From Bradyrhizobium sp. CCBAU 051011 (GTDB taxonomy: Bacteria; Pseudomonadota; Alphaproteobacteria; Rhizobiales; Xanthobacteraceae), in the NCBI RefSeq assembly GCF_009930815.1, contig NZ_CP022222.1:5250501-5314500 (forward strand): a stretch of DNA of 64,000 nt, given 5' to 3'. Below the pieces are notes generated by a model. That model saw only the letters and a program-made list of their open reading frames with translations, had not been told where the DNA came from and searched no databases. A program made the translations under genes and the position numbers. Shown piece after piece: positions 1-64,000 of the stretch (positions are counted from its first letter, which is position 1; every line of letters begins with the position of its first letter).

Positions 1-1
1 C

Positions 2-364
2 CTCCTCGGGGGATGTTACGGACTGTACGGTCATGACGAGGTGGACCGCTACTTCCAGCGATCCGACACCATCACGATGAGCGCTGGCGATGCCAAACAG
101 GTCAACGCCGTCACCCACACAATCCATCCATGGCCGCGAAACGTCGGCGATCGCAGGATCTCGTACGACGCCCGGCGCGTCGGTGCGGCCGTGACACGCT
201 ATGGCAACACGAAACAGCCGGTGGATCAGCTTCCCGACATTGGCGATGCGACGAAACAGATGGGCGTGCGGCCTACCCCAACCCAGAACATCAGCGTGGA
301 AGGATTGGGGGCTGGATCGACTGCTGGAGTATCAGTGCCGGTTGGTGGCGCAGAGAGTAGGTAA
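2..364 (+). CDS. Small lipoprotein, probably Tad/Flp pilus-associated (5' end off window)
   Basis: The reading frame is open from the left edge and ends with TAA at 362-364; its start codon lies outside the window. The first visible residues read LLGGCYGLYG, a good lipobox with the lipidated Cys at about position 14, so the mature protein is probably a lipoprotein of about 116 residues. It contains a T-I-H-P-W-P-R stretch followed by R-R-I-S-Y-D, which resembles, from memory, the short conserved lipoproteins found next to tad/cpa pilus genes in Bradyrhizobium relatives. The next gene, 83 bases on, is a TadD-like TPR lipoprotein, which supports a pilus locus extending to the left. An internal GTG at 41 could be called as a start but would remove the lipobox. 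The lipoprotein call is firm; the pilus link is inference. Confidence 0.55.
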   Translation, partial: LLGGCYGLYGHDEVDRYFQRSDTITMSAGDAKQVNAVTHTIHPWPRNVGDRRISYDARRVGAAVTRYGNTKQPVDQLPDIGDATKQMGVRPTPTQNISVEGLGAGSTAGVSVPVGGAESR

Positions 365-446
365 CTGGTTTTGGTAAGTAAAATTAGCGGTGATTTTTTA
401 CGAACGGCGCAGTGAGGCCGCTGGGCCGCGCGGGGGACGAGGGGTT

Positions 447-983
447 ATGCGGCGTCTGATTTTAATGCTGGCCTGCTGCTGGTTGGGGATAGTCCTTGGC
501 GGGTGTGAATATACGCTGAGGGAGGCCGCGATCGTGGCGCCCGTGGATCCGCCGGGCGGGGACCCCGTGCAGGAACCGACCGACGTCAAATACTATCCTT
601 CCGACGAGCCCGTGCGGCTGGGGCTGGAGCATTTCAACCGCGGCAGTTACGGAAACGCCCAGCGCTATTTCAAGGATGCCGTGGAGAAATCGCCGAAGGA
701 CGTCACGGCCTGGGTTGGACTCGCAGCAAGCTATGACCGGTTGCGTCGCTTCGATCTTGCCGATCAAGCTTATGCGCAAGCGATCCGGCTGGGAGGCGAA
801 ACCGTTCAAGTCCTGAATGATCAGGGGTATTCGTACATGCTGCGCGGCAACCTGACTGCGGCGCGGCGAAAGTTCGAGAAGGCTTATTCGCTCGATCCGA
901 CCAATCCGGTGATTGCCAATAACCTTGAGCTTCTCAATGGCAGCCGGCGGTTCATTGAAAGACCGCCGAACAATCAGCCATAA
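447..983 (+). CDS. tadD: TadD-like TPR lipoprotein of the Tad/Flp pilus system
   Basis: A 178-residue protein starting MRRLILMLACCWLGIVLGGC: a lipoprotein signal peptide with the lipobox LGGC placing the lipidated Cys at residue 20. I chose ATG 447 rather than the upstream in-frame start at 390 because only 447 puts the signal peptide at the N-terminus and it has a purine-rich GAGGGG just upstream. From about residue 55 to 160 there are tandem tetratricopeptide-like helices (for example LGLEHFNRGSYGNAQRYFKDA, then AWVGLAASYDRLRRFDLADQAYAQAI, each spaced by about 34 residues). TadD proteins are TPR lipoproteins needed for assembly or secretin handling in Flp/Tad pili; this one is short compared with many TadD homologues. 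It follows another lipoprotein gene closely, probably in one operon. Another TPR lipoprotein family is possible. Confidence 0.65.
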   Translation: MRRLILMLACCWLGIVLGGCEYTLREAAIVAPVDPPGGDPVQEPTDVKYYPSDEPVRLGLEHFNRGSYGNAQRYFKDAVEKSPKDVTAWVGLAASYDRLRRFDLADQAYAQAIRLGGETVQVLNDQGYSYMLRGNLTAARRKFEKAYSLDPTNPVIANNLELLNGSRRFIERPPNNQP

Positions 984-1027
984 AGCGTAACCTGGCTTTG
1001 AGGCTGTAAGAACGAAATCCAGACGAT

Positions 1028-1987
1028 CTAATACGGCGGCAACACCGCGTCGGCCTTTTGACTGTCTCTCCTGACGATGATGATCGCTCCGTTTCGGATG
1101 GCGAACCGTGCGCCGACCAATTTGGGCACCTTCTCCGTTAGCGAGGATGGCAGAGGGATTGTCCCTCCCGTGACGGGATCGCCGACATTAACGGCTGGCG
1201 CCGCCGGGCCCGTAAACGGCGCCGGCTTGATGTATTCACGGATCAACTGAACTTCCTCGCGCGAAAACGCGAGCGGCGGCTGTTGGGGCAGGCTTTGCGC
1301 CAAGGCTTTGCTCTTTTCGGCGGCGGCCTTGATCTCCGCCTCCCTGACCTTCTCCGCCTGATCAAATCTCGCCAACCGTTCCCTTGAGGAATGCAGTTCG
1401 CGCTGGAGCGAGGCGATTTCGGTTTTCAGGGATTTGATCTGAGTGAGTGCGACCACCGCGCCGGCGCAGATGATGATGACGAGCAAGGTTAGGAGTGCAA
1501 AGGTTCCACCGCCAATCCCTGCGGCTCTGCGCGGGGCTGTTGCATTCGGTGTATCCCGCACCAGGTGGCCGCGCCAGATGCCGCCCAGCCGCTCGAACCT
1601 TGCGGCGATCGCCCTGAGAAGCTTCTGTCGCCGTGAAGCGTCCCGCAAGGGCGGTTGGAACTCGGAGCCAAGACTCCGCGTCAGGAAAGCAGGCGAATCC
1701 GCGCCGCGATCGGGAACGCAAGGCTCATTACCGGCTTCGAGCGTGCTCAAGAGCGAACGGCCGGCGTCAGTGATCTGTAGTTCGCGACTTTCGAGGACCA
1801 CCAGACCGGACTGAATGATGTCGATATCGCCGAGTGGTGGGAGCTCTTCCGTCGCTTGGTCCTGATCTTCGTTCGCGGCAAAGATGCCAACTTCACGACT
1901 GACTTCCTCAAGTGTCGCACGCCCATTTGGGCGTCGGGCCAGCGCAGTCAAGATAGCCAACTTGAGGTGCATGCTAGCCCTCGCCAT
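1028..1987 (-). CDS. Membrane protein of unknown function with winged-helix-like N-terminus and coiled coil
   Basis: 319 residues, function not recognised. Visible parts in order: residues 1-85 look like a small winged-helix fold (a LAILTALARRPNGRATLEEV helix-turn-helix-like stretch and an LQITDAGRSLLSTLE end typical of 'restriction endonuclease-like' or Mrr N-terminal helices); about 150-185 a single transmembrane segment rich in L, I, V (TFALLTLLVIIICAGAVVAL); about 187-225 a heptad-rich coiled coil (LKTEIASLQRELHSSRERL); and a C-terminal segment from about 240 with I-R-E-Y-I-K-P and V-x-x-Y-R-F-like spacing that recalls DUF1236-type domains of rhizobial proteins. An ATG at 1972 is an alternative start. 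It is transcribed leftward on its own, 116 bases from bluB. The domain guesses come from pattern reading only. Confidence 0.6.
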   Translation of the reverse strand: MARASMHLKLAILTALARRPNGRATLEEVSREVGIFAANEDQDQATEELPPLGDIDIIQSGLVVLESRELQITDAGRSLLSTLEAGNEPCVPDRGADSPAFLTRSLGSEFQPPLRDASRRQKLLRAIAARFERLGGIWRGHLVRDTPNATAPRRAAGIGGGTFALLTLLVIIICAGAVVALTQIKSLKTEIASLQRELHSSRERLARFDQAEKVREAEIKAAAEKSKALAQSLPQQPPLAFSREEVQLIREYIKPAPFTGPAAPAVNVGDPVTGGTIPLPSSLTEKVPKLVGARFAIRNGAIIIVRRDSQKADAVLPPY

Positions 1988-2103
1988 CCGCGAAACGGCT
2001 GAGTTCGGCCTCTGGCGGCGTTCAACAATCTCGCCGCCGTGGAATCGAGCGTATCACGCAACGTCAATATTTGCGAAGGTCGCTACGGTCGTCATCTACC
2101 CTT

Positions 2104-2808
2104 TCATCGCGTAATGACAGCGCGTCCCGCGGCCGTGCGATTCTGCCAGCCATGCCTGACGAGCTCTGGATCGGTGTGTTCTTCTTGCGGCCACCCGACA
2201 CACAGGTAGGCGATGAGTTTCCAGTCTTCGGGAACTTGCAGGACTTTTGCAATATTCGCCGGGTCAAGGATTGAAACCCAGCCTACTCCAAGCCCAATAG
2301 ACCGGGCCGCAAGCCAGAACGTCGCGAGCATGGCGACGACCGAATATTCGAGCGTCAGCGGGATGGTGCGGCGCCCGAGATTAGCTCCTTGATCCGTGCT
2401 TTGATCGCAAAACACGGCAAACTGCACGGGCGCAACCTGCAGCCCTTCCAGTTTAAGCCGTGCGTAAGCGATTGCGCGGTCCGCTTCATAAGAAGCAAGT
2501 GCCTCCGCGTTGCAACGCGCGAAGTCCTCTCGGATTCTGTCTCTTGCGTCTTTGCTTTCGACGTTCACCCATCTCCAGGGTTGGCTGTTGCCGACGGAAG
2601 GAGCAAGTTGCGCGAGATCCAGCAAGGCATCGATCGTCTCGGCCTTGACCGTGTCGCCGCGGAAGCGCCTCACGTCACGACGCCACGCGACAAGCTGCGC
2701 AAATTGGGCCCGAAATAGTTCATCGAAAACCGGCGGAATCGACGTCGGAAGGTTTGAACCGGCGAATGGCTCGCGGCTTGCTGTGCTTTGCTGGTCAGGG
2801 TCGGGCAT
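2104..2808 (-). CDS. bluB: BluB, 5,6-dimethylbenzimidazole synthase
   Basis: 234 residues of the nitroreductase-like BluB family. BluB uses oxygen to cannibalise reduced FMN into 5,6-dimethylbenzimidazole, the lower ligand base of cobalamin. Recognisable features are the WRRDVRRFRGD N-terminal flavin-binding segment, the AQLAPSVGNSQPWRW motif around residues 67-82, and the C-terminal GLGVGWVSILDP stretch. Length matches the family. Its start codon overlaps the stop codon of cobB by one base (TGATG on the minus strand), so the two are translationally coupled and read leftward. The aerobic enzyme fits the oxygen-dependent cob pathway encoded to the right. Confidence 0.93.
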   Translation of the reverse strand: MPDPDQQSTASREPFAGSNLPTSIPPVFDELFRAQFAQLVAWRRDVRRFRGDTVKAETIDALLDLAQLAPSVGNSQPWRWVNVESKDARDRIREDFARCNAEALASYEADRAIAYARLKLEGLQVAPVQFAVFCDQSTDQGANLGRRTIPLTLEYSVVAMLATFWLAARSIGLGVGWVSILDPANIAKVLQVPEDWKLIAYLCVGWPQEEHTDPELVRHGWQNRTAAGRAVITR

Positions 2809-4136
2809 CAGGATTCCGCGATGATGTGAAAGAAGCTGCCGGTCACCCGGCCACGGCGGCTTCCCGTGGGCGCGAATTCGCTGCCGTAAGCATCGGTGAG
2901 AAAGGCGAACGGCTCGTCCGAGCCATGAGCAGTGACGTCAGCATAATGGAATTCGTGTCCCTTCAGCGTCTTTCCCAGGGGACCGAGGCACCCAGAGGCT
3001 GCAAGGCGCGCTTCCCTGTAGCCGAGACGCATTTTCGGTTTGGAAAGGCTTGTTTGAACGCCGAGAAGTCCAGCCATCGGATAGGTCTTTCCCGCCGCGT
3101 CGGTCAGGGTCTCACCCAGGATCATGTAGCCGCCGCATTCGCCGTGAACGGGCTTGATAGCCGCGAAATGTCGCAGCCCCTCGAGAAAATTGCTCGCTGA
3201 GGCAATTTGCGCGGCATGAAGCTCCGGATATCCCCCTGGCAGCCAGCAAATATCGCAGTCGGCTGGCGGAGGCTCATCAGCAAGCGGAGAGAATGTTTGT
3301 ATTTCCGCGCCGCTGTTGCGCCAGCCATCCAGGATATGGCGATATGTAAATGAAAACGCCTCGTCGTGAGCGATCGCGATGCGCTGTCCCGGTGGCTGCA
3401 GTGCTGGCGCGTGCGGGCCCGTCTGCGAGGGAAGAAACGCTTCCGCGCATCCGAAGAGCTCGTTCATCTGCACGTGTTGGGCCACGAACTCGGCCATTGC
3501 GTCCAGTTTGTTTTCCAGTTCCGGGGTTTCACCGGCCTGTACCAATCCCAAATGGCGCTCCGGCAGAGCGATGCCGTCGGATTTTGGCAAGCTGCCCAGG
3601 ATGGGGATTGCAAGTTTGGTAATTCCATCACTTACCAGGCGAAGATGCCTTTCGCTGGCGACGCGGTTCAGAACGATGCCAGCAATTTTCACCCGTTCAT
3701 CGAAGGTCATAAACCCCTTTACGATTGCGCCCGCGGATTGCGATTGCGCGCTGACATCGAGCACCAGCACAATGGGAAGGCCGAGCGCAGATGCCACGTC
3801 CGCAGATGAACCGCTGCGACCGGGTTGAACAGGAACGCCGTCGAACAAACCCATGGACGCTTCGCAGATCAGCAGATCGCTGTCCTTCGCAGCTTCGGCT
3901 GCAAGCTGTGCGATCAGGCCAGGTTTCATTGCCCAGCTATCGAGATTGACGCCAGGCCGGCCGGAAGCGGCACCATGAAACGCCGCATCGATATAGTCCG
4001 GTCCACATTTTGCGCCGGCCACGCGAATTCCACTTCTTCGGTAAGCACGGAGAAGTCCGATCGTCAAAGTAGTTTTGCCGCTGCCAGATCGGGGAGCAGC
4101 TATCATGAGACCGCGCGGGGGAGGGGCAGCAATCAT
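2808..4136 (-). CDS. cobB: Cobyrinic (hydrogenobyrinic) acid a,c-diamide synthase
   Basis: 442 residues. CobB amidates the a and c carboxylates of hydrogenobyrinic acid using glutamine and ATP. The N-terminal ATP-binding domain has the P-loop APRSGSGKTTLTIGLL at about residues 14-29, and the C-terminal class I glutamine amidotransferase domain carries the catalytic Cys in VHGECGGYMILG at about 330 and a late His-Glu region. The start at 4136 gives an N-terminus typical of the family. It is followed with a one-base overlap by bluB and is preceded by a very short ORF whose stop overlaps its ATG. The remaining corrin-ring methyltransferase genes are not in this window. Confidence 0.93.
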   Translation of the reverse strand: MIAAPPPRGLMIAAPRSGSGKTTLTIGLLRAYRRSGIRVAGAKCGPDYIDAAFHGAASGRPGVNLDSWAMKPGLIAQLAAEAAKDSDLLICEASMGLFDGVPVQPGRSGSSADVASALGLPIVLVLDVSAQSQSAGAIVKGFMTFDERVKIAGIVLNRVASERHLRLVSDGITKLAIPILGSLPKSDGIALPERHLGLVQAGETPELENKLDAMAEFVAQHVQMNELFGCAEAFLPSQTGPHAPALQPPGQRIAIAHDEAFSFTYRHILDGWRNSGAEIQTFSPLADEPPPADCDICWLPGGYPELHAAQIASASNFLEGLRHFAAIKPVHGECGGYMILGETLTDAAGKTYPMAGLLGVQTSLSKPKMRLGYREARLAASGCLGPLGKTLKGHEFHYADVTAHGSDEPFAFLTDAYGSEFAPTGSRRGRVTGSFFHIIAES

Positions 4137-4249
4137 TCTGCGCGCCGATTACCGAGCGCAAAAATCACCTGCGCGACGCTGCCTGCGACGGACGAATCTG
4201 CCTGCACTAAGGTCACAGATCCAATTTCCTCGAATCGATCTCTCGCCAT
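4133..4249 (-). CDS. Very short ORF coupled to cobB (unknown, possibly remnant)
   Basis: A 38-codon frame (ATG complement at 4247-4249) whose TGA overlaps the cobB ATG as ATGA, the pattern used elsewhere in this locus for translational coupling. The peptide is MARDRFEEIGSVTLVQADSS and 18 more residues, mildly hydrophobic at the end. I do not recognise it. It may be a coupling leader peptide, the tail of a decayed cob gene, or chance. There is no clear ribosome binding site before its ATG. Confidence 0.25.
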   Translation of the reverse strand: MARDRFEEIGSVTLVQADSSVAGSVAQVIFALGNRRAE

Positions 4250-4465
4250 CTGTTGATCAACTTAGGTTTGGCCCAAACGATCGCAGCGGTTTCGCCTTGC
4301 GGTCGATCCGCGCGTGAATCACATCCGCAAGTATTTGATTATACTTTAGAAAGGTTCGGCGGCTGCGTTGGGTATCAGGTTCTTTCTTGTCATGCGGTAA
4401 CTGACGCAACTCCGCTGATGGGTCAACCGCCGTTGACCGGGGCATCTTCGGCGGTTAGCGTCATC
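4250..4465. other. Intergenic region between divergent cobB and riboswitch-led operon
   Basis: No convincing intact gene is seen. A TATACT hexamer at 4340-4345 on the + strand could be a -10 element for the riboswitch transcript, but I see no matching -35. On the minus strand, a fragment reading IDRKAKPLRSFG (about 4265-4310) resembles the IDxxxKPxGSLG segment near the N-terminus of CobT and could be a degraded remnant. Confidence 0.3.
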
Positions 4466-4626
4466 GGCGATGGTCCTTCCCTAGGAAGGTGAAAAGGGAA
4501 GCCGGTGCGACAAACGTCAACGCCGGCGCTGCCCCCGCAACTGTAAGCGACGAGCCCGCGCCGGTGCCACTGGGAAATCCCGGGAAGGCGGCTACGGGCA
4601 GTGACTCGCGAGCCAGGAGACCTGCC
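4466..4626 (+). promoter_or_regulatory. Cobalamin (adenosylcobalamin) riboswitch
   Basis: The conserved blocks of the B12 riboswitch appear in order on the + strand: GGTCCTTCC and AAGGTGAAAAGGGAAgCCGGTGC (4472-4508), the GCTGCCCCCGCAACTGTAAGCG core (4529-4550), GCCACTGGGAAATCCCGGGAAGGC (4565-4590) and the B12 box GAGCCAGGAGACCTGCC ending at 4626. It lies 127 bases before the DUF1636 gene and so should repress the DUF1636-cobP-cobW-cobN-cobO-cobQ operon when adenosylcobalamin is plentiful. Boundaries are approximate. Confidence 0.93.
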
Positions 4627-4753
4627 ATCACGAACTGTGCTTTGGAGGCGTCTGGGCGGGGTGCACCGGACGGGAGCGAGCCCGATGGCGCCGTTTGCCG
4701 TCGAGCGCGACCCAACAAAGCTCGCGGCCGCAAGGCCATGATACGAGCAACTG

Positions 4754-5203
4754 ATGGATCGCGACAGCGCTACTAAGCCCGCCCGTCAAGCCTTGATCGA
4801 ACAGCCGCAGGCCAACCTGCCTGACAGGCCCGTCGTCGTGAGTGTTTGCATCACCTGCAAGGCGGCGGACGGCGCTGCTGTGGTCGGCCCGGAGATGTAC
4901 GCGGCTGTGCAGGCTGCGATCGGGAAGGACGCCAACATTGCCGTCCGCCCGGTGCAATGCCTTAGCGTTTGCAAGCGCCCAGCGACGGTCGCGGTCACGA
5001 GTCCCGACGGATATACATTCATGTTTGGCGATCTGCAGACCGAAAGCGGCGCTGCGGCGCTGGTATCATTCGTGCAATCCTACCAAAAATCCGATTTCGG
5101 TCTGGTCCCCTGGCGGGAACGTGCCGAGGTGCTGCGAAAGGGCATGGTGGCACGGGTACCTCCCATCCGTTGGTCACCGGACGACGGACGCGCACCGAAA
5201 TGA
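4754..5203 (+). CDS. DUF1636 family metal-binding protein of cobalamin loci
   Basis: 149 residues. The protein has CITCK near residue 33 and C-L-S-V-C-K near residue 72, a four-cysteine layout like thioredoxin-fold [2Fe-2S] ferredoxins, which is how DUF1636 members are described. Members sit in alphaproteobacterial cobalamin clusters, often behind B12 riboswitches, and are suspected to handle metal, but no reaction is established. It is the first gene after the riboswitch. Its TGA overlaps the cobP ATG by four bases (ATGA), indicating translational coupling. Confidence 0.8.
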   Translation: MDRDSATKPARQALIEQPQANLPDRPVVVSVCITCKAADGAAVVGPEMYAAVQAAIGKDANIAVRPVQCLSVCKRPATVAVTSPDGYTFMFGDLQTESGAAALVSFVQSYQKSDFGLVPWRERAEVLRKGMVARVPPIRWSPDDGRAPK

Positions 5204-5718
5204 CGGATCTGGCCACTACCTTGGTGCTGGGTGGCGCCCGTTCCGGCAAATCTGCGTTTGCAGAATCGCTTGTAGGCGCCAGCGCGCTGGCGAAGGTCTA
5301 TGTCGCGACGGCTACCGCCGGCGACGAGGAGATGAAGAGCCGGATTGCGTTGCACCGCGCCCGCCGTGGCGAGGGCTGGATCACCATTGAAGAGCCGCTA
5401 GCGCTGGTCGACGCGTTGACGCGCGAAGCCAGCCGCAATCGCGTCGTGCTGGTGGATTGTCTCACCTTGTGGCTGTCAAATCTGATGTTCGCTGGACGCA
5501 ATCCAGACGTCGAAGCTCAGCGTTTGACGCGATTTCTCGGTGTCGCAAAGCATCCTGTCGTCTTTGTCTCGAACGAGGTCGGCCTTGGGCTGGTGCCGGA
5601 AACGCCGCTCGGCCGGACGTTTCGTGATGCGCAGGGGCGACTGAACCAGGTAGTCGCCGCCGCCGTTCCGCAAGTTGTGTTCATGGCAGCCGGACTTCCG
5701 CTCTGGCTCAAGCGCTAG
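5200..5718 (+). CDS. cobP: Bifunctional adenosylcobinamide kinase / guanylyltransferase
   Basis: 172 residues from ATG 5200, chosen because it overlaps the previous stop as ATGA and places the P-loop GGARSGKSAFAE at residues 12-23; a longer frame extends upstream but duplicates the preceding gene. CobP (CobU in enterics) phosphorylates adenosylcobinamide and adds GMP from GTP in nucleotide-loop assembly. Other family marks are RRGEGWITIEEP, containing the GMP-accepting region near residue 60, and VDCLTLWLSNL near 88. Length matches CobU/CobP. It lies within the riboswitch-led operon, 20 bases before cobW. Confidence 0.93.
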   Translation: MTDLATTLVLGGARSGKSAFAESLVGASALAKVYVATATAGDEEMKSRIALHRARRGEGWITIEEPLALVDALTREASRNRVVLVDCLTLWLSNLMFAGRNPDVEAQRLTRFLGVAKHPVVFVSNEVGLGLVPETPLGRTFRDAQGRLNQVVAAAVPQVVFMAAGLPLWLKR

Positions 5719-5738
5719 TGGCTCAAGGAGAATGAAAT

Positions 5739-6752
5739 ATGTCGCGTGTTCCGGTTACCGTGCTGACTGGGTTTCTTGGCGCGGGCAAGACCACCTTGCT
5801 GCGCTCGCTGCTGACCCAGGCCGACGGACGCCGCATCGCCGTCGTCGTCAATGAATTCGGCGACGCTGGCTTCGACGGCGGCCTCGTGGAAGAATGCGCA
5901 GCGAACGCCTGCGCGCCGGGAGACGTCATCGAACTTACCAATGGCTGCATCTGCTGCACTGTGGCGGATGACTTCATTCCGACCATGGAACTGCTGTTGG
6001 GGCGCGACAAGCCGCTCGATGCCATTGTCATCGAGACTTCAGGGTTGGCGCTGCCGCAACCCTTGCTCAAGGCATTCGCATGGCCGGCGGTGAAAACGCG
6101 CGCCACGGTTGACGGTGTCGTTACAGTCGTCGATGCGCTTGCGCTGTCGGAAGGTCGGGTTACGCTCGATGAGGACGCAGTCGCAGACCAGCGTGCCGCA
6201 GACGAATCCATCGACCATGACGACCCGATCGAAGAGGTGTTTGAAGATCAATTGGCCTGTGCCGACCTGGTCGTGCTCTCGAAGAGCGACCTGGTATCGC
6301 CCATGGCGCTTACCGACATTGAAGCACGGTTGAAGGCTACGCTCCGCCCAGGAGTCAATGTTGTGCGGTCGATGGGCACATTGGCGCCCGCGGTGTTGAT
6401 CGGAATGAACGCCGAGGCCGAGGAAGACGTGGCTGCCCGCGCTGGCCATCACGGCGAGGAAGAGGAACATTATCACGACGATTTCGACAGCATCGTCGTC
6501 AAGCCGTCGATCGCCCTCAGCGTCGACGAGATGCGTGCTCGGATCAGCGACGCGCTCGGTCTCGAAGGTGTGTTGCGCGTCAAGGGCCATGCGCGGGTTT
6601 CGGACAAGGTCGCGCCCGTGGTGGTGCAGGCTGTCGGGAGCCGCGTCGATCTGGTGTTCGGCCGGCCGGATGCGAAGCAGGCCGAGCGTCTCGTCGTGAT
6701 CGGGCTAAAGGGATTTGACGGGACCGCCGTGCGGCGGGCGTTGGTGGAGTAA
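5739..6752 (+). CDS. cobW: CobW, GTPase metallochaperone for cobalamin synthesis
   Basis: 337 residues of the COG0523 G3E GTPase family. It has the Walker [16 protein letters not shown] at residues 10-24, the family metal site NGCICCTV at about 69-76 (CxCC), the SKSDLV guanine-specificity motif near 186 and a His/Glu-rich stretch [12 protein letters not shown] near 240 that could bind Co or Zn. CobW proteins are thought to deliver cobalt to the CobNST chelatase; direct neighbourhood with cobN supports that. Fifteen bases separate it from cobN, with a plausible ribosome site. Members acting on zinc also exist, but the genomic setting makes cobalt the better guess. Confidence 0.93.
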
Positions 6753-6766
6753 TCCGCGAGAGTCAG

Positions 6767-9700
6767 ATGCACCTCAAGCTCGACACCTCAGGCGGCATCG
6801 ACGATGGCGATGTCGCGCGCGATCTCGGACAGGATAGTGCCGACATCGTTGTGCTGTCTGCGGCGGACAGCGATCTCGCCGCATTTGGCATCGCCTATGC
6901 AGGGATGCCGGACGGCTTTCCCACGGTGCGGCTGACCAATCTGTTGGCGTTGGGTCATCCTGCGTCGGTGGATGCCTTTGTCGAGCGTACGCTGAGCGAG
7001 GCAAGAATCGTTGTGCTGCGCATGCTGGGGGGCGAAAGCTACTGGCCGCACGGCGTTGAAAGCGTGCGGAGCGACGCATTGCGTCGAGGTTCGCTGTTCG
7101 CCTGTATTCCCGGCGAGATGGATTGGAATGCGTCGCTGGCCGCACGCGGGACACTTGATCGCGATAGCACGTACGCGCTATGGCGTTATTGCACCGAAGG
7201 CGGCGTCGAAAATGCCCAACTCGCGCTTCGCTTTGCTGCGCACCTGATCGGCAGAGGTGAAGCGCCGCCGCAGGCGCGGCCGATGCCTCCAGCGGGGTTC
7301 TGGTGCTTTGAACCGCCAAGTTCCGATCGCCCCAATGCAATCGTCGTGTTCTATCGCGCGCTAGTGGCGGGTGGCGATACCGCCGGCATCGACATGTTGC
7401 GCCAGTCGCTCAATGCGCGCGGGCTCAATTCGGTCTGCCTGTTCGTGACCAGCCTGAAAGACGGACGGTCAGGAGCGTTCTTGCAGACGGCGCTGGCCGC
7501 CTATCCGCCTGACATCATCATCAATGCGACGGCGTTTGCGACGGCGACCGCGAACGACGATACCGGCGTGCTGGCTGCATCAGGTTGCCCGATCCTGCAG
7601 GTGGCGCAGGCCGGTATATCCCGGGCCGGGTGGGAAGCTTCGACGCGGGGCCTGCCGCCACGGGATCTCGCCATGAATGTCGTGTTGCCCGAAGTCGATG
7701 GCCGCATCTTCGCGAACGTCATCGCTTTCAAGGAATGCGTTGAGAGCGTAGGCGAGTTTACGCCAACAGCGTTTCGCCCGCTTCAGGACCGGGTCGATGC
7801 AACGGCCGATCTGGCGCTGGCCTGGGTGCGGCTGCGCCGTAAAGCGCCGGCCGAACGCCGGGTAGCGCTGATCCTTGCCAACTATCCGAACCGCGATGGC
7901 CGGCTGGCCAACGGCGTCGGCCTGGATACGCCGCAAAGCCTGATCGACGTTCTCGATGCCTTGGGAAGGGCAGGGTACAATACCGCGGAAGCGCCTGTCG
8001 ACGCGGATGCTATGATGCAACTGCTGCAGCAGGGGCCTACCAATGCGCTCGAGCAGCGCGCCACGCGCGCAAACGGCGTGACATGGTTGCTGGCGGACTA
8101 TTACGCGGCTTTGGCGGCGTTGCCGGACACTGTAAGGCGCGCAGTTGAAGGGCGATGGGGTAGCGCCGAACAGGATCCGCATGTCGTCGATGGTGCGTTT
8201 CGCCTTGGCCTGCATCGCTTTGGCAACGTGATAGTCGGCGTTCAGCCGGCGCGCGGTTACAATATCGATTCGAAAAGCAGCTATCACGATCCGGATCTGA
8301 CGCCGCCGCATCACTATCTCGTATTCTATTTGTGGATCAGGCGGGTATTCGACGCGCACGCGGTCGTTCATCTCGGCAAGCATGGCAATCTCGAATGGCT
8401 TCCGGGCAAGAGCACTGGTCTGTCGCAGGATTGCCTGCCGGAAGCCGTGCTGGGTCGGTTGCCGCATCTCTATCCGTTCATCGTCAACGACCCCGGAGAA
8501 GGTATCCAGGCCAAGCGCCGTGCCGGCGCCGTGATCGTCGATCACCTGACGCCGCCCATGACGCGTGCCGAGTTGCACGATGATCTGGCGCGGCTGGAGA
8601 CGCTGGTCGATGAATTCGCGCTTGCCGCCGATCTCGATCCCAAGCGTGCCAATTCAATTGCGGAGGACATCCTGTCGCTGGCACGGGCCCAACGGTTGGA
8701 TGCCGACGTAAATGTCACCCGGGACACCCCGACGGCGGAGGCGCTGCGTGCGCTCGATGCGCATTTGTGCGACCTCAAGGAGATGCAGATCCGCGACGGC
8801 CTGCATGTGTTCGGTCGCGCGCCTTCCGGGCCGCAACGTGACGACCTCCTGGTATCGATTGCCCGGCTGCCGCGCTCGGATCTGAAAATGCAGGATGCCT
8901 CGCTGCATCGCGCACTGGCGAGCGATCTCGGCCTCGGCGATTTCGATCCGCTGACACGCAATCTGGCCGATGAATATGCCGGCGCGCGCCCGAATGAACT
9001 CGCCGGGCTTGGGAATGGTCCATGGCGCACGGTTGGCGACACGGTGGAGCGCATCGAAGCGCTGGCGCTGGCCCTGGTCGCCGGCAAGCGCGACATCGAT
9101 CCCGCATGGACGGCTACGCGTGCGGTGTTGGACTGGATCGACATTGCCTTGCGCCCGGCCATTGACCGCTCCGGGGATGCCGAGATGGAGGCACTCCTTG
9201 CTGGGCTCGATGGCCGTTTCATTCGCCCCGGTCCTGCCGGCGCTCCGACGCGTGGGCGGCCCGATGTGCTGCCGACCGGTCGAAATTTCTTTGCTGTCGA
9301 TGTTCGTGCGGTGCCGACGCCGTCGGCATGGCGCATCGGCCGGCTTTCCGCCGAGCGGCTGGTTGAATCCTATTGGCAGGAAGCCGGCGAGTGGCCGCGT
9401 TCGATCGCATTATCGGCCTGGGGTACCTCGAATATGCGCACCGGCGGCGATGACGTCGCCCAGGCGCTGGCGCTGATTGGCGCGCGCCCGCTGTGGGAGG
9501 AGATCTCCGGCCGGGTGACCGGTTTTGCGATCACGCCGCTGTCCGAGCTGAAGCGTCCGCGCGTCGATGTCACCTTTCGTGTATCGGGCCTGTTCCGGGA
9601 CGCGTTTCCGACGCAGATGGACCTCATAGGGTCGGCCATCCGGGCGATTTCTCGGTTGGACGAGCCGGCCGAGGCAAATCCAATTGCCGCGAATGTTCGC

Positions 9701-10477
9701 GCAAAGAAGCTCGCGCTCGAAGCCGCCGGCCTCGACGGTGCCGCCGCTGAGCGGCAAGCGAGCTACCGCGTCTTCGGCTCAAAGCCCGGCGCATACGGCG
9801 CAGGATTGCAGGCGCTGATGGACGAGGGCGGTTGGGACGCGCGATCCGACATCGCCAACGTCTATCTCTCCTGGGGCGGCTACGCCTACGGCGGTGGGAC
9901 CGAGGGAGAAGCTGCGCGCGACGATTTCGCGGACCAGCTCAAGGACACCGACCTCATCGCGCAAGCGCAAGACAACCGCGAACACGATATTCTCGACTCC
10001 GACGACTATTACCAGTTCATGGGAGGCCTCGCGGCCACCGTGCAGACCCTGCGCGGCACCGCGCCGCGCATCGCCCATATCGATACGTCTCGGCCCGAGG
10101 CGCCGCTGGCGCGGCCGTTGTCCCATGAAATCTCCCGCGTGGTGCGTGGCCGCGCCGCAAACCCGAAGTGGATTCGCGGTGTGATGCGCCACGGCTACAA
10201 GGGCGCTTTCGAAATCGCCGCTACCGTGGACTACCTGTTTGGCTTCGCCGCCTCGACCAATGCCGTCGCCAATCATCATTTTGATCAATTGTTCGCGGCC
10301 TACCTCGAGGACGAGGGCGTCCGCGAATTCATGCGCGTATCCAATCCCGCAGCCTTGCATGAAACGGCCGCGTGCTTTGCCGAGGCGATCCGCCGCGGGT
10401 TGTGGACGCCACGTTCCAATCGCGCCGGCGATCTGATCGCCGAACTTCTGCCGAACCAGCAACGGGAAATCGCATGA
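6767..10477 (+). CDS. cobN: Aerobic cobaltochelatase large subunit CobN
   Basis: 1236 residues, about the normal CobN length. With CobS and CobT (not in the window) it inserts cobalt into hydrogenobyrinic acid a,c-diamide with ATP hydrolysis. The sequence is a full-length magnesium chelatase H/CobN-type subunit, with the conserved HLGKHGNLEWLPGK near 525, YPFIVNDPGEGIQAKRR near 570, and the LSWGGYAYGGG region near 1035. The ATG at 6767 follows cobW by 14 bases. The TGA at 10475-10477 overlaps the cobO ATG by four bases. Presence of CobN shows the late-cobalt, oxygen-dependent pathway. Confidence 0.95.
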   Translation: MHLKLDTSGGIDDGDVARDLGQDSADIVVLSAADSDLAAFGIAYAGMPDGFPTVRLTNLLALGHPASVDAFVERTLSEARIVVLRMLGGESYWPHGVESVRSDALRRGSLFACIPGEMDWNASLAARGTLDRDSTYALWRYCTEGGVENAQLALRFAAHLIGRGEAPPQARPMPPAGFWCFEPPSSDRPNAIVVFYRALVAGGDTAGIDMLRQSLNARGLNSVCLFVTSLKDGRSGAFLQTALAAYPPDIIINATAFATATANDDTGVLAASGCPILQVAQAGISRAGWEASTRGLPPRDLAMNVVLPEVDGRIFANVIAFKECVESVGEFTPTAFRPLQDRVDATADLALAWVRLRRKAPAERRVALILANYPNRDGRLANGVGLDTPQSLIDVLDALGRAGYNTAEAPVDADAMMQLLQQGPTNALEQRATRANGVTWLLADYYAALAALPDTVRRAVEGRWGSAEQDPHVVDGAFRLGLHRFGNVIVGVQPARGYNIDSKSSYHDPDLTPPHHYLVFYLWIRRVFDAHAVVHLGKHGNLEWLPGKSTGLSQDCLPEAVLGRLPHLYPFIVNDPGEGIQAKRRAGAVIVDHLTPPMTRAELHDDLARLETLVDEFALAADLDPKRANSIAEDILSLARAQRLDADVNVTRDTPTAEALRALDAHLCDLKEMQIRDGLHVFGRAPSGPQRDDLLVSIARLPRSDLKMQDASLHRALASDLGLGDFDPLTRNLADEYAGARPNELAGLGNGPWRTVGDTVERIEALALALVAGKRDIDPAWTATRAVLDWIDIALRPAIDRSGDAEMEALLAGLDGRFIRPGPAGAPTRGRPDVLPTGRNFFAVDVRAVPTPSAWRIGRLSAERLVESYWQEAGEWPRSIALSAWGTSNMRTGGDDVAQALALIGARPLWEEISGRVTGFAITPLSELKRPRVDVTFRVSGLFRDAFPTQMDLIGSAIRAISRLDEPAEANPIAANVRAKKLALEAAGLDGAAAERQASYRVFGSKPGAYGAGLQALMDEGGWDARSDIANVYLSWGGYAYGGGTEGEAARDDFADQLKDTDLIAQAQDNREHDILDSDDYYQFMGGLAATVQTLRGTAPRIAHIDTSRPEAPLARPLSHEISRVVRGRAANPKWIRGVMRHGYKGAFEIAATVDYLFGFAASTNAVANHHFDQLFAAYLEDEGVREFMRVSNPAALHETAACFAEAIRRGLWTPRSNRAGDLIAELLPNQQREIA

Positions 10478-11112
10478 ACGACCCTTTAAATGTGCAGAAC
10501 GATCATGACGCTGAAAACGCGCGCCACAAGGAGAAGGCGCAAAAGCACAAGGCAGCGCGCGACAAGATCATGGCGACCAAAACCGGCGAAAAGGGCTTGC
10601 TGATCGTCCATACCGGCGCAGGAAAGGGAAAAACCTCGGCGGCGCTGGGCATGGTCTTTCGCCATATCGGCTACGGCTTTCCCGTGGGTATCGTACAGTT
10701 CACCAAATCGCCGGGGTGGAACACCGGCGAAGCGCAGCTTCTGAGGACGTTCCCGGATCTGGTGACGCTCCACATCATGGGAGAGGGCTTCACCTGGCTC
10801 ACACAGGATCGCGAGCGGGACATCGCGGCCGCCACTGCCGGCTGGGAGCGTGCCAAGGAGATGATCCGTGACGACCGCCATCGCCTGGTGCTGCTGGACG
10901 AGCTCAACATTGTGCTGCGCTATGACTATCTCGATCTCGAATCGGTCCTGAAATTCCTCCGCGACGAGAAGCCGGCGGACAAGCACGTCGTCATCACCGG
11001 CCGCAACGCCAAGCCGGCGCTGATCGAGATGGCCGACCTCGTCACCGAAATGACGCTGGTCAAGCATCCATTTCGCGCCGGGATCAAAGGCCAGAAAGGC
11101 ATCGAGTTCTGA
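10474..11112 (+). CDS. cobO: Cob(I)yrinic acid a,c-diamide adenosyltransferase
   Basis: 212 residues from ATG 10474, which overlaps the cobN stop as ATGA; an earlier in-frame start inside cobN is unlikely. CobO/BtuR transfers the 5'-deoxyadenosyl group from ATP to Co(I) corrinoids. The P-loop [15 protein letters not shown] is at about residues 47-61, followed by the family motifs [13 protein letters not shown] and [14 protein letters not shown]. The first 35 residues are charged ([13 protein letters not shown]) as in other CobO proteins. Its stop overlaps the cobQ start by one base (TGATG). Confidence 0.94.
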
Positions 11113-12599
11113 TGAACACGCGTACGCCAGCGTTGATGATCCAGGCAACCGGCTCCAATGCCGGAAAGTCGACGATCGTGGCGGGTCTGGCGCGGGCGCT
11201 GGTACGGCGTGGCTTGAAGGTGGCGCCGTTCAAGCCGCAGAACATGTCAAACAATGCCGCTGTTACGGTGGATGGTGGCGAGATCGGGCGGGCCCAGGCG
11301 GTGCAGGCCCGCGCCGCGCGGATGCCGCCGAGCGTGCATATGAACCCTGTGCTTCTGAAACCGGAGACCGATACCGGTGCCCAGATCATCGTTCAGGGCA
11401 AACGCTGGGGTACCCTTCGCGCGAAGAGCTTTCTCGATAAAAGGACGGCGCTGTTGCCGGCGGTGCTGGAGAGCTTTTCGTTGCTCGCCGATCACGCCGA
11501 CCTTGTTCTGGTGGAAGGCGCCGGCAGCCCTGCGGAGATCAACCTTCGCCCCGGCGACATCGCCAATATGGGGTTTGCGTCAGCAGCCAACGTTCCGGTG
11601 GCACTCGTCGGCGATATCGATCGTGGTGGCGTGATCGCGAGCCTCGCCGGCACGCATCTTGTGCTCGAGCCTGACGAGCGGGCGCGCGTCCGCGGTTTCA
11701 TCATCAACAAGTTTCGCGGCGATGTAAGTCTGTTCGATCAGGGTCGCGTCGCGGTGACGCGCCTGACCGGCTGGCCGTCCCTTGGTGTCGTGCCATGGTT
11801 GCCGCAGGCGGCCTGGCTGCCCGCCGAGGACGCGGTCGACCTCGACCGTATCAACGCATCGTCGTCCACGCGCGTTATCGCGGTGCCGGTACTCGCCAGA
11901 ATTGCGAATTTTGACGACCTTGATCCCCTGGGCATGGAGCCCGACGTGAAGCTGATCTTCGTCCGGCCGGGCGAAGCGATTCCTGGAAATGCCGACGTGA
12001 TCATCCTGCCCGGCAGCAAGTCAACGATCGGCGACCTCGCGTTTCTGCGCGCGCAGGGGTGGGACATCGACATCAAGGCTCATGTCCGTCGCGGCGCTCG
12101 CGTGCTTGGTCTGTGCGGCGGCTATCAGATGCTCGGCAAGACCATCGCCGACCCCCAAGGCGTCGACGGCGCGCCCGGCATTGTCGAGGGCCTTGGTTTG
12201 CTCGATATCGCAACCGTGATGAGTGCCGACAAATCGACCACGCTGGTCCGGGGTACCCATTGCACCACAGGTGCTGATGTCGAGGGGTACGAAATCCATC
12301 TCGGCCGCAGCGAAGGACGTGACTGCGAGCGGCCGCTGATCATGATCGACGGCCGGCCGGATGGCGCGATATCCGCTGATAGGCGCGTGGAGGGTACCTA
12401 TGTCCACGGCCTGTTCACGGGGGACACTTTTCGCAAGAAGTGGCTGGCTGATCTGGGGATCGCGTCAAGTCTCGCCTATGAGGCGCAGATCGAAGCGGCT
12501 CTTGACGCGCTGGCCGATCATCTGGAAATGCATTTGGACATCGATCAGATCTTGAAGATTGCCCATAGCCGTCAGAGCAGCAGCGCGAGCGTGGCATAG
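11112..12599 (+). CDS. cobQ: Cobyric acid synthase
   Basis: 495 residues. CobQ performs four glutamine-dependent amidations (b, d, e, g) on adenosylcobyrinic acid a,c-diamide. The dethiobiotin-synthetase-like N-terminal domain carries the P-loop [18 protein letters not shown] (residues 9-26) and [10 protein letters not shown]; the glutamine amidotransferase domain has the nucleophile in [12 protein letters not shown] near residue 335 and the His motif GTYVHGLF near 430. It closes the riboswitch-led operon. Its last 28 bases overlap the end of the convergent cobD gene, and no terminator hairpin is evident between them. Confidence 0.95.
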
Positions 12600-13543
12600 A
12601 TCGCCGCCTGCAGCAGGCAGGCTGCGACGAACAAATCCAGCGCGCGCCTGATATCATCGGGCGTGGCCGCCTCGCGCGCACCGGCGTTGAGAAAGGGGTC
12701 GTTGACGAGACCTTCGGCGTAGCGGCGCGGCCCGGCGAGCGCGATCCCGAGCGCGCCAGCCATCGCGCTTTCTGGCCACCCGGCATTCGGCGACCGGTGA
12801 TAGGCCGCATCGCGGATCATCACCTGGAATGACGTTGCGGCCGATCCGTTCGCTACCGGGGCAACGATGGCGATCAACGGTCCGGACAACCTGGCCGGAA
12901 CGAGATTGACGAGATCGTCGAGCCGCGCCGCGGCCCAGCCGAACCACCGATAGCGCTCCGAGCGGTGACCGATCATCGAATCCGCAGTGTTGATGGCCTT
13001 GTAGGCGAGGAGCCCGGGCAGCCCCAACAGCGCCAGCCAGAATACCGGTGCGACGATGCCGTCCGAAAAATTCTCCGCGGCCGATTCAATCGCCGCGCGG
13101 CTTACTGCGGCTTCATCGAGTTGATTGGGATCTCGTCCCACGATCATCGAAACCGCGATGCGGGCGCCGGCGAGCCCGTCGGATGTGAAAGCCAAGCGTA
13201 CCCGGCTGACGTGTTGGTAGAGGCTGCGCTGCGCGATGAAGATCGATGCGACGAGCGCAAGTATCACGTTTCCGCCCGTGACGTAACGCGTCATCTCGGT
13301 GAGAAAAAAGCCGGCAATCCCGGCAATCGCGACCAGCACTGCGATGGTGGCAATGCCGGAAATCTTGCGCAGCGACGGCGGCCAGGCGTCGCGATTGAAC
13401 AGACGGTCCAGCATGGCGATCAGGGCCCCGAACCACGTTACCGGATGCGGCAACCGCCGCCAAAGCCAATCGGGATCGCCGATCAAGGCATCGAACGCCA
13501 GGGCTGCGATGACCACGAAGAGCGTGTCACCCCAGATCAGCAT
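12572..13543 (-). CDS. cobD: Adenosylcobinamide-phosphate synthase CobD/CbiB
   Basis: 323 residues, integral membrane protein. CobD (CbiB in enterics) attaches the aminopropanol phosphate arm to adenosylcobyric acid. Family signatures are [19 protein letters not shown] (residues 18-36) with the GDP-x-x-x-P-H-P-V element, [21 protein letters not shown] near 150, and [19 protein letters not shown] near 190, separated by four to five hydrophobic segments. Its ATG overlaps the TGA of btuF by one base, so it is coupled to the uptake genes. It ends convergently inside cobQ. Confidence 0.94.
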
Positions 13544-14427
13544 CAGCGGGTCACGCGCTCAAGCTCGGAGGCGAGGCGTTCCAGCGCATCAATCAATGTA
13601 AGCCCGCCGCAAACGGTCAGCTTTTCCGGGATCACGATCCGTTTCGTCGCGGGATAGAACCGATCGAGCGCGGGATGGAGCAGAAACGCCCCACCTTCGT
13701 CCTGGACAAAATCGCTGTTGCTGGAAACCAGGAGAAAGTCCGGCTTCAAGCTGACGATGGCCTCCAGCGAGGCGAGGCCTCCCGTTCTGTTGCCCAGCTC
13801 GCCCGCGGCGTTATTCAAGCCGACGGTCCTGAGCAGTGAGCTTGTCAAGCTATCGCTGCCGGCGACCCAGCCGCGTCTCGACACCGCCAGCACCCGGTAG
13901 GATTTGCGCGATGCGACCTCCCGGACATGAGCGACCGCCGCATCGAGCTTGCTGATCTCGCGCGCCGCCCGATCCGGATGTTGCACCAGCTCTCCCATTT
14001 GGCGGATATGCTTCTTCACATCGTCAAGGGAGCGGGCAACGTCGAATTCGACGACGCGAAAGCCCTTCTCCTTCAGCAGTTCGCGTGTGGCGCGCTTGGT
14101 GAAGCGGCCGGACACCACGACATCTGGATCTAAAACCAGCACATCCTCGGCTCCGCCCGACAATGGAGTAAATTGCGCGGCCTTGGCGGCATCCCAGGAG
14201 CGAACGGGATCGCGCGCATAGGGGCTGAGACCGAGAATTTGCGCAGGATCGGCAAGCGCCACCAGCAATTGATCGGTACAGAGGTTAATCGACGCGATGC
14301 GCGGAAGTTCGGCGGCAGCAGCTTTATTTTGCGAGCCGATTGCCATAAACATCGTCACCGCGAGGAGCACGTTGCAAATCGTTGCGCGCGTCGATTGAGG
14401 CATTGGCATTTGTTGTCGATAGTACAT
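13543..14427 (-). CDS. btuF: Periplasmic corrinoid-binding protein BtuF
   Basis: 294 residues from ATG 14427, or 288 from the in-frame ATG at 14409. A basic then hydrophobic N-terminus ending AAAAELP is a Sec signal peptide. The mature protein starts with ASINLCTDQLLVALADP and continues as a two-lobed class III binding protein with DPDVVVSGRF and the LERLASELERV end. BtuF-type proteins deliver cobalamin to BtuCD. The open frame extends to 15420, but that part is antisense to cobC. Its 5' end overlaps or abuts the 5' end of divergent cobC, leaving no separate promoter region. The stop is coupled to cobD. Confidence 0.88.
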   Translation of the reverse strand: MYYRQQMPMPQSTRATICNVLLAVTMFMAIGSQNKAAAAELPRIASINLCTDQLLVALADPAQILGLSPYARDPVRSWDAAKAAQFTPLSGGAEDVLVLDPDVVVSGRFTKRATRELLKEKGFRVVEFDVARSLDDVKKHIRQMGELVQHPDRAAREISKLDAAVAHVREVASRKSYRVLAVSRRGWVAGSDSLTSSLLRTVGLNNAAGELGNRTGGLASLEAIVSLKPDFLLVSSNSDFVQDEGGAFLLHPALDRFYPATKRIVIPEKLTVCGGLTLIDALERLASELERVTR

Positions 14428-15411
14428 GGAGGCGATCTCACGGAGGCGATAGCGCGCCATGGCGGCACGCCGCAGCAATGGCTCGATCTGTCGACGGGGA
14501 TCAACCCGTGGCCATGGCCGATACCATCTGACCTGCCCCCCGCTGTTTGGCAACGCTTGCCCTCGCGGGTCGACCAGGACCAACTCATCGCGGTCGCCCG
14601 CACAGCCTATCGGGTGCCCGGCGGGGTCGAGATCACAAGCGCCCCGGGAACGCAGGCGCTGATCCAATGGATGCCAAGGCTGGCTGCCCCTGGACCGGTC
14701 GCGATCATGGGACCGACCTATGGCGAGCATGCGTTGACGTGGCAGCTGGCAGGACACGAGGTCGTCGCATGGCATGATCCCGGCAAGCTGCCTGAAGGCG
14801 TGCGCCACGCCGTCATCGTGAATCCGAACAATCCCGATGGACGTGTCGTCAGCCCCGACGCGATTGTCCGGCTCGCTGCCCAATTGGGCGATCGTGGAGG
14901 CTGGCTCGTTCTGGACGAGGCGTTTGCCGACGTCGAACCCACCGTCAGTGCCGTCGCAATGTGCGAAGGACTGCCGATTGTGATCCTGCGCTCGTTCGGC
15001 AAGTTCTACGGGCTTGCCGGATTGCGGCTCGGCTTCGCCGTTGGCTCGCCCAACATCGTGCAGCGCATCGTCGCCGCACTGGGGCCGTGGTGTTGCTCCG
15101 GTCCGGCCTTGCATATCGGGGCCCTTGTGCTGGCGGATCGACAATGGGCCGACGGCGCGCGCGACAGGTTGAAGCGCCAGGCGAACAAGCTCGATGATGT
15201 CCTGGCGAGGGCCGGTTTCGAAGTCGTGGGCGGTACGTCGCTGTTCCGTCTGGCGCGTCATCGGGATGCTCTGAAATGGCATGCTACGTTGGCTCGGCAA
15301 CATATCTGGTGCCGCTGCTTTGAGCGGCATGAGGATCTGCTTCGATTTGGCCTGCCGCCCGATGAAGCTGGTCTCCATCGCCTGTCCGCTGCCTTCGCCA
15401 GGGGCGAGTAG
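14410..15411 (+). CDS. cobC: L-threonine-O-3-phosphate decarboxylase CobC (class I/II PLP aminotransferase fold)
   Basis: About 333 residues. CobC makes the (R)-1-amino-2-propanol phosphate arm that CobD attaches. Family marks are HGGDLTEAIARHGG at the N-terminus, WLDLSTGINPWPWP, VNPNNPDGRVV, LVLDEAFADVEP (PLP ring Asp) and SFGKFYGLAGLRLG with the Schiff-base Lys near residue 200. No ATG precedes HGGD in frame, so a TTG at 14410 (with GAGG about ten bases upstream) or 14413 is the likely start. The gene is oriented opposite to its neighbours, sitting between btuD and btuF, and would be crossed by antisense transcription from the btuB promoter. Confidence 0.88.
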   Translation: MLSIVHGGDLTEAIARHGGTPQQWLDLSTGINPWPWPIPSDLPPAVWQRLPSRVDQDQLIAVARTAYRVPGGVEITSAPGTQALIQWMPRLAAPGPVAIMGPTYGEHALTWQLAGHEVVAWHDPGKLPEGVRHAVIVNPNNPDGRVVSPDAIVRLAAQLGDRGGWLVLDEAFADVEPTVSAVAMCEGLPIVILRSFGKFYGLAGLRLGFAVGSPNIVQRIVAALGPWCCSGPALHIGALVLADRQWADGARDRLKRQANKLDDVLARAGFEVVGGTSLFRLARHRDALKWHATLARQHIWCRCFERHEDLLRFGLPPDEAGLHRLSAAFARGE

Positions 15412-15416
15412 CCAAT

Positions 15417-16202
15417 TCATCGCTCAACACCGGTCCATGGCACGATCACGTGTTCGCGCCGATAGCCGGCACGATATGCCGTCACCTTGAACACATCGGC
15501 CATGACGGCTTCGGATAACGCCTGCTGCGGTGTGCCCTGCGCGACGAGGCGGCCGTTCGACAGTACAAGAATGGTGTCGGCGAACCGGGCGGCAAGCGCG
15601 AGATCGTGGGTGACCACGATCACCAGAACGCCGCGGTCGGCCGTGCTACGAAGATTCTTCATCGCGTCGATCTGATAACGAGGATCGAGGGAAGCCGTTG
15701 GCTCATCCGCCAGCAGGACCGGCGCCTCGCCCGCCAGCACCCTGGCGAGCGCGACACGGCTACGTTCGCCTCCCGAGAGCTCGGTAACGCGACGCGCTGC
15801 GAGCGCCATGATTTCGGTCGCCTGCATCGCGCGAGTTATGGCAATTTCGTCATCCGATGAAAGGCGTGCCGGATCGGTCGCACCACGTGGGTAACGTCCG
15901 AGCGCGACGATGTCTCTTACCTGCAGCGGCCAATGCACTACATGTCCCTGCGGAAGATAACCAAAACGCTTGGCGCGTTCGCGCAACGGCAGCGACGACA
16001 ACAGGTCGCCGCCGACCTCGACGGTACCCGTCGACCGCACCAATCCAGCGAGCGCCCGCAGCAGCGTGGTCTTGCCGGCGCCGTTCGGACCAACCAGTGC
16101 CACGAGGTGCCGGCTTGAAAATGACAGCGAGACGTCCTCCAGCACGGCACGGCCGGACAGGGTCACGCCAAGGTTGTCAACCCTGAGAAGTGCGCCGTTC
16201 AT
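15417..16202 (-). CDS. btuD: Cobalamin ABC transporter ATP-binding protein BtuD
   Basis: 261 residues of the FecE/BtuD ABC ATPase class. Walker A is [17 protein letters not shown] (about 38-54), the Q-loop is in GYLPQGHVVHWP, the signature is ELSGGERSRVALARVL, and Walker B is VLLADEPTASLDP, followed by the switch His in VVTHDLALA. It powers import through the adjacent BtuC permease, with which it shares a four-base start/stop overlap at 16199-16202. The convergent cobC gene ends five bases away. Substrate assignment to cobalamin rests on the upstream riboswitch and the btuB/btuF neighbours; the protein alone could equally serve a ferric siderophore. Confidence 0.88.
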   Translation of the reverse strand: MNGALLRVDNLGVTLSGRAVLEDVSLSFSSRHLVALVGPNGAGKTTLLRALAGLVRSTGTVEVGGDLLSSLPLRERAKRFGYLPQGHVVHWPLQVRDIVALGRYPRGATDPARLSSDDEIAITRAMQATEIMALAARRVTELSGGERSRVALARVLAGEAPVLLADEPTASLDPRYQIDAMKNLRSTADRGVLVIVVTHDLALAARFADTILVLSNGRLVAQGTPQQALSEAVMADVFKVTAYRAGYRREHVIVPWTGVER

Positions 16203-17221
16203 GCAACCCCTCCAGCTAATGCCCGGCGCTCACGCACGATCAGATAGAGAAAGAATGGTACGCCGATGACAGAGGTGAGGACGCCGACCTTGATATCGGT
16301 GTTCGAGGGAATGATCCGCACGGCAATGTCGGCCGCGGTCAGGAGCGCCGCGCCGGTCAGTGCGCTCGGCAGCAGCAATCGCGCCGGGTCGTAGCCGACC
16401 ACCGGCCGCATCAAGTGCGGCGCGACAAGGCCGATGAAGCCGATAGTACCGGAAACGGCGACCGCTCCGCCGATTCCCAGCGCGACGCCGGTGATGACCA
16501 GGAGCCGCACCCGTGTCACATCGATGCCAAGGCTCTGCGCGGTCTCCTCTCCAAGGCTGAGTGCGCGAAAGGCGCTGCGTTGACTCCACAGCAAGATGGC
16601 GCCAGCCACAATAAACGGCATGGCCAGCATAACGTGGCGAAAACTGCGATCCTCCAGGGAGCCAAGCAGCCAGAACGCAATTTCCAGGCTGGCGAACGGG
16701 TTAGGTGACAGGTTCATTGTCAAAGCGGTTGCCGCTCCCGCGAGGCTGGAGATCGCTAGCCCCGCCAAAATCAGCAGCAGCAATCCGGCGTTACGGCCGG
16801 CGATGCTGAGCAGGACGAACACCGACACAAACGCCATGGCAATGCCGGCCACCGGCAGCGCATAGGAACGGACGTCCGCCCATCCCAGCGCGATCATCAG
16901 AACCGCACCGAAAGCTGCCGATTGTGGTGCGCCGAATAGCGATGGCGAAGCCAATGGATTGCGCAACAGGCCTTGCAGGGCTGTGCCGGACAATCCAAGC
17001 ACAGCGCCGATCGCCGATGCGAGGATGGCACGTGGCAGGCGAATTTCCCGAATGATCGTCTGGTGCGCGTCGCTGCCTCCGCCGAACAAGGCATTGACGA
17101 CCGTGGCCGGCGAAAGCCTGACAGGTCCCGTTCCAAGCGAAACCAGCGCCAGCAGCACGACCAGTACGACAAGACCGACCGTGGTGGCGTATGCCGGCTT
17201 CGTTGCAGATTGACTCACCAT
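16199..17221 (-). CDS. btuC: Cobalamin ABC transporter permease BtuC (FecCD family)
   Basis: 340 residues with about nine to ten hydrophobic membrane segments. FecCD family motifs include IREIRLPRAILASAIGAVLGLSGTALQGLLRNPLASP (about 60-95), GTIGFIGLVAPHLMRPVVG near 270 and ADIAVRI near 310. The start overlaps the end of btuB by seven bases and the end overlaps btuD by four, giving a coupled btuB-btuC-btuD series behind a B12 riboswitch. As with btuD, the fold also serves siderophores, so the B12 role is inferred from context. Confidence 0.88.
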   Translation of the reverse strand: MVSQSATKPAYATTVGLVVLVVLLALVSLGTGPVRLSPATVVNALFGGGSDAHQTIIREIRLPRAILASAIGAVLGLSGTALQGLLRNPLASPSLFGAPQSAAFGAVLMIALGWADVRSYALPVAGIAMAFVSVFVLLSIAGRNAGLLLLILAGLAISSLAGAATALTMNLSPNPFASLEIAFWLLGSLEDRSFRHVMLAMPFIVAGAILLWSQRSAFRALSLGEETAQSLGIDVTRVRLLVITGVALGIGGAVAVSGTIGFIGLVAPHLMRPVVGYDPARLLLPSALTGAALLTAADIAVRIIPSNTDIKVGVLTSVIGVPFFLYLIVRERRALAGGVA

Positions 17222-19293
17222 GTCGCGTTAACCCCGGCATAGACTGCAGGACCCGTGGTGCCGAAGTTGAACACCTCCTGATAATGCTCGTTCAGGATAT
17301 TTTCGCCCCGCGCGAAAACCTTCCAGACGGAATCGATCTTGTATTCGGTATAGAGATCGACCCGGGTATAGGGATCGAGCAGATTGGTTTCGTTGGCGCC
17401 GCTGTAGCGTTTGGAGACAGTGAGCACGCGCGGCTCAATGAGCCATTTGTCAGTGGGCGTAATGGCCAGTGCGAGCCGGGCCACATCGGAAGGACGGCGT
17501 TGCAAGGTAAGATTGGTCCTGAGATCGACAGCATGCAAATGGGTGTAGGCGGCCTTCAGCTTCAGATACCCTGGCAGGAGAACTAGATCCGACCCGAATT
17601 CGATGCCGGAGGTCTCCGCGCGGGTGACGTTGACATAGTGCCCGAGGGGATTGGCGGCATCGATCGAAAATTCGATCAGATTGGAAAATTTGTTGGCGAA
17701 CGCCGTGACCGACAGTGTCAGTCTCCCGTTGAAAAGGGTTTGGTCTATTCCGGCGTCATATCCGAAGCTCTGCTCGGGACTGAGCGAACTATTGCCGTAA
17801 GTTGGCGCGTAGAGCTGATAGAGGGTGGGGGCCTTGGCGCCGGTGCCGGCGCTGGTACGCAGCTTGGTGCCGGTTTCGACAATCGTGTAGGCCGCGGTCG
17901 CGCGCCAGGTCTCGAACCGGGCAACGTCGACGACATCGTCGATCCGTCCACCAAGGCTGATGTTCAGCCGCTCGCCGATCGGCAATTGCCACAGCGCAAA
18001 CACCGAATTGATATCTTGCGTTCCCTTGAGCTGGGGCGTCTGCGGCCCCGGAATCGGGAGCAGCTTGGTAGCATAGGTGTTTGCGGTTTCGTGTTGTGTT
18101 CTGGAGCCAAAAATAAGCGATCCTAGCGGCCCCATTTTCAGGTTGCCCTGGTATTCGGCGCCGACACTGTTGCCGACGTAATCGGAAATGGTCGATGTCG
18201 TGTTCTGCGGCAGTTTGTTGATCTTGTAGCTTACCTCGTTGAAGGAGCGGTCGATGTGGGTCTCGAACACGTTGAAGCTATGGTTCAGGACTCCGTCGAG
18301 CGTATCGAAAGAGGCGCGTCCCCAAACCTGCTGGAGCAGACGCGTGGCGCTTGAAGGCGTGTCGGGAAATGCGCCGGTCGCCGCATCATATGCCGATCGC
18401 GTGAACGAGGAGAGAACTCCGGATTCCAGCCGCACACCTTCTCCGGCGTCGTAGCCGATGCGCGCCGAGCCGCCGACGCGATCAAATCCGTCGCGCTCGA
18501 GCGGGCCATACTTGGCCTCAAGTGCCGGAATGCGATAACCAAAACGCGAGAAGCCGTTGCTGTGTTGTCCGCCTGCGGCAACAGCGTATGACCACGGACC
18601 AGCGGAGCCTGTCACCGATCCGCTGGTGGCGGCAGTGCCATAGCTTCCGCCCTCGGCGCGGACGTTGAATTGGGCGGGGCCGCCGCCCTTCCTGGTGATG
18701 ATGTTGACGACACCGCCGATCGCGTCCGAGCCGTAGAGCGCACTTTGCGGCCCCTTCAACACCTCGATTCGCTCGATCGAGCTCGGCATGAGCATCGCGA
18801 AATCGAAGTCGCCGCTGGCGGCGGTTGGATCGTTGACACGAATGCCATCGATCATCACCAGGGTCTGACCGGTGTTGGCGCCGCGCAACCGGATGCTCGT
18901 CGTCGCGCCGGGGCCGCCGCTTTCGGTGATGTCGAGGCCCGGAACGGTTCGCAAAGCATCGACCAGGGACCCCGGATTGGTAGTTGCAATCGTCTCCTTG
19001 TTGACGACGCTAACGGCGCTTCCTGTACGGCTGAGCGGCTCCGGCGTTCGGTCCGGTGTGATCACCAATTCGGACGGTTGCGGTGGCGAGGAATCGGGCC
19101 TTGCCGGCACAGCCTGCCTCGTGCGCGCTGCGTTGTCCGTTCGGCGAACGGGCTTGGCGGGCTTGGCCGACGGCTTGGGTTCGACCACGACCTCTGGAAG
19201 TTTCTGCGGACCCGACTGGGCGATCGCCTCTTCAGGAAGGCCAAACAGGCCAAATAACGCGGCGAAGCCCGCGGCAAACCTACAGAATCCCAT
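17215..19293 (-). CDS. btuB: TonB-dependent outer-membrane cobalamin receptor BtuB
   Basis: 692 residues from ATG 19293, preceded by AAGGAAAGG as ribosome site; an upstream in-frame extension runs into the riboswitch and is rejected. A signal peptide (FAALFGLFGLPEEAIAQ) is followed by a Pro/Lys-rich linker, a TonB-box-like ELVITPDRTPEPL, the plug domain (VNKETIATTNPGSLVDAL, then RIEVLKGPQSALYGSDAIGGVVNIITRK near 190-215) and a beta barrel ending in aromatic W (AGVNATW). The plug most resembles BtuB rather than the siderophore group, and the gene lies 47 bases downstream of a cobalamin riboswitch. Confidence 0.9.
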   Translation of the reverse strand: MGFCRFAAGFAALFGLFGLPEEAIAQSGPQKLPEVVVEPKPSAKPAKPVRRTDNAARTRQAVPARPDSSPPQPSELVITPDRTPEPLSRTGSAVSVVNKETIATTNPGSLVDALRTVPGLDITESGGPGATTSIRLRGANTGQTLVMIDGIRVNDPTAASGDFDFAMLMPSSIERIEVLKGPQSALYGSDAIGGVVNIITRKGGGPAQFNVRAEGGSYGTAATSGSVTGSAGPWSYAVAAGGQHSNGFSRFGYRIPALEAKYGPLERDGFDRVGGSARIGYDAGEGVRLESGVLSSFTRSAYDAATGAFPDTPSSATRLLQQVWGRASFDTLDGVLNHSFNVFETHIDRSFNEVSYKINKLPQNTTSTISDYVGNSVGAEYQGNLKMGPLGSLIFGSRTQHETANTYATKLLPIPGPQTPQLKGTQDINSVFALWQLPIGERLNISLGGRIDDVVDVARFETWRATAAYTIVETGTKLRTSAGTGAKAPTLYQLYAPTYGNSSLSPEQSFGYDAGIDQTLFNGRLTLSVTAFANKFSNLIEFSIDAANPLGHYVNVTRAETSGIEFGSDLVLLPGYLKLKAAYTHLHAVDLRTNLTLQRRPSDVARLALAITPTDKWLIEPRVLTVSKRYSGANETNLLDPYTRVDLYTEYKIDSVWKVFARGENILNEHYQEVFNFGTTGPAVYAGVNATW

Positions 19294-19340
19294 GACCACC
19301 TTTCCTTCGACCCACCGTCGAACGAGTTGAGCTTGGTCAT

Positions 19341-19511
19341 CGGCCGGTCTCCTGGCTCGCGGTCGTCTCCCGGTCCGCCTTCCCAAACCAATGCAGGTTC
19401 AGTGGCTATGTTGGACTGAGAATGGCCGCTTACAGTTGCGGGGGCAGCTGCGGCATTGGGGGTGTTTCCCCGCACCGCATTCCCGTTTCACCTTCTACGA
19501 AGGCACCGATG
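19341..19511 (-). promoter_or_regulatory. Cobalamin riboswitch upstream of btuB
   Basis: Read on the minus strand: GGTGCCTTCGTAGAAGGTGAAACGGGAATGCGGTGC from 19506 down, the core GCTGCCCCCGCAACTGTAAGCG around 19450-19430, GGGAAGGCGGACCGGGAGACGACC, and the B12 box GAGCCAGGAGACCGGCC ending at 19341. The final bases differ slightly from the usual ACCTGCC. It is about 47 bases from the btuB ATG, close enough to affect translation initiation. It should shut off the btuBCD series when cobalamin is present. Confidence 0.93.
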
Positions 19512-19566
19512 ACGGATGGAACGAAGCACAGAGCGACATCCGACGCAACCATTGGCGTCGACCCGC

Positions 19567-20304
19567 TTACGACGAGGCTCCGGACGATCGTGCGGAGAAC
19601 CTATGAAAAAAAACACCGGTGAGGCAACCAAGCAACGCCCAGAACAGCAGGCTCGTAATGGTCACGGAGACCACGAACTGATGCGAGAGCGCATCGGGAA
19701 CGTCGCTATGCGCGCCGGCATGCTGTGGCGCGCCAACCAGGTGTGGAGAGACGACCAGGCAAAATCCCAGCACGGTGGCCCAGACGGCGCGATGCAGAAA
19801 AATGAGACCCATGCCGAGGGCAGTTGCCAGTGCGGTCATGGTCCACCAAAGCTGACGTGCCCCCAGGGCGGCGACCGGTGCGCCCGGGAGCTCGGGCGGC
19901 AATCCAAGCCCCGGCGCGGCGGTGAAGACCACAAAGCCGCTTAGGCCCCACAACAGTGCTTCGTGCCGGTCTACGCCGCCGCGCATGGCATAGAAGCCGG
20001 CCAGCAAGAGCGAAAATCCAATTGCCGTGAGAATATTGGCGGCAGCCGTCAGGCCGTTGCGCTGCAATCCTTCGGCTGGTTTCCAAGCGGTGGCCTCATG
20101 TTCGTGAGAGGCGTGATTATGGGGCGCATGCCCCTTGGTGGATTCGCCCGTCGGCTTGACACCGGCTTCCGGCGCCTGGTGTTCGTAGGTTTCGGCTTTG
20201 AGGATCAGCGGGACGGTGCTGAAGTATTGCAGGACAGTGACCGCGGCACCGCCGATCAGTCCGCTCAAGACCGCGGAAAAGACAATCGAACGAAAAATCG
20301 ACAT
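19567..20304 (-). CDS. cbtA: CbtA, cobalt transporter membrane subunit
   Basis: 245 residues with about five hydrophobic segments (for example IVFSAVLSGLIGGAAVTVLQ at the N-terminus and SVTITSLLFWALLGCLTGVFF at the C-terminus). Between the first two is a His-rich loop GHAPHNHASHEHEAT (about 58-72) suited to metal binding. CbtA is a predicted five-span cobalt transporter found with the single-span CbtB in B12-linked loci; substrate is assigned from co-occurrence in the family. It is read leftward, six bases after cbtB. Confidence 0.9.
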   Translation of the reverse strand: MSIFRSIVFSAVLSGLIGGAAVTVLQYFSTVPLILKAETYEHQAPEAGVKPTGESTKGHAPHNHASHEHEATAWKPAEGLQRNGLTAAANILTAIGFSLLLAGFYAMRGGVDRHEALLWGLSGFVVFTAAPGLGLPPELPGAPVAALGARQLWWTMTALATALGMGLIFLHRAVWATVLGFCLVVSPHLVGAPQHAGAHSDVPDALSHQFVVSVTITSLLFWALLGCLTGVFFHRFSARSSGASS

Positions 20305-20310
20305 CGCAAA

Positions 20311-20496
20311 TCAGTGGCAGGGAAACGCATTCGAATGACGGACGTCGTGCGCGGCGTTGTGGACGGCATCGATATGGGAGAAACCGACGAACCCCACGAT
20401 GAAGAGACCGAGAGCCATGGCGAGAGCTGCCTGGTAGACCACGCTCAGGTCATGACTGGCGATCGGCAAACTGGCAGCGGTACGAGTCTGTTGCAT
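20311..20496 (-). CDS. cbtB: CbtB, small cobalt transporter subunit
   Basis: 61 residues with one membrane span (YQAALAMALGLFIVGFVGFSH) and a His-rich tail HIDAVHNAAHDVRHSNAFPCH, the typical CbtB layout of TM plus C-terminal histidines. It partners CbtA encoded six bases downstream. In many genomes cbtAB is preceded by a B12 riboswitch; I see none in the short upstream gap here, so control may come from further upstream or elsewhere. The ATG at 20496 is preceded by GGAGAACC. Confidence 0.9.
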   Translation of the reverse strand: MQQTRTAASLPIASHDLSVVYQAALAMALGLFIVGFVGFSHIDAVHNAAHDVRHSNAFPCH

Positions 20497-20552
20497 GACG
20501 GTTCTCCAAGGAAGCAGGCATTTCTAGCGGAAACGAATGTCTTTCGCGACCC

Positions 20553-20828
20553 CTAATTGCCCATTTGTTCGATTACGTCCCGGCTGGTGAGGTGAAAATT
20601 GACCCCGCGCGCAATTTCTCTTCGAGCAATTTTGGCCGCCGCCGCGGCACGGAAGGCGCGCTCCTGGTTGCGAAAAAAGGCCAGGCAATCATCAGGCTCC
20701 GGAAAAAACTGCAGTAGCGTTCGAAAGGCAAGCCGATGCACCATGCAGAAGCCGCGATGGTTGTCCGGCTCGAACGCCAAAGCGTCGATATCATCCCGCC
20801 AGCAAACTGGATTGTCGCTTTGATGCAA
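20553..20828 (-). CDS. Small conserved-looking protein of unknown function
   Basis: 91 residues if started at TTG 20828 (MHQSDNPVCW); no ATG is available until residue 29. The peptide holds WRDDIDALAFEPDNH, then CMVHRLAFRTLL and ends LTSRDVIEQMGN with an Ala/Arg-rich helix (ERAFRAAAAAKIARREIA). I do not recognise a family. Its coding character (no low-complexity, sensible charge) and position in the leftward series, between the PepSY gene and cbtB, suggest a real gene. A role in metal or corrinoid handling is only guilt by association. Confidence 0.5.
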   Translation of the reverse strand: MHQSDNPVCWRDDIDALAFEPDNHRGFCMVHRLAFRTLLQFFPEPDDCLAFFRNQERAFRAAAAAKIARREIARGVNFHLTSRDVIEQMGN

Positions 20829-20867
20829 CGGTAACTCCGGAGTTCAGCCCAGCGGAGCGGATTCGCT

Positions 20868-22313
20868 TTAGCCGCGCAGGTAGCGCCAGCCGATAACGAC
20901 GCCGCTCACCGAGACGATAGCGCCCAGAATCGACAGCAGCCACACCACAATGTCCCAAGCCGGGCGGTACATCAGGAACAGTTGAAAGTCGAAACTGTGC
21001 AGCGCGTTGAACAACCAGCGATATGTGCGTCGGCTGCTGTCCACGCGGCCGATGATATCGCCGGTGACCGGGCTGATGTGAAACCACGTCTTTGCGTCAT
21101 CATCAAACACCGCACGCAACACCGGCAGTTCGCGGTCATGATGATGTGCATACCAGTAAGTGTCGTATTCCTTGAGGGTCAATCGCTCCGTGATGTGAGC
21201 GTGCGGCGGCAGTTTTGCTGCGGCAGTCCAGAGGCGATCCTGCGAAAGCTTTGCAAATTCGCCCGATGTCACATCCAGTGGCGTCTGCGTGCCATCACGT
21301 GATGCAACGATGATCATCGGGCTGCCATCGAGCCAGACGAAACGCGCTTCAGTCGCGCCGAATTGCAGCGTTGGCAGCTTCGCCGCAATGGTCGGTATGT
21401 CATGGCCGGCATAGCGTTGCAGAACTTCGCGCGTTGTGTTGCGCCCGGAAAAATACTCGCCGGGATTGAGCGAAAGCCAGCCGGAGAACATCCAGGTCAG
21501 CACGAAGATGCCGGCAATCAGGCCGGTGATGTGGTGCCATGCCATCCAGCCGCGATACGGTGTGATCCTGTCGCTGGCATAGCGCTGCCTCAGCCGCACG
21601 CGCAGGATGCCGATCAAGATGCCGGTTACGCCGACGATCATGCAGATGCCAGAGATCCACAGCACCACCAGCCGCCACAGCGGGCCGTCCTTGCGCAGCA
21701 CGGTCGGATAGATCCAGTGCGGGATCGAGCCGAGCCAGTTCCAGACGCGCTCGGTGCGGCTGGTGTCGAGCGCGATCTGGCCGGAGCGCGAGGAGACATA
21801 GAGCTTGGTACTGGCATCGTCGCCGAGCGCAATCAGATAAAGCGGTCGCAGCGGATCGTAACGGGCAGTCACGCTCCATTGGTCGCGATCAACGATCTCT
21901 TCGAGCTGCGGTGTTTTGCTCGCGGGGTGGTATTGCGCGATCGCCAACGCCTGTCCTTCGGAGAGGTTGGTGATGGCGCGGCCATTGGCGGCAGAGATCA
22001 CCTGCCGCGTGCCGTCCCAGGCAGTCATGCGATATACGGGCTCGTCGGCCAGCATCGAAAGCCGGAGATCGCGCGGATAGCGGGTGGCGCCAGCCTGCTT
22101 CATTGCGTCGTCCGGTGACAACGCCACCTTCTCCCATCGGATATCAGGAAGCGCTGCCAGCCTTTCCTTGTCGGAAAGGCCGGGAAACGCGACATACATC
22201 ATCACCACGCCGGAAATGAACCACATGGCGAAGAACAGGCAGGTGATGATGCCGATCCAGCGGTGGCCGATATACAGCCACCGCCGGAGCGTGCGTTTCA
22301 GGGCGCGTGACAC
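20868..22313 (-). CDS. PepSY-domain membrane protein (PepSY_TM / iron-regulated type)
   Basis: 481 residues from GTG 22313, two bases after the stop of the TonB receptor gene; an in-frame ATG at 22370 lies inside that receptor and is less likely. The N-terminus RWLYIGHRWIGIITCLFFAMWFISGVVMMY is the characteristic first span, followed by a long periplasmic PepSY region (about 60-190), a TM near 215-235, the RGWMAWHHITGLIAGIFVLTWMFSGW span near 275-300 and a final span near 455-478. PepSY_TM proteins often pair with TonB-dependent siderophore receptors and some act as ferrisiderophore reductases. Here it should share the cobalamin riboswitch ahead of the receptor. Confidence 0.85.
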   Translation of the reverse strand: MSRALKRTLRRWLYIGHRWIGIITCLFFAMWFISGVVMMYVAFPGLSDKERLAALPDIRWEKVALSPDDAMKQAGATRYPRDLRLSMLADEPVYRMTAWDGTRQVISAANGRAITNLSEGQALAIAQYHPASKTPQLEEIVDRDQWSVTARYDPLRPLYLIALGDDASTKLYVSSRSGQIALDTSRTERVWNWLGSIPHWIYPTVLRKDGPLWRLVVLWISGICMIVGVTGILIGILRVRLRQRYASDRITPYRGWMAWHHITGLIAGIFVLTWMFSGWLSLNPGEYFSGRNTTREVLQRYAGHDIPTIAAKLPTLQFGATEARFVWLDGSPMIIVASRDGTQTPLDVTSGEFAKLSQDRLWTAAAKLPPHAHITERLTLKEYDTYWYAHHHDRELPVLRAVFDDDAKTWFHISPVTGDIIGRVDSSRRTYRWLFNALHSFDFQLFLMYRPAWDIVVWLLSILGAIVSVSGVVIGWRYLRG

Positions 22314-22315
22314 GC

Positions 22316-24589
22316 TCAGAACTTCACGTTGACGGCGAGCTGGGCCGTGCGAGGCATTCCGAGCAGCCATTGAGTGGTGCCGCCCGACGTCGTGTAAATC
22401 TCATCGAAGAGATTGTAGACGCGAAACGACACGGTGGTATTGAGATCGGGCTTCCACTGCACACCGGCATTGACGATGTTGTAGGCCGGACGTGTGAGCG
22501 TGTTGGCATTGTCCGCAAAGGTCTTGCCGACGATCTGCACGCCCGCATTGGCCGACCAGTTCGGTGCAAAGGCCCATGTCGCCCAGATATTGGAGACGTT
22601 CTGCGGCACATTGACAGGCACGTTGCCGGCATAGTTCACGCTTCCGCCGCCGACCGCCTGCACGAAGTCGTCATACTTCGCGCGCAGGAAGGCTGTGTTG
22701 GCATCGATTCGCCAGCCATAGTCGAGCAAGAGGCCGACCGATGCTTCGACGCCACGCGATGATTGCTGGCCGACCTGAACGGTCAGCGACGGAATGTTGG
22801 GATCGCGTGCGAGCAGGCTGTTCTTCACGATCTCATAGCCGGCCAGAGTCCATTCGCCGCGGCCGCCCCGGAAAGATTGCTTGACGCCGACCTCGATCTG
22901 CTTGCCGGTTGCCAGGTCGAAATTCTTGTTTGCGGCGGACAGCGAGATGAGCCCGCCGACCGGATCGACCGCGGTGGAGTACTGGCCATAGAAAGCGAGA
23001 TCCTTGACGGGCGTATAGACCGCACCCGCGCGCCAGGTCGTCGAGGAGAACGACTTTTCGAAGCTGTTGGCGGGCGAGACATAGTCGGTGCGTGTGATTG
23101 TCGGCTCATCCTGACGGATGCCGGCAATCAAGGATAGCTGCTCGGTCACCGACAGTCTGTTCTCGGCAAACAGCGCGTTTTGGTTGGTCACGCTGCCAAA
23201 GCCGGGAACCGTGGCGTTCGGGCTGTTGAATACGCCTGGAACGAAGTTGAATGGGTTGACGGATGACAAGCCGCCATAGGGCGAATTGTTGGTATGAGTA
23301 AAATTGATGCTGTTGACGTCGTAGCCTGCGACGAACTCATTGACCATGCCAAGCACATGTCCGCGGAATTTCGCATCCATGCGATTGCCGAACTGCTGCT
23401 GATCGTGAAAAATCTCGATGTAACTGCTTCGATTGATCAGGCCGGTGGCGGGATTATAGGCGTAGCTTTCGACGTCCTTCCAGTGTCGCTTGGAGCTCAA
23501 ATAATAGAGCGTGTTCTGAATCGAGATTCCATCAGCGACCTGCCATTCGGTCTTCACCTGGTTCCAGCTATCCTGGTAGCGGATGTGGCTGTCGCTGACG
23601 TTGTAGTTCTTGAATCGTAGCTGTTCATCGAGCTTGCCGTTGATCAACGGCGTGCCGAAGTACCGCGATGGATTGCGGTCGCCGTAGTCCGTGGACAGCG
23701 TCCAGGTGACGTCTTCGTTCTGCCTGATCTGGGCCACGGCATGAAGGGCGACATTCGAGGTGTTGTCCCGATCGACCCAGCCGTCCGACAGATTGCCGGC
23801 GGCGGTGATCCGATACGCGACGTCCTTGCTGACCGGCCCGCCGCTATCCACGGCAATTCGCCGCGTCATGTTGCTGTCCAGCGAGACCTCGGCCTGGTTG
23901 CGAGGGACCCACAACGGCAGTTTCGAAACCACGTTGATGGCGCCGCCGACCGCGCCCGCGCCATACATCACCGACGCAGGGCCGCGCAGCACCTCGATGC
24001 GCTCGGTCGACCAGGTGTCGAACGGAAACGTCGCCGTGCCGGCACCGATATAAAGCTGGGTGCCGTCATACAACGTCATCACGGACCCGAGGCCGGTGAA
24101 GCCGCGGGTATTGAACGAGACGCCGCCATTGCCGGGTGCCGGGCTCGCCGTGAAGCCGGTGGCGTTTTGCGTCACCGCGTCGAGGATATTCTGCTGGCCG
24201 CGCTCGGCGATGGTTTCAGCCGAGATCACCTCCACGCTGGCGGGGGTCTGCAGCCGCGTCAGGCCGAGCCGGCTGCCAGCCGTGCTGGTGCCGGTGAGGT
24301 TGAGCGTCGGTGCGGCGAAGGCCGGACCTGTCGGCGTGGCGACCGGCGTAGCGCCGTGGACTGCCACGTTGCGTTGCTGGCGGAGACGCGCGGCGCGGCT
24401 AGCAGCGCCGCGTCGGACGCTGCGGGCATTCGGCGGCGTTGCCGACGGATGCACCACCACGGGGTCGAGCGTCTGGTTCGGCCTTCCGGATTGTGCCCAG
24501 CCATCAGCGGGAAGAAGCAGGCAGGAGAATGCAATCGAACTGAGAAACGCCCGGCGGTGCCGCGGCGCCAAGATCGTATGGGAATTCAT
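22316..24589 (-). CDS. TonB-dependent siderophore-type receptor under cobalamin riboswitch control
   Basis: 757 residues from ATG 24589 (a TTG one codon earlier is possible). A signal peptide (LSSIAFSCLLLPADGWAQ) precedes a basic linker rich in Arg, then a plug domain with QTPASVEVISAETIAERGQ, FNTRGFTGL and RIEVLRGPASVMYGAGAVGGAINVVSK, and a beta barrel ending AQLAVNVKF with terminal Phe. The plug and barrel fall with TIGR01783-type siderophore receptors rather than BtuB. Yet a full B12 riboswitch lies 125 bases upstream on the same strand, so its substrate may be a corrinoid, cobalt complex or related chelate. It is followed by the PepSY protein gene two bases on. Confidence 0.88.
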   Translation of the reverse strand: MNSHTILAPRHRRAFLSSIAFSCLLLPADGWAQSGRPNQTLDPVVVHPSATPPNARSVRRGAASRAARLRQQRNVAVHGATPVATPTGPAFAAPTLNLTGTSTAGSRLGLTRLQTPASVEVISAETIAERGQQNILDAVTQNATGFTASPAPGNGGVSFNTRGFTGLGSVMTLYDGTQLYIGAGTATFPFDTWSTERIEVLRGPASVMYGAGAVGGAINVVSKLPLWVPRNQAEVSLDSNMTRRIAVDSGGPVSKDVAYRITAAGNLSDGWVDRDNTSNVALHAVAQIRQNEDVTWTLSTDYGDRNPSRYFGTPLINGKLDEQLRFKNYNVSDSHIRYQDSWNQVKTEWQVADGISIQNTLYYLSSKRHWKDVESYAYNPATGLINRSSYIEIFHDQQQFGNRMDAKFRGHVLGMVNEFVAGYDVNSINFTHTNNSPYGGLSSVNPFNFVPGVFNSPNATVPGFGSVTNQNALFAENRLSVTEQLSLIAGIRQDEPTITRTDYVSPANSFEKSFSSTTWRAGAVYTPVKDLAFYGQYSTAVDPVGGLISLSAANKNFDLATGKQIEVGVKQSFRGGRGEWTLAGYEIVKNSLLARDPNIPSLTVQVGQQSSRGVEASVGLLLDYGWRIDANTAFLRAKYDDFVQAVGGGSVNYAGNVPVNVPQNVSNIWATWAFAPNWSANAGVQIVGKTFADNANTLTRPAYNIVNAGVQWKPDLNTTVSFRVYNLFDEIYTTSGGTTQWLLGMPRTAQLAVNVKF

Positions 24590-24714
24590 CAATATGGCTC
24601 GCGATAACGTGGCACGTCACCGCGAACGCAGTTTGGCCGCTGCCTCGAGAAGAGAACGGCTCAACACCCACCAGGACACCCCGCCCAATGTGCTCGCGTG
24701 TGACCACGACTGAC

Positions 24715-24878
24715 GGCAGGTCTCCTGGCTTGCGGGTCGTTGCCTATCGCCGCCTTCCCAGGCCCGCAGGCCCAGTGGCATTTGGCGAAGGCTCACCGCT
24801 TACAGTTGCGGGGGCAGCCACGGCGTTGGGGAGATCCCCGCACCGTATTCCCTTTTGATCTCCCGAAGGAGAACCGTC
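24715..24878 (-). promoter_or_regulatory. Cobalamin riboswitch upstream of siderophore-type receptor
   Basis: On the minus strand: CTCCTTCGGGAGATCAAAAGGGAATACGGTGC from about 24873, the core GGCTGCCCCCGCAACTGTAAGCGGTGAGCC around 24818-24790, GCCACTGGGCCTGCGGGCCTGGGAAGGC, and the B12 box GCAAGCCAGGAGACCTGCC ending at 24715. All canonical conserved blocks are present. It precedes the receptor and PepSY genes with a 125-base spacer in which I see no other gene. Confidence 0.92.
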
Positions 24879-24972
24879 ATGTTCACCATAATTTTAATTT
24901 GAAAGAGCTGTCAATCGCGCGCCTCCCCACGACTGCAACATCAGCGTGGCGCTTACTCTAAAAGAGAGCGGC

Positions 24973-25995
24973 TCAACGCCATCCCAAAGCGGGTGCGACG
25001 TGAGTGAGAATTGCTTCGATTACATGGGCGTTGTACTCGACCCCGAGTTGATTGGGGACGGTCAGGAGGAGGGTATCGGCTTCGGCAATCGCCTCGTCCG
25101 CTCTTAGTTGCTCGATCAGCGCATCCGGCTCGGCAGCGTAGCTGCGCCCGAAAATTGCCCGTGTCCTTTCGTCGATGAATCCGACCTGGTCTTCACCTTC
25201 GCCTCCGCTTCCGAAATACGCGCGATCGCGGTCGTTCACGAGTGCGATGATGCTGCGGCTGACCGAGATCCGCGGCTCTCGTGCATGGCCAGCCTCTTTC
25301 CAGGCAGCACGGTAGGCCCGAATCTGAGCGGCCTGCTGGATGTGGAAGGCTTCTCCGGTCTCGTCGCTCTTGAGCGTCGAACTCTGCAAATTCATGCCGA
25401 GCTTTGCCGCCCAAATTGCCGTGGCATTCGAACCGGCACCCCACCAGATCCGCTCGCGAAGGCTTTCGGAATACGGCTCGAGACGCAGCAGCCCGGGCGG
25501 GTTGGGAAACATGGGCCGGGGATTTGGTTGCGCGAAACCCCGGCCGCGCAAGAGGTCCAGGAAGACCTCTGCGTGGCGCCGCCCCATGTCGGCATCACTT
25601 TCGCCATCGGCCGGCTGAAAGCCGAAATACCGCCACCCATCGATCACCTGCTCAGGCGATCCTCTGCTGATGCCGAGCTGCAGACGTTGGCCGGAGATGA
25701 GATCGGCCGCACCGGCATCTTCCGCCATGTAGAGCGGGTTCTCATAGCGCATGTCGATCACGGCCGTGCCAATCTCGATTCGGCTGGTCTTCGCGCCGAC
25801 GGCAGCCAACAAGGGGAAGGGGGAGGCGAGCTGGCGGGCGAAGTGGTGGACGCGGAAATAAGCGCCGTCCGCGCCCAACTGCTCGGCCGCAACGGCCAGG
25901 TCGATCGACTGCAGGAGCGTGTCGGCGGCTGAGCGTGTCTGGGATTGTGGAGAAGCGGTCCAATGACCAAAGGAGAGAAATCCGATCTTTTTCAT
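24973..25995 (-). CDS. Luciferase-like (LLM class) flavin-dependent oxidoreductase
   Basis: 340 residues starting MKKIGFLSFGHW, a bacterial-luciferase-type TIM barrel. Family marks are LAVAAEQLGADGAYFRVHHF, FPLLAAVGAKTSRIEIGTAVIDMRYENPLYMAEDAGAAD and a GVSIG-like LQLGISRGSPE segment. LLM enzymes use FMNH2 or F420 to oxygenate or reduce varied small molecules; the substrate cannot be read from sequence. The riboswitch-led receptor lies upstream on the same strand, but a 94-base gap and its position before (not after) the riboswitch argue for separate transcription. It has a good ATG at 25995. Confidence 0.88.
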   Translation of the reverse strand: MKKIGFLSFGHWTASPQSQTRSAADTLLQSIDLAVAAEQLGADGAYFRVHHFARQLASPFPLLAAVGAKTSRIEIGTAVIDMRYENPLYMAEDAGAADLISGQRLQLGISRGSPEQVIDGWRYFGFQPADGESDADMGRRHAEVFLDLLRGRGFAQPNPRPMFPNPPGLLRLEPYSESLRERIWWGAGSNATAIWAAKLGMNLQSSTLKSDETGEAFHIQQAAQIRAYRAAWKEAGHAREPRISVSRSIIALVNDRDRAYFGSGGEGEDQVGFIDERTRAIFGRSYAAEPDALIEQLRADEAIAEADTLLLTVPNQLGVEYNAHVIEAILTHVAPALGWR

Positions 25996-26213
25996 AGGGG
26001 CAGTCCATCTTCACGAATAGCTTCAACCGCCTTGCAGGAGGCGATCCTTGATCCCGAGGCGCTACCCGCCATCGATAGCGAATGTCTTGCGGTCGCTTTA
26101 GGAAAACATCTGCAAGGAAACATCTGAATGTATGTTGCCTCGCTGATCATGTAATCATCGATGCTCAAGTCTGGTCTGTCTGTCTCGCCAAATATCAATA
26201 GCAAGAGCTGCCC

Positions 26214-27361
26214 ATGTTCCTGACTGAACACGATCTGACCAAGCTGATGGCATGGCGCCGGGAACTTCACAGTAAACCCGAATTGTCGGGGCAGGAAGAA
26301 AAGACCGCGGCGGCCGTGCAGGCGCTGCTCCATGCAGCAGGCGCCGACAAGGTCGTTACAGGGCTTGGCGGTCATGGCGTACTCGGAATCTATCAGGGGG
26401 ACGCGCCCGGCCCGACAATCATGCTTCGAGCGGAGCTGGATGGATTGCCGATACAGGAGACCTCGGGGCTGGCGCATCGGTCATTGGTGCCGGGCAAAGC
26501 GCATCTCTGCGGGCATGACGGACACATGACTATCCTGGCGGCGGTCGCGCGGGGCCTGGATCGACAGCGGCCGAAGCAGGACGGGCCATGCTGCTGTTCC
26601 AGCCGGCTGAAGAGAATGGCTCCGGTGCCGCGGCGGTCCTTGCCGATGCGAAGTTCGATGAGGTGCAGCCCGACTTTGTTTTCTCGTTGCACAATTTGCC
26701 GGGCCTTCCGCTCGGGCAAGTTTCAATTGCCGAAGGTCTCGTCAATTGTGCGTCGCGCGGAATGCAGATCGTTCTGACCGGGCGAACCGCGCATGCCTCC
26801 AGCCCCGAGTTCGGCGTTTCGCCGCAACGGGCCATTGCAACGCTATTGAACGAAATCACCGCGCTGGGACGAGGCGGCGATCTGGATCAAGCGTTTTCGA
26901 TGGTGACGGTTACCCATGCAAGGCTGGGCGAGCCGGCATTCGGCATCTCGCCCGGTCAGGCCGAACTCTGGGTGACGCTGAGGACGCTGACCGATTCGAC
27001 GATGGAGCTGATGCGTCAGCAGGCGGAAGATCTGGTGCAGCGCGTGGCGGCGAGCGAGGGGCTGCAAGTCAGAATCACCTATCGCGACGTTTTCAGTCAC
27101 TGCCTGAACAATGCGGAGGCAGTTGTGCATCTAAAAGCCGCGCTCGATGCAGAAAACGTGCGACATTCCGCGCAAGGCCTTCCGATGCGGGGGTCCGAGG
27201 ATTTTGGACGATTCAACGCGCGATCCAGGGCCGCGATGTTCTTCCTTGGCGCAGGAGAGCAGCATCCCAGCCTGCACGAGCCGAACTATGATTTTCCCGA
27301 TGAGCTCATTGAAATTGGTGCGAGAGTCTTCATGCGGACCCTGCGCAACCTGTTGGATTGA
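26214..27361 (+). pseudogene. M20 family amidohydrolase (HipO/IAA-amino acid hydrolase type), frameshifted
   Basis: Two overlapping frames together make one M20D peptidase of about 380 residues. Frame one (from ATG 26214) holds RRELHSKPELSGQEEKT, MLRAELDGLPIQE and the metal-site motif LCGHDGHMTILAAVARGL, then goes wrong after about 26565. The other frame resumes at about 26570 with AGRAMLLFQPAEENGSGA and runs through FVFSLHNLPG, RTAHASSPEFG and MRGSEDFGRF to the TGA at 27361. A single missing base near 26565-26580 (in CAGCGGCCGAAGC) would restore it. Such enzymes cleave N-acyl amino acids. Since the rest is intact, the break is recent or a sequencing error. Confidence 0.85.
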
Positions 27362-27688
27362 AACGTTTGAACATATGCAAGGCCGCAGTGATGATGGTCA
27401 TCCGTCGCGTTTGACGATCACGCAGCAAATTAGAACTGATAAAAATTAGAAAGATTCAAAGCATGATGGCGTGTGGAATCGTACGAACGAAATTCCTTCG
27501 TTGAAACGTGTGTCCGAAAAATCTTCGCGCAGGAATTTAGAACAATTAGAAAGTGCGGTGTTGCTCTATCGCCACTGATGCAATCCGCTGTGCGCACGCA
27601 GCATCACATTAGATAGCTTCTACTCGCTGTTTCCACTTCGGAAGTTAGAACGAGCGCGGACCTGCTTGTGGGCTTTTGGGGTGGAAGT
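27362..27688. promoter_or_regulatory. Intergenic region with five TTAGAA repeats, likely promoter of the receptor gene
   Basis: No gene is seen. The stretch is AT-richer than its surroundings and holds TTAGAA on the + strand at 27430, 27446, 27537, 27546 and 27645 (first two 16 bases apart, next two 9 apart). TTTAGAA is the left half of the iron-control element bound by Irr in rhizobia (TTTAGAA-N3-TTCTAAA), but no full inverted copy is present, so regulator assignment is speculative. The ribosome site GTGGAAG lies at 27681-27687 before ATG 27689. Confidence 0.35.
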
Positions 27689-30055
27689 ATGACGTATGAA
27701 GTCGCTGCCAGAAATGTTGTGCGCGCTGTTTCGCTGGGAGCGGTAAGTTATCTCGCGCTTTCACTGGATGTTTCGAGCGGCGTTCCGAAAGCGTTTGCAC
27801 AAGGCAATCTGCCGCCGGTGACGGTGGATGCTCCCTCACAGCAGCCAAGAGCGCGACAGGCGAATCGCAGGCCGCAAACTTCCAACACCCGTACGACACG
27901 CCGTGTCGCGGCACCGGCGCCCCGCCAGGTGGAGCCAGTTCCATATGTGGTGCCGTCGACCGGTGCGGTCGGTGCTCCGCCCGCGCCGTATGCGGGAGGA
28001 CAGGTTGCCACCGGATCCCAACTCGGATTCCTCGGCAATCGCGGCGTCATGAACACGCCGTTCAACCAGGTGAGCTACACCGCGCAGCTCATGCAGAACC
28101 AGCAGGCGCGCACCGTGGCCGACGTTCTGTTCAACGATCCCTCAGTCCGTTCCAAGACCCCCGCCGGCAACGGCATCGACGGCCTCTATATCAGAGGTTT
28201 CTACTACGACAGCGGTGACTACGCCATGAACGGCCTCTATGGCATGGCGCCGGCCTATTCGACTTCGGCCAACTATCTGGAACGGGTCGAGGTTCTGAAG
28301 GGGCCGGGTGTCATGCTCGGTGGTATGCCGCCTGCCGGCGCCATCGGAGGCAGCCTGAACCTGGTGACGAAGATGGCTCCCGACTTCGATATCACGCAGC
28401 TCACCGGCATGTATATTTCTAAGTCCCAGTTCGGTTCGTTTATCGATGTGGCGCGCCGCTACGGCGAGCACAAGGAATTCGGAATCCGTTTCAACAGTGG
28501 CGGACGAGGCGGACAGACCCCGATTGACCGTCAGACCGACGAACTCGGCAACGCCGTGCTGAACATGGACTATCGCGGCGAGCGTGCACGTGTTTCCGTG
28601 GACCTAGGTTATCAGGCCGAGAATCTCAGTCCGCCGCAGCGGTTCCTGACGTTCACGACCAGTCCGCCCTTTCCACCCGCACAGGCCATTCAGGTACCGC
28701 CCGTCCCGAAGCCCGGCACCAATTACATGCCGGACTGGGCGAGCTGGAAGCCGAGAGATTCGTTCGCGATGGCGCGCGCCGAAGTCGATATGACCGACTG
28801 GCTCACGATGTATGCCGCGGGCGGCTATCACAGAAGCGAGAACAACTACCAATACGTTTCGCCGCGCATCACTAACGCCGGCGGGGTGGTGGGAAATTGG
28901 TCGAATCCTGCTCTAAAGGGGGTCGACATCCTTGACAATTATGCGAGCGAGATCGGCTTTCGCGCATCTGGTCACACCGGACCCGTCCACCATCTCTTTA
29001 CCGTCAACTACTCGACCTTCGATCGCGACTATTCTTCGTTCGGCAGGTCAGGCGGGATCGTCAATTCGAACCTGTACAATCCGGTTCCGATCCCTTTGCC
29101 GAACTTCACTACCATCGTCCAGAATCTGCGAACCCAGACCAACATGAACAGCGTTGGCATCGCCGATACGATGTCGATGTTCGGCGACAGGCTGCAGTTC
29201 GTCGTCGGAGCCAGGCGGCAGGCGGTGGGTGTCGATAGCCAGAACTTATTGACCACACCGCCCGGCACTTCACACATCGACATTCCAGTCTGGAGCCCAG
29301 GCTACGCGGTCATTGTGAAGCCCGTCGAGAACGTTTCGCTTTATGCGAACTACATCGAGGGTCTCAAAATACCGGAAGTCGTCTCCGGAAGTACGACGTA
29401 TTCGAACGTCGGAGAGATACTTCCTCCCGCCCAGACCAAGCAAATGGAAGCCGGCGCCAAGGTCGATATGGGCCGCATCACGTTCACAGGCAGCTATTTC
29501 GATATTACTGCTCCGAATGCAACCGCAGTTCCAGTGCCGGGACAGGCTCTGCCTGCGAGGAGACTTATCGGCGAGCAGCGCAACCGCGGCATCGAACTGT
29601 ACACCTTCGGTGAGCTGGCGCCCTGGTTCCGGGTGCTCGGCGGCGTGACGTTCATCAACGGCGAAGTGGTCTCGCAGTCGTATACGTATCCAGGGTTTGG
29701 AGTGGTCAACTACAATGGAAAAACGCCGGTGGGCGTGTCGACGATCAATGCCAATTTCGGCGTTGAATGGGATACCCCCTTCGTGAACGGTCTCACCCTG
29801 ACGGGTAGGGTCATCTACACCGGTGATAGTTACGCCGACGATGCGAACTTGCTGGTGCTTCCGGCGTGGACGCGAGTCGATCTCGGCGCGCGCTATACCT
29901 TCCTGTCTCCCTGGAACGGCAAGCCGATCGTTATTCGCGCTGCTGTCGAGAATGTTTTCAACGAGGCGTACTACAACTCCTATCGGACGGTCAGCAGTGC
30001 CGTTTCGCTTGGCGCCCCGCGAACCTATCTCATGTCGACGACGTTCAACTTCTGA
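27689..30055 (+). CDS. TonB-dependent ferric siderophore receptor
   Basis: 788 residues from ATG 27689, preferred over the in-frame GTG at 27668 because of the adjacent GTGGAAG ribosome site. A signal peptide ends near AFAQ (residue 38); a Pro/Arg/Gln-rich linker follows; the plug includes VADVLFNDPSVRSK, GLYIRGFYYDSGDYAMNGLYG and LERVEVLKGPGVMLGGMPPAGAIGGSLNLVTK; the barrel ends LMSTTFNF with terminal Phe. It belongs to the TIGR01783 siderophore receptor group. Being next to the peptide siderophore genes (interrupted only by an insertion element) makes it a good candidate importer of that product. A strong terminator follows. Confidence 0.9.
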   Translation: MTYEVAARNVVRAVSLGAVSYLALSLDVSSGVPKAFAQGNLPPVTVDAPSQQPRARQANRRPQTSNTRTTRRVAAPAPRQVEPVPYVVPSTGAVGAPPAPYAGGQVATGSQLGFLGNRGVMNTPFNQVSYTAQLMQNQQARTVADVLFNDPSVRSKTPAGNGIDGLYIRGFYYDSGDYAMNGLYGMAPAYSTSANYLERVEVLKGPGVMLGGMPPAGAIGGSLNLVTKMAPDFDITQLTGMYISKSQFGSFIDVARRYGEHKEFGIRFNSGGRGGQTPIDRQTDELGNAVLNMDYRGERARVSVDLGYQAENLSPPQRFLTFTTSPPFPPAQAIQVPPVPKPGTNYMPDWASWKPRDSFAMARAEVDMTDWLTMYAAGGYHRSENNYQYVSPRITNAGGVVGNWSNPALKGVDILDNYASEIGFRASGHTGPVHHLFTVNYSTFDRDYSSFGRSGGIVNSNLYNPVPIPLPNFTTIVQNLRTQTNMNSVGIADTMSMFGDRLQFVVGARRQAVGVDSQNLLTTPPGTSHIDIPVWSPGYAVIVKPVENVSLYANYIEGLKIPEVVSGSTTYSNVGEILPPAQTKQMEAGAKVDMGRITFTGSYFDITAPNATAVPVPGQALPARRLIGEQRNRGIELYTFGELAPWFRVLGGVTFINGEVVSQSYTYPGFGVVNYNGKTPVGVSTINANFGVEWDTPFVNGLTLTGRVIYTGDSYADDANLLVLPAWTRVDLGARYTFLSPWNGKPIVIRAAVENVFNEAYYNSYRTVSSAVSLGAPRTYLMSTTFNF

Positions 30056-30088
30056 ACTCTGCGCCGCTACACATCGCTGCAATACGCG

Positions 30089-30118
30089 CCGCCGCGGATC
30101 TCGTCCGCGGCGGTTTTT
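30089..30118 (+). terminator. Rho-independent terminator after siderophore receptor gene
   Basis: A perfect 10-bp stem CCGCCGCGGA / TCCGCGGCGG (30089-30098 and 30104-30113) closes a TCTCG loop and is followed by TTTTT. It lies 34 bases after the receptor stop codon. Confidence 0.9.
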
Positions 30119-30240
30119 CTTTGATCTGTATTGTCCGCAAAATTCGCTCATCGATATTGATGACAATGTGATGAAAGATTCTACGAGTGCCGAGTGTACG
30201 ATTTTCGAATCTCGAAAATTGTTCCGATCTCCCGCACTAG

Positions 30241-30256
30241 CAGGCTGCTGAAAAAG
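30241..30256 (+). repeat. Left terminal inverted repeat of the IS5-family element
   Basis: CAGGCTGCTGAAAAAG, matching the reverse complement of 31536-31551 at all 16 positions. Confidence 0.9.
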
Positions 30257-30376
30257 CTGATTGCAGGAGCGATTTTCTTGATCGGCGCGAGGATGCGGCG
30301 ACTTCCGAGGTCTGAACGACGCCGTAGGCGGTGTCTCGGAGGCGATTTTGCTTCATTTTCGATGCTCCAGACAGAC

Positions 30377-31468
30377 TCATGCCGTCGTTGCCAGAATTTT
30401 CGGGATGCGAACGAGGTTGTAGGCGGTCGCGGTCAATACGAAGAACCACTCGACCAATCCTCGGCCGCGATGGCGTGTCTTGCGCAGCCCGCCAACGGTC
30501 TTGATCCAGCCGAACGGCTCCTCGATCCGCTTGCGCTTGATCGTGCTGATGCGATAGCCGGGATGACGGGTGGTGCGCGCATCGATCGCCGAGCGGCGAT
30601 TGGCATTGTTCTGGGAGACATGCGGGGTGCAGCCGCGCTCACGACAGCCTGCGACGAAGTCGGCAGTGTCGTAGTTCTTGTCACCGCCCACCGTGCTGCC
30701 AGGCTTGGCATTATCCTCGATCATGTCGAGCGCGGTGGTCCGCTCCGCGGTGCCGTTGGCCTCGGTCAGTCGCGCATCGACGATCAGCCCGTTGCGGTTC
30801 TCCGTCATCAGATGACCCATGTGACAGAGCTTGGCCTCCTTGCCGGCGCCTTTGCGGAACAGCCTGGCATCCGGGTCAGTGTTCGAAGAATGCGTGTCAT
30901 TCTTGCGCTTCTCGCCATGGAAGTCGCGCTCGGCGTTGCGCCCGCCACTGCCCTTGGCCGCCGGCGGTCTGCCATCGCCATCCTTCGGCACAAAACTCTT
31001 CATGCTGGCCCAGGCCTCGATCAACGTGCCGTCGACGGAGAAGTGCTCGCTGGACAGCAGCTTGCTCACTTGCGGAAGGTTGAGAACGCTCGCGAAAAAC
31101 TTCGCCGCGATATCACCGTCGAGCAGGCGGTCCCTGTTCTTGCAGAACACGGTCGCGTCCCACACCGTATCGTCCGCAGACAGGCCGACGAACCAGCGAA
31201 ATAGCAGGTTGTAGTCGAGTTGCTCCATCAGCTGCCGTTCCGAGCGCACCGTGTAGAACGCCTGCAGCAGCAGCGCTCGCAACAGCCGCTCCGGCGGGAT
31301 CGACGGCCGTCCTTCGCGCGCATACAGTCGATCGAACGATCGCGACAAATCCTTCAGCGCCGCGTCAACAAGCTCCCGGATCGCTCGCAGCGGATGGTCC
31401 GTAGGGATCCGTGTCTCCAGCCGCACGTAGCTGAAAAGGCGTTCCGCATGCTCATCTTCGCCGCGCAT
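30377..31468 (-). CDS. IS5-family transposase
   Basis: 363 residues from ATG 31468 (GAGG ribosome site upstream); an ATG at 31504 adds 12 residues. N-terminal DUF772-type domain: LFSYVRLETRIPTDHPLRAIRELVDAAL and RALLLQAFYTVRSERQLMEQLDYNLLFRWFVGL. The DDE domain includes FSVDGTLIEAWAS (first Asp near residue 152), VGGDKNYDTADFV (second Asp) and a distal KRIEEPFGWIKT with the catalytic Glu near 330. The frame is complete with no internal stop, so the enzyme is likely active. Confidence 0.92.
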   Translation of the reverse strand: MRGEDEHAERLFSYVRLETRIPTDHPLRAIRELVDAALKDLSRSFDRLYAREGRPSIPPERLLRALLLQAFYTVRSERQLMEQLDYNLLFRWFVGLSADDTVWDATVFCKNRDRLLDGDIAAKFFASVLNLPQVSKLLSSEHFSVDGTLIEAWASMKSFVPKDGDGRPPAAKGSGGRNAERDFHGEKRKNDTHSSNTDPDARLFRKGAGKEAKLCHMGHLMTENRNGLIVDARLTEANGTAERTTALDMIEDNAKPGSTVGGDKNYDTADFVAGCRERGCTPHVSQNNANRRSAIDARTTRHPGYRISTIKRKRIEEPFGWIKTVGGLRKTRHRGRGLVEWFFVLTATAYNLVRIPKILATTA

Positions 31469-31535
31469 CCCGATCCTCAGTCGAAAGGAATCAACCACAT
31501 GCACAGAATCACACTCCGATCGCCTCGCAAAACGA

Positions 31536-31551
31536 CTTTTTCAGCAGCCTG
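31536..31551 (-). repeat. Right terminal inverted repeat of the IS5-family element
   Basis: CTTTTTCAGCAGCCTG on the + strand, the exact reverse complement of the left end; followed directly by the CTAG duplication. Confidence 0.9.
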
Positions 31552-31756
31552 CTAGAATTGCAAGAAACTGTGTATCGTTTTGCAAATCAGTGGCTTGTCA
31601 TGCGCAATGGCGCGCAAGCGCGGAGGTTGCATCGTGTCACGCTATCGCCAACTTGGAGCTATTAAAAACTTCGACGCCGATATTGCTTTGACCATCATTT
31701 GCTTCTGACTTAGTCAAACGCCATTGCTTTCGTTTTCCGAAAAAGGGGCCGAACCA

Positions 31757-31984
31757 ATGATGGTGTTCGACAGAGACGACGTCACCTTCACCGTCGTTAT
31801 CAATCACGAAGAGCAATACTCCATCTGGCCGACGTTCAAGGAAATTCCGAGCGGCTGGAAAGCGGTGGGTATGACGGGCAGCAAGAAGGAATGTCTCGAG
31901 CACATCGAGCAGGTGTGGACCGACATGCGCCCGCTGACGCTGCGCAAATTCATGGATGAGACGGCTCCGCAGAAGTCGGCCTAG
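31757..31984 (+). CDS. MbtH-like protein, NRPS adenylation activator
   Basis: 75 residues. MbtH-like proteins bind adenylation domains and aid their folding and activity. Signature residues are all present: [12 protein letters not shown] (NxExQxSxWP), IPSGWKAVG, and [15 protein letters not shown]. Start is ATG 31757 or the adjacent ATG 31760, both preceded by AAAAGGGG at 31741. It opens the biosynthetic gene series and lies 202 bases right of the insertion element, so the operon promoter should sit in 31556-31756, where I can pick out no clear consensus. The thioesterase gene follows 21 bases later. Confidence 0.95.
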
Positions 31985-32005
31985 CACAAACAGGGCCCTG
32001 TTCCG

Positions 32006-32761
32006 ATGCGGCTTCTTTGTCTGCCTTACTCCGGCGGCAGCGCCATGATCTATGCACGATGGCGCAGGCTTCTGCCGTCGTGGATCGATGTCTGCCCGGT
32101 GGAGTGGCCCGGGCGCGGCGCGCGCATGGACGAGCCGCCGATGACCGATCCGCGCGCGCTCGCCTCGCAGCTTGCTCGCGAACTTGGCACTCAGCTTGAC
32201 GCGCCTTACGCGCTGTTCGGGCACAGTCTTGGTGCAGTGATTGCGTTCGAGCTCGCGCACAGCCTGCTCGATCGCGGCGCGCCGGCGCCGGCCATTCTCT
32301 TTGCCTCGGGCGCGGAGGCGCCGGCCGTTCGAGACGGCAGCAAATGGCGCCAGCCTCTGAGCGACGAGGCGTTGCTGCGGGAATTGCGCAACTTGCAGGG
32401 CACGCCGGAGGAAGTGTTGGCGAACGCGGATCTCATGCGATCGGCCCTGCCGGTGCTTCGCGCCGATTTCCTGATGTGCGGTGCCTATGTCTACCGGCCG
32501 CGACAACCGTTGCCGTGCCCTGTGCACGTCTTCGGCGGCATCGACGACGAAACCAGCCGCGAAGCGCTGCAGGCCTGGCGGCAGGAGACCTCGGCGTCAT
32601 TCACGCTTCATAGGCTGCCGGGACATCACTTCTTCATTCACACGCAGCAGGCTGAACTGATCGACCTGATCGGCACGGCGCTGGCCCGGCAATCGGGGCG
32701 ATCGATTGGTTTGTACCGGAGCGAGGATCATGAGCGCGTTCTCCGTCCAGCCACTCATTGA
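32006..32761 (+). CDS. Type II thioesterase of the NRPS locus
   Basis: 251 residues, alpha/beta hydrolase. N-terminus LLCLPYSGGSAMIY, then EWPGRGARMDEPP, the nucleophile elbow FGHSLGAVIAFELA with catalytic Ser near 76, an Asp in VHVFGGIDDET near 177 and the His in LPGHHFFIH near 206. Type II thioesterases remove misloaded groups from carrier domains rather than releasing product. The last 32 bases overlap the start of the hydroxylase gene in another frame, so the C-terminal tail after about residue 235 is poorly conserved in appearance. Same operon as mbtH-like gene. Confidence 0.92.
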   Translation: MRLLCLPYSGGSAMIYARWRRLLPSWIDVCPVEWPGRGARMDEPPMTDPRALASQLARELGTQLDAPYALFGHSLGAVIAFELAHSLLDRGAPAPAILFASGAEAPAVRDGSKWRQPLSDEALLRELRNLQGTPEEVLANADLMRSALPVLRADFLMCGAYVYRPRQPLPCPVHVFGGIDDETSREALQAWRQETSASFTLHRLPGHHFFIHTQQAELIDLIGTALARQSGRSIGLYRSEDHERVLRPATH

Positions 32762-33698
32762 GGGCAGAAGTCTTCCGTTGCTGCTCAAGGCCGACACGGT
32801 CGGGCAGCCTCTCGGCGAGGCGCTGCCCATGCTGCGCGAGACCATCGACCGGCATCTGACCGATTGCGGCGGCATCGTGTTTCGCGACTTCTCGCTCGAC
32901 GGTGCTGATGCGTTTCGGGCGTTCGCGGCCGCTTTCGGTCATCCGTTACTGACCTATGAGTTTGGATCGACGCCGCGCTCGAAGGTCACCTCCGGCGTCT
33001 ACACGTCCACAGAATATCCGCCGCACCAGCATATCCCGCTGCATAACGAGCAGGCCTATACGCGCGATTGGCCGATGAAGATCTGGTTCTACTGCATGCA
33101 GCCGGCGCTGGAGGGCGGCGAAACGCCGATCGCCGACAGCCGCGCCATCTATCGCGATATGCCGCCGGCGATCCGGGAGCGCTTCGCCGACAAGGGCGTG
33201 ATGTATGTGCGCAACTACGGCAACGGCCTCGACGTCGATTGGCAGCAGGTATTCGGCACCGACTCCAGGTTGGAAGTCGAGGCTTACTGTGCCGGGCATG
33301 ACATCGAATGCGAGTGGAAGGAAGATGGCGAGCTTCGCACGCGCCAGATCTGTCAGGGAACGGCGCGTCATCCGGTTACGGCGGAGTGGGTCTGGTTCAA
33401 TCAGGCACATCTGTTCCATGTTTCGAACCTCGAGCCGGAGGTGCGCGAGAGTCTGCTCGACGTGGTCGGCGACGAGGTCGATCTGCCGCGCAATGTCTTC
33501 TACGGCGACGGATCTCCGATCGACGATGAAACGCTGTCCACCGTCCGCGGCGTCCTCGAGAAACACAAGCTCAGTTTTCCCTGGCAGGCCGGTGACGTTG
33601 TGATGCTCGACAATATGCTTACCGCGCATGCCCGCGCGCCGTTCAAGGGACCGCGCAAGGTGATCGTCGCGATGGCTGAAGCCCATCGGCAGAGCTGA
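32730..33698 (+). CDS. SyrP-like Fe(II)/2-oxoglutarate hydroxylase, probable aspartate beta-hydroxylase
   Basis: 322 residues from ATG 32730 (GGAGCGAGG ribosome site; the frame opens 24 bases earlier). It belongs to the TauD/SyrP branch of Fe(II)/2-oxoglutarate dioxygenases. Iron ligands are visible as HNE in HIPLHNEQAYTR (near 110-120) and the distal His in NMLTAHARAPFKGPRKV with the 2-oxoglutarate Arg (near 295-312). SyrP-type enzymes hydroxylate the beta carbon of aspartate held on an NRPS carrier. NRPS1 has an Asp-type adenylation code, so beta-hydroxyaspartate, an iron-binding residue in several peptide siderophores, is the expected product. It overlaps the thioesterase gene by 32 bases. 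Confidence 0.88.
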   Translation: MSAFSVQPLIEGRSLPLLLKADTVGQPLGEALPMLRETIDRHLTDCGGIVFRDFSLDGADAFRAFAAAFGHPLLTYEFGSTPRSKVTSGVYTSTEYPPHQHIPLHNEQAYTRDWPMKIWFYCMQPALEGGETPIADSRAIYRDMPPAIRERFADKGVMYVRNYGNGLDVDWQQVFGTDSRLEVEAYCAGHDIECEWKEDGELRTRQICQGTARHPVTAEWVWFNQAHLFHVSNLEPEVRESLLDVVGDEVDLPRNVFYGDGSPIDDETLSTVRGVLEKHKLSFPWQAGDVVMLDNMLTAHARAPFKGPRKVIVAMAEAHRQS

Positions 33699-33763
33699 TC
33701 GCCTGCATTCATCGCCCCGATGATCAGGGATTATCAGTTCGCGTTCGGACAGGATTTGGGAAG

Positions 33764-36700
33764 ATGCACAAAGACAGCCTTGTCGAACGATTGCGCGAAC
33801 ACGCCGCGGTGCGCCCGGATAAGGTGGCGTTGCGTTTCCTGGAAGGCGACGATGTCGCCGACGAGCTGACATTTGCCGCGCTCGATGCGCGGATAAGGTC
33901 CGTCGCGACCAGATTGCAGCAGTTGAACGGCGCGGGCGAGTGGGCGGTGATCCTGCTGCCGAGCGGAATCAACTATGCCGTCGCCTTTTATGCCTGTCTA
34001 TATTCGGGTGTGATCGCGGTGCCGGCGTATCCGCCGGAGGGCGGTCCCGAGCGCTATGCAGGACGGCTCAATGGCATTCTGCGCGACGCGGCGCCTCGTT
34101 TCATCCTGGTGGATACCGCACTGCGATCGGCGGTGGTATCAGCGCTGCCGGAACTGGCCAACGTCCAGGTCATTGCGGTGGATACGATCCCGCCTGAACT
34201 CGCCGCGGAATGGCGCGAGACGAGACCTGCGGCTGATACCATCGCCTTCCTGCAGTACACTTCGGGCTCGACATCGCAGCCGAAAGGCGTTTGCGTCTCG
34301 CATGAAAATCTGACGGCCAACGAGAAGGCGATCCAGGCCGTGGCCGGCGGAACGCCCGATGATATCTTCGTGAGCTGGCTGCCGCTCTATCACGACATGG
34401 GATTGATCGGCGGGTTGCTGAATCCGCTGTTCACCGGCTTCACCGCCGTCCTGATGTCGCCGCGCAATTTCCTCGAGCGGCCGCGGCGCTGGCTCGAGGC
34501 GATCGATCGCCACGGCGGTACGATCAGCGGCGGGCCTGACTTTGCCTATGCGCTTTGCGCCGATCGCATTTCCGATGACACGATCGGCCGGCTCGACCTC
34601 AGCCGCTGGCGGTTCGCATTTTCCGGATCGGAATTCGTCCGCAAGAACACGTTCAGGCGGTTCAGCAAGCGATTCGAACGCGCCGGGTTCGACCGGCGTG
34701 CGTTGACCGCCTGCTACGGCCTGGCCGAGGCGACGCTGCTGGTGTCGGCGGGTGACTTCAAGACCGAAACCGCCAGCTATACGCTCGATACCGCAGCGCT
34801 TGCCGCGGGCCGCGTTGCGAGCGCTGAAGAGGGCACCGACCTCGTGGCGTGCGGGAAAACGGTTGCCGGTCACGCCACGCGCATCATGCGCGTCGACGGA
34901 TCGGCAACGGCCGAGGCGGACGAAGTGGGCGAGATCTGGGTCGCCGGTCCCAGTGTCGCGGCTGGATACTGGAATAATCCGGAAGCTACGCAGAAGGCCT
35001 TCGTCGACCGCGACGGCTTCCGCTGGCTGCGCACCGGTGATGTCGGCTTCGTCAGGGACGGCGCGCTGGTCGTGACCGGCCGGCTCAAGGATCTCCTGAT
35101 CGTTCGCGGACAGAACGTCTATCCGACGGACGTCGAACAGGCGGTCGAAGCCGACGTGGAACAGGTCCGTAAGGGGCGGGTTGCCGCTTTTGCGGTCGAG
35201 ATCGACGGGCGGGAAGGCATCGGGGTCGCGGCGGAGTTCAGTCGTGCCGTTCTCAAGCGCAGCGATCCCGAGGCCCTTGCGCATGCGGTCGGCGAGGCGG
35301 TGCTGCGGCAGGCGCAGGAATATCCGGCCGTGATCGTCCTGTTGAATCCGCAAGCGATGCCGCTGACGACCAGCGGCAAGCTGCAGCGTTCGGCCTGCGC
35401 GGCGCGTCTGGCCGACAATACGCTCGACAGCTTTATGGTGTTCGAGAGGGGACGCCGCCGCGACGGCGCCCGGTTGACGGCGCCGGCGACCGATACCGAG
35501 CATGCCGTGGCCTCGATCTGGTGCGATGCGCTCGGCGTAAGGGCCGTGCATCGCGAGGAGGATTTCTTCGTGCTCGGCGGAAACTCGATCGCGGCCGGCC
35601 AGGTCGCGGCCGCGATTCGCGAACGCTTCAGCGTGGAATTGGAGCTACGCAGTTTCTTCGACACGCCGACGCTCGCAGCCTTCGCGGGTCATATCGATAG
35701 TCTGGCGCGAACCGGCGCAGGACGGGCACTGCCGCCGATCCCGCGGGCAGCGGCCGCCGATCGCGCGACGCTGTCGCATGCGCAGCAGCGGCTATGGTTC
35801 CTCTGGAATATGGATCCCACTGGGACGGCCTATACCGTTGCCAGCACAATCCGCCTGAAGGGACGGCTCGATCATGCCGCCTTGTCGCGCGCGATCGGCG
35901 AGATCGTTCGGCGCCACGAGGTGCTGCGCACCACGTTTATCGCCAGAGATGGTCGTGCAACGCAGATTATCCACGATGCCATGAACGTCGGTATCAGGCA
36001 CGAGGATCTCAGCTTACATCCCGCGGGCGACCGCGACGAACAAGCCGGGGAGGTCAGGCGGTCCGAGCTCGGCACGCCATTCGACCTCGTGAACGGGCCG
36101 TTGTTGCGGGCGGTGTTGCTTCAGTTCGCTGATGACGCGCATGAACTGCTGCTGCTCGCCCATCACATCGTTGTCGACGGCTGGTCGCTCGACGTCATGC
36201 TCGAAGAGCTGGCCGGTCTCTACCGCAGCGCCATCGGGCAGGACACCGGCGCGCCGCCGATCCCGACGATTCAATATGCCGATTTCGCAGCCTGGCAACG
36301 AAACTGGCTCGCGGGAGGCGAGGGTGACCGGCAATTCGCGTATTGGCGCGCGAAGCTGGGCGATGTGCATCCGGTTCTCGCTTTGCCTCACGACAGGCCG
36401 CGAACGGCAACGCAAAGCCATGCCGGGGATACGATCGGCCTTGCAATCGACGGCGCACTGGCCGCGCGGCTTCGGGAGATTGCCGCAAAGCATCGCGTAA
36501 GCGTGTTCATGCTGCTGCTCGGCGCGTATCAGGCGCTGCTGTTTCGCTATACCGGACAGAACGATCTGCGCGTCGGCGTGCCGGTCGCGGGGCGCCGGCA
36601 GGCGCAGCTCGAACGTCTCATCGGCTGTTTCGTTAACACGCTGGTGCTGCGCGCCGAGATTGCCGATGACGCGACGTTTCCGAACCTGCTGCAGCAGGTC

Positions 36701-39700
36701 AAGGAATCGGTGATCGAAGCGCTGTCGCATCAGGATCTGCCCTTTGAAATGCTGGTCGATAGCCTGCGCCCGGAACGCAGCGGCGGCCACAACCCGCTGT
36801 TTCAGGCCAAGTTCAACTACATGACGGCTCCGCGAGGATTCGACGGCGTCGACGGGCTCACTGCCGAGATCGACATCATGGATCTCGCGGGCTCGCATTT
36901 CGATCTCGCGCTTGATGTCGTCGACGGCGCCGGTGGCATGAAGGCGACGTTCAACTATGCGACTGATCTTTTCGATTCCCCGACGATCGCGCGCCTGGTC
37001 GCACAGTTCGGTTCGATGCTGCGCGAGATCGCTGCCAATGCAGAGCGACGGGTATCGGAGTTCGTGATTGAGGATACGAACCGGCAGATCGTGAACAGCC
37101 AAACCGTCGCGTTTGGATTCACCGATGTGATCAGCCTTCACCGCGCGTCGACAGCCGACAAGCAGGCGACGGTTGCCGTCCGATGCGGCAGCGAAACCCT
37201 GACCATGGCAGATCTCGAGCAAAGATCGAACCGCATCGCGCATATTCTCGCCGGCAAGGGCGTGACGCGTGAGGTGCCGGTTGCGTTGTGGATCGAGCGC
37301 TCACCCGCCTTCATCGTTGCGCTGCTCGGTGCGCTGAAGACGGGCGGCGCCTATGTGCCGCTCGATCCGAAATGGCCGCTGGAGCGCGTCAGGCGCATCC
37401 TGAAGGATGGGGACATCGAAATCGTGCTGGCGGCCGGCGAGAAGCTGGCCGAAGCGCGTGGGCTCGATTGCCTGGTGCTCGATGCGGACGCTGAGGCGAC
37501 GCGCGAAGAAACACCAAGTGTACCGCCGGACACGGTGATCCACCCGGCGCAGACTGCGTATGTCATCTATACGTCGGGATCGACCGGATCGCCGAAGGGC
37601 GTTGCCGTCTCGCACGGTGCCCTGGCCAATTACGTGCAAGCCTTCTTGCAACGCCTGCAGCCGCGACCATCGGCAACCATGGCGATGGTCTCGACCGTGG
37701 CGGCCGATCTCGGCAACACCGTTTTGTTCAGCGCGCTCGCCTCCGGCGTGACGTTGCATCTCTTGTCTCACGAAGCCGTGTTCGATGCGGATGCATTCGC
37801 GCAAACCATGCGCGACGGCGACGTCGGCATCCTCAAGATCGTGCCCGGCCATCTGCGCGGTCTGCTGCAGGCACAGCGATCGGCCGATCTGCTGCCAAGC
37901 GATGTGCTCATTCTGGGTGGAGAGGCCTGCGATGCAGCGCTGCTCGAAGAGATCAGGCAGTTGCGGCCGCAATGCCGGATTCTGAATCACTACGGGCCGA
38001 CGGAAACGACAGTCGGGGCGGTGACCCATGAATGCAAGCCTGCACGTGAGAAGGAGCCGATACCGATCGGGCTGCCGCTCGCCAATTTGCGCGCCTATGT
38101 TCTGGATTACGCACTGAATGAAGTACCGATCGGCGTCACCGGCGAACTCTATATCGGCGGCGCTGGCGTCGCGCAGGGCTATCGTGGCGCGGCGGGCTTG
38201 ACTGCCGAGCGTTTTGTGCCGGACCCATTTGGACCGACCGGAGGGCGGCTCTATCGAACCGGTGATCGCGTCCGCTGTGACCGGGAAGGCCGGCTGATTT
38301 TCCTCGGCCGCGCCGACGATCAGATCAAGCTGCGCGGCTATCGCATCGAACTTGGCGAAGTCGGCCGCGCCATCAAGGCGCTGAAAGGGGTCGATGACGC
38401 CGTGACTATCGCCCGCGCGATCGGCGGGAGCGCCGAGCGGCAGGAACTCGTGGCTTACTGTGTGCCCGCCAATGGCGAGACCTTGCAGCCGGAGACGGTT
38501 AAGCAGCAGCTCTCTGCGGTCGTACCCGAATATATGGTGCCGTCACACATTATTATTATGCAGCGACTGCCTCTCACGCCCAATGGCAAGGTCGACCGCA
38601 GAGGGCTGCCGGAACCGACGGAAGCGGCGGCCGCGCCGGGCTATGCCGCGCCCATGGGAGACACGGAGGAGGCAATCGCGGCAGTCTGGAGTGAAGTGCT
38701 CGGTCGCGATCGCATCGGCCGCAATGACAATTTCTTCGAGCTCGGCGGCGATTCCATCCTCAGCCTGCAGATCATCGCCCGCGTGCGCAAGCGCGGCATC
38801 CGCCTGACGCCGAAGCAGATTTTTGGCCAGCAAACGATTGCTGCCCTGGCAGCCGTCGCGGCCGTGACGGCGACACCGAATGCTAATAAGGAGAAGCCGG
38901 ACACACAGACAGCGGCCGGCGGCGATCCGGCGCCCGGTATGCGTCATCTGCTGCCGATCCAGGCGCGCTTCTTTGCCGAAGACATCGACAACCGGAATCA
39001 CTGGAACCAGGCGGTGCTGCTGATCCCGCAGGCGCCGATCGACTGGGAAACGCTGCGATGTGCGCTCGCGGCCGTCGCGGAGCACCACGATGCGCTGCGC
39101 CTGCGGTTCAAGCAGGCGAGCGGTGCGTGGCAGGCGGAGCAGGGCGTTCTTCCGGCACCGTCGGAATTATTGTGGCTTCATGCTGACGTCGGTGATGCGA
39201 CACAGGTTACCGTGCTTGCTTCCGCCGCGCAGGAGAGCCTGTCGCTGTCGTCGGGTCCTTTGCTGCGCGCGGTCGGGATGGATCTTGCCGGTGGCGGCCA
39301 GCGGCTGCTGCTCGCCATCCATCATCTGGTTGTCGATGGCGTATCCTGGCGGATCCTGCTCGAAGACCTGGCCTCGGCCTATGATCAGCTGAAGCAGGGC
39401 GGCGCCGTTACGCTGGCGCCGAAGAGCGACTCCTATGCGTCATGGGGCGAGCGGCTGCACGCCTACGCGGCGACCTCGGAGCTGGCTGACGAACTGCCCT
39501 TCTGGCTCGATTGCAGGGCAGGGGCGAGCTTGCCATGCGATGACGATCATGGCGGCGTCGATCTCGTCGGGGACGGCGAGGAAGTGTCGCTGGTCCTCGA
39601 TGCCGAGATGACATCGAGGCTGCTTGAGGAAGCGCCCTCCGCCTATCGGACGCAAGTCAACGATCTGATTCTGGCGAGCCTGGCGCGCGCCGTCTCGCGC

Positions 39701-42700
39701 TGGAGCGGGCGTACCGATGTGACGGTCGAGCTTGAAGGCCACGGTCGCGAGGACATGTTCCCCGGCGCGGATGTTTCCCGCACGGTCGGGTGGTTCACGA
39801 CGGCATTTCCGGTGCGGCTGCAAGGCGGATCTAGCGACGACGCTTCGCTGATCAAATCGGTCAAGGAAAGGCTTCGCGCGATTCCGAGCCGCGGGCTTGG
39901 CTATGGCGTGTTGCGCCATCTCGGCTCCGAAGCCCAGCGTCATGCCCTGGCGCAGTTGGCGGAGCCGCAGGTCGTCTTCAACTATCTCGGCCGGTTCGAT
40001 GGCAGCATAGGCGCATCCTCGCGCTTTGCGTTTGCGTCCGAGAGTGCGGGTCCGTCTCGGAGCCCTGCTGCTTCCATGCGTGGCTGGCTTAACATCACCG
40101 GTCTGGTGCGTGACGGACGGCTGCAATTGTCCTTTGGATTTGGACGCAAGCGCTATCGGCGCGAGACGGTCGAGCGGCTGGCAGGGCTTTACGAGACGGC
40201 CTTGCGCGAACTGGTGGCCCATTGCTGCAGTGGAGCGTCTGGCCTCACGCCGTCGGACGTTACGTTGTCCGGGCTCGGGCAGGCCGATCTCGACCGGCTG
40301 GGCACGGCGCTGGATCTTCGCGCTGTCGAGGACATCTATCCGCTCTCGCCGATGCAGCAGGGCATGCTGTTCCATGCACTCCGGGATGGCGACAATGATG
40401 CCTATGTGAACCAGGTCGGGCTCGAACTGTTCGAGTTCGATGCCGATAAGCTTCGGACGGCGTGGCAGACGGTGAGCAACCGGCACGCCGCGCTGCGGAC
40501 CGGCTTTGTGTGGCAGAGTCTTTCGGGCGCCGCGCAGCAGGTGGTTTACCGCCATGTGGGGGTGCCTTTCGTCGAAGAGGATTGGCGCCAGCGCGCGGCG
40601 GCGCTTGAACGCAGCGGAGAACGTGCAGGGCTGGATGCCGCGCTGGCCGAAGTCTCCCGGCGGGAGCGCGAGCAAGGCTTCGACGTCGCGCAGCCGCCGC
40701 TGCAGCGAGTGCGCCTGATCCGGCTCGACGACAAGCGCCACTGGCTGATCTGGACCCATCACCACATCTTTGTGGACGGTTGGAGTTCGGCCCGGCTAGT
40801 TGCGGAGGTACTGCAGCATGTGAACGGCGGTTCGCTGCCGGCCGTGCAGGGCAGCTATCGCGACTACATCGCGTGGCTACAGGGCCGCGATCACGCAGGT
40901 GCCGAAAAATTCTGGCGCGATGCGTTGGCCGGGCTCGAAGCGCCGACCCTGCTGGCGAATACGCTGGCCACGGACAAGACATCGGCCGAGGGACACGGCA
41001 GCATCGCGCTTGCGGTAAATGCGGAGCGGACCGAGCGGCTGAAGACGTTTGCGAAGCATGAGCGCGTGACGCTCAATACGCTCATTCAGGGCGCGTGGGC
41101 GCAGTTGTTGCGGCGGCTTTCGGGACAGGCGGCCGTCAGTTTCGGCGTGACCGTATCGGGGCGTCCGGCCGAACTGCCAGGCTCCGAGGAGATGGTGGGT
41201 CTCTTCATCAACACACTGCCGATCGTCGATGCGCCAAGCCCGCAAGCTGGCGTCGGCGATTGGCTGCGTCAGTTGCAGGAGCAGAATCTCGCGTTGCGCG
41301 AGCACGGCTGGACGCCGCTCTACGAGATCCAGCGCCTTGCCGGCCATGCCGGGCAGACGCTGTTCGACAGCATCCTGGTGTTCGAAAACTATCCGATCGA
41401 TGAGGGCCTGCGGCGAACCGGGGAGAGCGGCGCTGGCCTGGGGCGCGTCGACCATGTCACGCCCACCAACTATGCGCTGGCGGTGGCCGTGTTTGCCGGA
41501 ACCGACCGACTCAATCTCGAGTTCAATTACGACGCGGCACGGTTCGACGAGGCGGCCATCCGGCGTCTTCGCGACATGCTGCACGGATTGCTGGAACGGA
41601 TCGTGGCCGATGCTCACCGCCCGCTCGGACATCTCGGGTCGGCAGTCGGTGACGAAGCTCGGAGGGTCCTCAACTGGAGCCGCGCGGCGCATTTGGCATC
41701 GCCTGCTTCCTCTATCGGCGTCGTCGCCCATATCGAGGCGCAAGCCGCGCAGGCGCCGTCTGCTGTCGCGATCTTGTGGGGCGACCAGCGCGTCAGCTAT
41801 GGCGAGCTGAACGCCCGCGCAAACCAGCTTGCGCGGCGACTTGGTCGCTGGAACATCGGCACGGATCGCCTGGTCGGCATCGCTTTGCCGCGCAACCCGG
41901 CAATGATGGTCGCGCTGCTCGCAGTCCTGAAGGCAGGCGGCGGCTATCTGCCGCTCGATCCGGACTATCCGGCCGAGCGGCTCGCCCACATGCTGCGCGA
42001 CGGCGGGGCGAGCCTGGTATTGACGCAAAGCGCGCTGCTCGAACCGCTCGCGCCGGTGCTAAGTGGGGCCGGCGTCGAGGTCTGCTGTATCGATGAGGCG
42101 TCGCCGCTCGGCGGGGAAGACACCGGCAACCTGAACAATGAAATCCATCCGGACAGCCTTGCCTATGTGATCTACACGTCGGGATCGACCGGCATGCCGA
42201 AGGGCGTAGCTGTCGCGCACGGGCCGCTCGCCATGCATTGCGAAGCGATCGGCCGGTTGTACCGCATGACGTCGCGCGACCGGGAATTCCAGACGGCGTC
42301 GATGAATTTCGACATCGCCCACGAGCGATGGCTGGTGCCGCTGATGACCGGCGGGTCGCTGGTCCTGCCGTCCAGGCCAGGCCTGCTGATCGACGACCTC
42401 GTCAGCGAGATTGAAAGACACTCGGTCTCGACGATCTTTCTGCCGCCAGCCTATGCGGATCAATTGAGCGCGGCGTTGTGGCAGAGGGGGCGCAGGCTCG
42501 CGATCAGGGCGTGCATCGTGGGCGGCGAAGCCTGGTCGGATACGGGCATCAAGGCACTCCGCCGGGCCGTCGATGTTGATCTTCTCGTCAATGCCTATGG
42601 CCCGACCGAGACGGTGATCGCGCCGACGGCGTGGCCCGTCAACGCCGCCGCGCTGACGCCGGGCCAGGCCGCGCCGATCGGGCGGCCCGTTGGTAACAGG

Positions 42701-43531
42701 TCCGCCTACATCCTCGATGCCGATCTCAACATCGTGCCGGTTGGCGTCACCGGCGAGCTGTTCATCGGCGGTATCGGATTGGCCCGCGGCTATCTGAACC
42801 AGGGCGCGTTGACGGCGGAACGGTTTATCCCGGATCCGTTCGGCGATAACGGTGCCCGTCTCTATCGCACCGGCGACCTTGCGCGCTGGCGGGCGGATGG
42901 CGTGATCGAGTATGTCGGTCGCGCCGACCAGCAGGTGAAGATACGCGGCTTCCGGATCGAACTCGGGGAAATCGAGGCGCGCCTGCTCGAACAGCGTGGC
43001 GTACGCGCTGCGGCCGTGGTGGCGCACGAGAGCAGGACCGGACGCCAATTGGTCGCCTATGCGAGCGGCGAGGCTGCGCTCGACGGCCGCAAATTGCGCG
43101 ACGCGCTGTCGGCCATTCTGCCCGATTACATGGTGCCGGCGACAATCGTCGTGCTCGAGCAGTTGCCGCTGACCCTCAACGGCAAGATCGACCGGCGGGC
43201 GTTGCCGGCGCCGCACGAGGCTGCGCTGGTCCGCCGTGGCCATGAGGCGCCGGAGGATGAAATCGAGATCGCGCTGGCGAAGATCTGGGCCGAACTGCTC
43301 GGCGTCGACAGGATCGGACGCAACGATCACTTCTTCGAGCTCGGCGGGCACTCCTTGCTTGCCGTGCGGGTGCTCAGTCGGGTGTCGCAGGAGATCGGCG
43401 TATCGATCCCGGTCTCGGATCTGTTCGTTCACCCGGACCTGGCCTCGTTCGCGCGTGTCGTATCGATCAGGCTGATCGAGCAGGAGTTCGATGCCGAAGA
43501 ACTCCAGGATCTGATCGCGGCGGGGCAGTGA
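33764..43531 (+). CDS. NRPS1: FAAL-ACP / C-A(Asp)-T-E / C-A-T, lipo-initiation synthetase
   Basis: 3255 residues. Order: fatty-acyl-AMP ligase (about 1-580, LQYTSGSTSQPKG near 160, WLPLYHDMGLIGG); carrier (LGGNS near 605); C (668-1090, HHIVVDG near 798); A (1110-1610); T (LGGDS near 1660); epimerase (1728-2160, HHLVVDGVSWR, VFNYLG); C of the D-L type (EDIYPLSPMQQGML at 2187, HHIFVDG near 2330); A (2650-3150); T (LGGHS near 3192). There is no thioesterase, so the chain passes to NRPS2. By hand alignment to the GrsA positions, the first A code is DLTKIGHVG, the known Asp pattern, and the second is DIEFIGAIA, with Glu at position 239 as in Orn/Lys-type domains. It starts the peptide with a fatty acid and D-configured (hydroxy)Asp. 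Confidence 0.93.
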   Translation: MHKDSLVERLREHAAVRPDKVALRFLEGDDVADELTFAALDARIRSVATRLQQLNGAGEWAVILLPSGINYAVAFYACLYSGVIAVPAYPPEGGPERYAGRLNGILRDAAPRFILVDTALRSAVVSALPELANVQVIAVDTIPPELAAEWRETRPAADTIAFLQYTSGSTSQPKGVCVSHENLTANEKAIQAVAGGTPDDIFVSWLPLYHDMGLIGGLLNPLFTGFTAVLMSPRNFLERPRRWLEAIDRHGGTISGGPDFAYALCADRISDDTIGRLDLSRWRFAFSGSEFVRKNTFRRFSKRFERAGFDRRALTACYGLAEATLLVSAGDFKTETASYTLDTAALAAGRVASAEEGTDLVACGKTVAGHATRIMRVDGSATAEADEVGEIWVAGPSVAAGYWNNPEATQKAFVDRDGFRWLRTGDVGFVRDGALVVTGRLKDLLIVRGQNVYPTDVEQAVEADVEQVRKGRVAAFAVEIDGREGIGVAAEFSRAVLKRSDPEALAHAVGEAVLRQAQEYPAVIVLLNPQAMPLTTSGKLQRSACAARLADNTLDSFMVFERGRRRDGARLTAPATDTEHAVASIWCDALGVRAVHREEDFFVLGGNSIAAGQVAAAIRERFSVELELRSFFDTPTLAAFAGHIDSLARTGAGRALPPIPRAAAADRATLSHAQQRLWFLWNMDPTGTAYTVASTIRLKGRLDHAALSRAIGEIVRRHEVLRTTFIARDGRATQIIHDAMNVGIRHEDLSLHPAGDRDEQAGEVRRSELGTPFDLVNGPLLRAVLLQFADDAHELLLLAHHIVVDGWSLDVMLEELAGLYRSAIGQDTGAPPIPTIQYADFAAWQRNWLAGGEGDRQFAYWRAKLGDVHPVLALPHDRPRTATQSHAGDTIGLAIDGALAARLREIAAKHRVSVFMLLLGAYQALLFRYTGQNDLRVGVPVAGRRQAQLERLIGCFVNTLVLRAEIADDATFPNLLQQVKESVIEALSHQDLPFEMLVDSLRPERSGGHNPLFQAKFNYMTAPRGFDGVDGLTAEIDIMDLAGSHFDLALDVVDGAGGMKATFNYATDLFDSPTIARLVAQFGSMLREIAANAERRVSEFVIEDTNRQIVNSQTVAFGFTDVISLHRASTADKQATVAVRCGSETLTMADLEQRSNRIAHILAGKGVTREVPVALWIERSPAFIVALLGALKTGGAYVPLDPKWPLERVRRILKDGDIEIVLAAGEKLAEARGLDCLVLDADAEATREETPSVPPDTVIHPAQTAYVIYTSGSTGSPKGVAVSHGALANYVQAFLQRLQPRPSATMAMVSTVAADLGNTVLFSALASGVTLHLLSHEAVFDADAFAQTMRDGDVGILKIVPGHLRGLLQAQRSADLLPSDVLILGGEACDAALLEEIRQLRPQCRILNHYGPTETTVGAVTHECKPAREKEPIPIGLPLANLRAYVLDYALNEVPIGVTGELYIGGAGVAQGYRGAAGLTAERFVPDPFGPTGGRLYRTGDRVRCDREGRLIFLGRADDQIKLRGYRIELGEVGRAIKALKGVDDAVTIARAIGGSAERQELVAYCVPANGETLQPETVKQQLSAVVPEYMVPSHIIIMQRLPLTPNGKVDRRGLPEPTEAAAAPGYAAPMGDTEEAIAAVWSEVLGRDRIGRNDNFFELGGDSILSLQIIARVRKRGIRLTPKQIFGQQTIAALAAVAAVTATPNANKEKPDTQTAAGGDPAPGMRHLLPIQARFFAEDIDNRNHWNQAVLLIPQAPIDWETLRCALAAVAEHHDALRLRFKQASGAWQAEQGVLPAPSELLWLHADVGDATQVTVLASAAQESLSLSSGPLLRAVGMDLAGGGQRLLLAIHHLVVDGVSWRILLEDLASAYDQLKQGGAVTLAPKSDSYASWGERLHAYAATSELADELPFWLDCRAGASLPCDDDHGGVDLVGDGEEVSLVLDAEMTSRLLEEAPSAYRTQVNDLILASLARAVSRWSGRTDVTVELEGHGREDMFPGADVSRTVGWFTTAFPVRLQGGSSDDASLIKSVKERLRAIPSRGLGYGVLRHLGSEAQRHALAQLAEPQVVFNYLGRFDGSIGASSRFAFASESAGPSRSPAASMRGWLNITGLVRDGRLQLSFGFGRKRYRRETVERLAGLYETALRELVAHCCSGASGLTPSDVTLSGLGQADLDRLGTALDLRAVEDIYPLSPMQQGMLFHALRDGDNDAYVNQVGLELFEFDADKLRTAWQTVSNRHAALRTGFVWQSLSGAAQQVVYRHVGVPFVEEDWRQRAAALERSGERAGLDAALAEVSRREREQGFDVAQPPLQRVRLIRLDDKRHWLIWTHHHIFVDGWSSARLVAEVLQHVNGGSLPAVQGSYRDYIAWLQGRDHAGAEKFWRDALAGLEAPTLLANTLATDKTSAEGHGSIALAVNAERTERLKTFAKHERVTLNTLIQGAWAQLLRRLSGQAAVSFGVTVSGRPAELPGSEEMVGLFINTLPIVDAPSPQAGVGDWLRQLQEQNLALREHGWTPLYEIQRLAGHAGQTLFDSILVFENYPIDEGLRRTGESGAGLGRVDHVTPTNYALAVAVFAGTDRLNLEFNYDAARFDEAAIRRLRDMLHGLLERIVADAHRPLGHLGSAVGDEARRVLNWSRAAHLASPASSIGVVAHIEAQAAQAPSAVAILWGDQRVSYGELNARANQLARRLGRWNIGTDRLVGIALPRNPAMMVALLAVLKAGGGYLPLDPDYPAERLAHMLRDGGASLVLTQSALLEPLAPVLSGAGVEVCCIDEASPLGGEDTGNLNNEIHPDSLAYVIYTSGSTGMPKGVAVAHGPLAMHCEAIGRLYRMTSRDREFQTASMNFDIAHERWLVPLMTGGSLVLPSRPGLLIDDLVSEIERHSVSTIFLPPAYADQLSAALWQRGRRLAIRACIVGGEAWSDTGIKALRRAVDVDLLVNAYGPTETVIAPTAWPVNAAALTPGQAAPIGRPVGNRSAYILDADLNIVPVGVTGELFIGGIGLARGYLNQGALTAERFIPDPFGDNGARLYRTGDLARWRADGVIEYVGRADQQVKIRGFRIELGEIEARLLEQRGVRAAAVVAHESRTGRQLVAYASGEAALDGRKLRDALSAILPDYMVPATIVVLEQLPLTLNGKIDRRALPAPHEAALVRRGHEAPEDEIEIALAKIWAELLGVDRIGRNDHFFELGGHSLLAVRVLSRVSQEIGVSIPVSDLFVHPDLASFARVVSIRLIEQEFDAEELQDLIAAGQ

Positions 43532-46500
43532 ATATGGCTGATGCAGCAAAGCCGAGTTTACGCGATCTGGATCCCGCGCAGGTGAGGAAGCTCCTGTCGC
43601 TGGCCAGAGATCGCGGCAAAAATGTCATCAGAAGTGGAGCCAGCTCGATTCCTGCGGTGCCGCGCGATGGGCCGCTCGAACTGTCCTTTGCACAGCAGCG
43701 GCTGTGGCTGCTGGCGCAGCTCGATGGCGCCAATTCCAATTATCACATTCGCGGCGCACTGCGCCTTTCGGGTGATCTTGATGTCGGGGCATGGTGTCAG
43801 AGCCTCGACCGGTTGTTTGCGCGTCACGAAGCGCTACGCAGCGTCTTTCGTGTGGTAGATGGACAGCCGCGCGTTGTACTGTTGCCGGTTAACGAACATC
43901 TTCCGGTGCTCCAACATGATCTGCGCGGTCGCGACGATATCGAACAGGAACTCGCGCGCCTGTGTCGCGAGGAGGCCGGTGCGCTGTTCGATCTTGCCGC
44001 AGGGCCATTGATCCGCGGCCGCCTGATCCGGACGGCGGAGAGCAAGTATCTCTTCCTGCTCACGCAGCATCACATCATATCCGACGGCTGGTCGATGGCC
44101 GTGCTCGTGCGCGAGCTCGGGGCCCTTTACCAGGCATTTTCGGCAGGCCAGGACGATCCGCTGCCGCCGCTGGCAATTCAATATCCGGACTATGCCGCCT
44201 GGCAGCGGCAGTGGCTGGCGGGCGAACGATTGCAGCGTCAGGTCGATTATTGGCGCCGGGCGCTCGCGGATGCGCCCGCCGTGCTGGAATTGCCGACCGA
44301 CCGGCCGCGATCGCCGGAGCGATCACTCGCCGGCGCCTCGTTGCCGATCGAGATCGATGCTGATCTTGCGATCGGCATCAGGCGGCTCGGCCAATCGCAC
44401 CGCACGACGCCATTCATGACGGTACTGGCGGCATGGGCGGCGGTGCTGGCAAAGCTTTCCGGGCAGACCGATCTCGTGATCGGTACGCCGACAGCTGGCC
44501 GCAACCGGCGTGAGATCGAGGGCCTGGCCGGCTTCTTTGTGAACATGCTGGCGCTCCGTGTGAATCTCTCGGGAGAGCCTGATGTAGCCGGGTTGCTCGA
44601 CCGGGTGCGCACCACGGCGCTCGCGGCCCAGGATCATCAGGATCTGCCGTTCGAGCAGCTCGTCGAGATCATCCAGCCGCCGCGGCGGCTAGAGCATCCG
44701 CCGGTCTTTCAGGTCGTGTTCGCCTGGCAGAACAACGAAGCGGCAGTTCTTGAGCTGCCCGGGCTCAAAGCCGAGATCGCCGATATCCCGCTGCAGCAGG
44801 TCAAGTTCGAACTCGAGCTCAATCTGGGCGAGGCGGACGGCCGCATTGTCGGCACCTTGAACTATGCAACGGCGCTGTTCGACGAAGCGACGATCCGCCG
44901 TCAACGGGATTATCTGCTGTCCTTACTGCGCGCGATGGTTGCCGATGCGGATCAGATCGTCGACCGGATCGATATTGTCGGCGCCGAGGAACGCAGGCTC
45001 GTTCTGAATACATGGAACGAGACTGCTGCTCTGTTCCCGTCCGAGCGCTGTATCCACGAGCTGTTTGTGGAGCAGGTTCGGAGAGCGCCCGAAGCCGTTG
45101 CGCTGGTCCACGAGGGCGTTCGCTTGAGCTATGGCGAATTGGATGCAAGCGCCAATCAGCTCGCACGGCACTTGATCGCATTGGGTGTCGGCCCGGATCA
45201 GCCGGTCGCAATCTGCCTGCGGCGCGGCATCTCTATGGTCGTCAGCCTGCTGGCCGTGCTCAAGGCGGGCGGCGCCTATCTGCCGCTCGATCCGGCCGAT
45301 CCGGCGGAGCGGCTGCGAGAGATCGTCGAGCATGCAAAGCCGAAACTGCTGGTCGCGGATCATGCCGGACGCGCGATATTCGCGAATGCGACGTGCGAGA
45401 TTCTCGATCTGGAGGCGAGTGCTTCGGCCATTGCCGGCCTGGCGACATCTGCTCCGGCCGTTACAGGGCTTACATCGCGGCATCTCGCCTACGTCATCTA
45501 CACGTCCGGTTCGATCGGAGGGCCGAAGGGGGTGGCGGTCGAACATCGCGGCCTGGTAAATCTGGCGCTGGTCCAGCGCGCGCTGTTCGAGGTTTCTCCA
45601 CGCAGCCGCGTCGTGCAGTTTGCCTCCTTCAGCTTCGACGCCAGCACCTGGGAAATCGTCATGGCGCTGTGCTCGGGGGCCGCGCTGTTTCTCGTCGGCC
45701 CGCGCGAGCTTCAAAACACTTCGGAACTGCTCGGCTACCTCGCGGATAACGCGATCACGCATGCGACCTTGCCGCCGGCGATGCTGCAGGGACGTAGCGA
45801 CCTCGACAGGCTGGCATCGCTGCGGGTGCTCGTTCTCGGCGGAGAATTGCCCAAGGCTGAACTCATGAAGGGACTGCCGCCGGGCGTTGCCGTCTTCAAC
45901 GGCTACGGTCGGACGGAAGCAACGGTCTGCGCCACCACCTGGCGGCGGCCGGCGGGCTTTGGCAACGACGTCGTCCCGATCGGCCGCCCGCTTCCGAATA
46001 CGCGGATCTATCTGTTGGATGGATTTGGTGCGCCCGTTCCGCTCGGGGTGGTCGGCGAGATCTATATTGGCGGGGCAGGGGTCGCCCGTGGATATTTCAA
46101 TCGCGCCGATCTGACGGCGGAGCGCTTCGTGCGCGATCCCTTCGCGGGGGATGTGACCGCGCGCATGTACCGCACCGGCGATCTCGGCCGTTACCTGCCG
46201 GATGGCAACATCGAATTCCTCGGCCGCAATGATCACCAGGTCAAGATTCGCGGCTTCCGCATCGAACTCGGTGAGATCGAGCTTCGTCTCAACGAGCACG
46301 CCGGTGTGGCCGCTTCGGTAGCACTGGTGCGTCAGGATCGAAGCGGCGACCCGCGGCTGGTCGCCTATCTGGCCGCGCGCGGGGACGATAACGCGGCACT
46401 CGATGCTGGTGAATTCGCGGCCGCGCTGCGCAGTCATCTTCGTGCGCGCCTGCCGGAATACATGGTGCCGTCTGCCTTCGTGCGGCTGGACGCACTGCCG

Positions 46501-49500
46501 CTGACGCCGAATGGCGAGGTCGATCGTAAGGCGCTGCCTGCGCCGGAGGATGATGCTTTTGCAAGACGCGGCTTTGAATCGCCGCAAGGCGAGATCGAGA
46601 AAACCGTTGCAAAGATCTGGACCGAGGTGTTGGGCGTCGACCGGATTGGACGCAACGATCACTTCTTTGAACTAGGTGGCCACTCGCTGCTTGCGATCCG
46701 CATGCTGGAGCAGTTGCAGCGTCATTCGCTCCGCGCCGATGTGCGCACGCTGTTTGCGAAGCCGGTGCTGGCTGATTTCGCCGCCGGCCTCAATGGTGAC
46801 GGAGGGGGCGACGTTCCGGCTAACCTGATCACGCCGCGGACGACGGCGATTACGCCTGAGCTGTTGCCGTTGATCGCGCTGACACAGTCCGACATCGACA
46901 GCATCGGGGCGGGGGTGCCCGGCGGCGTCGCCAACATTCAGGATATTTACGGCCTGTCGCCGCTGCAGGATGGCATCCTGTTTCACCATCTGCTGTCGCA
47001 GGAAGGCGACCCATATTTGCTGGTCGGCCAGATGGCGTTTGCAAGCCGCGACTTGCTCGACCGCTATCTCGCCGCCGTTCAGCAGGTCATAGACCGCCAC
47101 GACATTCTGCGAACGTCCATTGCGTGGGACGGGTTGTCCGCTCCGGCGCAGGTGGTCTGGCGAAAGGCATCCGTGGTTGTGAGCGAGGTCGTGCTGGATG
47201 GCGAAGGTCTCGCGCATGACCAGCTTGCGCGGCGCTTCGACCCGCGTCGCCATCGGATCGACCTTGGCCAGGCGCCGCTGCTGCAGTTTGCGGTTGCGCG
47301 CGATCCCGGCAAGGAGCGGTGGCTGCTTTTGGTGTTGCTGCATCATTTGATCGGCGATCATTCGACGCTGGAGGGGATGCACGACGAAGTCCGGAAGATA
47401 TTGTCCGGGCGCGGTCACGAGCTTTCGGCTCCGTATCCGTTCCGAAATCTGGTGGCGCAGTCACGCAGGTTGGAGGCTACCGCCGAGCATGAGCGCTTCT
47501 TCCGAAGCATGCTGGCCGATATCGACGAGCCGACCACGCCGTTTGGCCTCGATCGGGTGCATGGTGACGGTGGTGGCGTGACGGAAGCGCAGCGAATGCT
47601 GCCGGACCAGCTCAACGCACGGCTTCGCGCGCTGGCGCGGCATATGGGCGTGAGTCCTGCCAGCCTCTGCCATCTTGCCTGGGGTCAGGTGGTGGCGCGA
47701 AGCAGCGGCCGGGAGCACGTCGTGTTCGGCACCGTCCTGTTCGGCCGCATGCACGCCGGCGCCGGCGGCGATCGCACCATGGGCCTGTTCATCAACACAT
47801 TGCCGCTGCGGCTCGATCTCGATGGCACGGCGGTCGAAGACAGCGTTCGCAAGGCGCATGCTCGGCTGGCCGAATTGATGGCACATGAGCACGCCTGGCT
47901 GGCGCTCGCGCAACGATGCAGCGGCGTTGCCGCGCCGGCGCCTCTGTTCAGTTCGATCCTCAACTACCGGCACAATGCGAAGCCGGAGGCGGCGTCAGCG
48001 GATCAGGGCGGCGCAGGCCTGCACGGCATCGAGTGGCTCGGCGGCGAGGAGCGTACGAACTATCCCCTGATGATGGCGGTCGAGGATTATGGCCAGGCGC
48101 TCGGCCTGACCGCCCAGGTCGTCCATCCGCTCTCGGCCGATCGCATCTGCGCCTTGATGCAGCAGGCGCTGGATCAACTGGCTGAGGCGCTGGAGCAGGC
48201 GCCTCGCTCTCCGGTACGGCAACTTGATGTTCTGCCCTCCGAAGAGCGTCGGCTTCTGCTGGAGACGTGGAATCGGACGCAGGCACAATATCCACGAGAC
48301 CGCTCGTTTGTCGCGCAATTCGAATCGCAGGTCCGCCAATCGCCGGAGGCGATTGCGCTGGTGTTTGGCGAGGAGGAGTTGAGTTATGGCGCGTTGAATG
48401 CGCGCGCCAACGGGCTGGCGCGGCGGTTGCGAAAGCACGGCATCGGAACCGATGGCGTGGTCGGGCTGGCGCTCGACCGCGGCGTCGAGATGATGGTGGC
48501 GCTGCTGGCGGTGCTGAAGGCGGGCGGGGCGTACCTGCCGCTCGATCCGGATTATCCGGCCGAGCGGCTGGCGCACATGCTGCGCGACAGCGGCGCCGCG
48601 CTGGTGTTGACGCAAAGCGCGCTGCTCGATCAGTTCACTCCGGTGTTGGAGGAGACCGGCGCCGAGGCGTGGCTGCTCGATGAGCAGGAAGGCGCGGGCG
48701 GCGACGAAGGCAATCTTGATGTTGCCGTGCATCCCGAGAGCCTCGCCTATGTGATCTACACCTCGGGCTCGACCGGCCTGCCTAAGGGCGTGATGGTCCA
48801 CCACGACGCGGTGACGAACTTTTTGGCGACCATGGCGGAGCAGCCGGGCATGACAGCCATGGACCGCGTGCTCGGCCTGACGTCGTTGTCGTTTGACATC
48901 GCGGTGCTGGAGCTGTGGCTGCCGCTGACACTCGGGGCGTGCGTGGTGCTGGCGGATCGCGCGGCCGCGCATGATCCGGCCCGGCTCAAGGCCATTGTCG
49001 CCAGGCAGGGCGTCACCATGATCCAGGCGACACCCTCGACCTGGCGGATGCTGCTCGACCATGACGGCTCATCGCTGCCGGCGAACTGCCGGGTGCTGTG
49101 CGGCGGCGAGGCGCTGCCGCCGGATCTGGCGCGGCGGCTGGTGGCGCAGGCGGGCGAAGTCTGGAACCTGTACGGCCCGACCGAGACCACGGTGTGGTCG
49201 GCGCGTCACCGCCTCGATCTGCAGGACGACCGTCCGGTGCTGGGCGGTCCGATCGGTAACACCACGCTGCACATTCTGGATAACGACCTCAACCTCGCGC
49301 CGGTCGGGGTTGCCGGCGAACTCTATATCGGCGGCGCAGGATTGGCGCGCGGCTACTGGCGGCGCGGCGCGCTGACGGCGGAGCGCTTTATCCCCGATCC
49401 GTTCGGTCCTCCTGACTCGCGGCTCTACCGCACCGGCGACGTGGCGCGGTGGCGGTCCGACGGCGTGCTCGAATATGTCGGCCGCGCCGATCACCAGGTG

Positions 49501-50109
49501 AAGATCCGCGGCTTCCGGATCGAGCTCGGCGAGATCGAAGCGCGGCTGTTGGCACAGGATGGCGTGCGCTCGGCGGTGGTGGTGGCGCGCGAGGCCGGCG
49601 CGGGGCGCCAGCTCGTCGGCTATGTCAGCGGCGAGGCATCGCTGGATGCGGCGGCGCTCAAGACCGCGCTGTCGTCGGTACTGCCGGATTACATGGTGCC
49701 GGCGCGAATTGTGGTGCTGGACCGGCTGCCACTGACACCGAACGGCAAGATCGACCGCAAGGCGCTGCCGGCGCCGGATCAGCTGGCGGCAGCCACGGAA
49801 CGCGTCGCGCCGCGCACGCCGGCCGAGGTGAAGCTCGCTGCGATCTGGGCCGACCTGCTGCGCCAGCCCGACATCGGCGTCACCGACAATTTCTTCGAGC
49901 TCGGTGGCGACTCTCTCATTGCCGTTCAGCTCGTCAGCCGCATCAAGCGCGATCTCGGCCACGACCTGCCGCTGAACCGGCTGTTTGAAATGACGACCGT
50001 CGAAACCATGGCGGCTGCGCTCGCGCCTGAGATCGAGGTCGACAAGCGCAGCGACGACATCGCCGCGATGCTCGACATGCTGAAGGAAGTCGAACTTGCC
50101 GATGAGTGA
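43528..50109 (+). CDS. NRPS2: C-A-T-C-A(Gly)-T synthetase
   Basis: 2193 residues, starting at GTG 43528, which overlaps the NRPS1 stop as GTGA (ATG 43534 is an alternative). Order: C (49-488, HHIISDG near 181); A (505-1005); T (LGGHS near 1053); an unusual C (1137-1568, IQDIYGLSPLQDGILFHHL; active site HHLIGDHS near 1272 instead of HHxxxDG); A (1592-2088); T (LGGDS near 2128). No epimerase or thioesterase. The first A domain has altered cores (TSGSIGGPKG and YGRTE) and a code of DAWTVGGVC, which I cannot assign. The second code, DILQLGLVW, matches the glycine pattern DILQLGLIWK. The second A plus half of its T is duplicated in NRPS3. The stop overlaps NRPS3 by eight bases. Confidence 0.92.
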   Translation: MNMADAAKPSLRDLDPAQVRKLLSLARDRGKNVIRSGASSIPAVPRDGPLELSFAQQRLWLLAQLDGANSNYHIRGALRLSGDLDVGAWCQSLDRLFARHEALRSVFRVVDGQPRVVLLPVNEHLPVLQHDLRGRDDIEQELARLCREEAGALFDLAAGPLIRGRLIRTAESKYLFLLTQHHIISDGWSMAVLVRELGALYQAFSAGQDDPLPPLAIQYPDYAAWQRQWLAGERLQRQVDYWRRALADAPAVLELPTDRPRSPERSLAGASLPIEIDADLAIGIRRLGQSHRTTPFMTVLAAWAAVLAKLSGQTDLVIGTPTAGRNRREIEGLAGFFVNMLALRVNLSGEPDVAGLLDRVRTTALAAQDHQDLPFEQLVEIIQPPRRLEHPPVFQVVFAWQNNEAAVLELPGLKAEIADIPLQQVKFELELNLGEADGRIVGTLNYATALFDEATIRRQRDYLLSLLRAMVADADQIVDRIDIVGAEERRLVLNTWNETAALFPSERCIHELFVEQVRRAPEAVALVHEGVRLSYGELDASANQLARHLIALGVGPDQPVAICLRRGISMVVSLLAVLKAGGAYLPLDPADPAERLREIVEHAKPKLLVADHAGRAIFANATCEILDLEASASAIAGLATSAPAVTGLTSRHLAYVIYTSGSIGGPKGVAVEHRGLVNLALVQRALFEVSPRSRVVQFASFSFDASTWEIVMALCSGAALFLVGPRELQNTSELLGYLADNAITHATLPPAMLQGRSDLDRLASLRVLVLGGELPKAELMKGLPPGVAVFNGYGRTEATVCATTWRRPAGFGNDVVPIGRPLPNTRIYLLDGFGAPVPLGVVGEIYIGGAGVARGYFNRADLTAERFVRDPFAGDVTARMYRTGDLGRYLPDGNIEFLGRNDHQVKIRGFRIELGEIELRLNEHAGVAASVALVRQDRSGDPRLVAYLAARGDDNAALDAGEFAAALRSHLRARLPEYMVPSAFVRLDALPLTPNGEVDRKALPAPEDDAFARRGFESPQGEIEKTVAKIWTEVLGVDRIGRNDHFFELGGHSLLAIRMLEQLQRHSLRADVRTLFAKPVLADFAAGLNGDGGGDVPANLITPRTTAITPELLPLIALTQSDIDSIGAGVPGGVANIQDIYGLSPLQDGILFHHLLSQEGDPYLLVGQMAFASRDLLDRYLAAVQQVIDRHDILRTSIAWDGLSAPAQVVWRKASVVVSEVVLDGEGLAHDQLARRFDPRRHRIDLGQAPLLQFAVARDPGKERWLLLVLLHHLIGDHSTLEGMHDEVRKILSGRGHELSAPYPFRNLVAQSRRLEATAEHERFFRSMLADIDEPTTPFGLDRVHGDGGGVTEAQRMLPDQLNARLRALARHMGVSPASLCHLAWGQVVARSSGREHVVFGTVLFGRMHAGAGGDRTMGLFINTLPLRLDLDGTAVEDSVRKAHARLAELMAHEHAWLALAQRCSGVAAPAPLFSSILNYRHNAKPEAASADQGGAGLHGIEWLGGEERTNYPLMMAVEDYGQALGLTAQVVHPLSADRICALMQQALDQLAEALEQAPRSPVRQLDVLPSEERRLLLETWNRTQAQYPRDRSFVAQFESQVRQSPEAIALVFGEEELSYGALNARANGLARRLRKHGIGTDGVVGLALDRGVEMMVALLAVLKAGGAYLPLDPDYPAERLAHMLRDSGAALVLTQSALLDQFTPVLEETGAEAWLLDEQEGAGGDEGNLDVAVHPESLAYVIYTSGSTGLPKGVMVHHDAVTNFLATMAEQPGMTAMDRVLGLTSLSFDIAVLELWLPLTLGACVVLADRAAAHDPARLKAIVARQGVTMIQATPSTWRMLLDHDGSSLPANCRVLCGGEALPPDLARRLVAQAGEVWNLYGPTETTVWSARHRLDLQDDRPVLGGPIGNTTLHILDNDLNLAPVGVAGELYIGGAGLARGYWRRGALTAERFIPDPFGPPDSRLYRTGDVARWRSDGVLEYVGRADHQVKIRGFRIELGEIEARLLAQDGVRSAVVVAREAGAGRQLVGYVSGEASLDAAALKTALSSVLPDYMVPARIVVLDRLPLTPNGKIDRKALPAPDQLAAATERVAPRTPAEVKLAAIWADLLRQPDIGVTDNFFELGGDSLIAVQLVSRIKRDLGHDLPLNRLFEMTTVETMAAALAPEIEVDKRSDDIAAMLDMLKEVELADE
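48308..49913 (+). repeat. 1606-bp repeat, copy 1: Gly adenylation domain plus half carrier domain in NRPS2
   Basis: Appears base-for-base identical to 60696-62301 (offset 12388). Antisense and out-of-frame translations of the two copies are also identical throughout, so synonymous sites match too. The left edge falls at the linker before the A domain (sequence differs at 48307 versus 60695); the right edge falls within the serine codon of LGGDS (TCT here, TCG in the other copy). Confidence 0.92.
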
Positions 50110-53100
50110 CACCGCGACCACGCAGAAGCAGCAGCTTCGCGACATCTCTCTACGCTTGATGCGCCTTGATGCCAACAAGCAGCATGCGTTCCTGACGCAG
50201 CTCGCGGCGAAGGGCGTCAATCTCGCGATGCTGCCGATTGCGCGCCAGGAGCGGACGCGGGCGCCGCTGTCCTTTGCGCAATCGCGCCTCTGGTTCCTGT
50301 GGCGGATGGATCCGGATAGCGCCGCCTACAACATCTCGGCGACCGTGCGGGTGCGCGGCAAGCTTCAACGGCGCGCGCTACAGCAGGCCTTCGACACGCT
50401 GATCAGCCGCCACAGCGCGCTTCGCACGGTGTTTCGGCAAGAGGGCAGGGAAGCCGAGCAGATTGTGCTCGATCCGCGTCCGGTCGCGTTGCGGCAGGTG
50501 ACGCTTGACGGCGACGACTGCGAAGGGCAGGCGCGTCTGCTGGCGCGGCAGGAAGCATCGCTGCCGTTTGATCTCGAAGCCGGCCCGCTCATGCGCGCTG
50601 CGTTGCTGACGCTGGGAGAGGACGATCATTTTCTCGTCGTCAGCCTGCACCACATCGCGGCCGATGGCTGGTCGATGGGCGTGCTGGTCGACGAATTCTG
50701 GAAACTGTACGCGGTGGGTGCGTGTGACGAGACGCCGGCGCTGCCGGAGCCGGATATCGAATATACCGACTATGCCGAATGGCAGCGGCTCTGGATGAGC
50801 GCGGTCGATGGCGAGCGGCAGGTCAAGTATTGGACCAGCCGTCTCAAGGACCCGGCCGTGCTGCAGCTTCCTATCGACCGGGCGCGGCCGGCGGTGCCTG
50901 GTCTCGCCGGATCGGCGCTTCGCATGACGCTCGATCCGGCGCTTGCCGATGGCCTGCGCGCGCTGGCACGGCGGCACCAGACCACGCTGTTTGTCGTCCT
51001 GCTGGCGAGCTTCAAGCTGTTGCTCTATCGCTACACCGGCCAGTCCGATATCAGCGTCGGCGTGCCCGTCGCCAATCGCCACCGCGATGAAACCCGCGGC
51101 GTCATCGGGCTGTTCGTCAACACTCAGGTGCTTCGCACCGATATCGACGGGCGTGCGACGATCGCGGACTTCATCGCGTCGGTCCATGCAACCACGATCG
51201 AAGCGCAGGAGAACCAGGATCTTCCGTTCGAGCGATTGCTTGAAATCCTGCAGCCCAAGCGCAGCCTGAGTCAGAATCCGCTTTTCCAGGTTCTCTACAA
51301 CCACCAGCGCCGGCGCGTGTCGGGCAATCCGCCTGACCAGACCGGCCTGCAGATCGAAAAGGTCGAGCCCGAAATCGAAACAGTCAAGTTCGACCTCGCG
51401 CTCGACAGCGAGGAGGGGCCGTCGGGCGAAATCCGCGCGCTCTTCACTTACGCAACCGCGCTGTTCGAGGCGACGACGATCGACCGTCTTGCGTCGCACT
51501 GGATCACGGTCCTGAAGGCGATGGCCGACGACGGCGCGCAGCCGATCGCCGGCATGGCGCTGCTTTCCGAACAGGAATGGGCTCGGCTGCGCCAGTGGAA
51601 CGGCGTGGATGCCGGGACGGCCACGCCGTTCGCGCCGGTGCATCAAACGGTTGCCAAGTTCGCGCGTGAAACGCCCGATGCTCCGGCGCTGATCTTCGGC
51701 GATGAGGTGATCTCCTATGCCGAACTCGATCGTCGGGCCAATCGGCTCGCGCACCGCCTGATCCGCCTGGGCGTCGGTCGCTCCGACCTCGTCGGCATTT
51801 CGGCGCGGCGTTCGCCGTCTCTCGTCATAGCCTTGCTTGCCATATTGAAGGCGGGCGCGGCCTATCTGCCGCTCGATCCCGAGCATCCGGCGAAACGGCA
51901 GGTCAGCACGATGCGCGACGCCGGCGCGCGCTTCGTGCTGGTGGACGCAGAAGGTTCTGCGCTGACGTCGCCACCGCCCGGCATCGCCGTTGTGTCACTC
52001 GATGCGACTGATCCTGACCGTGAGACCGAGGGTGATCCGCGGATCGCGGTGGCGCCAACAAACCTTGCCTATGTGATCTACACGTCGGGCTCCACGGGCA
52101 TTCCGAAGGGCGTCGCGGTCGAGCACGGGCCGTTCGCGATGCATTGCGAGGTGACCGCAGGGCTCTACGATATGGACCGGCGCTCGCGCGAACTGCACTT
52201 CCTCTCCTTTACCTTCGATGGCGCCCATGAGCGGCTCTGGACCGCGCTGGTTTGCGGCGCTGCGCTCGTGATGCGTGACGCGAATTTGTGGTCGGCCGAG
52301 CAGACGCTCGACGTGCTGCGCCAGCAGCGCGTCACCAACGCCGGCTTCCCGCCGGCCTATTTGCAGCAACTCGCCGACTTTGCGGCGTGCCGCGGCGATC
52401 CGCCGCCGGTCGAGCTTTATTCCTTCGGCGGAGAGGCGATGCCGAAGGCGGGCTTCGACAAGGTCAAGCGGGCGCTTAAGCCGCGGACTTTAATCAACGG
52501 CTACGGCCCGACCGAAACGGTGGTGACGCCGCTGGTCTGGAAGGTCGACGCCAGCGAAGAAATCGACGGTAACTATGCGCCGATCGGCCGTCCGGTCGGA
52601 CGCCGCTCGGCCTACATTCTGGACGGTGATCTCAACGTTGTGCCGGTCGGGGTGACCGGCGAATTGTTCATCGGCGGCGAAGGATTGGCGCGCGGCTATT
52701 GGCGGCGCGCGGAACTGACGGCAGAGCGGTTCATTCCCGATCCCTTCGGTGCGCCCGGCGCGCGGCTATATCGCACGGGCGATCTGGCGCGATGGCGTGT
52801 CGATGGTGTGATCGAATATGTCGGCCGTTCCGATCATCAGGTGAAGATCCGCGGCTTCCGGATCGAACTCGGCGAAATCGAGGCGTGGCTGATGCGGCAG
52901 GGTGGCGTGCAGTCGGCCGTCGTCGTTGCCCGAGAAGCCGGCGTCACCCGCCAACTGGTCGGCTATGTTGCGGGTGACGGTGCGTTCGACGAAGCGGCGA
53001 TGCGCGCTGCACTCTCGGACGAGCTACCCGACTACATGGTGCCGGCCCGCATCATGAAGCTAGAGCGGCTGCCGCTTACGGCTCACGGCAAGGTGGACCG

Positions 53101-56100
53101 CGAAGCCCTGCCGGCTCCCGAGACGCCCGCTGCAACTTCGGCGCATGTCGCGCCGCGAACCGTGGCCGAGACGACGCTGGCCGCGATCTGGGCCGAACTG
53201 CTTGGCCAGCCTGTTATCGGCATCGACGACAATTTCTTCGAGTTGGGGGGCGATTCCATCATCTCGCTGCAACTGGTCGGCCGCGCCCGCCAGGCAGGCC
53301 TCGTGATCGAACCACGTGACGTTTTCCGGCATCAGACGTTGCAGGAGCTGGCGCTGATAGCGCGCATCGAACAGACGGAGAAAGAGGTCGCTCCTGAAAA
53401 GGAGATTGAGGGAAGCGACCATCCGTTGTTGCCGATCCAGGCGCGCTTCTTCAACCAGGATGCCGGCGAGCGCCATCACTGGAACCAGGCCGTCCTGTTG
53501 ACGCCGAAGGCGAGGCTCGATTGGTCAATCATGGAACGCACGGTTGCCGCGATCGTAGCGCATCATGCCGCCTTGCGCCTCCGCTTCGAGGAGATCAATG
53601 GGGCCTGGCGGGCGACCTATGGTGCCGCGCCAGTAATTTCGGAACTGTTGTGGGCTCGAAGCGGTATACGCGATGCCGCCGAAGTGACGGCGGTCGCTTC
53701 TGCGGCTCAAGCCAGCCTGTCGCTCGCGGGACCGCTGTTGCGCGTGGTCGGCATGGACCTCGCCGACGGCAGCCAGCGACTCCTCGTCGTCGTGCACCAT
53801 CTCGTCATCGATGGCGTGTCGTGGCGCGTGCTGCTCGAAGATTTTGCCGCGGCGTACGGACAGATTCAGCAAGGCGCGTCGTCGATCGCGTTGGCGAAGA
53901 GCCAATCCTACGCATCCTGGGCTGCGCGGCTGCAGGCCTATGGCGGCACCGAAGCGCTGGCGGCCGAGTTGTCCTATTGGCTCGAACGAGGGGCGTGCGC
54001 CGATCTGCCCTGTGACGACGATCACGGCGGCGTCGATCGGGTTGCCGATGGCGAGGAAATTTCGCTAGTGTTCGACGCGGGCTTGACGACGCGGCTGCTG
54101 AAAGAGGCGCCGTCGGCGTACCGGACCCAGGTCAATGATCTCTTGCTGGCGGCACTGGCGCGGGCGGTATCGCGCTGGAGCGGATTTGACGATGTCGTTG
54201 TCGAACTCGAAGGGCACGGCCGCGAGGATGTTTTCGCAGGCTTCGATATTTCCCGCACCGTTGGCTGGTTTACCACCGCTTTCCCCGTGCGTTTGCCGGG
54301 CGGCTCCGGTGACGACGCTTCGCTGATCAAGTCCATCAAGGAAGAGCTCCGGGCGATTCCGGCCCGTGGGTTGGGCTACGGCATATTGCGCTATCTCGGC
54401 ACCGAGGTGCAGCGCAACGCGCTGGCGGCGCTTGCCGAGCCGCGCATCGTCTTCAACTATCTCGGTCAGTTCGATTCCAGCGTGGGTGAGAGCGCGCCGT
54501 TCCGCCTTGCGCAAGAGAGCGCCGGGCCGGCACGCAGCGACAGCGCGCCGCTTGGCCGCTGGCTGAGCGTCAACGGCCAGGTGCGGGAAGGGCAGTTGCG
54601 GTTGTCGTTCAGCTACGGCCGCAGGCGTTACCGCCGCACGACGATCGAGCGCTTTGTGGAGCATTATGCGGCGGCCTTGTGCGAACTCGTCGACCATTGC
54701 ACGGGCGGTGCCCGCGGCATGACGCCTTCGGACTTTGCCCTGTCGGGATTGAATCAGGCCGATCTCGACCTCTTGAGTGAAACGATAGATTGTCGCGAAA
54801 TCGAGGACATCTATCCGCTGTCGCCGATGCAGCAGGGCATGCTGTTCCATGCGCTGCGCGATGGCGAGAGTGGCAATTATGTCAACCAGGTCGCCCTCGA
54901 AGTGCGTGGCCTCGATCCCGACCGGCTGCGCGCCGCCTGGCATGAGGTCAGCGCTCGCCATGCGGTGCTTCGAACCGGCTTTGCATGGCGCGAACTATCC
55001 GGCGCGGCGCAGCAGGTGGTCTATCGCCATGTGACGCTGCCGTTCCTGGAAGAAGACTGGCGCGAACATGCGGCCATGGACCAAAACGAACGCGAGGCCG
55101 CATTGGCCCGCGCAGCGCAGGCCGAGCGTGCCAGGGGATTCGATCTGGCGCAGGCGCCGTTGCAGCGCGTGCGGTTGATCCGGCTCGATGAAAGTCGCCA
55201 CTGGCTGATCTGGACGCATCACCATATCCTGCTCGATGGCTGGAGCTCGGCGCGACTGATGGCCGAGATATTGCAGCACGAACGCGGCGGCCGCTTGTCC
55301 CCGGTGCGGGGGCGCTACCGCGACTACATTGATTGGCTGCAAAAGCAGGACCGCGATGCTTCGGCGACATTTTGGCGCTCGGCAATGGCCGAGCTCGACG
55401 AGCCCAGTTTCCTCGCGGATACGCTGGGAGGCCCCGCGACGGCAGGCGCATCAGGTCATGGCTCGCTGGACCTGCTTCTCGCCGTAGATCTAACGACAAA
55501 ACTGCAGGCGTTTGCCAAGCGTGAGCGCGTCACGCTGAACACGCTGCTGCAAGGCGCGTGGGCGCAATTGCTGCGCCGTCACACCGGCCAGCGCGTAGTC
55601 TGTTTCGGTGCGACGGTGTCGGGCCGGCCGGCGGAGATCAGCGGCTCCGAGGATATGGTGGGCCTGTTCATCAACACGCTGCCGGTCGTGGATCTGGCAA
55701 ACCCGCAAACCGATGTGGGGACGTGGCTTCGCGACCTGCAGGAACGCAACATCGATCTGCGTGATCACGGCTGGATGCCGCTCCATGAGATACAGCGTCT
55801 CGCCGGCCGAGCCGGGCGCGCGCTGTTCGACAATATCCTCGTCTTCGAGAACTATCCGATCGATCAGGCGCTGCGCGGCGAAAACGAAAGCGGCCGTCGC
55901 TTTGGAAAAGTCGAGCAGGTCTCGATTACTAACTATGCGCTGACGGTGGCGGTGTTCGCCAAGAGCGACGGCATCAATCTGGGTTTCCGCTATGATCGCG
56001 GCCGGTTCGATGACGACCAGATCAGATATCTGCAGGCGTCTCTCTCGCGGCTGCTTGCCGAGATCGTGGCGGATGCCTCCCGACCGCTCGGTGAACTCAG

Positions 56101-59100
56101 TGGCCTCGATGCCGATGAGACGCGGAGGGTGCTTGGCTGGAGCGGCGGCTTTGCCAAGGCTCCGAACTTCGGCGGCAGCATCGTTGCACAGGTTGAGGCA
56201 CGTGCGGCTGCCTCGCCATCCGCGATTGCGCTGGTGTTTGGCGGCGAGGAAGTCAGCTATGGCGATCTGAACACGCGCGCCAATGGCCTGGCGCGACGGC
56301 TGCGCGACCATGGCATCGGTCGTGACCGGCTGGTTGGCCTTGCGCTGGAGCGCAGCGTCGAGCTGATCGTCGGTGTTCTCGCCGTGCTGAAGGCAGGTGG
56401 CGCCTATCTGCCGCTCGATCCGGATTATCCGTCGGATCGGCTGTTGCACATGGTGCGTGACAGCGGAACAACCCTGGTACTGACTCAAGGCCGATTGCTG
56501 CAGCGCCTCGCACCGGTGATGGCTGGAGCGGTCGCTGAGGCCTGGACCATCGAAGGAGAGAGTGAGGCTTGGACGGGCGAGCCGGCCCGCAATCTCGCCG
56601 TCGCGATGCATCCGGATAGCCTGGCTTATGTCATGTACACGTCCGGATCGACGGGCATGCCCAAGGGCGTGGCCTGCTCGCATCGTGCCCTCGCTGCGCG
56701 ACTCGGCTGGATGCAGGCGGAATATCGCCTCGATGCCGGCGAGACCTTGTTGCAGAAGACGCCGTTCAGCTTCGACGTCTCGGTCTGGGAGATCCTGTGG
56801 CCGCTCGCGGCCGGCGCACGGCTTGCGATTGCCGCGCCCGGCGCACATCGCGAGCCGCGACTTCTGGTGGAAGCCATTATCGCGCATGAAGTGACGACGC
56901 TGCATTTCGTGCCGCAGATGCTCGAGCATTTCGTTGCCGAGCCCCAAGCCAAACGCTGCGTGTCGCTCAAGCGCTTGTTTGCCGGCGGCGAAGCCTTGTC
57001 GGTGGAGCTGAAGGCGCGCGTGCTGGCAGGGTTCCCCGATGTGCGCTTCGATAATCGCTACGGCCCGACCGAAGCCTTGATCAATGCGACGTTCTGGAAC
57101 TGCCGCGATGACGATGCGGCGCGCGTGCCGATCGGACGGCCGATCCCGGGTACGGCAATTCGCATCCTCGATGCTGAACTGAACATGGCCCCGGCCGGCG
57201 TGACGGGTGAGTTGTTCATTGGCGGGGAAGGACTCGCGCGCGGCTACTGGCGGCGCGGGAAACTGACGGCGGAGCGCTTCATTCCCGATCCCTTCGGCGG
57301 GCCCGGCGCGCGGCTATATCGATCGGGAGATCTGGCGCGCTGGCGTGCCGATGGCGCGATCGAATATGTCGGGCGCGCCGATCACCAGATCAAGATTCGC
57401 GGCTTCCGCATCGAGCTTGGCGAGATCGAAGCGCGGCTGCTGGAACAGCCCGGTGTTCGGCACGCGGTGGTGGTGGCGCGCGAGGTCGGGGCCGGACGCC
57501 AGCTGGTCGGTTATGTCAGCGGCGCGGGCGAACTTGAGGAAGCGTCGCTGCGGACGGCGCTGTCATCCGTTCTGCCCGATTACATGGTACCGTCGCGGAT
57601 CGCGGTGCTGGAACGGCTGCCGCTGGCGCCGAACGGCAAGATCGACCGCCAGGCGCTGCCGGCGCCTGACGCTGTCTACGAAGGCGCAGAGTACCAAGCA
57701 CCACGCACGCCCGCCGAAGTGGCGCTTGCGGCAATCTGGGCCGAATTGCTCGCCCGGCCTGCCGTTGGTCTTGCCGACAATTTCTTCGAACTCGGTGGCG
57801 ATTCGATCATCTCGCTGCAGATGGTGAGCCGGGCCCGTCGCGCCGGCTATCTGATCGAACCGCGCGATGTGTTTCAGCATCAGACGCTGGAAGCGCTGGC
57901 GCTTGCTGCGCGCACCGATCAACACAGTGAGGTGCTCGCCGATCAGGGGCAGGTCACCGGCCCGCATTCACTGCTGCCGATTCAGGCCCGCTTCCTTGCC
58001 GAGGACGCAGGAAGGCGCGACCACTGGAATCAGGCAATACTGCTAAGGCCGAGGGACCGCCTCGATTGGGATGTCATGCGGCGCGCGCTAGCGGCCGTGG
58101 TCGATCATCACGACGCGCTGCGGCTTCGATTCGAAGAAGGTGATGGAGGTTGGCGCGCGGAGCACGGCGTTGCGCCAACTGCGGCGGATCTGCTTTGGGT
58201 CCGAAGTGCGGCCGATGGAGAGGGCGTGACGGCGCTGGCTTCGTCGGCGCAGGCAAGCCTCTCGATATCCGAAGGGCCATTGCTACGTGCGGTCGGCATT
58301 GACGTCGCCGATGGCAGCCAGCGCTTTCTGATCGCGATCCATCATCTGGTCGTCGACGGCGTGTCATGGCGGATTCTGCTGGAAGACGTTGCCGCCGCAT
58401 ACACGCAACTCGCGCAAGGCATGGTCGCGCTTCCGTCGAAGAGCCATTCCTATGCATTGTGGGGTGAGCGGCTGCATACCTATGCAACATCGCCTGCGCT
58501 GGTCACGGAACTGTCCTATTGGGTCGAGCGCCATGTGAAAGCGGACATCCCTTGCGATGACGATCATGGCGGCATCGATCATATCGCCGACGCCGACGAA
58601 GTGCTGCTCTCATTCGAACAGGAATTGACGCAGCGCCTGTTGAGGGACGCGCCATCCGCCTATCGCACGCAGATCAACGATCTGCTTCTCGCCGGCCTCG
58701 CACGTGCCGTCTGGCGCTGGAGCGGACAGGACGAGGTCCTGGTCGAGTTGGAAGGCCATGGCCGCGAGGATCTGTTCAGCGATCTCGATATCGCGCGCAC
58801 GGTCGGCTGGTTCACGACCGCGTTTCCGGTGCGGCTGGCCGGCGGGGCGCAACAGCCGTCCGCATTGATCAAGAGCGTGAAGGAGGAGCTGCGCGGCATT
58901 CCCGGCCGCGGGCTTGGCTACGGCGTATTGCGCTATCTCGGCTCTGAAGAACAGCGCGCGGCGCTTTCAGGTATTGCCGAGCCCAAGATTGCCTTCAACT
59001 ATCTCGGCCAGATCGACGGCGGCACCGGCGAGGATGCATTGTTCGCCATGGCGACGGAGAGCGCGGGCCCTTCGCGTGACGCATCCAGCCCGTTGCGGCG

Positions 59101-62100
59101 CTGGCTAAGCGTGAACGGCACGGTGCGCGAAGGCCAGTTGCGGCTCTCGTTCGGCTTTGGTCGCAAGCGCTATCGGCGCGAGACGATCGAGCGATTGGCG
59201 GCGTTGTATGAAGCGGCGATGCGTGAGCTGGTCGATCACTGCACCAGCGGCGCCCGCGGCCTGACGCCGTCGGATGTGGCATTGTCGGGCCTTGGCCAGG
59301 CCGAGATCGATCATCTCGGGCTCGATTGGCGTGAGGTCGAGGACATCTATCCCTTGTCGCCGATGCAGCAGGGAATGCTGTTCCATGCGATGCACGACGG
59401 CGAGAGCGGACTTTACGTCAACCAGGTTGCTGCGGAGATCCACGGCCTCGATGCCGCAAAGCTGCGTCGCGCCTGGCAGGCGGTCAGCGATCGCCATGCG
59501 GTGCTGAGAACCGGTTTTGTCTGGCGCGACCTGTCCGGCTCGCCGCAACAGATTGTCTATCGCCGTGCGGAAGTACCGTTTGTCGAAGAGGACTGGCGCG
59601 CGCGGGCTGCGGCGTGGGATCAGGACCAATTGGACGCCGCGCTGGCCGATGTGTCGCGGCAGGAACAGGCCGCAGGGTTTGATCTGTCGCGGCCGCCTTT
59701 GCAGCGGGTGCGGCTGATCCGGCTCGGAGACGATCGTCATTGGCTGATCTGGACGCATCATCACATCCTGCTCGATGGATGGAGCTCGGCGCGGCTGATC
59801 GCCGAGGTGATGCAGCATAACGGCGAAGGCCGGCTGCCGGCATTGCAGCATCACTATCGCGATTACATCGCGTGGCTGCAGGACCGGGATAGCGATGCTT
59901 CGGCGGCGTTCTGGCGCGATGCGATGGCAAGGCTCGATGAGCCGAGTTTCCTGGCCGAACATGTGGACGGGGAATCGTCCGGCCACGGCATGCTCGCGCT
60001 GGAGCTGGATGCCGCGCTGACCGGGCGGCTGCAACGGTTTGCGGCGCGCGAACGCGTCACGATGAACACGCTGGTGCAGGCCGCATGGGCGCAGTTGCTG
60101 CGGCAATATACCGGACAGAGCACGGTTTGCTTCGGCGTCACCGTGTCGGGCCGGCCGCCGGAACTCGCCGGCGGAGAAGATATGGTCGGCCTGTTCATCA
60201 ACACGTTGCCGGTCGTCGACGACGTTGGTCCGCAGCAGAGGGTTGGCGCTTGGCTGCGTGAATTGCAGGATCGCAATCTGGTCTTGCGTGAAAACGGCTG
60301 GACGCCGCTCTATGAAATTCAGCGTCTCGCGGGGCGTGCCGGACGGCCGCTGTTCGACAGCATTCTCGTATTCGAGAATTATCCGGTCGACCATGCGCTG
60401 ATGGGGAAGAACCGGCAGATCCGTGTCGGCGAGACCAGGATCGTCGAAACCAGCAATTATCCGCTGTTCACGAGCGTCGGGCTCGATGAACGGCTGCGGC
60501 TGGTCTTCAACTATCAGCGCCGGCATTTCGATGAGGCGCAGATCGCGCGGCTGCAACGTGCTTTTGTGCGGCTGATTGAGGCGTTGAGCATCGATGCCGA
60601 TCGGCCGATTGGCACGGTCGTGGCTGGCGATCCCGCGGATGATGCGCTACTCGCCCGAGCCAACAGCACGCGAGGCGATGAACCGCGCCTGGGAATTGTC
60701 GCGCAATTCGAATCGCAGGTCCGCCAATCGCCGGAGGCGATTGCGCTGGTGTTTGGCGAGGAGGAGTTGAGTTATGGCGCGTTGAATGCGCGCGCCAACG
60801 GGCTGGCGCGGCGGTTGCGAAAGCACGGCATCGGAACCGATGGCGTGGTCGGGCTGGCGCTCGACCGCGGCGTCGAGATGATGGTGGCGCTGCTGGCGGT
60901 GCTGAAGGCGGGCGGGGCGTACCTGCCGCTCGATCCGGATTATCCGGCCGAGCGGCTGGCGCACATGCTGCGCGACAGCGGCGCCGCGCTGGTGTTGACG
61001 CAAAGCGCGCTGCTCGATCAGTTCACTCCGGTGTTGGAGGAGACCGGCGCCGAGGCGTGGCTGCTCGATGAGCAGGAAGGCGCGGGCGGCGACGAAGGCA
61101 ATCTTGATGTTGCCGTGCATCCCGAGAGCCTCGCCTATGTGATCTACACCTCGGGCTCGACCGGCCTGCCTAAGGGCGTGATGGTCCACCACGACGCGGT
61201 GACGAACTTTTTGGCGACCATGGCGGAGCAGCCGGGCATGACAGCCATGGACCGCGTGCTCGGCCTGACGTCGTTGTCGTTTGACATCGCGGTGCTGGAG
61301 CTGTGGCTGCCGCTGACACTCGGGGCGTGCGTGGTGCTGGCGGATCGCGCGGCCGCGCATGATCCGGCCCGGCTCAAGGCCATTGTCGCCAGGCAGGGCG
61401 TCACCATGATCCAGGCGACACCCTCGACCTGGCGGATGCTGCTCGACCATGACGGCTCATCGCTGCCGGCGAACTGCCGGGTGCTGTGCGGCGGCGAGGC
61501 GCTGCCGCCGGATCTGGCGCGGCGGCTGGTGGCGCAGGCGGGCGAAGTCTGGAACCTGTACGGCCCGACCGAGACCACGGTGTGGTCGGCGCGTCACCGC
61601 CTCGATCTGCAGGACGACCGTCCGGTGCTGGGCGGTCCGATCGGTAACACCACGCTGCACATTCTGGATAACGACCTCAACCTCGCGCCGGTCGGGGTTG
61701 CCGGCGAACTCTATATCGGCGGCGCAGGATTGGCGCGCGGCTACTGGCGGCGCGGCGCGCTGACGGCGGAGCGCTTTATCCCCGATCCGTTCGGTCCTCC
61801 TGACTCGCGGCTCTACCGCACCGGCGACGTGGCGCGGTGGCGGTCCGACGGCGTGCTCGAATATGTCGGCCGCGCCGATCACCAGGTGAAGATCCGCGGC
61901 TTCCGGATCGAGCTCGGCGAGATCGAAGCGCGGCTGTTGGCACAGGATGGCGTGCGCTCGGCGGTGGTGGTGGCGCGCGAGGCCGGCGCGGGGCGCCAGC
62001 TCGTCGGCTATGTCAGCGGCGAGGCATCGCTGGATGCGGCGGCGCTCAAGACCGCGCTGTCGTCGGTACTGCCGGATTACATGGTGCCGGCGCGAATTGT

Positions 62101-64000
62101 GGTGCTGGACCGGCTGCCACTGACACCGAACGGCAAGATCGACCGCAAGGCGCTGCCGGCGCCGGATCAGCTGGCGGCAGCCACGGAACGCGTCGCGCCG
62201 CGCACGCCGGCCGAGGTGAAGCTCGCTGCGATCTGGGCCGACCTGCTGCGCCAGCCCGACATCGGCGTCACCGACAATTTCTTCGAGCTCGGTGGCGACT
62301 CGATCATCTCGCTGCAGATGGTGAGCCGCGCGCGCCGCGAAGGCGTATCGATCGAGCCGCGCGACGTCTTCCGGCATCAGACGATCGAGGCGCTGGCGGC
62401 GGTGTCCCGCGACGTCGGCCCGTCCGAGGATACACCGGTATCCGAACGCGGCTCGCTCGCGGGGCTATCCAGCGAGCAGCTCGAGCGGCTTGGTCTCGAC
62501 TGGAACCGCATCGAGGATATCTACCCGCTGTCGCCGATGCAGCAGGGCATGTTGTTCCACAGTCTGCGCGATGCCGGCAGCGGCGTCTACGTCAACCAGG
62601 TCAGCGTCGAGATTCGCGGCCTCGACCCCGAACGTCTGGGCCGGGCATGGCATGAGGTGACCGCGCGCCATCAGATGCTTCGGACCGGATTCCTGTGGCG
62701 CGAGCTTTCCGGATCTCCGCTGCAAGCGGTCTATCGCGACGCCATCGCGCCGTTCGAACAGGAAGACTGGCGCGGGCAGGCGATCAGCGACGAACGGATC
62801 GCGGCGGCGCTTGCCGGCGAACGCGCCGCCGAGTTCGATCTCTCGACACCGCCGCTGCAGCGCGTGCGGCTGTTGCGCCTCGATGACGACCTCTACCGGC
62901 TGGTCTGGACCTATCATCACATCCTGATGGACGGCTGGAGTTCGGCAAGGTTCGTCGGGGAAGTTCTGCAATGCTACTACGGCGGCGCGCCTGCAGCGAA
63001 CCCGACGCGTTACCGCGATTACATCGCCTGGCTGCTGGCACAGGACGCCAAGGCGGCTGAAAGCTTCTGGCGCGAACAGCTCGAGGCCTTCGATGAGCCG
63101 ACGCAACTGGCCGATGCCTTCGGTTCGCGCCGCCACCAGGCATCCGGCCATGAGCGCTGCTATACACGGCTTGGAGAGACGGCGACCGCAGAATTGAAGG
63201 CGTTCGCGCGCCGTGAGCGGATCACGCTCAACACTATCGTTCAGGGCGTCTGGGCCCTGCTGCTGCAACGCTATACCGGCCAGCAGACCGTGACGTTTGG
63301 CGTTACCGTCGCCGGCCGCCCGGCCAATCTCGACGGATCGCAGCAGATGCTCGGACTCTTCATCAACACGCTGCCGGTTATCGAAACACCGTCGTTCGCC
63401 AGCACGGTCGGAGAATGGCTCCGCGCGCTGCAGGACCGCAATTCGGCGATCCGCGACTACGAGCATACGCCGCTCTACGACATTCAGGGCTGGGCCGGTC
63501 GCGCCGGGCAGACGATGTTCGACAGCATCATCGTGTTCGAGAATTATCCGATCGAACGCAGCATGCACCAAGGCGATGGTTCGCTGCAGTTCAGCGGTCT
63601 CAGAAACGTCGACGTGACGAACTATCCGATGGACCTGTCGGTGCTCGTCGAGGACACGCTGCAGATCGAGTACACCTATATGCCGAGCCATTTCACGGCG
63701 GCACAGGCGGTGCAGATCAAGGCGCAGTTCGAACATCTGCTTGTCGCGCTGACGCGGGACGCAACGGCAATGCTTGGCAGCATCGATCCGGTGACGGAGA
63801 TCGACGCCGCTCTCGCCGGGAATTGCAATCGCCACGCGACGCCGGCCGTGCCGCTGCCGCCGGTGCATGAGGCGATCAGCCGCCATGCGAAGCGCCACCC
63901 TGAACGGACGGCGCTTACCATCGGCGGCAAGGTGCTCTCATTCGGCGCGCTCGACGCCAAGGCCAATCGTCTTGCCCATCATCTGATTGCCCGCGGGCTC
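50102..64000 (+). CDS. NRPS3: C-A-T-E / C-A-T-E / C-A(Gly)-T / C-A..., runs off window
   Basis: At least 4633 residues from ATG 50102 (eight-base overlap with NRPS2), open to the right edge; I checked the frame at about a dozen landmarks. Order: C (55-487, HHIAADG), A (513-1010), T (near 1050), E (1102-1547); C (1566-2003), A (2027-2523), T (near 2567), E (2620-3057); C (3078-3513), A (3530-4027), T (near 4067); C (4136-4577, HHILMDG), then the start of a fourth A. Hand-read codes: DGEGSGGVT (Glu at 239, basic residue such as Lys/Orn), DVWHFGRIN (Ser-like start DVWH but unusual end), DILQLGLVW (Gly). The third module has an epimerase-type carrier but no epimerase. Release domain and final residues lie to the right. 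Confidence 0.92.
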   Translation, partial: MSDTATTQKQQLRDISLRLMRLDANKQHAFLTQLAAKGVNLAMLPIARQERTRAPLSFAQSRLWFLWRMDPDSAAYNISATVRVRGKLQRRALQQAFDTLISRHSALRTVFRQEGREAEQIVLDPRPVALRQVTLDGDDCEGQARLLARQEASLPFDLEAGPLMRAALLTLGEDDHFLVVSLHHIAADGWSMGVLVDEFWKLYAVGACDETPALPEPDIEYTDYAEWQRLWMSAVDGERQVKYWTSRLKDPAVLQLPIDRARPAVPGLAGSALRMTLDPALADGLRALARRHQTTLFVVLLASFKLLLYRYTGQSDISVGVPVANRHRDETRGVIGLFVNTQVLRTDIDGRATIADFIASVHATTIEAQENQDLPFERLLEILQPKRSLSQNPLFQVLYNHQRRRVSGNPPDQTGLQIEKVEPEIETVKFDLALDSEEGPSGEIRALFTYATALFEATTIDRLASHWITVLKAMADDGAQPIAGMALLSEQEWARLRQWNGVDAGTATPFAPVHQTVAKFARETPDAPALIFGDEVISYAELDRRANRLAHRLIRLGVGRSDLVGISARRSPSLVIALLAILKAGAAYLPLDPEHPAKRQVSTMRDAGARFVLVDAEGSALTSPPPGIAVVSLDATDPDRETEGDPRIAVAPTNLAYVIYTSGSTGIPKGVAVEHGPFAMHCEVTAGLYDMDRRSRELHFLSFTFDGAHERLWTALVCGAALVMRDANLWSAEQTLDVLRQQRVTNAGFPPAYLQQLADFAACRGDPPPVELYSFGGEAMPKAGFDKVKRALKPRTLINGYGPTETVVTPLVWKVDASEEIDGNYAPIGRPVGRRSAYILDGDLNVVPVGVTGELFIGGEGLARGYWRRAELTAERFIPDPFGAPGARLYRTGDLARWRVDGVIEYVGRSDHQVKIRGFRIELGEIEAWLMRQGGVQSAVVVAREAGVTRQLVGYVAGDGAFDEAAMRAALSDELPDYMVPARIMKLERLPLTAHGKVDREALPAPETPAATSAHVAPRTVAETTLAAIWAELLGQPVIGIDDNFFELGGDSIISLQLVGRARQAGLVIEPRDVFRHQTLQELALIARIEQTEKEVAPEKEIEGSDHPLLPIQARFFNQDAGERHHWNQAVLLTPKARLDWSIMERTVAAIVAHHAALRLRFEEINGAWRATYGAAPVISELLWARSGIRDAAEVTAVASAAQASLSLAGPLLRVVGMDLADGSQRLLVVVHHLVIDGVSWRVLLEDFAAAYGQIQQGASSIALAKSQSYASWAARLQAYGGTEALAAELSYWLERGACADLPCDDDHGGVDRVADGEEISLVFDAGLTTRLLKEAPSAYRTQVNDLLLAALARAVSRWSGFDDVVVELEGHGREDVFAGFDISRTVGWFTTAFPVRLPGGSGDDASLIKSIKEELRAIPARGLGYGILRYLGTEVQRNALAALAEPRIVFNYLGQFDSSVGESAPFRLAQESAGPARSDSAPLGRWLSVNGQVREGQLRLSFSYGRRRYRRTTIERFVEHYAAALCELVDHCTGGARGMTPSDFALSGLNQADLDLLSETIDCREIEDIYPLSPMQQGMLFHALRDGESGNYVNQVALEVRGLDPDRLRAAWHEVSARHAVLRTGFAWRELSGAAQQVVYRHVTLPFLEEDWREHAAMDQNEREAALARAAQAERARGFDLAQAPLQRVRLIRLDESRHWLIWTHHHILLDGWSSARLMAEILQHERGGRLSPVRGRYRDYIDWLQKQDRDASATFWRSAMAELDEPSFLADTLGGPATAGASGHGSLDLLLAVDLTTKLQAFAKRERVTLNTLLQGAWAQLLRRHTGQRVVCFGATVSGRPAEISGSEDMVGLFINTLPVVDLANPQTDVGTWLRDLQERNIDLRDHGWMPLHEIQRLAGRAGRALFDNILVFENYPIDQALRGENESGRRFGKVEQVSITNYALTVAVFAKSDGINLGFRYDRGRFDDDQIRYLQASLSRLLAEIVADASRPLGELSGLDADETRRVLGWSGGFAKAPNFGGSIVAQVEARAAASPSAIALVFGGEEVSYGDLNTRANGLARRLRDHGIGRDRLVGLALERSVELIVGVLAVLKAGGAYLPLDPDYPSDRLLHMVRDSGTTLVLTQGRLLQRLAPVMAGAVAEAWTIEGESEAWTGEPARNLAVAMHPDSLAYVMYTSGSTGMPKGVACSHRALAARLGWMQAEYRLDAGETLLQKTPFSFDVSVWEILWPLAAGARLAIAAPGAHREPRLLVEAIIAHEVTTLHFVPQMLEHFVAEPQAKRCVSLKRLFAGGEALSVELKARVLAGFPDVRFDNRYGPTEALINATFWNCRDDDAARVPIGRPIPGTAIRILDAELNMAPAGVTGELFIGGEGLARGYWRRGKLTAERFIPDPFGGPGARLYRSGDLARWRADGAIEYVGRADHQIKIRGFRIELGEIEARLLEQPGVRHAVVVAREVGAGRQLVGYVSGAGELEEASLRTALSSVLPDYMVPSRIAVLERLPLAPNGKIDRQALPAPDAVYEGAEYQAPRTPAEVALAAIWAELLARPAVGLADNFFELGGDSIISLQMVSRARRAGYLIEPRDVFQHQTLEALALAARTDQHSEVLADQGQVTGPHSLLPIQARFLAEDAGRRDHWNQAILLRPRDRLDWDVMRRALAAVVDHHDALRLRFEEGDGGWRAEHGVAPTAADLLWVRSAADGEGVTALASSAQASLSISEGPLLRAVGIDVADGSQRFLIAIHHLVVDGVSWRILLEDVAAAYTQLAQGMVALPSKSHSYALWGERLHTYATSPALVTELSYWVERHVKADIPCDDDHGGIDHIADADEVLLSFEQELTQRLLRDAPSAYRTQINDLLLAGLARAVWRWSGQDEVLVELEGHGREDLFSDLDIARTVGWFTTAFPVRLAGGAQQPSALIKSVKEELRGIPGRGLGYGVLRYLGSEEQRAALSGIAEPKIAFNYLGQIDGGTGEDALFAMATESAGPSRDASSPLRRWLSVNGTVREGQLRLSFGFGRKRYRRETIERLAALYEAAMRELVDHCTSGARGLTPSDVALSGLGQAEIDHLGLDWREVEDIYPLSPMQQGMLFHAMHDGESGLYVNQVAAEIHGLDAAKLRRAWQAVSDRHAVLRTGFVWRDLSGSPQQIVYRRAEVPFVEEDWRARAAAWDQDQLDAALADVSRQEQAAGFDLSRPPLQRVRLIRLGDDRHWLIWTHHHILLDGWSSARLIAEVMQHNGEGRLPALQHHYRDYIAWLQDRDSDASAAFWRDAMARLDEPSFLAEHVDGESSGHGMLALELDAALTGRLQRFAARERVTMNTLVQAAWAQLLRQYTGQSTVCFGVTVSGRPPELAGGEDMVGLFINTLPVVDDVGPQQRVGAWLRELQDRNLVLRENGWTPLYEIQRLAGRAGRPLFDSILVFENYPVDHALMGKNRQIRVGETRIVETSNYPLFTSVGLDERLRLVFNYQRRHFDEAQIARLQRAFVRLIEALSIDADRPIGTVVAGDPADDALLARANSTRGDEPRLGIVAQFESQVRQSPEAIALVFGEEELSYGALNARANGLARRLRKHGIGTDGVVGLALDRGVEMMVALLAVLKAGGAYLPLDPDYPAERLAHMLRDSGAALVLTQSALLDQFTPVLEETGAEAWLLDEQEGAGGDEGNLDVAVHPESLAYVIYTSGSTGLPKGVMVHHDAVTNFLATMAEQPGMTAMDRVLGLTSLSFDIAVLELWLPLTLGACVVLADRAAAHDPARLKAIVARQGVTMIQATPSTWRMLLDHDGSSLPANCRVLCGGEALPPDLARRLVAQAGEVWNLYGPTETTVWSARHRLDLQDDRPVLGGPIGNTTLHILDNDLNLAPVGVAGELYIGGAGLARGYWRRGALTAERFIPDPFGPPDSRLYRTGDVARWRSDGVLEYVGRADHQVKIRGFRIELGEIEARLLAQDGVRSAVVVAREAGAGRQLVGYVSGEASLDAAALKTALSSVLPDYMVPARIVVLDRLPLTPNGKIDRKALPAPDQLAAATERVAPRTPAEVKLAAIWADLLRQPDIGVTDNFFELGGDSIISLQMVSRARREGVSIEPRDVFRHQTIEALAAVSRDVGPSEDTPVSERGSLAGLSSEQLERLGLDWNRIEDIYPLSPMQQGMLFHSLRDAGSGVYVNQVSVEIRGLDPERLGRAWHEVTARHQMLRTGFLWRELSGSPLQAVYRDAIAPFEQEDWRGQAISDERIAAALAGERAAEFDLSTPPLQRVRLLRLDDDLYRLVWTYHHILMDGWSSARFVGEVLQCYYGGAPAANPTRYRDYIAWLLAQDAKAAESFWREQLEAFDEPTQLADAFGSRRHQASGHERCYTRLGETATAELKAFARRERITLNTIVQGVWALLLQRYTGQQTVTFGVTVAGRPANLDGSQQMLGLFINTLPVIETPSFASTVGEWLRALQDRNSAIRDYEHTPLYDIQGWAGRAGQTMFDSIIVFENYPIERSMHQGDGSLQFSGLRNVDVTNYPMDLSVLVEDTLQIEYTYMPSHFTAAQAVQIKAQFEHLLVALTRDATAMLGSIDPVTEIDAALAGNCNRHATPAVPLPPVHEAISRHAKRHPERTALTIGGKVLSFGALDAKANRLAHHLIARGL
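60696..62301 (+). repeat. 1606-bp repeat, copy 2: Gly adenylation domain plus half carrier domain in NRPS3
   Basis: Second copy of 48308-49913. After the shared block the NRPS3 carrier continues as GGDSIISLQMVSRARRE, like carriers that precede epimerases, whereas NRPS2 continues GGDSLIAVQLVSRIKRD. This carrier is therefore a hybrid with its join at the phosphopantetheine serine. Confidence 0.92.

Follow-up and report, generated by a model that had tools for sequence, protein, structure and literature searches.

Recurrent Gene Conversion as the Probable Cause of Identity between Two Gly-Coded A-T(half) Units in a Bradyrhizobium NRPS Cluster

Two modules of an NRPS cluster in Bradyrhizobium sp. 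CCBAU 051011 contain the same stretch of DNA, a whole A domain followed by the first half of a T domain, and the two copies are identical base for base. The two-copy state is ancestral: in related genomes the pair is found at the same two positions, with fixed edges and an invariant specificity code. The units cluster within genomes while their flanks cluster by position, and differences between the copies are arranged in mosaic tracts. We consider recurrent gene conversion (concerted evolution) of this A-T(half) unit to be the best explanation of the identity, with a probability of about 0.9. One building-block module would thus have been overwritten by its twin, with the neighboring modules left alone. 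Throughout, the window is the whole stretch of 64,000 nucleotides that was analyzed (contig NZ_CP022222.1, positions 5,250,501 to 5,314,500).

Results

The Identical Block and Its Setting

The features discussed here are collected in Table 1. Pairwise comparison of the two blocks gives 1606 matching bases out of 1606, with no scattered substitutions, so that the first-pass annotation was right to describe the copies as identical even at silent sites. The edges are abrupt: the first base outside the block differs between the copies on both sides, and full 100-base windows lying wholly outside it on the same diagonal are 16–40% identical, which is to say unalignable at that register. The left edge, placed in the C-A linker by the same annotation, is the second base of a codon (F1594 in NRPS2, I3534 in NRPS3) just before VAQFESQ, at the start of the A domain. 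The right edge does lie inside the carrier serine codon, as proposed, between the second and third bases of the FFELGGDS serine codon (TCT versus TCG). In an alignment with the solved NRPS LgrA, the last residue of the unit falls on the GGDS serine, which we take to be the carrier serine of LgrA.

Table 1. Positions in the window of the two unit copies, their flanks, the third site and the NRPS genes
Feature	Start	End	Strand
NRPS1, 3255 aa: N-terminal fatty-acyl-AMP-ligase-like domain, then two amino-acid modules	33764	43531	+
NRPS1 module 2 A-T (third site): code DIEFIGAIAK here, last positions uncertain; Gly-type in one clade	41723	43354	+
NRPS2, 2193 aa: two C, two A and two T domains; copy 1 in module 2	43528	50109	+
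Left flank of copy 1, position-specific: condensation domain and C-A linker	46687	48307	+
Copy 1 of the homogenized unit, NRPS2 module 2: whole A domain and first T half to the carrier Ser	48308	49913	+
Right flank of copy 1, position-specific: second T half (S-LIAVQLVSRIKRDLG) and NRPS2 C-terminus	49914	50109	+
NRPS3, 5474 aa: four A domains, the third in copy 2; ORF 50096 to 66520, beyond the window end (64000)	50096	64000	+
Left flank of copy 2: T half, epimerase-type domain (TIGR01720 extension), condensation domain, C-A linker	57806	60695	+
Copy 2 of the homogenized unit, NRPS3 module 3	60696	62301	+
Right flank of copy 2, position-specific: second T half (S-IISLQMVSRARREGV) and next condensation-type domain	62302	63868	+

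Within the identical block, 0 of 346 fourfold sites differ between the copies in this strain, and the edge serine is the sole differing fourfold site of 347; against the copies of the nearest genome, 16–17% of such sites differ. By a rule-of-three bound, uncorrected for multiple hits, the latest full homogenization would fall roughly within the last 5% of the separation from that genome (G091). The exact identity is that of the public assembly, a single contig of 9,099,371 bp. Among the 40 of 319 candidates that were scored, the only full-length matches to the unit on this contig are the two copies themselves, and the next-best match is 77% identical over 642 bp. There are no further repeats of at least 150 bp and at least 85% identity in the window and the next 14 kb. 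A second NRPS-type region of this genome (L040; G000:C1:8252000-8271900) likewise has no internal repeat of that length and identity, and homogenization is therefore not seen there. A plasmid search with the unit returned partial NRPS matches only, none covering 80% of it. Compared with the other modules, the whole A-T unit has 52–65% nucleotide identity. The earlier description of flanks and other modules as clearly diverged thus holds for the flanks and for the unit as a whole, but not for its last 38%, which is 76–77% identical to NRPS3 modules 1 and 2.

The genes around the NRPS genes include two TonB receptors, a TauD-family oxygenase, a periplasmic binding protein, an FecCD permease, a GNAT acetyltransferase and an ornithine/lysine N-monooxygenase. 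Judging by this gene content, the product of the cluster is most likely a lipopeptide hydroxamate siderophore. The siderophore-type gene set lies at 22316–33698 and at L038:6517-17104. In NRPS3, module 1 (51653–53257) and module 4 (63869–65500, reaching into L038) have a common code, DGEGFGGVWK, and their DNA is 62% identical. Each of them comes after a Gly-coded module, which gives the line a Gly-X ... Gly-X pattern.

The specificity code of the unit, DILQLGLVWK, is found in 67 of the 68 copies in a motif alignment from 34 genomes; in the 68th, the frameshifted copy 1 of G062, the last code position alone is missing. DILQLGLIWK is a Gly code, from which the code of the unit differs at one residue. 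It differs at two from DILQLGMIWK, given for Gly domains in a published account (PMC12283262). The A domain of the unit is therefore predicted to be Gly-type, and it would activate glycine. The Gly specificity first proposed for it accords with this code.

The Pair in Other Genomes

Both copies lie on one contig at orthologous sites in at least 34 of 265 congeneric (Bradyrhizobium) genomes, this genome included. The number is a lower bound, as the genome search scored two candidates per genome and listed all but its weakest matches; G050, G207, G254, G257, G261, G199 and G002, where a copy is cut or unpaired, are outside the 34. The copies are about 12.4 kb apart in 33 of the 34 genomes. The exception is G141, whose outer copies are 24.8 kb apart with a third copy between them; the two outer copies were used here, and in G086, G231 and G085 a copy at NRPS1 module 2 was set aside. 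Right flanks are position-specific in 34 of 34 genomes, and so are left flanks for copy 2 (34/34) and copy 1 (33/34, copy 1 of G157 being cut by a contig end). Position-specific flanks at both sites across 34 genomes indicate a duplication that predates the sampled species. Outside the genus, a pair with flanks of the same kinds is found in G360 (on one contig), in the Hyphomicrobiales bin G319 (spacing 7.9 kb) and in Nitrobacter sp. Nb-311A (G383; on two contigs). The copies in these genomes are 84.1%, 83.6% and 99.94% identical, respectively, and are sisters with support 100 in each.

The edges are constant as well. The right edge is at the carrier-serine codon in 34 of 34 genomes, and the left edge at the start of the A domain in all 33 in which it is seen. 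Past the serine codon, unbroken identity extends for 0 bases in every one of the 34. The 60 bp before that codon are 83–100% identical between copies and the 60 bp after it 38–58%, while the 60 bp to the left of the left edge codon are 23–50% identical (33/33 genomes). On this left side the paralogs become alike across the first three codons, in the mean over 32 genomes. Just after the serine, copy 1 reads L-[ITVA]-A-V and copy 2 reads I-[IVT]-S-L in all 34 congeneric genomes; copy 1 of Nitrobacter reads I-V-A-I, so that position does not dictate the first of these residues in that genome. We considered a rule by which the second T half depends on whether the T domain precedes an E or a C domain, and dropped it because copy 2 is not followed by a TIGR01720 signature.

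Is the likeness of the two copies a property of the genome or of the position? The copies within one genome are about 81–100% identical (34 genomes, the frameshifted G062 aside). By blastn the pairs are 89–100% identical in 33 genomes, with G062 matching in pieces; G231 matches in pieces at 82–88%, and its pair is 80.9% identical on the codon alignment. In 28 of the 34 genomes, identity between the two copies exceeds their identity to the nearest genome's copies at both positions. The six failures of this simple identity test include G062, owing to its frameshift. In the unit tree the copies are sisters in 30 of 33 genomes (SH-aLRT of those pairs 50–100), the exceptions being G161, G162 and G231, and the AU test rejects a tree in which the copy-1 sequences are all kept together (p 1e-47). 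The upstream flanks behave in the opposite way: all 31 copy-1 flanks form one clade with support 100, and the two flanks are sisters in none of the 31 genomes having both. Mean identity within genomes exceeds that between species inside the unit, and the order is reversed outside it, with single-codon exceptions. Paralog dS is below nearest-ortholog dS in 30 of 33 genomes, with dN/dS 0.20 within genomes versus 0.175 between them. The trees are quick searches. G062, a frameshifted draft, was dropped from the unit tree, clustering and dN/dS counts; the flank tree is without G062 and G233, and copy 1 of G157 had no upstream flank. The genomes in which the copies are not sisters (3/33) or fail the identity test (6/34) suggest that conversion is not continuous and can lapse.

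Several pairs, for example those of G255, G069, G086 and G026, show long blocks with few or no differences beside diverged ends. A permutation test finds the differences between copies to be clustered along the unit (p < 0.01) in 18 of 33 paralog pairs, versus 3 of 50 ortholog comparisons, with 4000 permutations for paralogs and 1000 for ortholog pairs. Three of the 18 are trivial cases of near-identical copies with almost no differences, and rate variation along the gene, together with lower test power in the more diverged ortholog pairs, may add to the contrast. Among full bins, the first 100 bp of the unit have the highest mean difference (11.5% versus 3.3–8.8% elsewhere, without G062), as is expected if tracts seldom reach the end. 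Single conversion events are deduced here from patterns across genomes.

A Third Site

The code of the NRPS1 module-2 A domain, read in no more than 25 sequences, is DIEFIGAIAK in 18 of them and DILQLGLVWK or DILQLGMVWK in 7. For the present strain the smaller alignment gives DIEFVGAAWK and the larger DIEFIGAIAK, the last positions being uncertain. The Gly-type code occurs at this module in BTAi1, B. aeschynomenes, G222, G246, G086, G231 and G085, bacteria that we take to be photosynthetic. The Gly-type module-2 loci among the relatives are L165, L166, L174, L072, L074, L077 and L147. The seven Gly-type A domains are monophyletic (support 95). Their clade groups with the units of six of these genomes, and no other unit falls in that group (19 of 19 sequences, support 100); the node that places the clade inside rather than beside those units has support 47. 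The contrast of module 2 with other genomes peaks at about 500–1000 bp of the unit, the specificity-bearing core. The Gly-type code and the joining of this clade to the units suggest that the A core of NRPS1 module 2 was replaced in the ancestry of the clade, most simply once. In six genomes the Gly-type module 2 is now about 77–81% identical to copy 1 of its own genome, which indicates that the third site is not kept in the conversion cycle.

Fused and Duplicated Units

Three drafts, SZCCT0231 (L086/L099), G254 and G261, contain a fused unit with the left part of copy 1 and the right part of copy 2. Loop-out deletion of the middle segment was considered and rejected: L086, G254 and G261 are fused, yet each time the middle segment exists on another contig, of 11.0–11.7 kb, so that we read the fused units as assembly joins. 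Both ends of the middle contig lie inside the unit in G254 (162 and 77 bp at 100%) and in G261 (168 and 685 bp at 96.4 and 95.3%). The 95–96% identity of the G261 contig ends to the fused unit implies at least two versions of the unit there. For L099 (bases 121–7743 of an 11,259-bp contig) one end is seen, inside the unit and 120 bp short of the contig end.

In G141, a one-contig genome, the 12.4-kb segment between the copies is tandemly duplicated (L052-L053, G141:C1:3098900-3131200). Its middle unit resembles copy 2 as far as column 514 and copy 1 from column 548 onward, with one switch, and holds private frame-shifting indels. It is a candidate for gain by unequal crossover; given the private indels, the middle unit may instead reflect poor assembly.

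Discussion

The observations are best accounted for as follows. An old paralogous pair of Gly-coded A/half-carrier units would hold fixed places in a lipopeptide-siderophore-like NRPS line. Homologous recombination between these direct repeats, 12.4 kb apart, would copy one onto the other, repeatedly and in each lineage. The unchanged flanks point to non-crossover gene conversion, presumably of the RecA type. The pair would therefore evolve in concert, and in this strain the last event would be very recent and have covered the whole unit. Tracts appear to end at various places inside the unit and, in the genomes examined, at none outside it. One possible reason is that past the two edges, the A-domain start and the carrier serine, the paralogs have diverged too far for pairing; another is selection against conversion of the second T half.

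It is tempting to hypothesize that the A-T(half) unit is itself a selected copy-correction cassette, in which identical Gly loading in two modules is favored and selection holds the edge at the serine because the residues after it suit different partner domains. We think this rather unlikely. If it were true, the locus would show which half of a carrier domain nature exchanges freely and which it does not, and the concerted-evolution "trap" would be adaptive, not neutral.

Within the window alone, the 100% identity and sharp edges would fit a single recent duplication or transposition of the A-T block between modules in this strain. Such an origin is very improbable, for a Gly-coded unit occupies both positions in all 34 congeneric genomes examined, and three genomes outside the genus likewise have the unit at both, with flanks of the same kinds; every lineage would have had to acquire its own recent insertions at exactly these two codons. 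The first-pass annotation had envisaged a very recent gene conversion or duplication that spread a Gly-specific domain. Conversion between the copies, with a recent last overwriting, stands; recent duplication does not, nor does the spread of a Gly domain, since both positions already carried the code. The comparison with the orthologous locus that it suggested as a check points to an old pair, re-copied repeatedly, instead of a one-off duplication. Could protein selection, purifying or convergent, keep the domains alike with no exchange of DNA? The near-invariant code and a dN/dS well below 1 are what it would produce, but it cannot make synonymous sites follow the partner copy. Silent sites are homogenized too, and the copies cluster by genome. 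Moreover, NRPS3 modules 1 and 4, with their shared code, remain at 62% DNA identity, so equal specificity alone does not homogenize. We give this explanation next to no weight.

The main alternative named at the outset was an artifact, in which differing copies are made identical by collapsed-repeat consensus or polishing. Drafts do mishandle this repeat, as the fused units in three relatives illustrate, but there the error runs in the opposite direction, with the repeat fused and the middle placed on a separate contig. The present genome is one 9.1-Mb contig with both unique flanks. Single-contig relatives are found at intermediate identity (G235, 97.6%; G053, 92.2%) as well as at or near 100% (G194, 100%; G069, 99.4%), and the concerted evolution in relatives is independent of this assembly. 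An artifact is thus an improbable main cause here, and recurrent conversion remains our preferred reading.

Concerted evolution of NRPS domains and exchange from A1–A10 into the mid T domain are already known; the present locus is a well-resolved new case with unusually constant edges. Medema et al. (2014; PMC4256081) based their inference of concerted evolution in NRPS/PKS domains on trees of several related clusters, in which the branching was cluster-specific; in their model, duplicated modules diverge and recombine internally in a cycle that traps them. As in their account, domains of the same cluster here resemble each other more than their positional orthologs, and the trap model fits. 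What differs from the work as described there is that we follow one unit, with fixed codon-level edges, through more than 30 species and include its silent sites, its mosaic tracts and the flanks at each position. The published trap model thereby gains a replicated natural experiment, at the same two positions in more than 30 species and at identities from 100% to about 81%. The closest parallel in extent is the mcyB1/mcyC exchange in microcystin synthetase (Fewer et al. 2007; PMC2174460), which also spans A1–A10 into the mid T domain, leaves the C domains behind, is recurrent and joins two modules of one cluster. In that system most strains have different binding pockets in the two modules, and the exchange is linked to product variants. 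With one code in both copies, exchange at the present locus should leave the product unchanged.

GRINS (genetic repeats of intense nucleotide skew; Nivina et al. 2021), as summarized in PMC10394414, are stretches of about 1 kb that often match a second region of their assembly line at more than 90% identity, and they are suggested to act through gene conversion. The present repeat is of that approximately 1-kb class and exceeds 90% identity within one assembly line, but it belongs to an NRPS, not a PKS. Its GC skew of 0.094 and TA skew of 0.076 (largest 300-bp values 0.21 and 0.20) are below the 25% expected of GRINS, and we do not class it with them. Swaps of A domains or A cores have been described by Baunach et al. 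(2021; PMC8097286), by Calcott et al. (2020; PMC7486941) and for wollamide/desotamide (PMC9205934). In one clade, the specificity change at NRPS1 module 2 resembles a swap of this kind, and the C/A recombination hotspot in these studies agrees with the left edge here. The breakpoints stressed by Baunach et al. leave the A subdomain and its T interface in place, whereas both the A subdomain and half of the T domain travel with our unit. The XUT exchange units (Bozhueyuek et al. 2024), presented in PMC11355689 as an engineering rule, consist of T-half/C-A/T-half. They likewise have the fusion point inside the T domain, set here at the serine codon by nature, but the natural unit is an A-T(half) without a C domain. 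The literature searched yielded no paper on NRPS gene conversion in Bradyrhizobium, and broader searches yielded none on the genus by title.

A boundary inside the carrier domain that is constant in every congeneric genome examined bears on where NRPSs may be cut and joined. The same cluster also offers a third module in which the A core was apparently replaced in one clade and then diverged freely. For genome mining, the fused drafts (L086 with L099, L026 with L185, and L034 with L186) are false module deletions to beware of.
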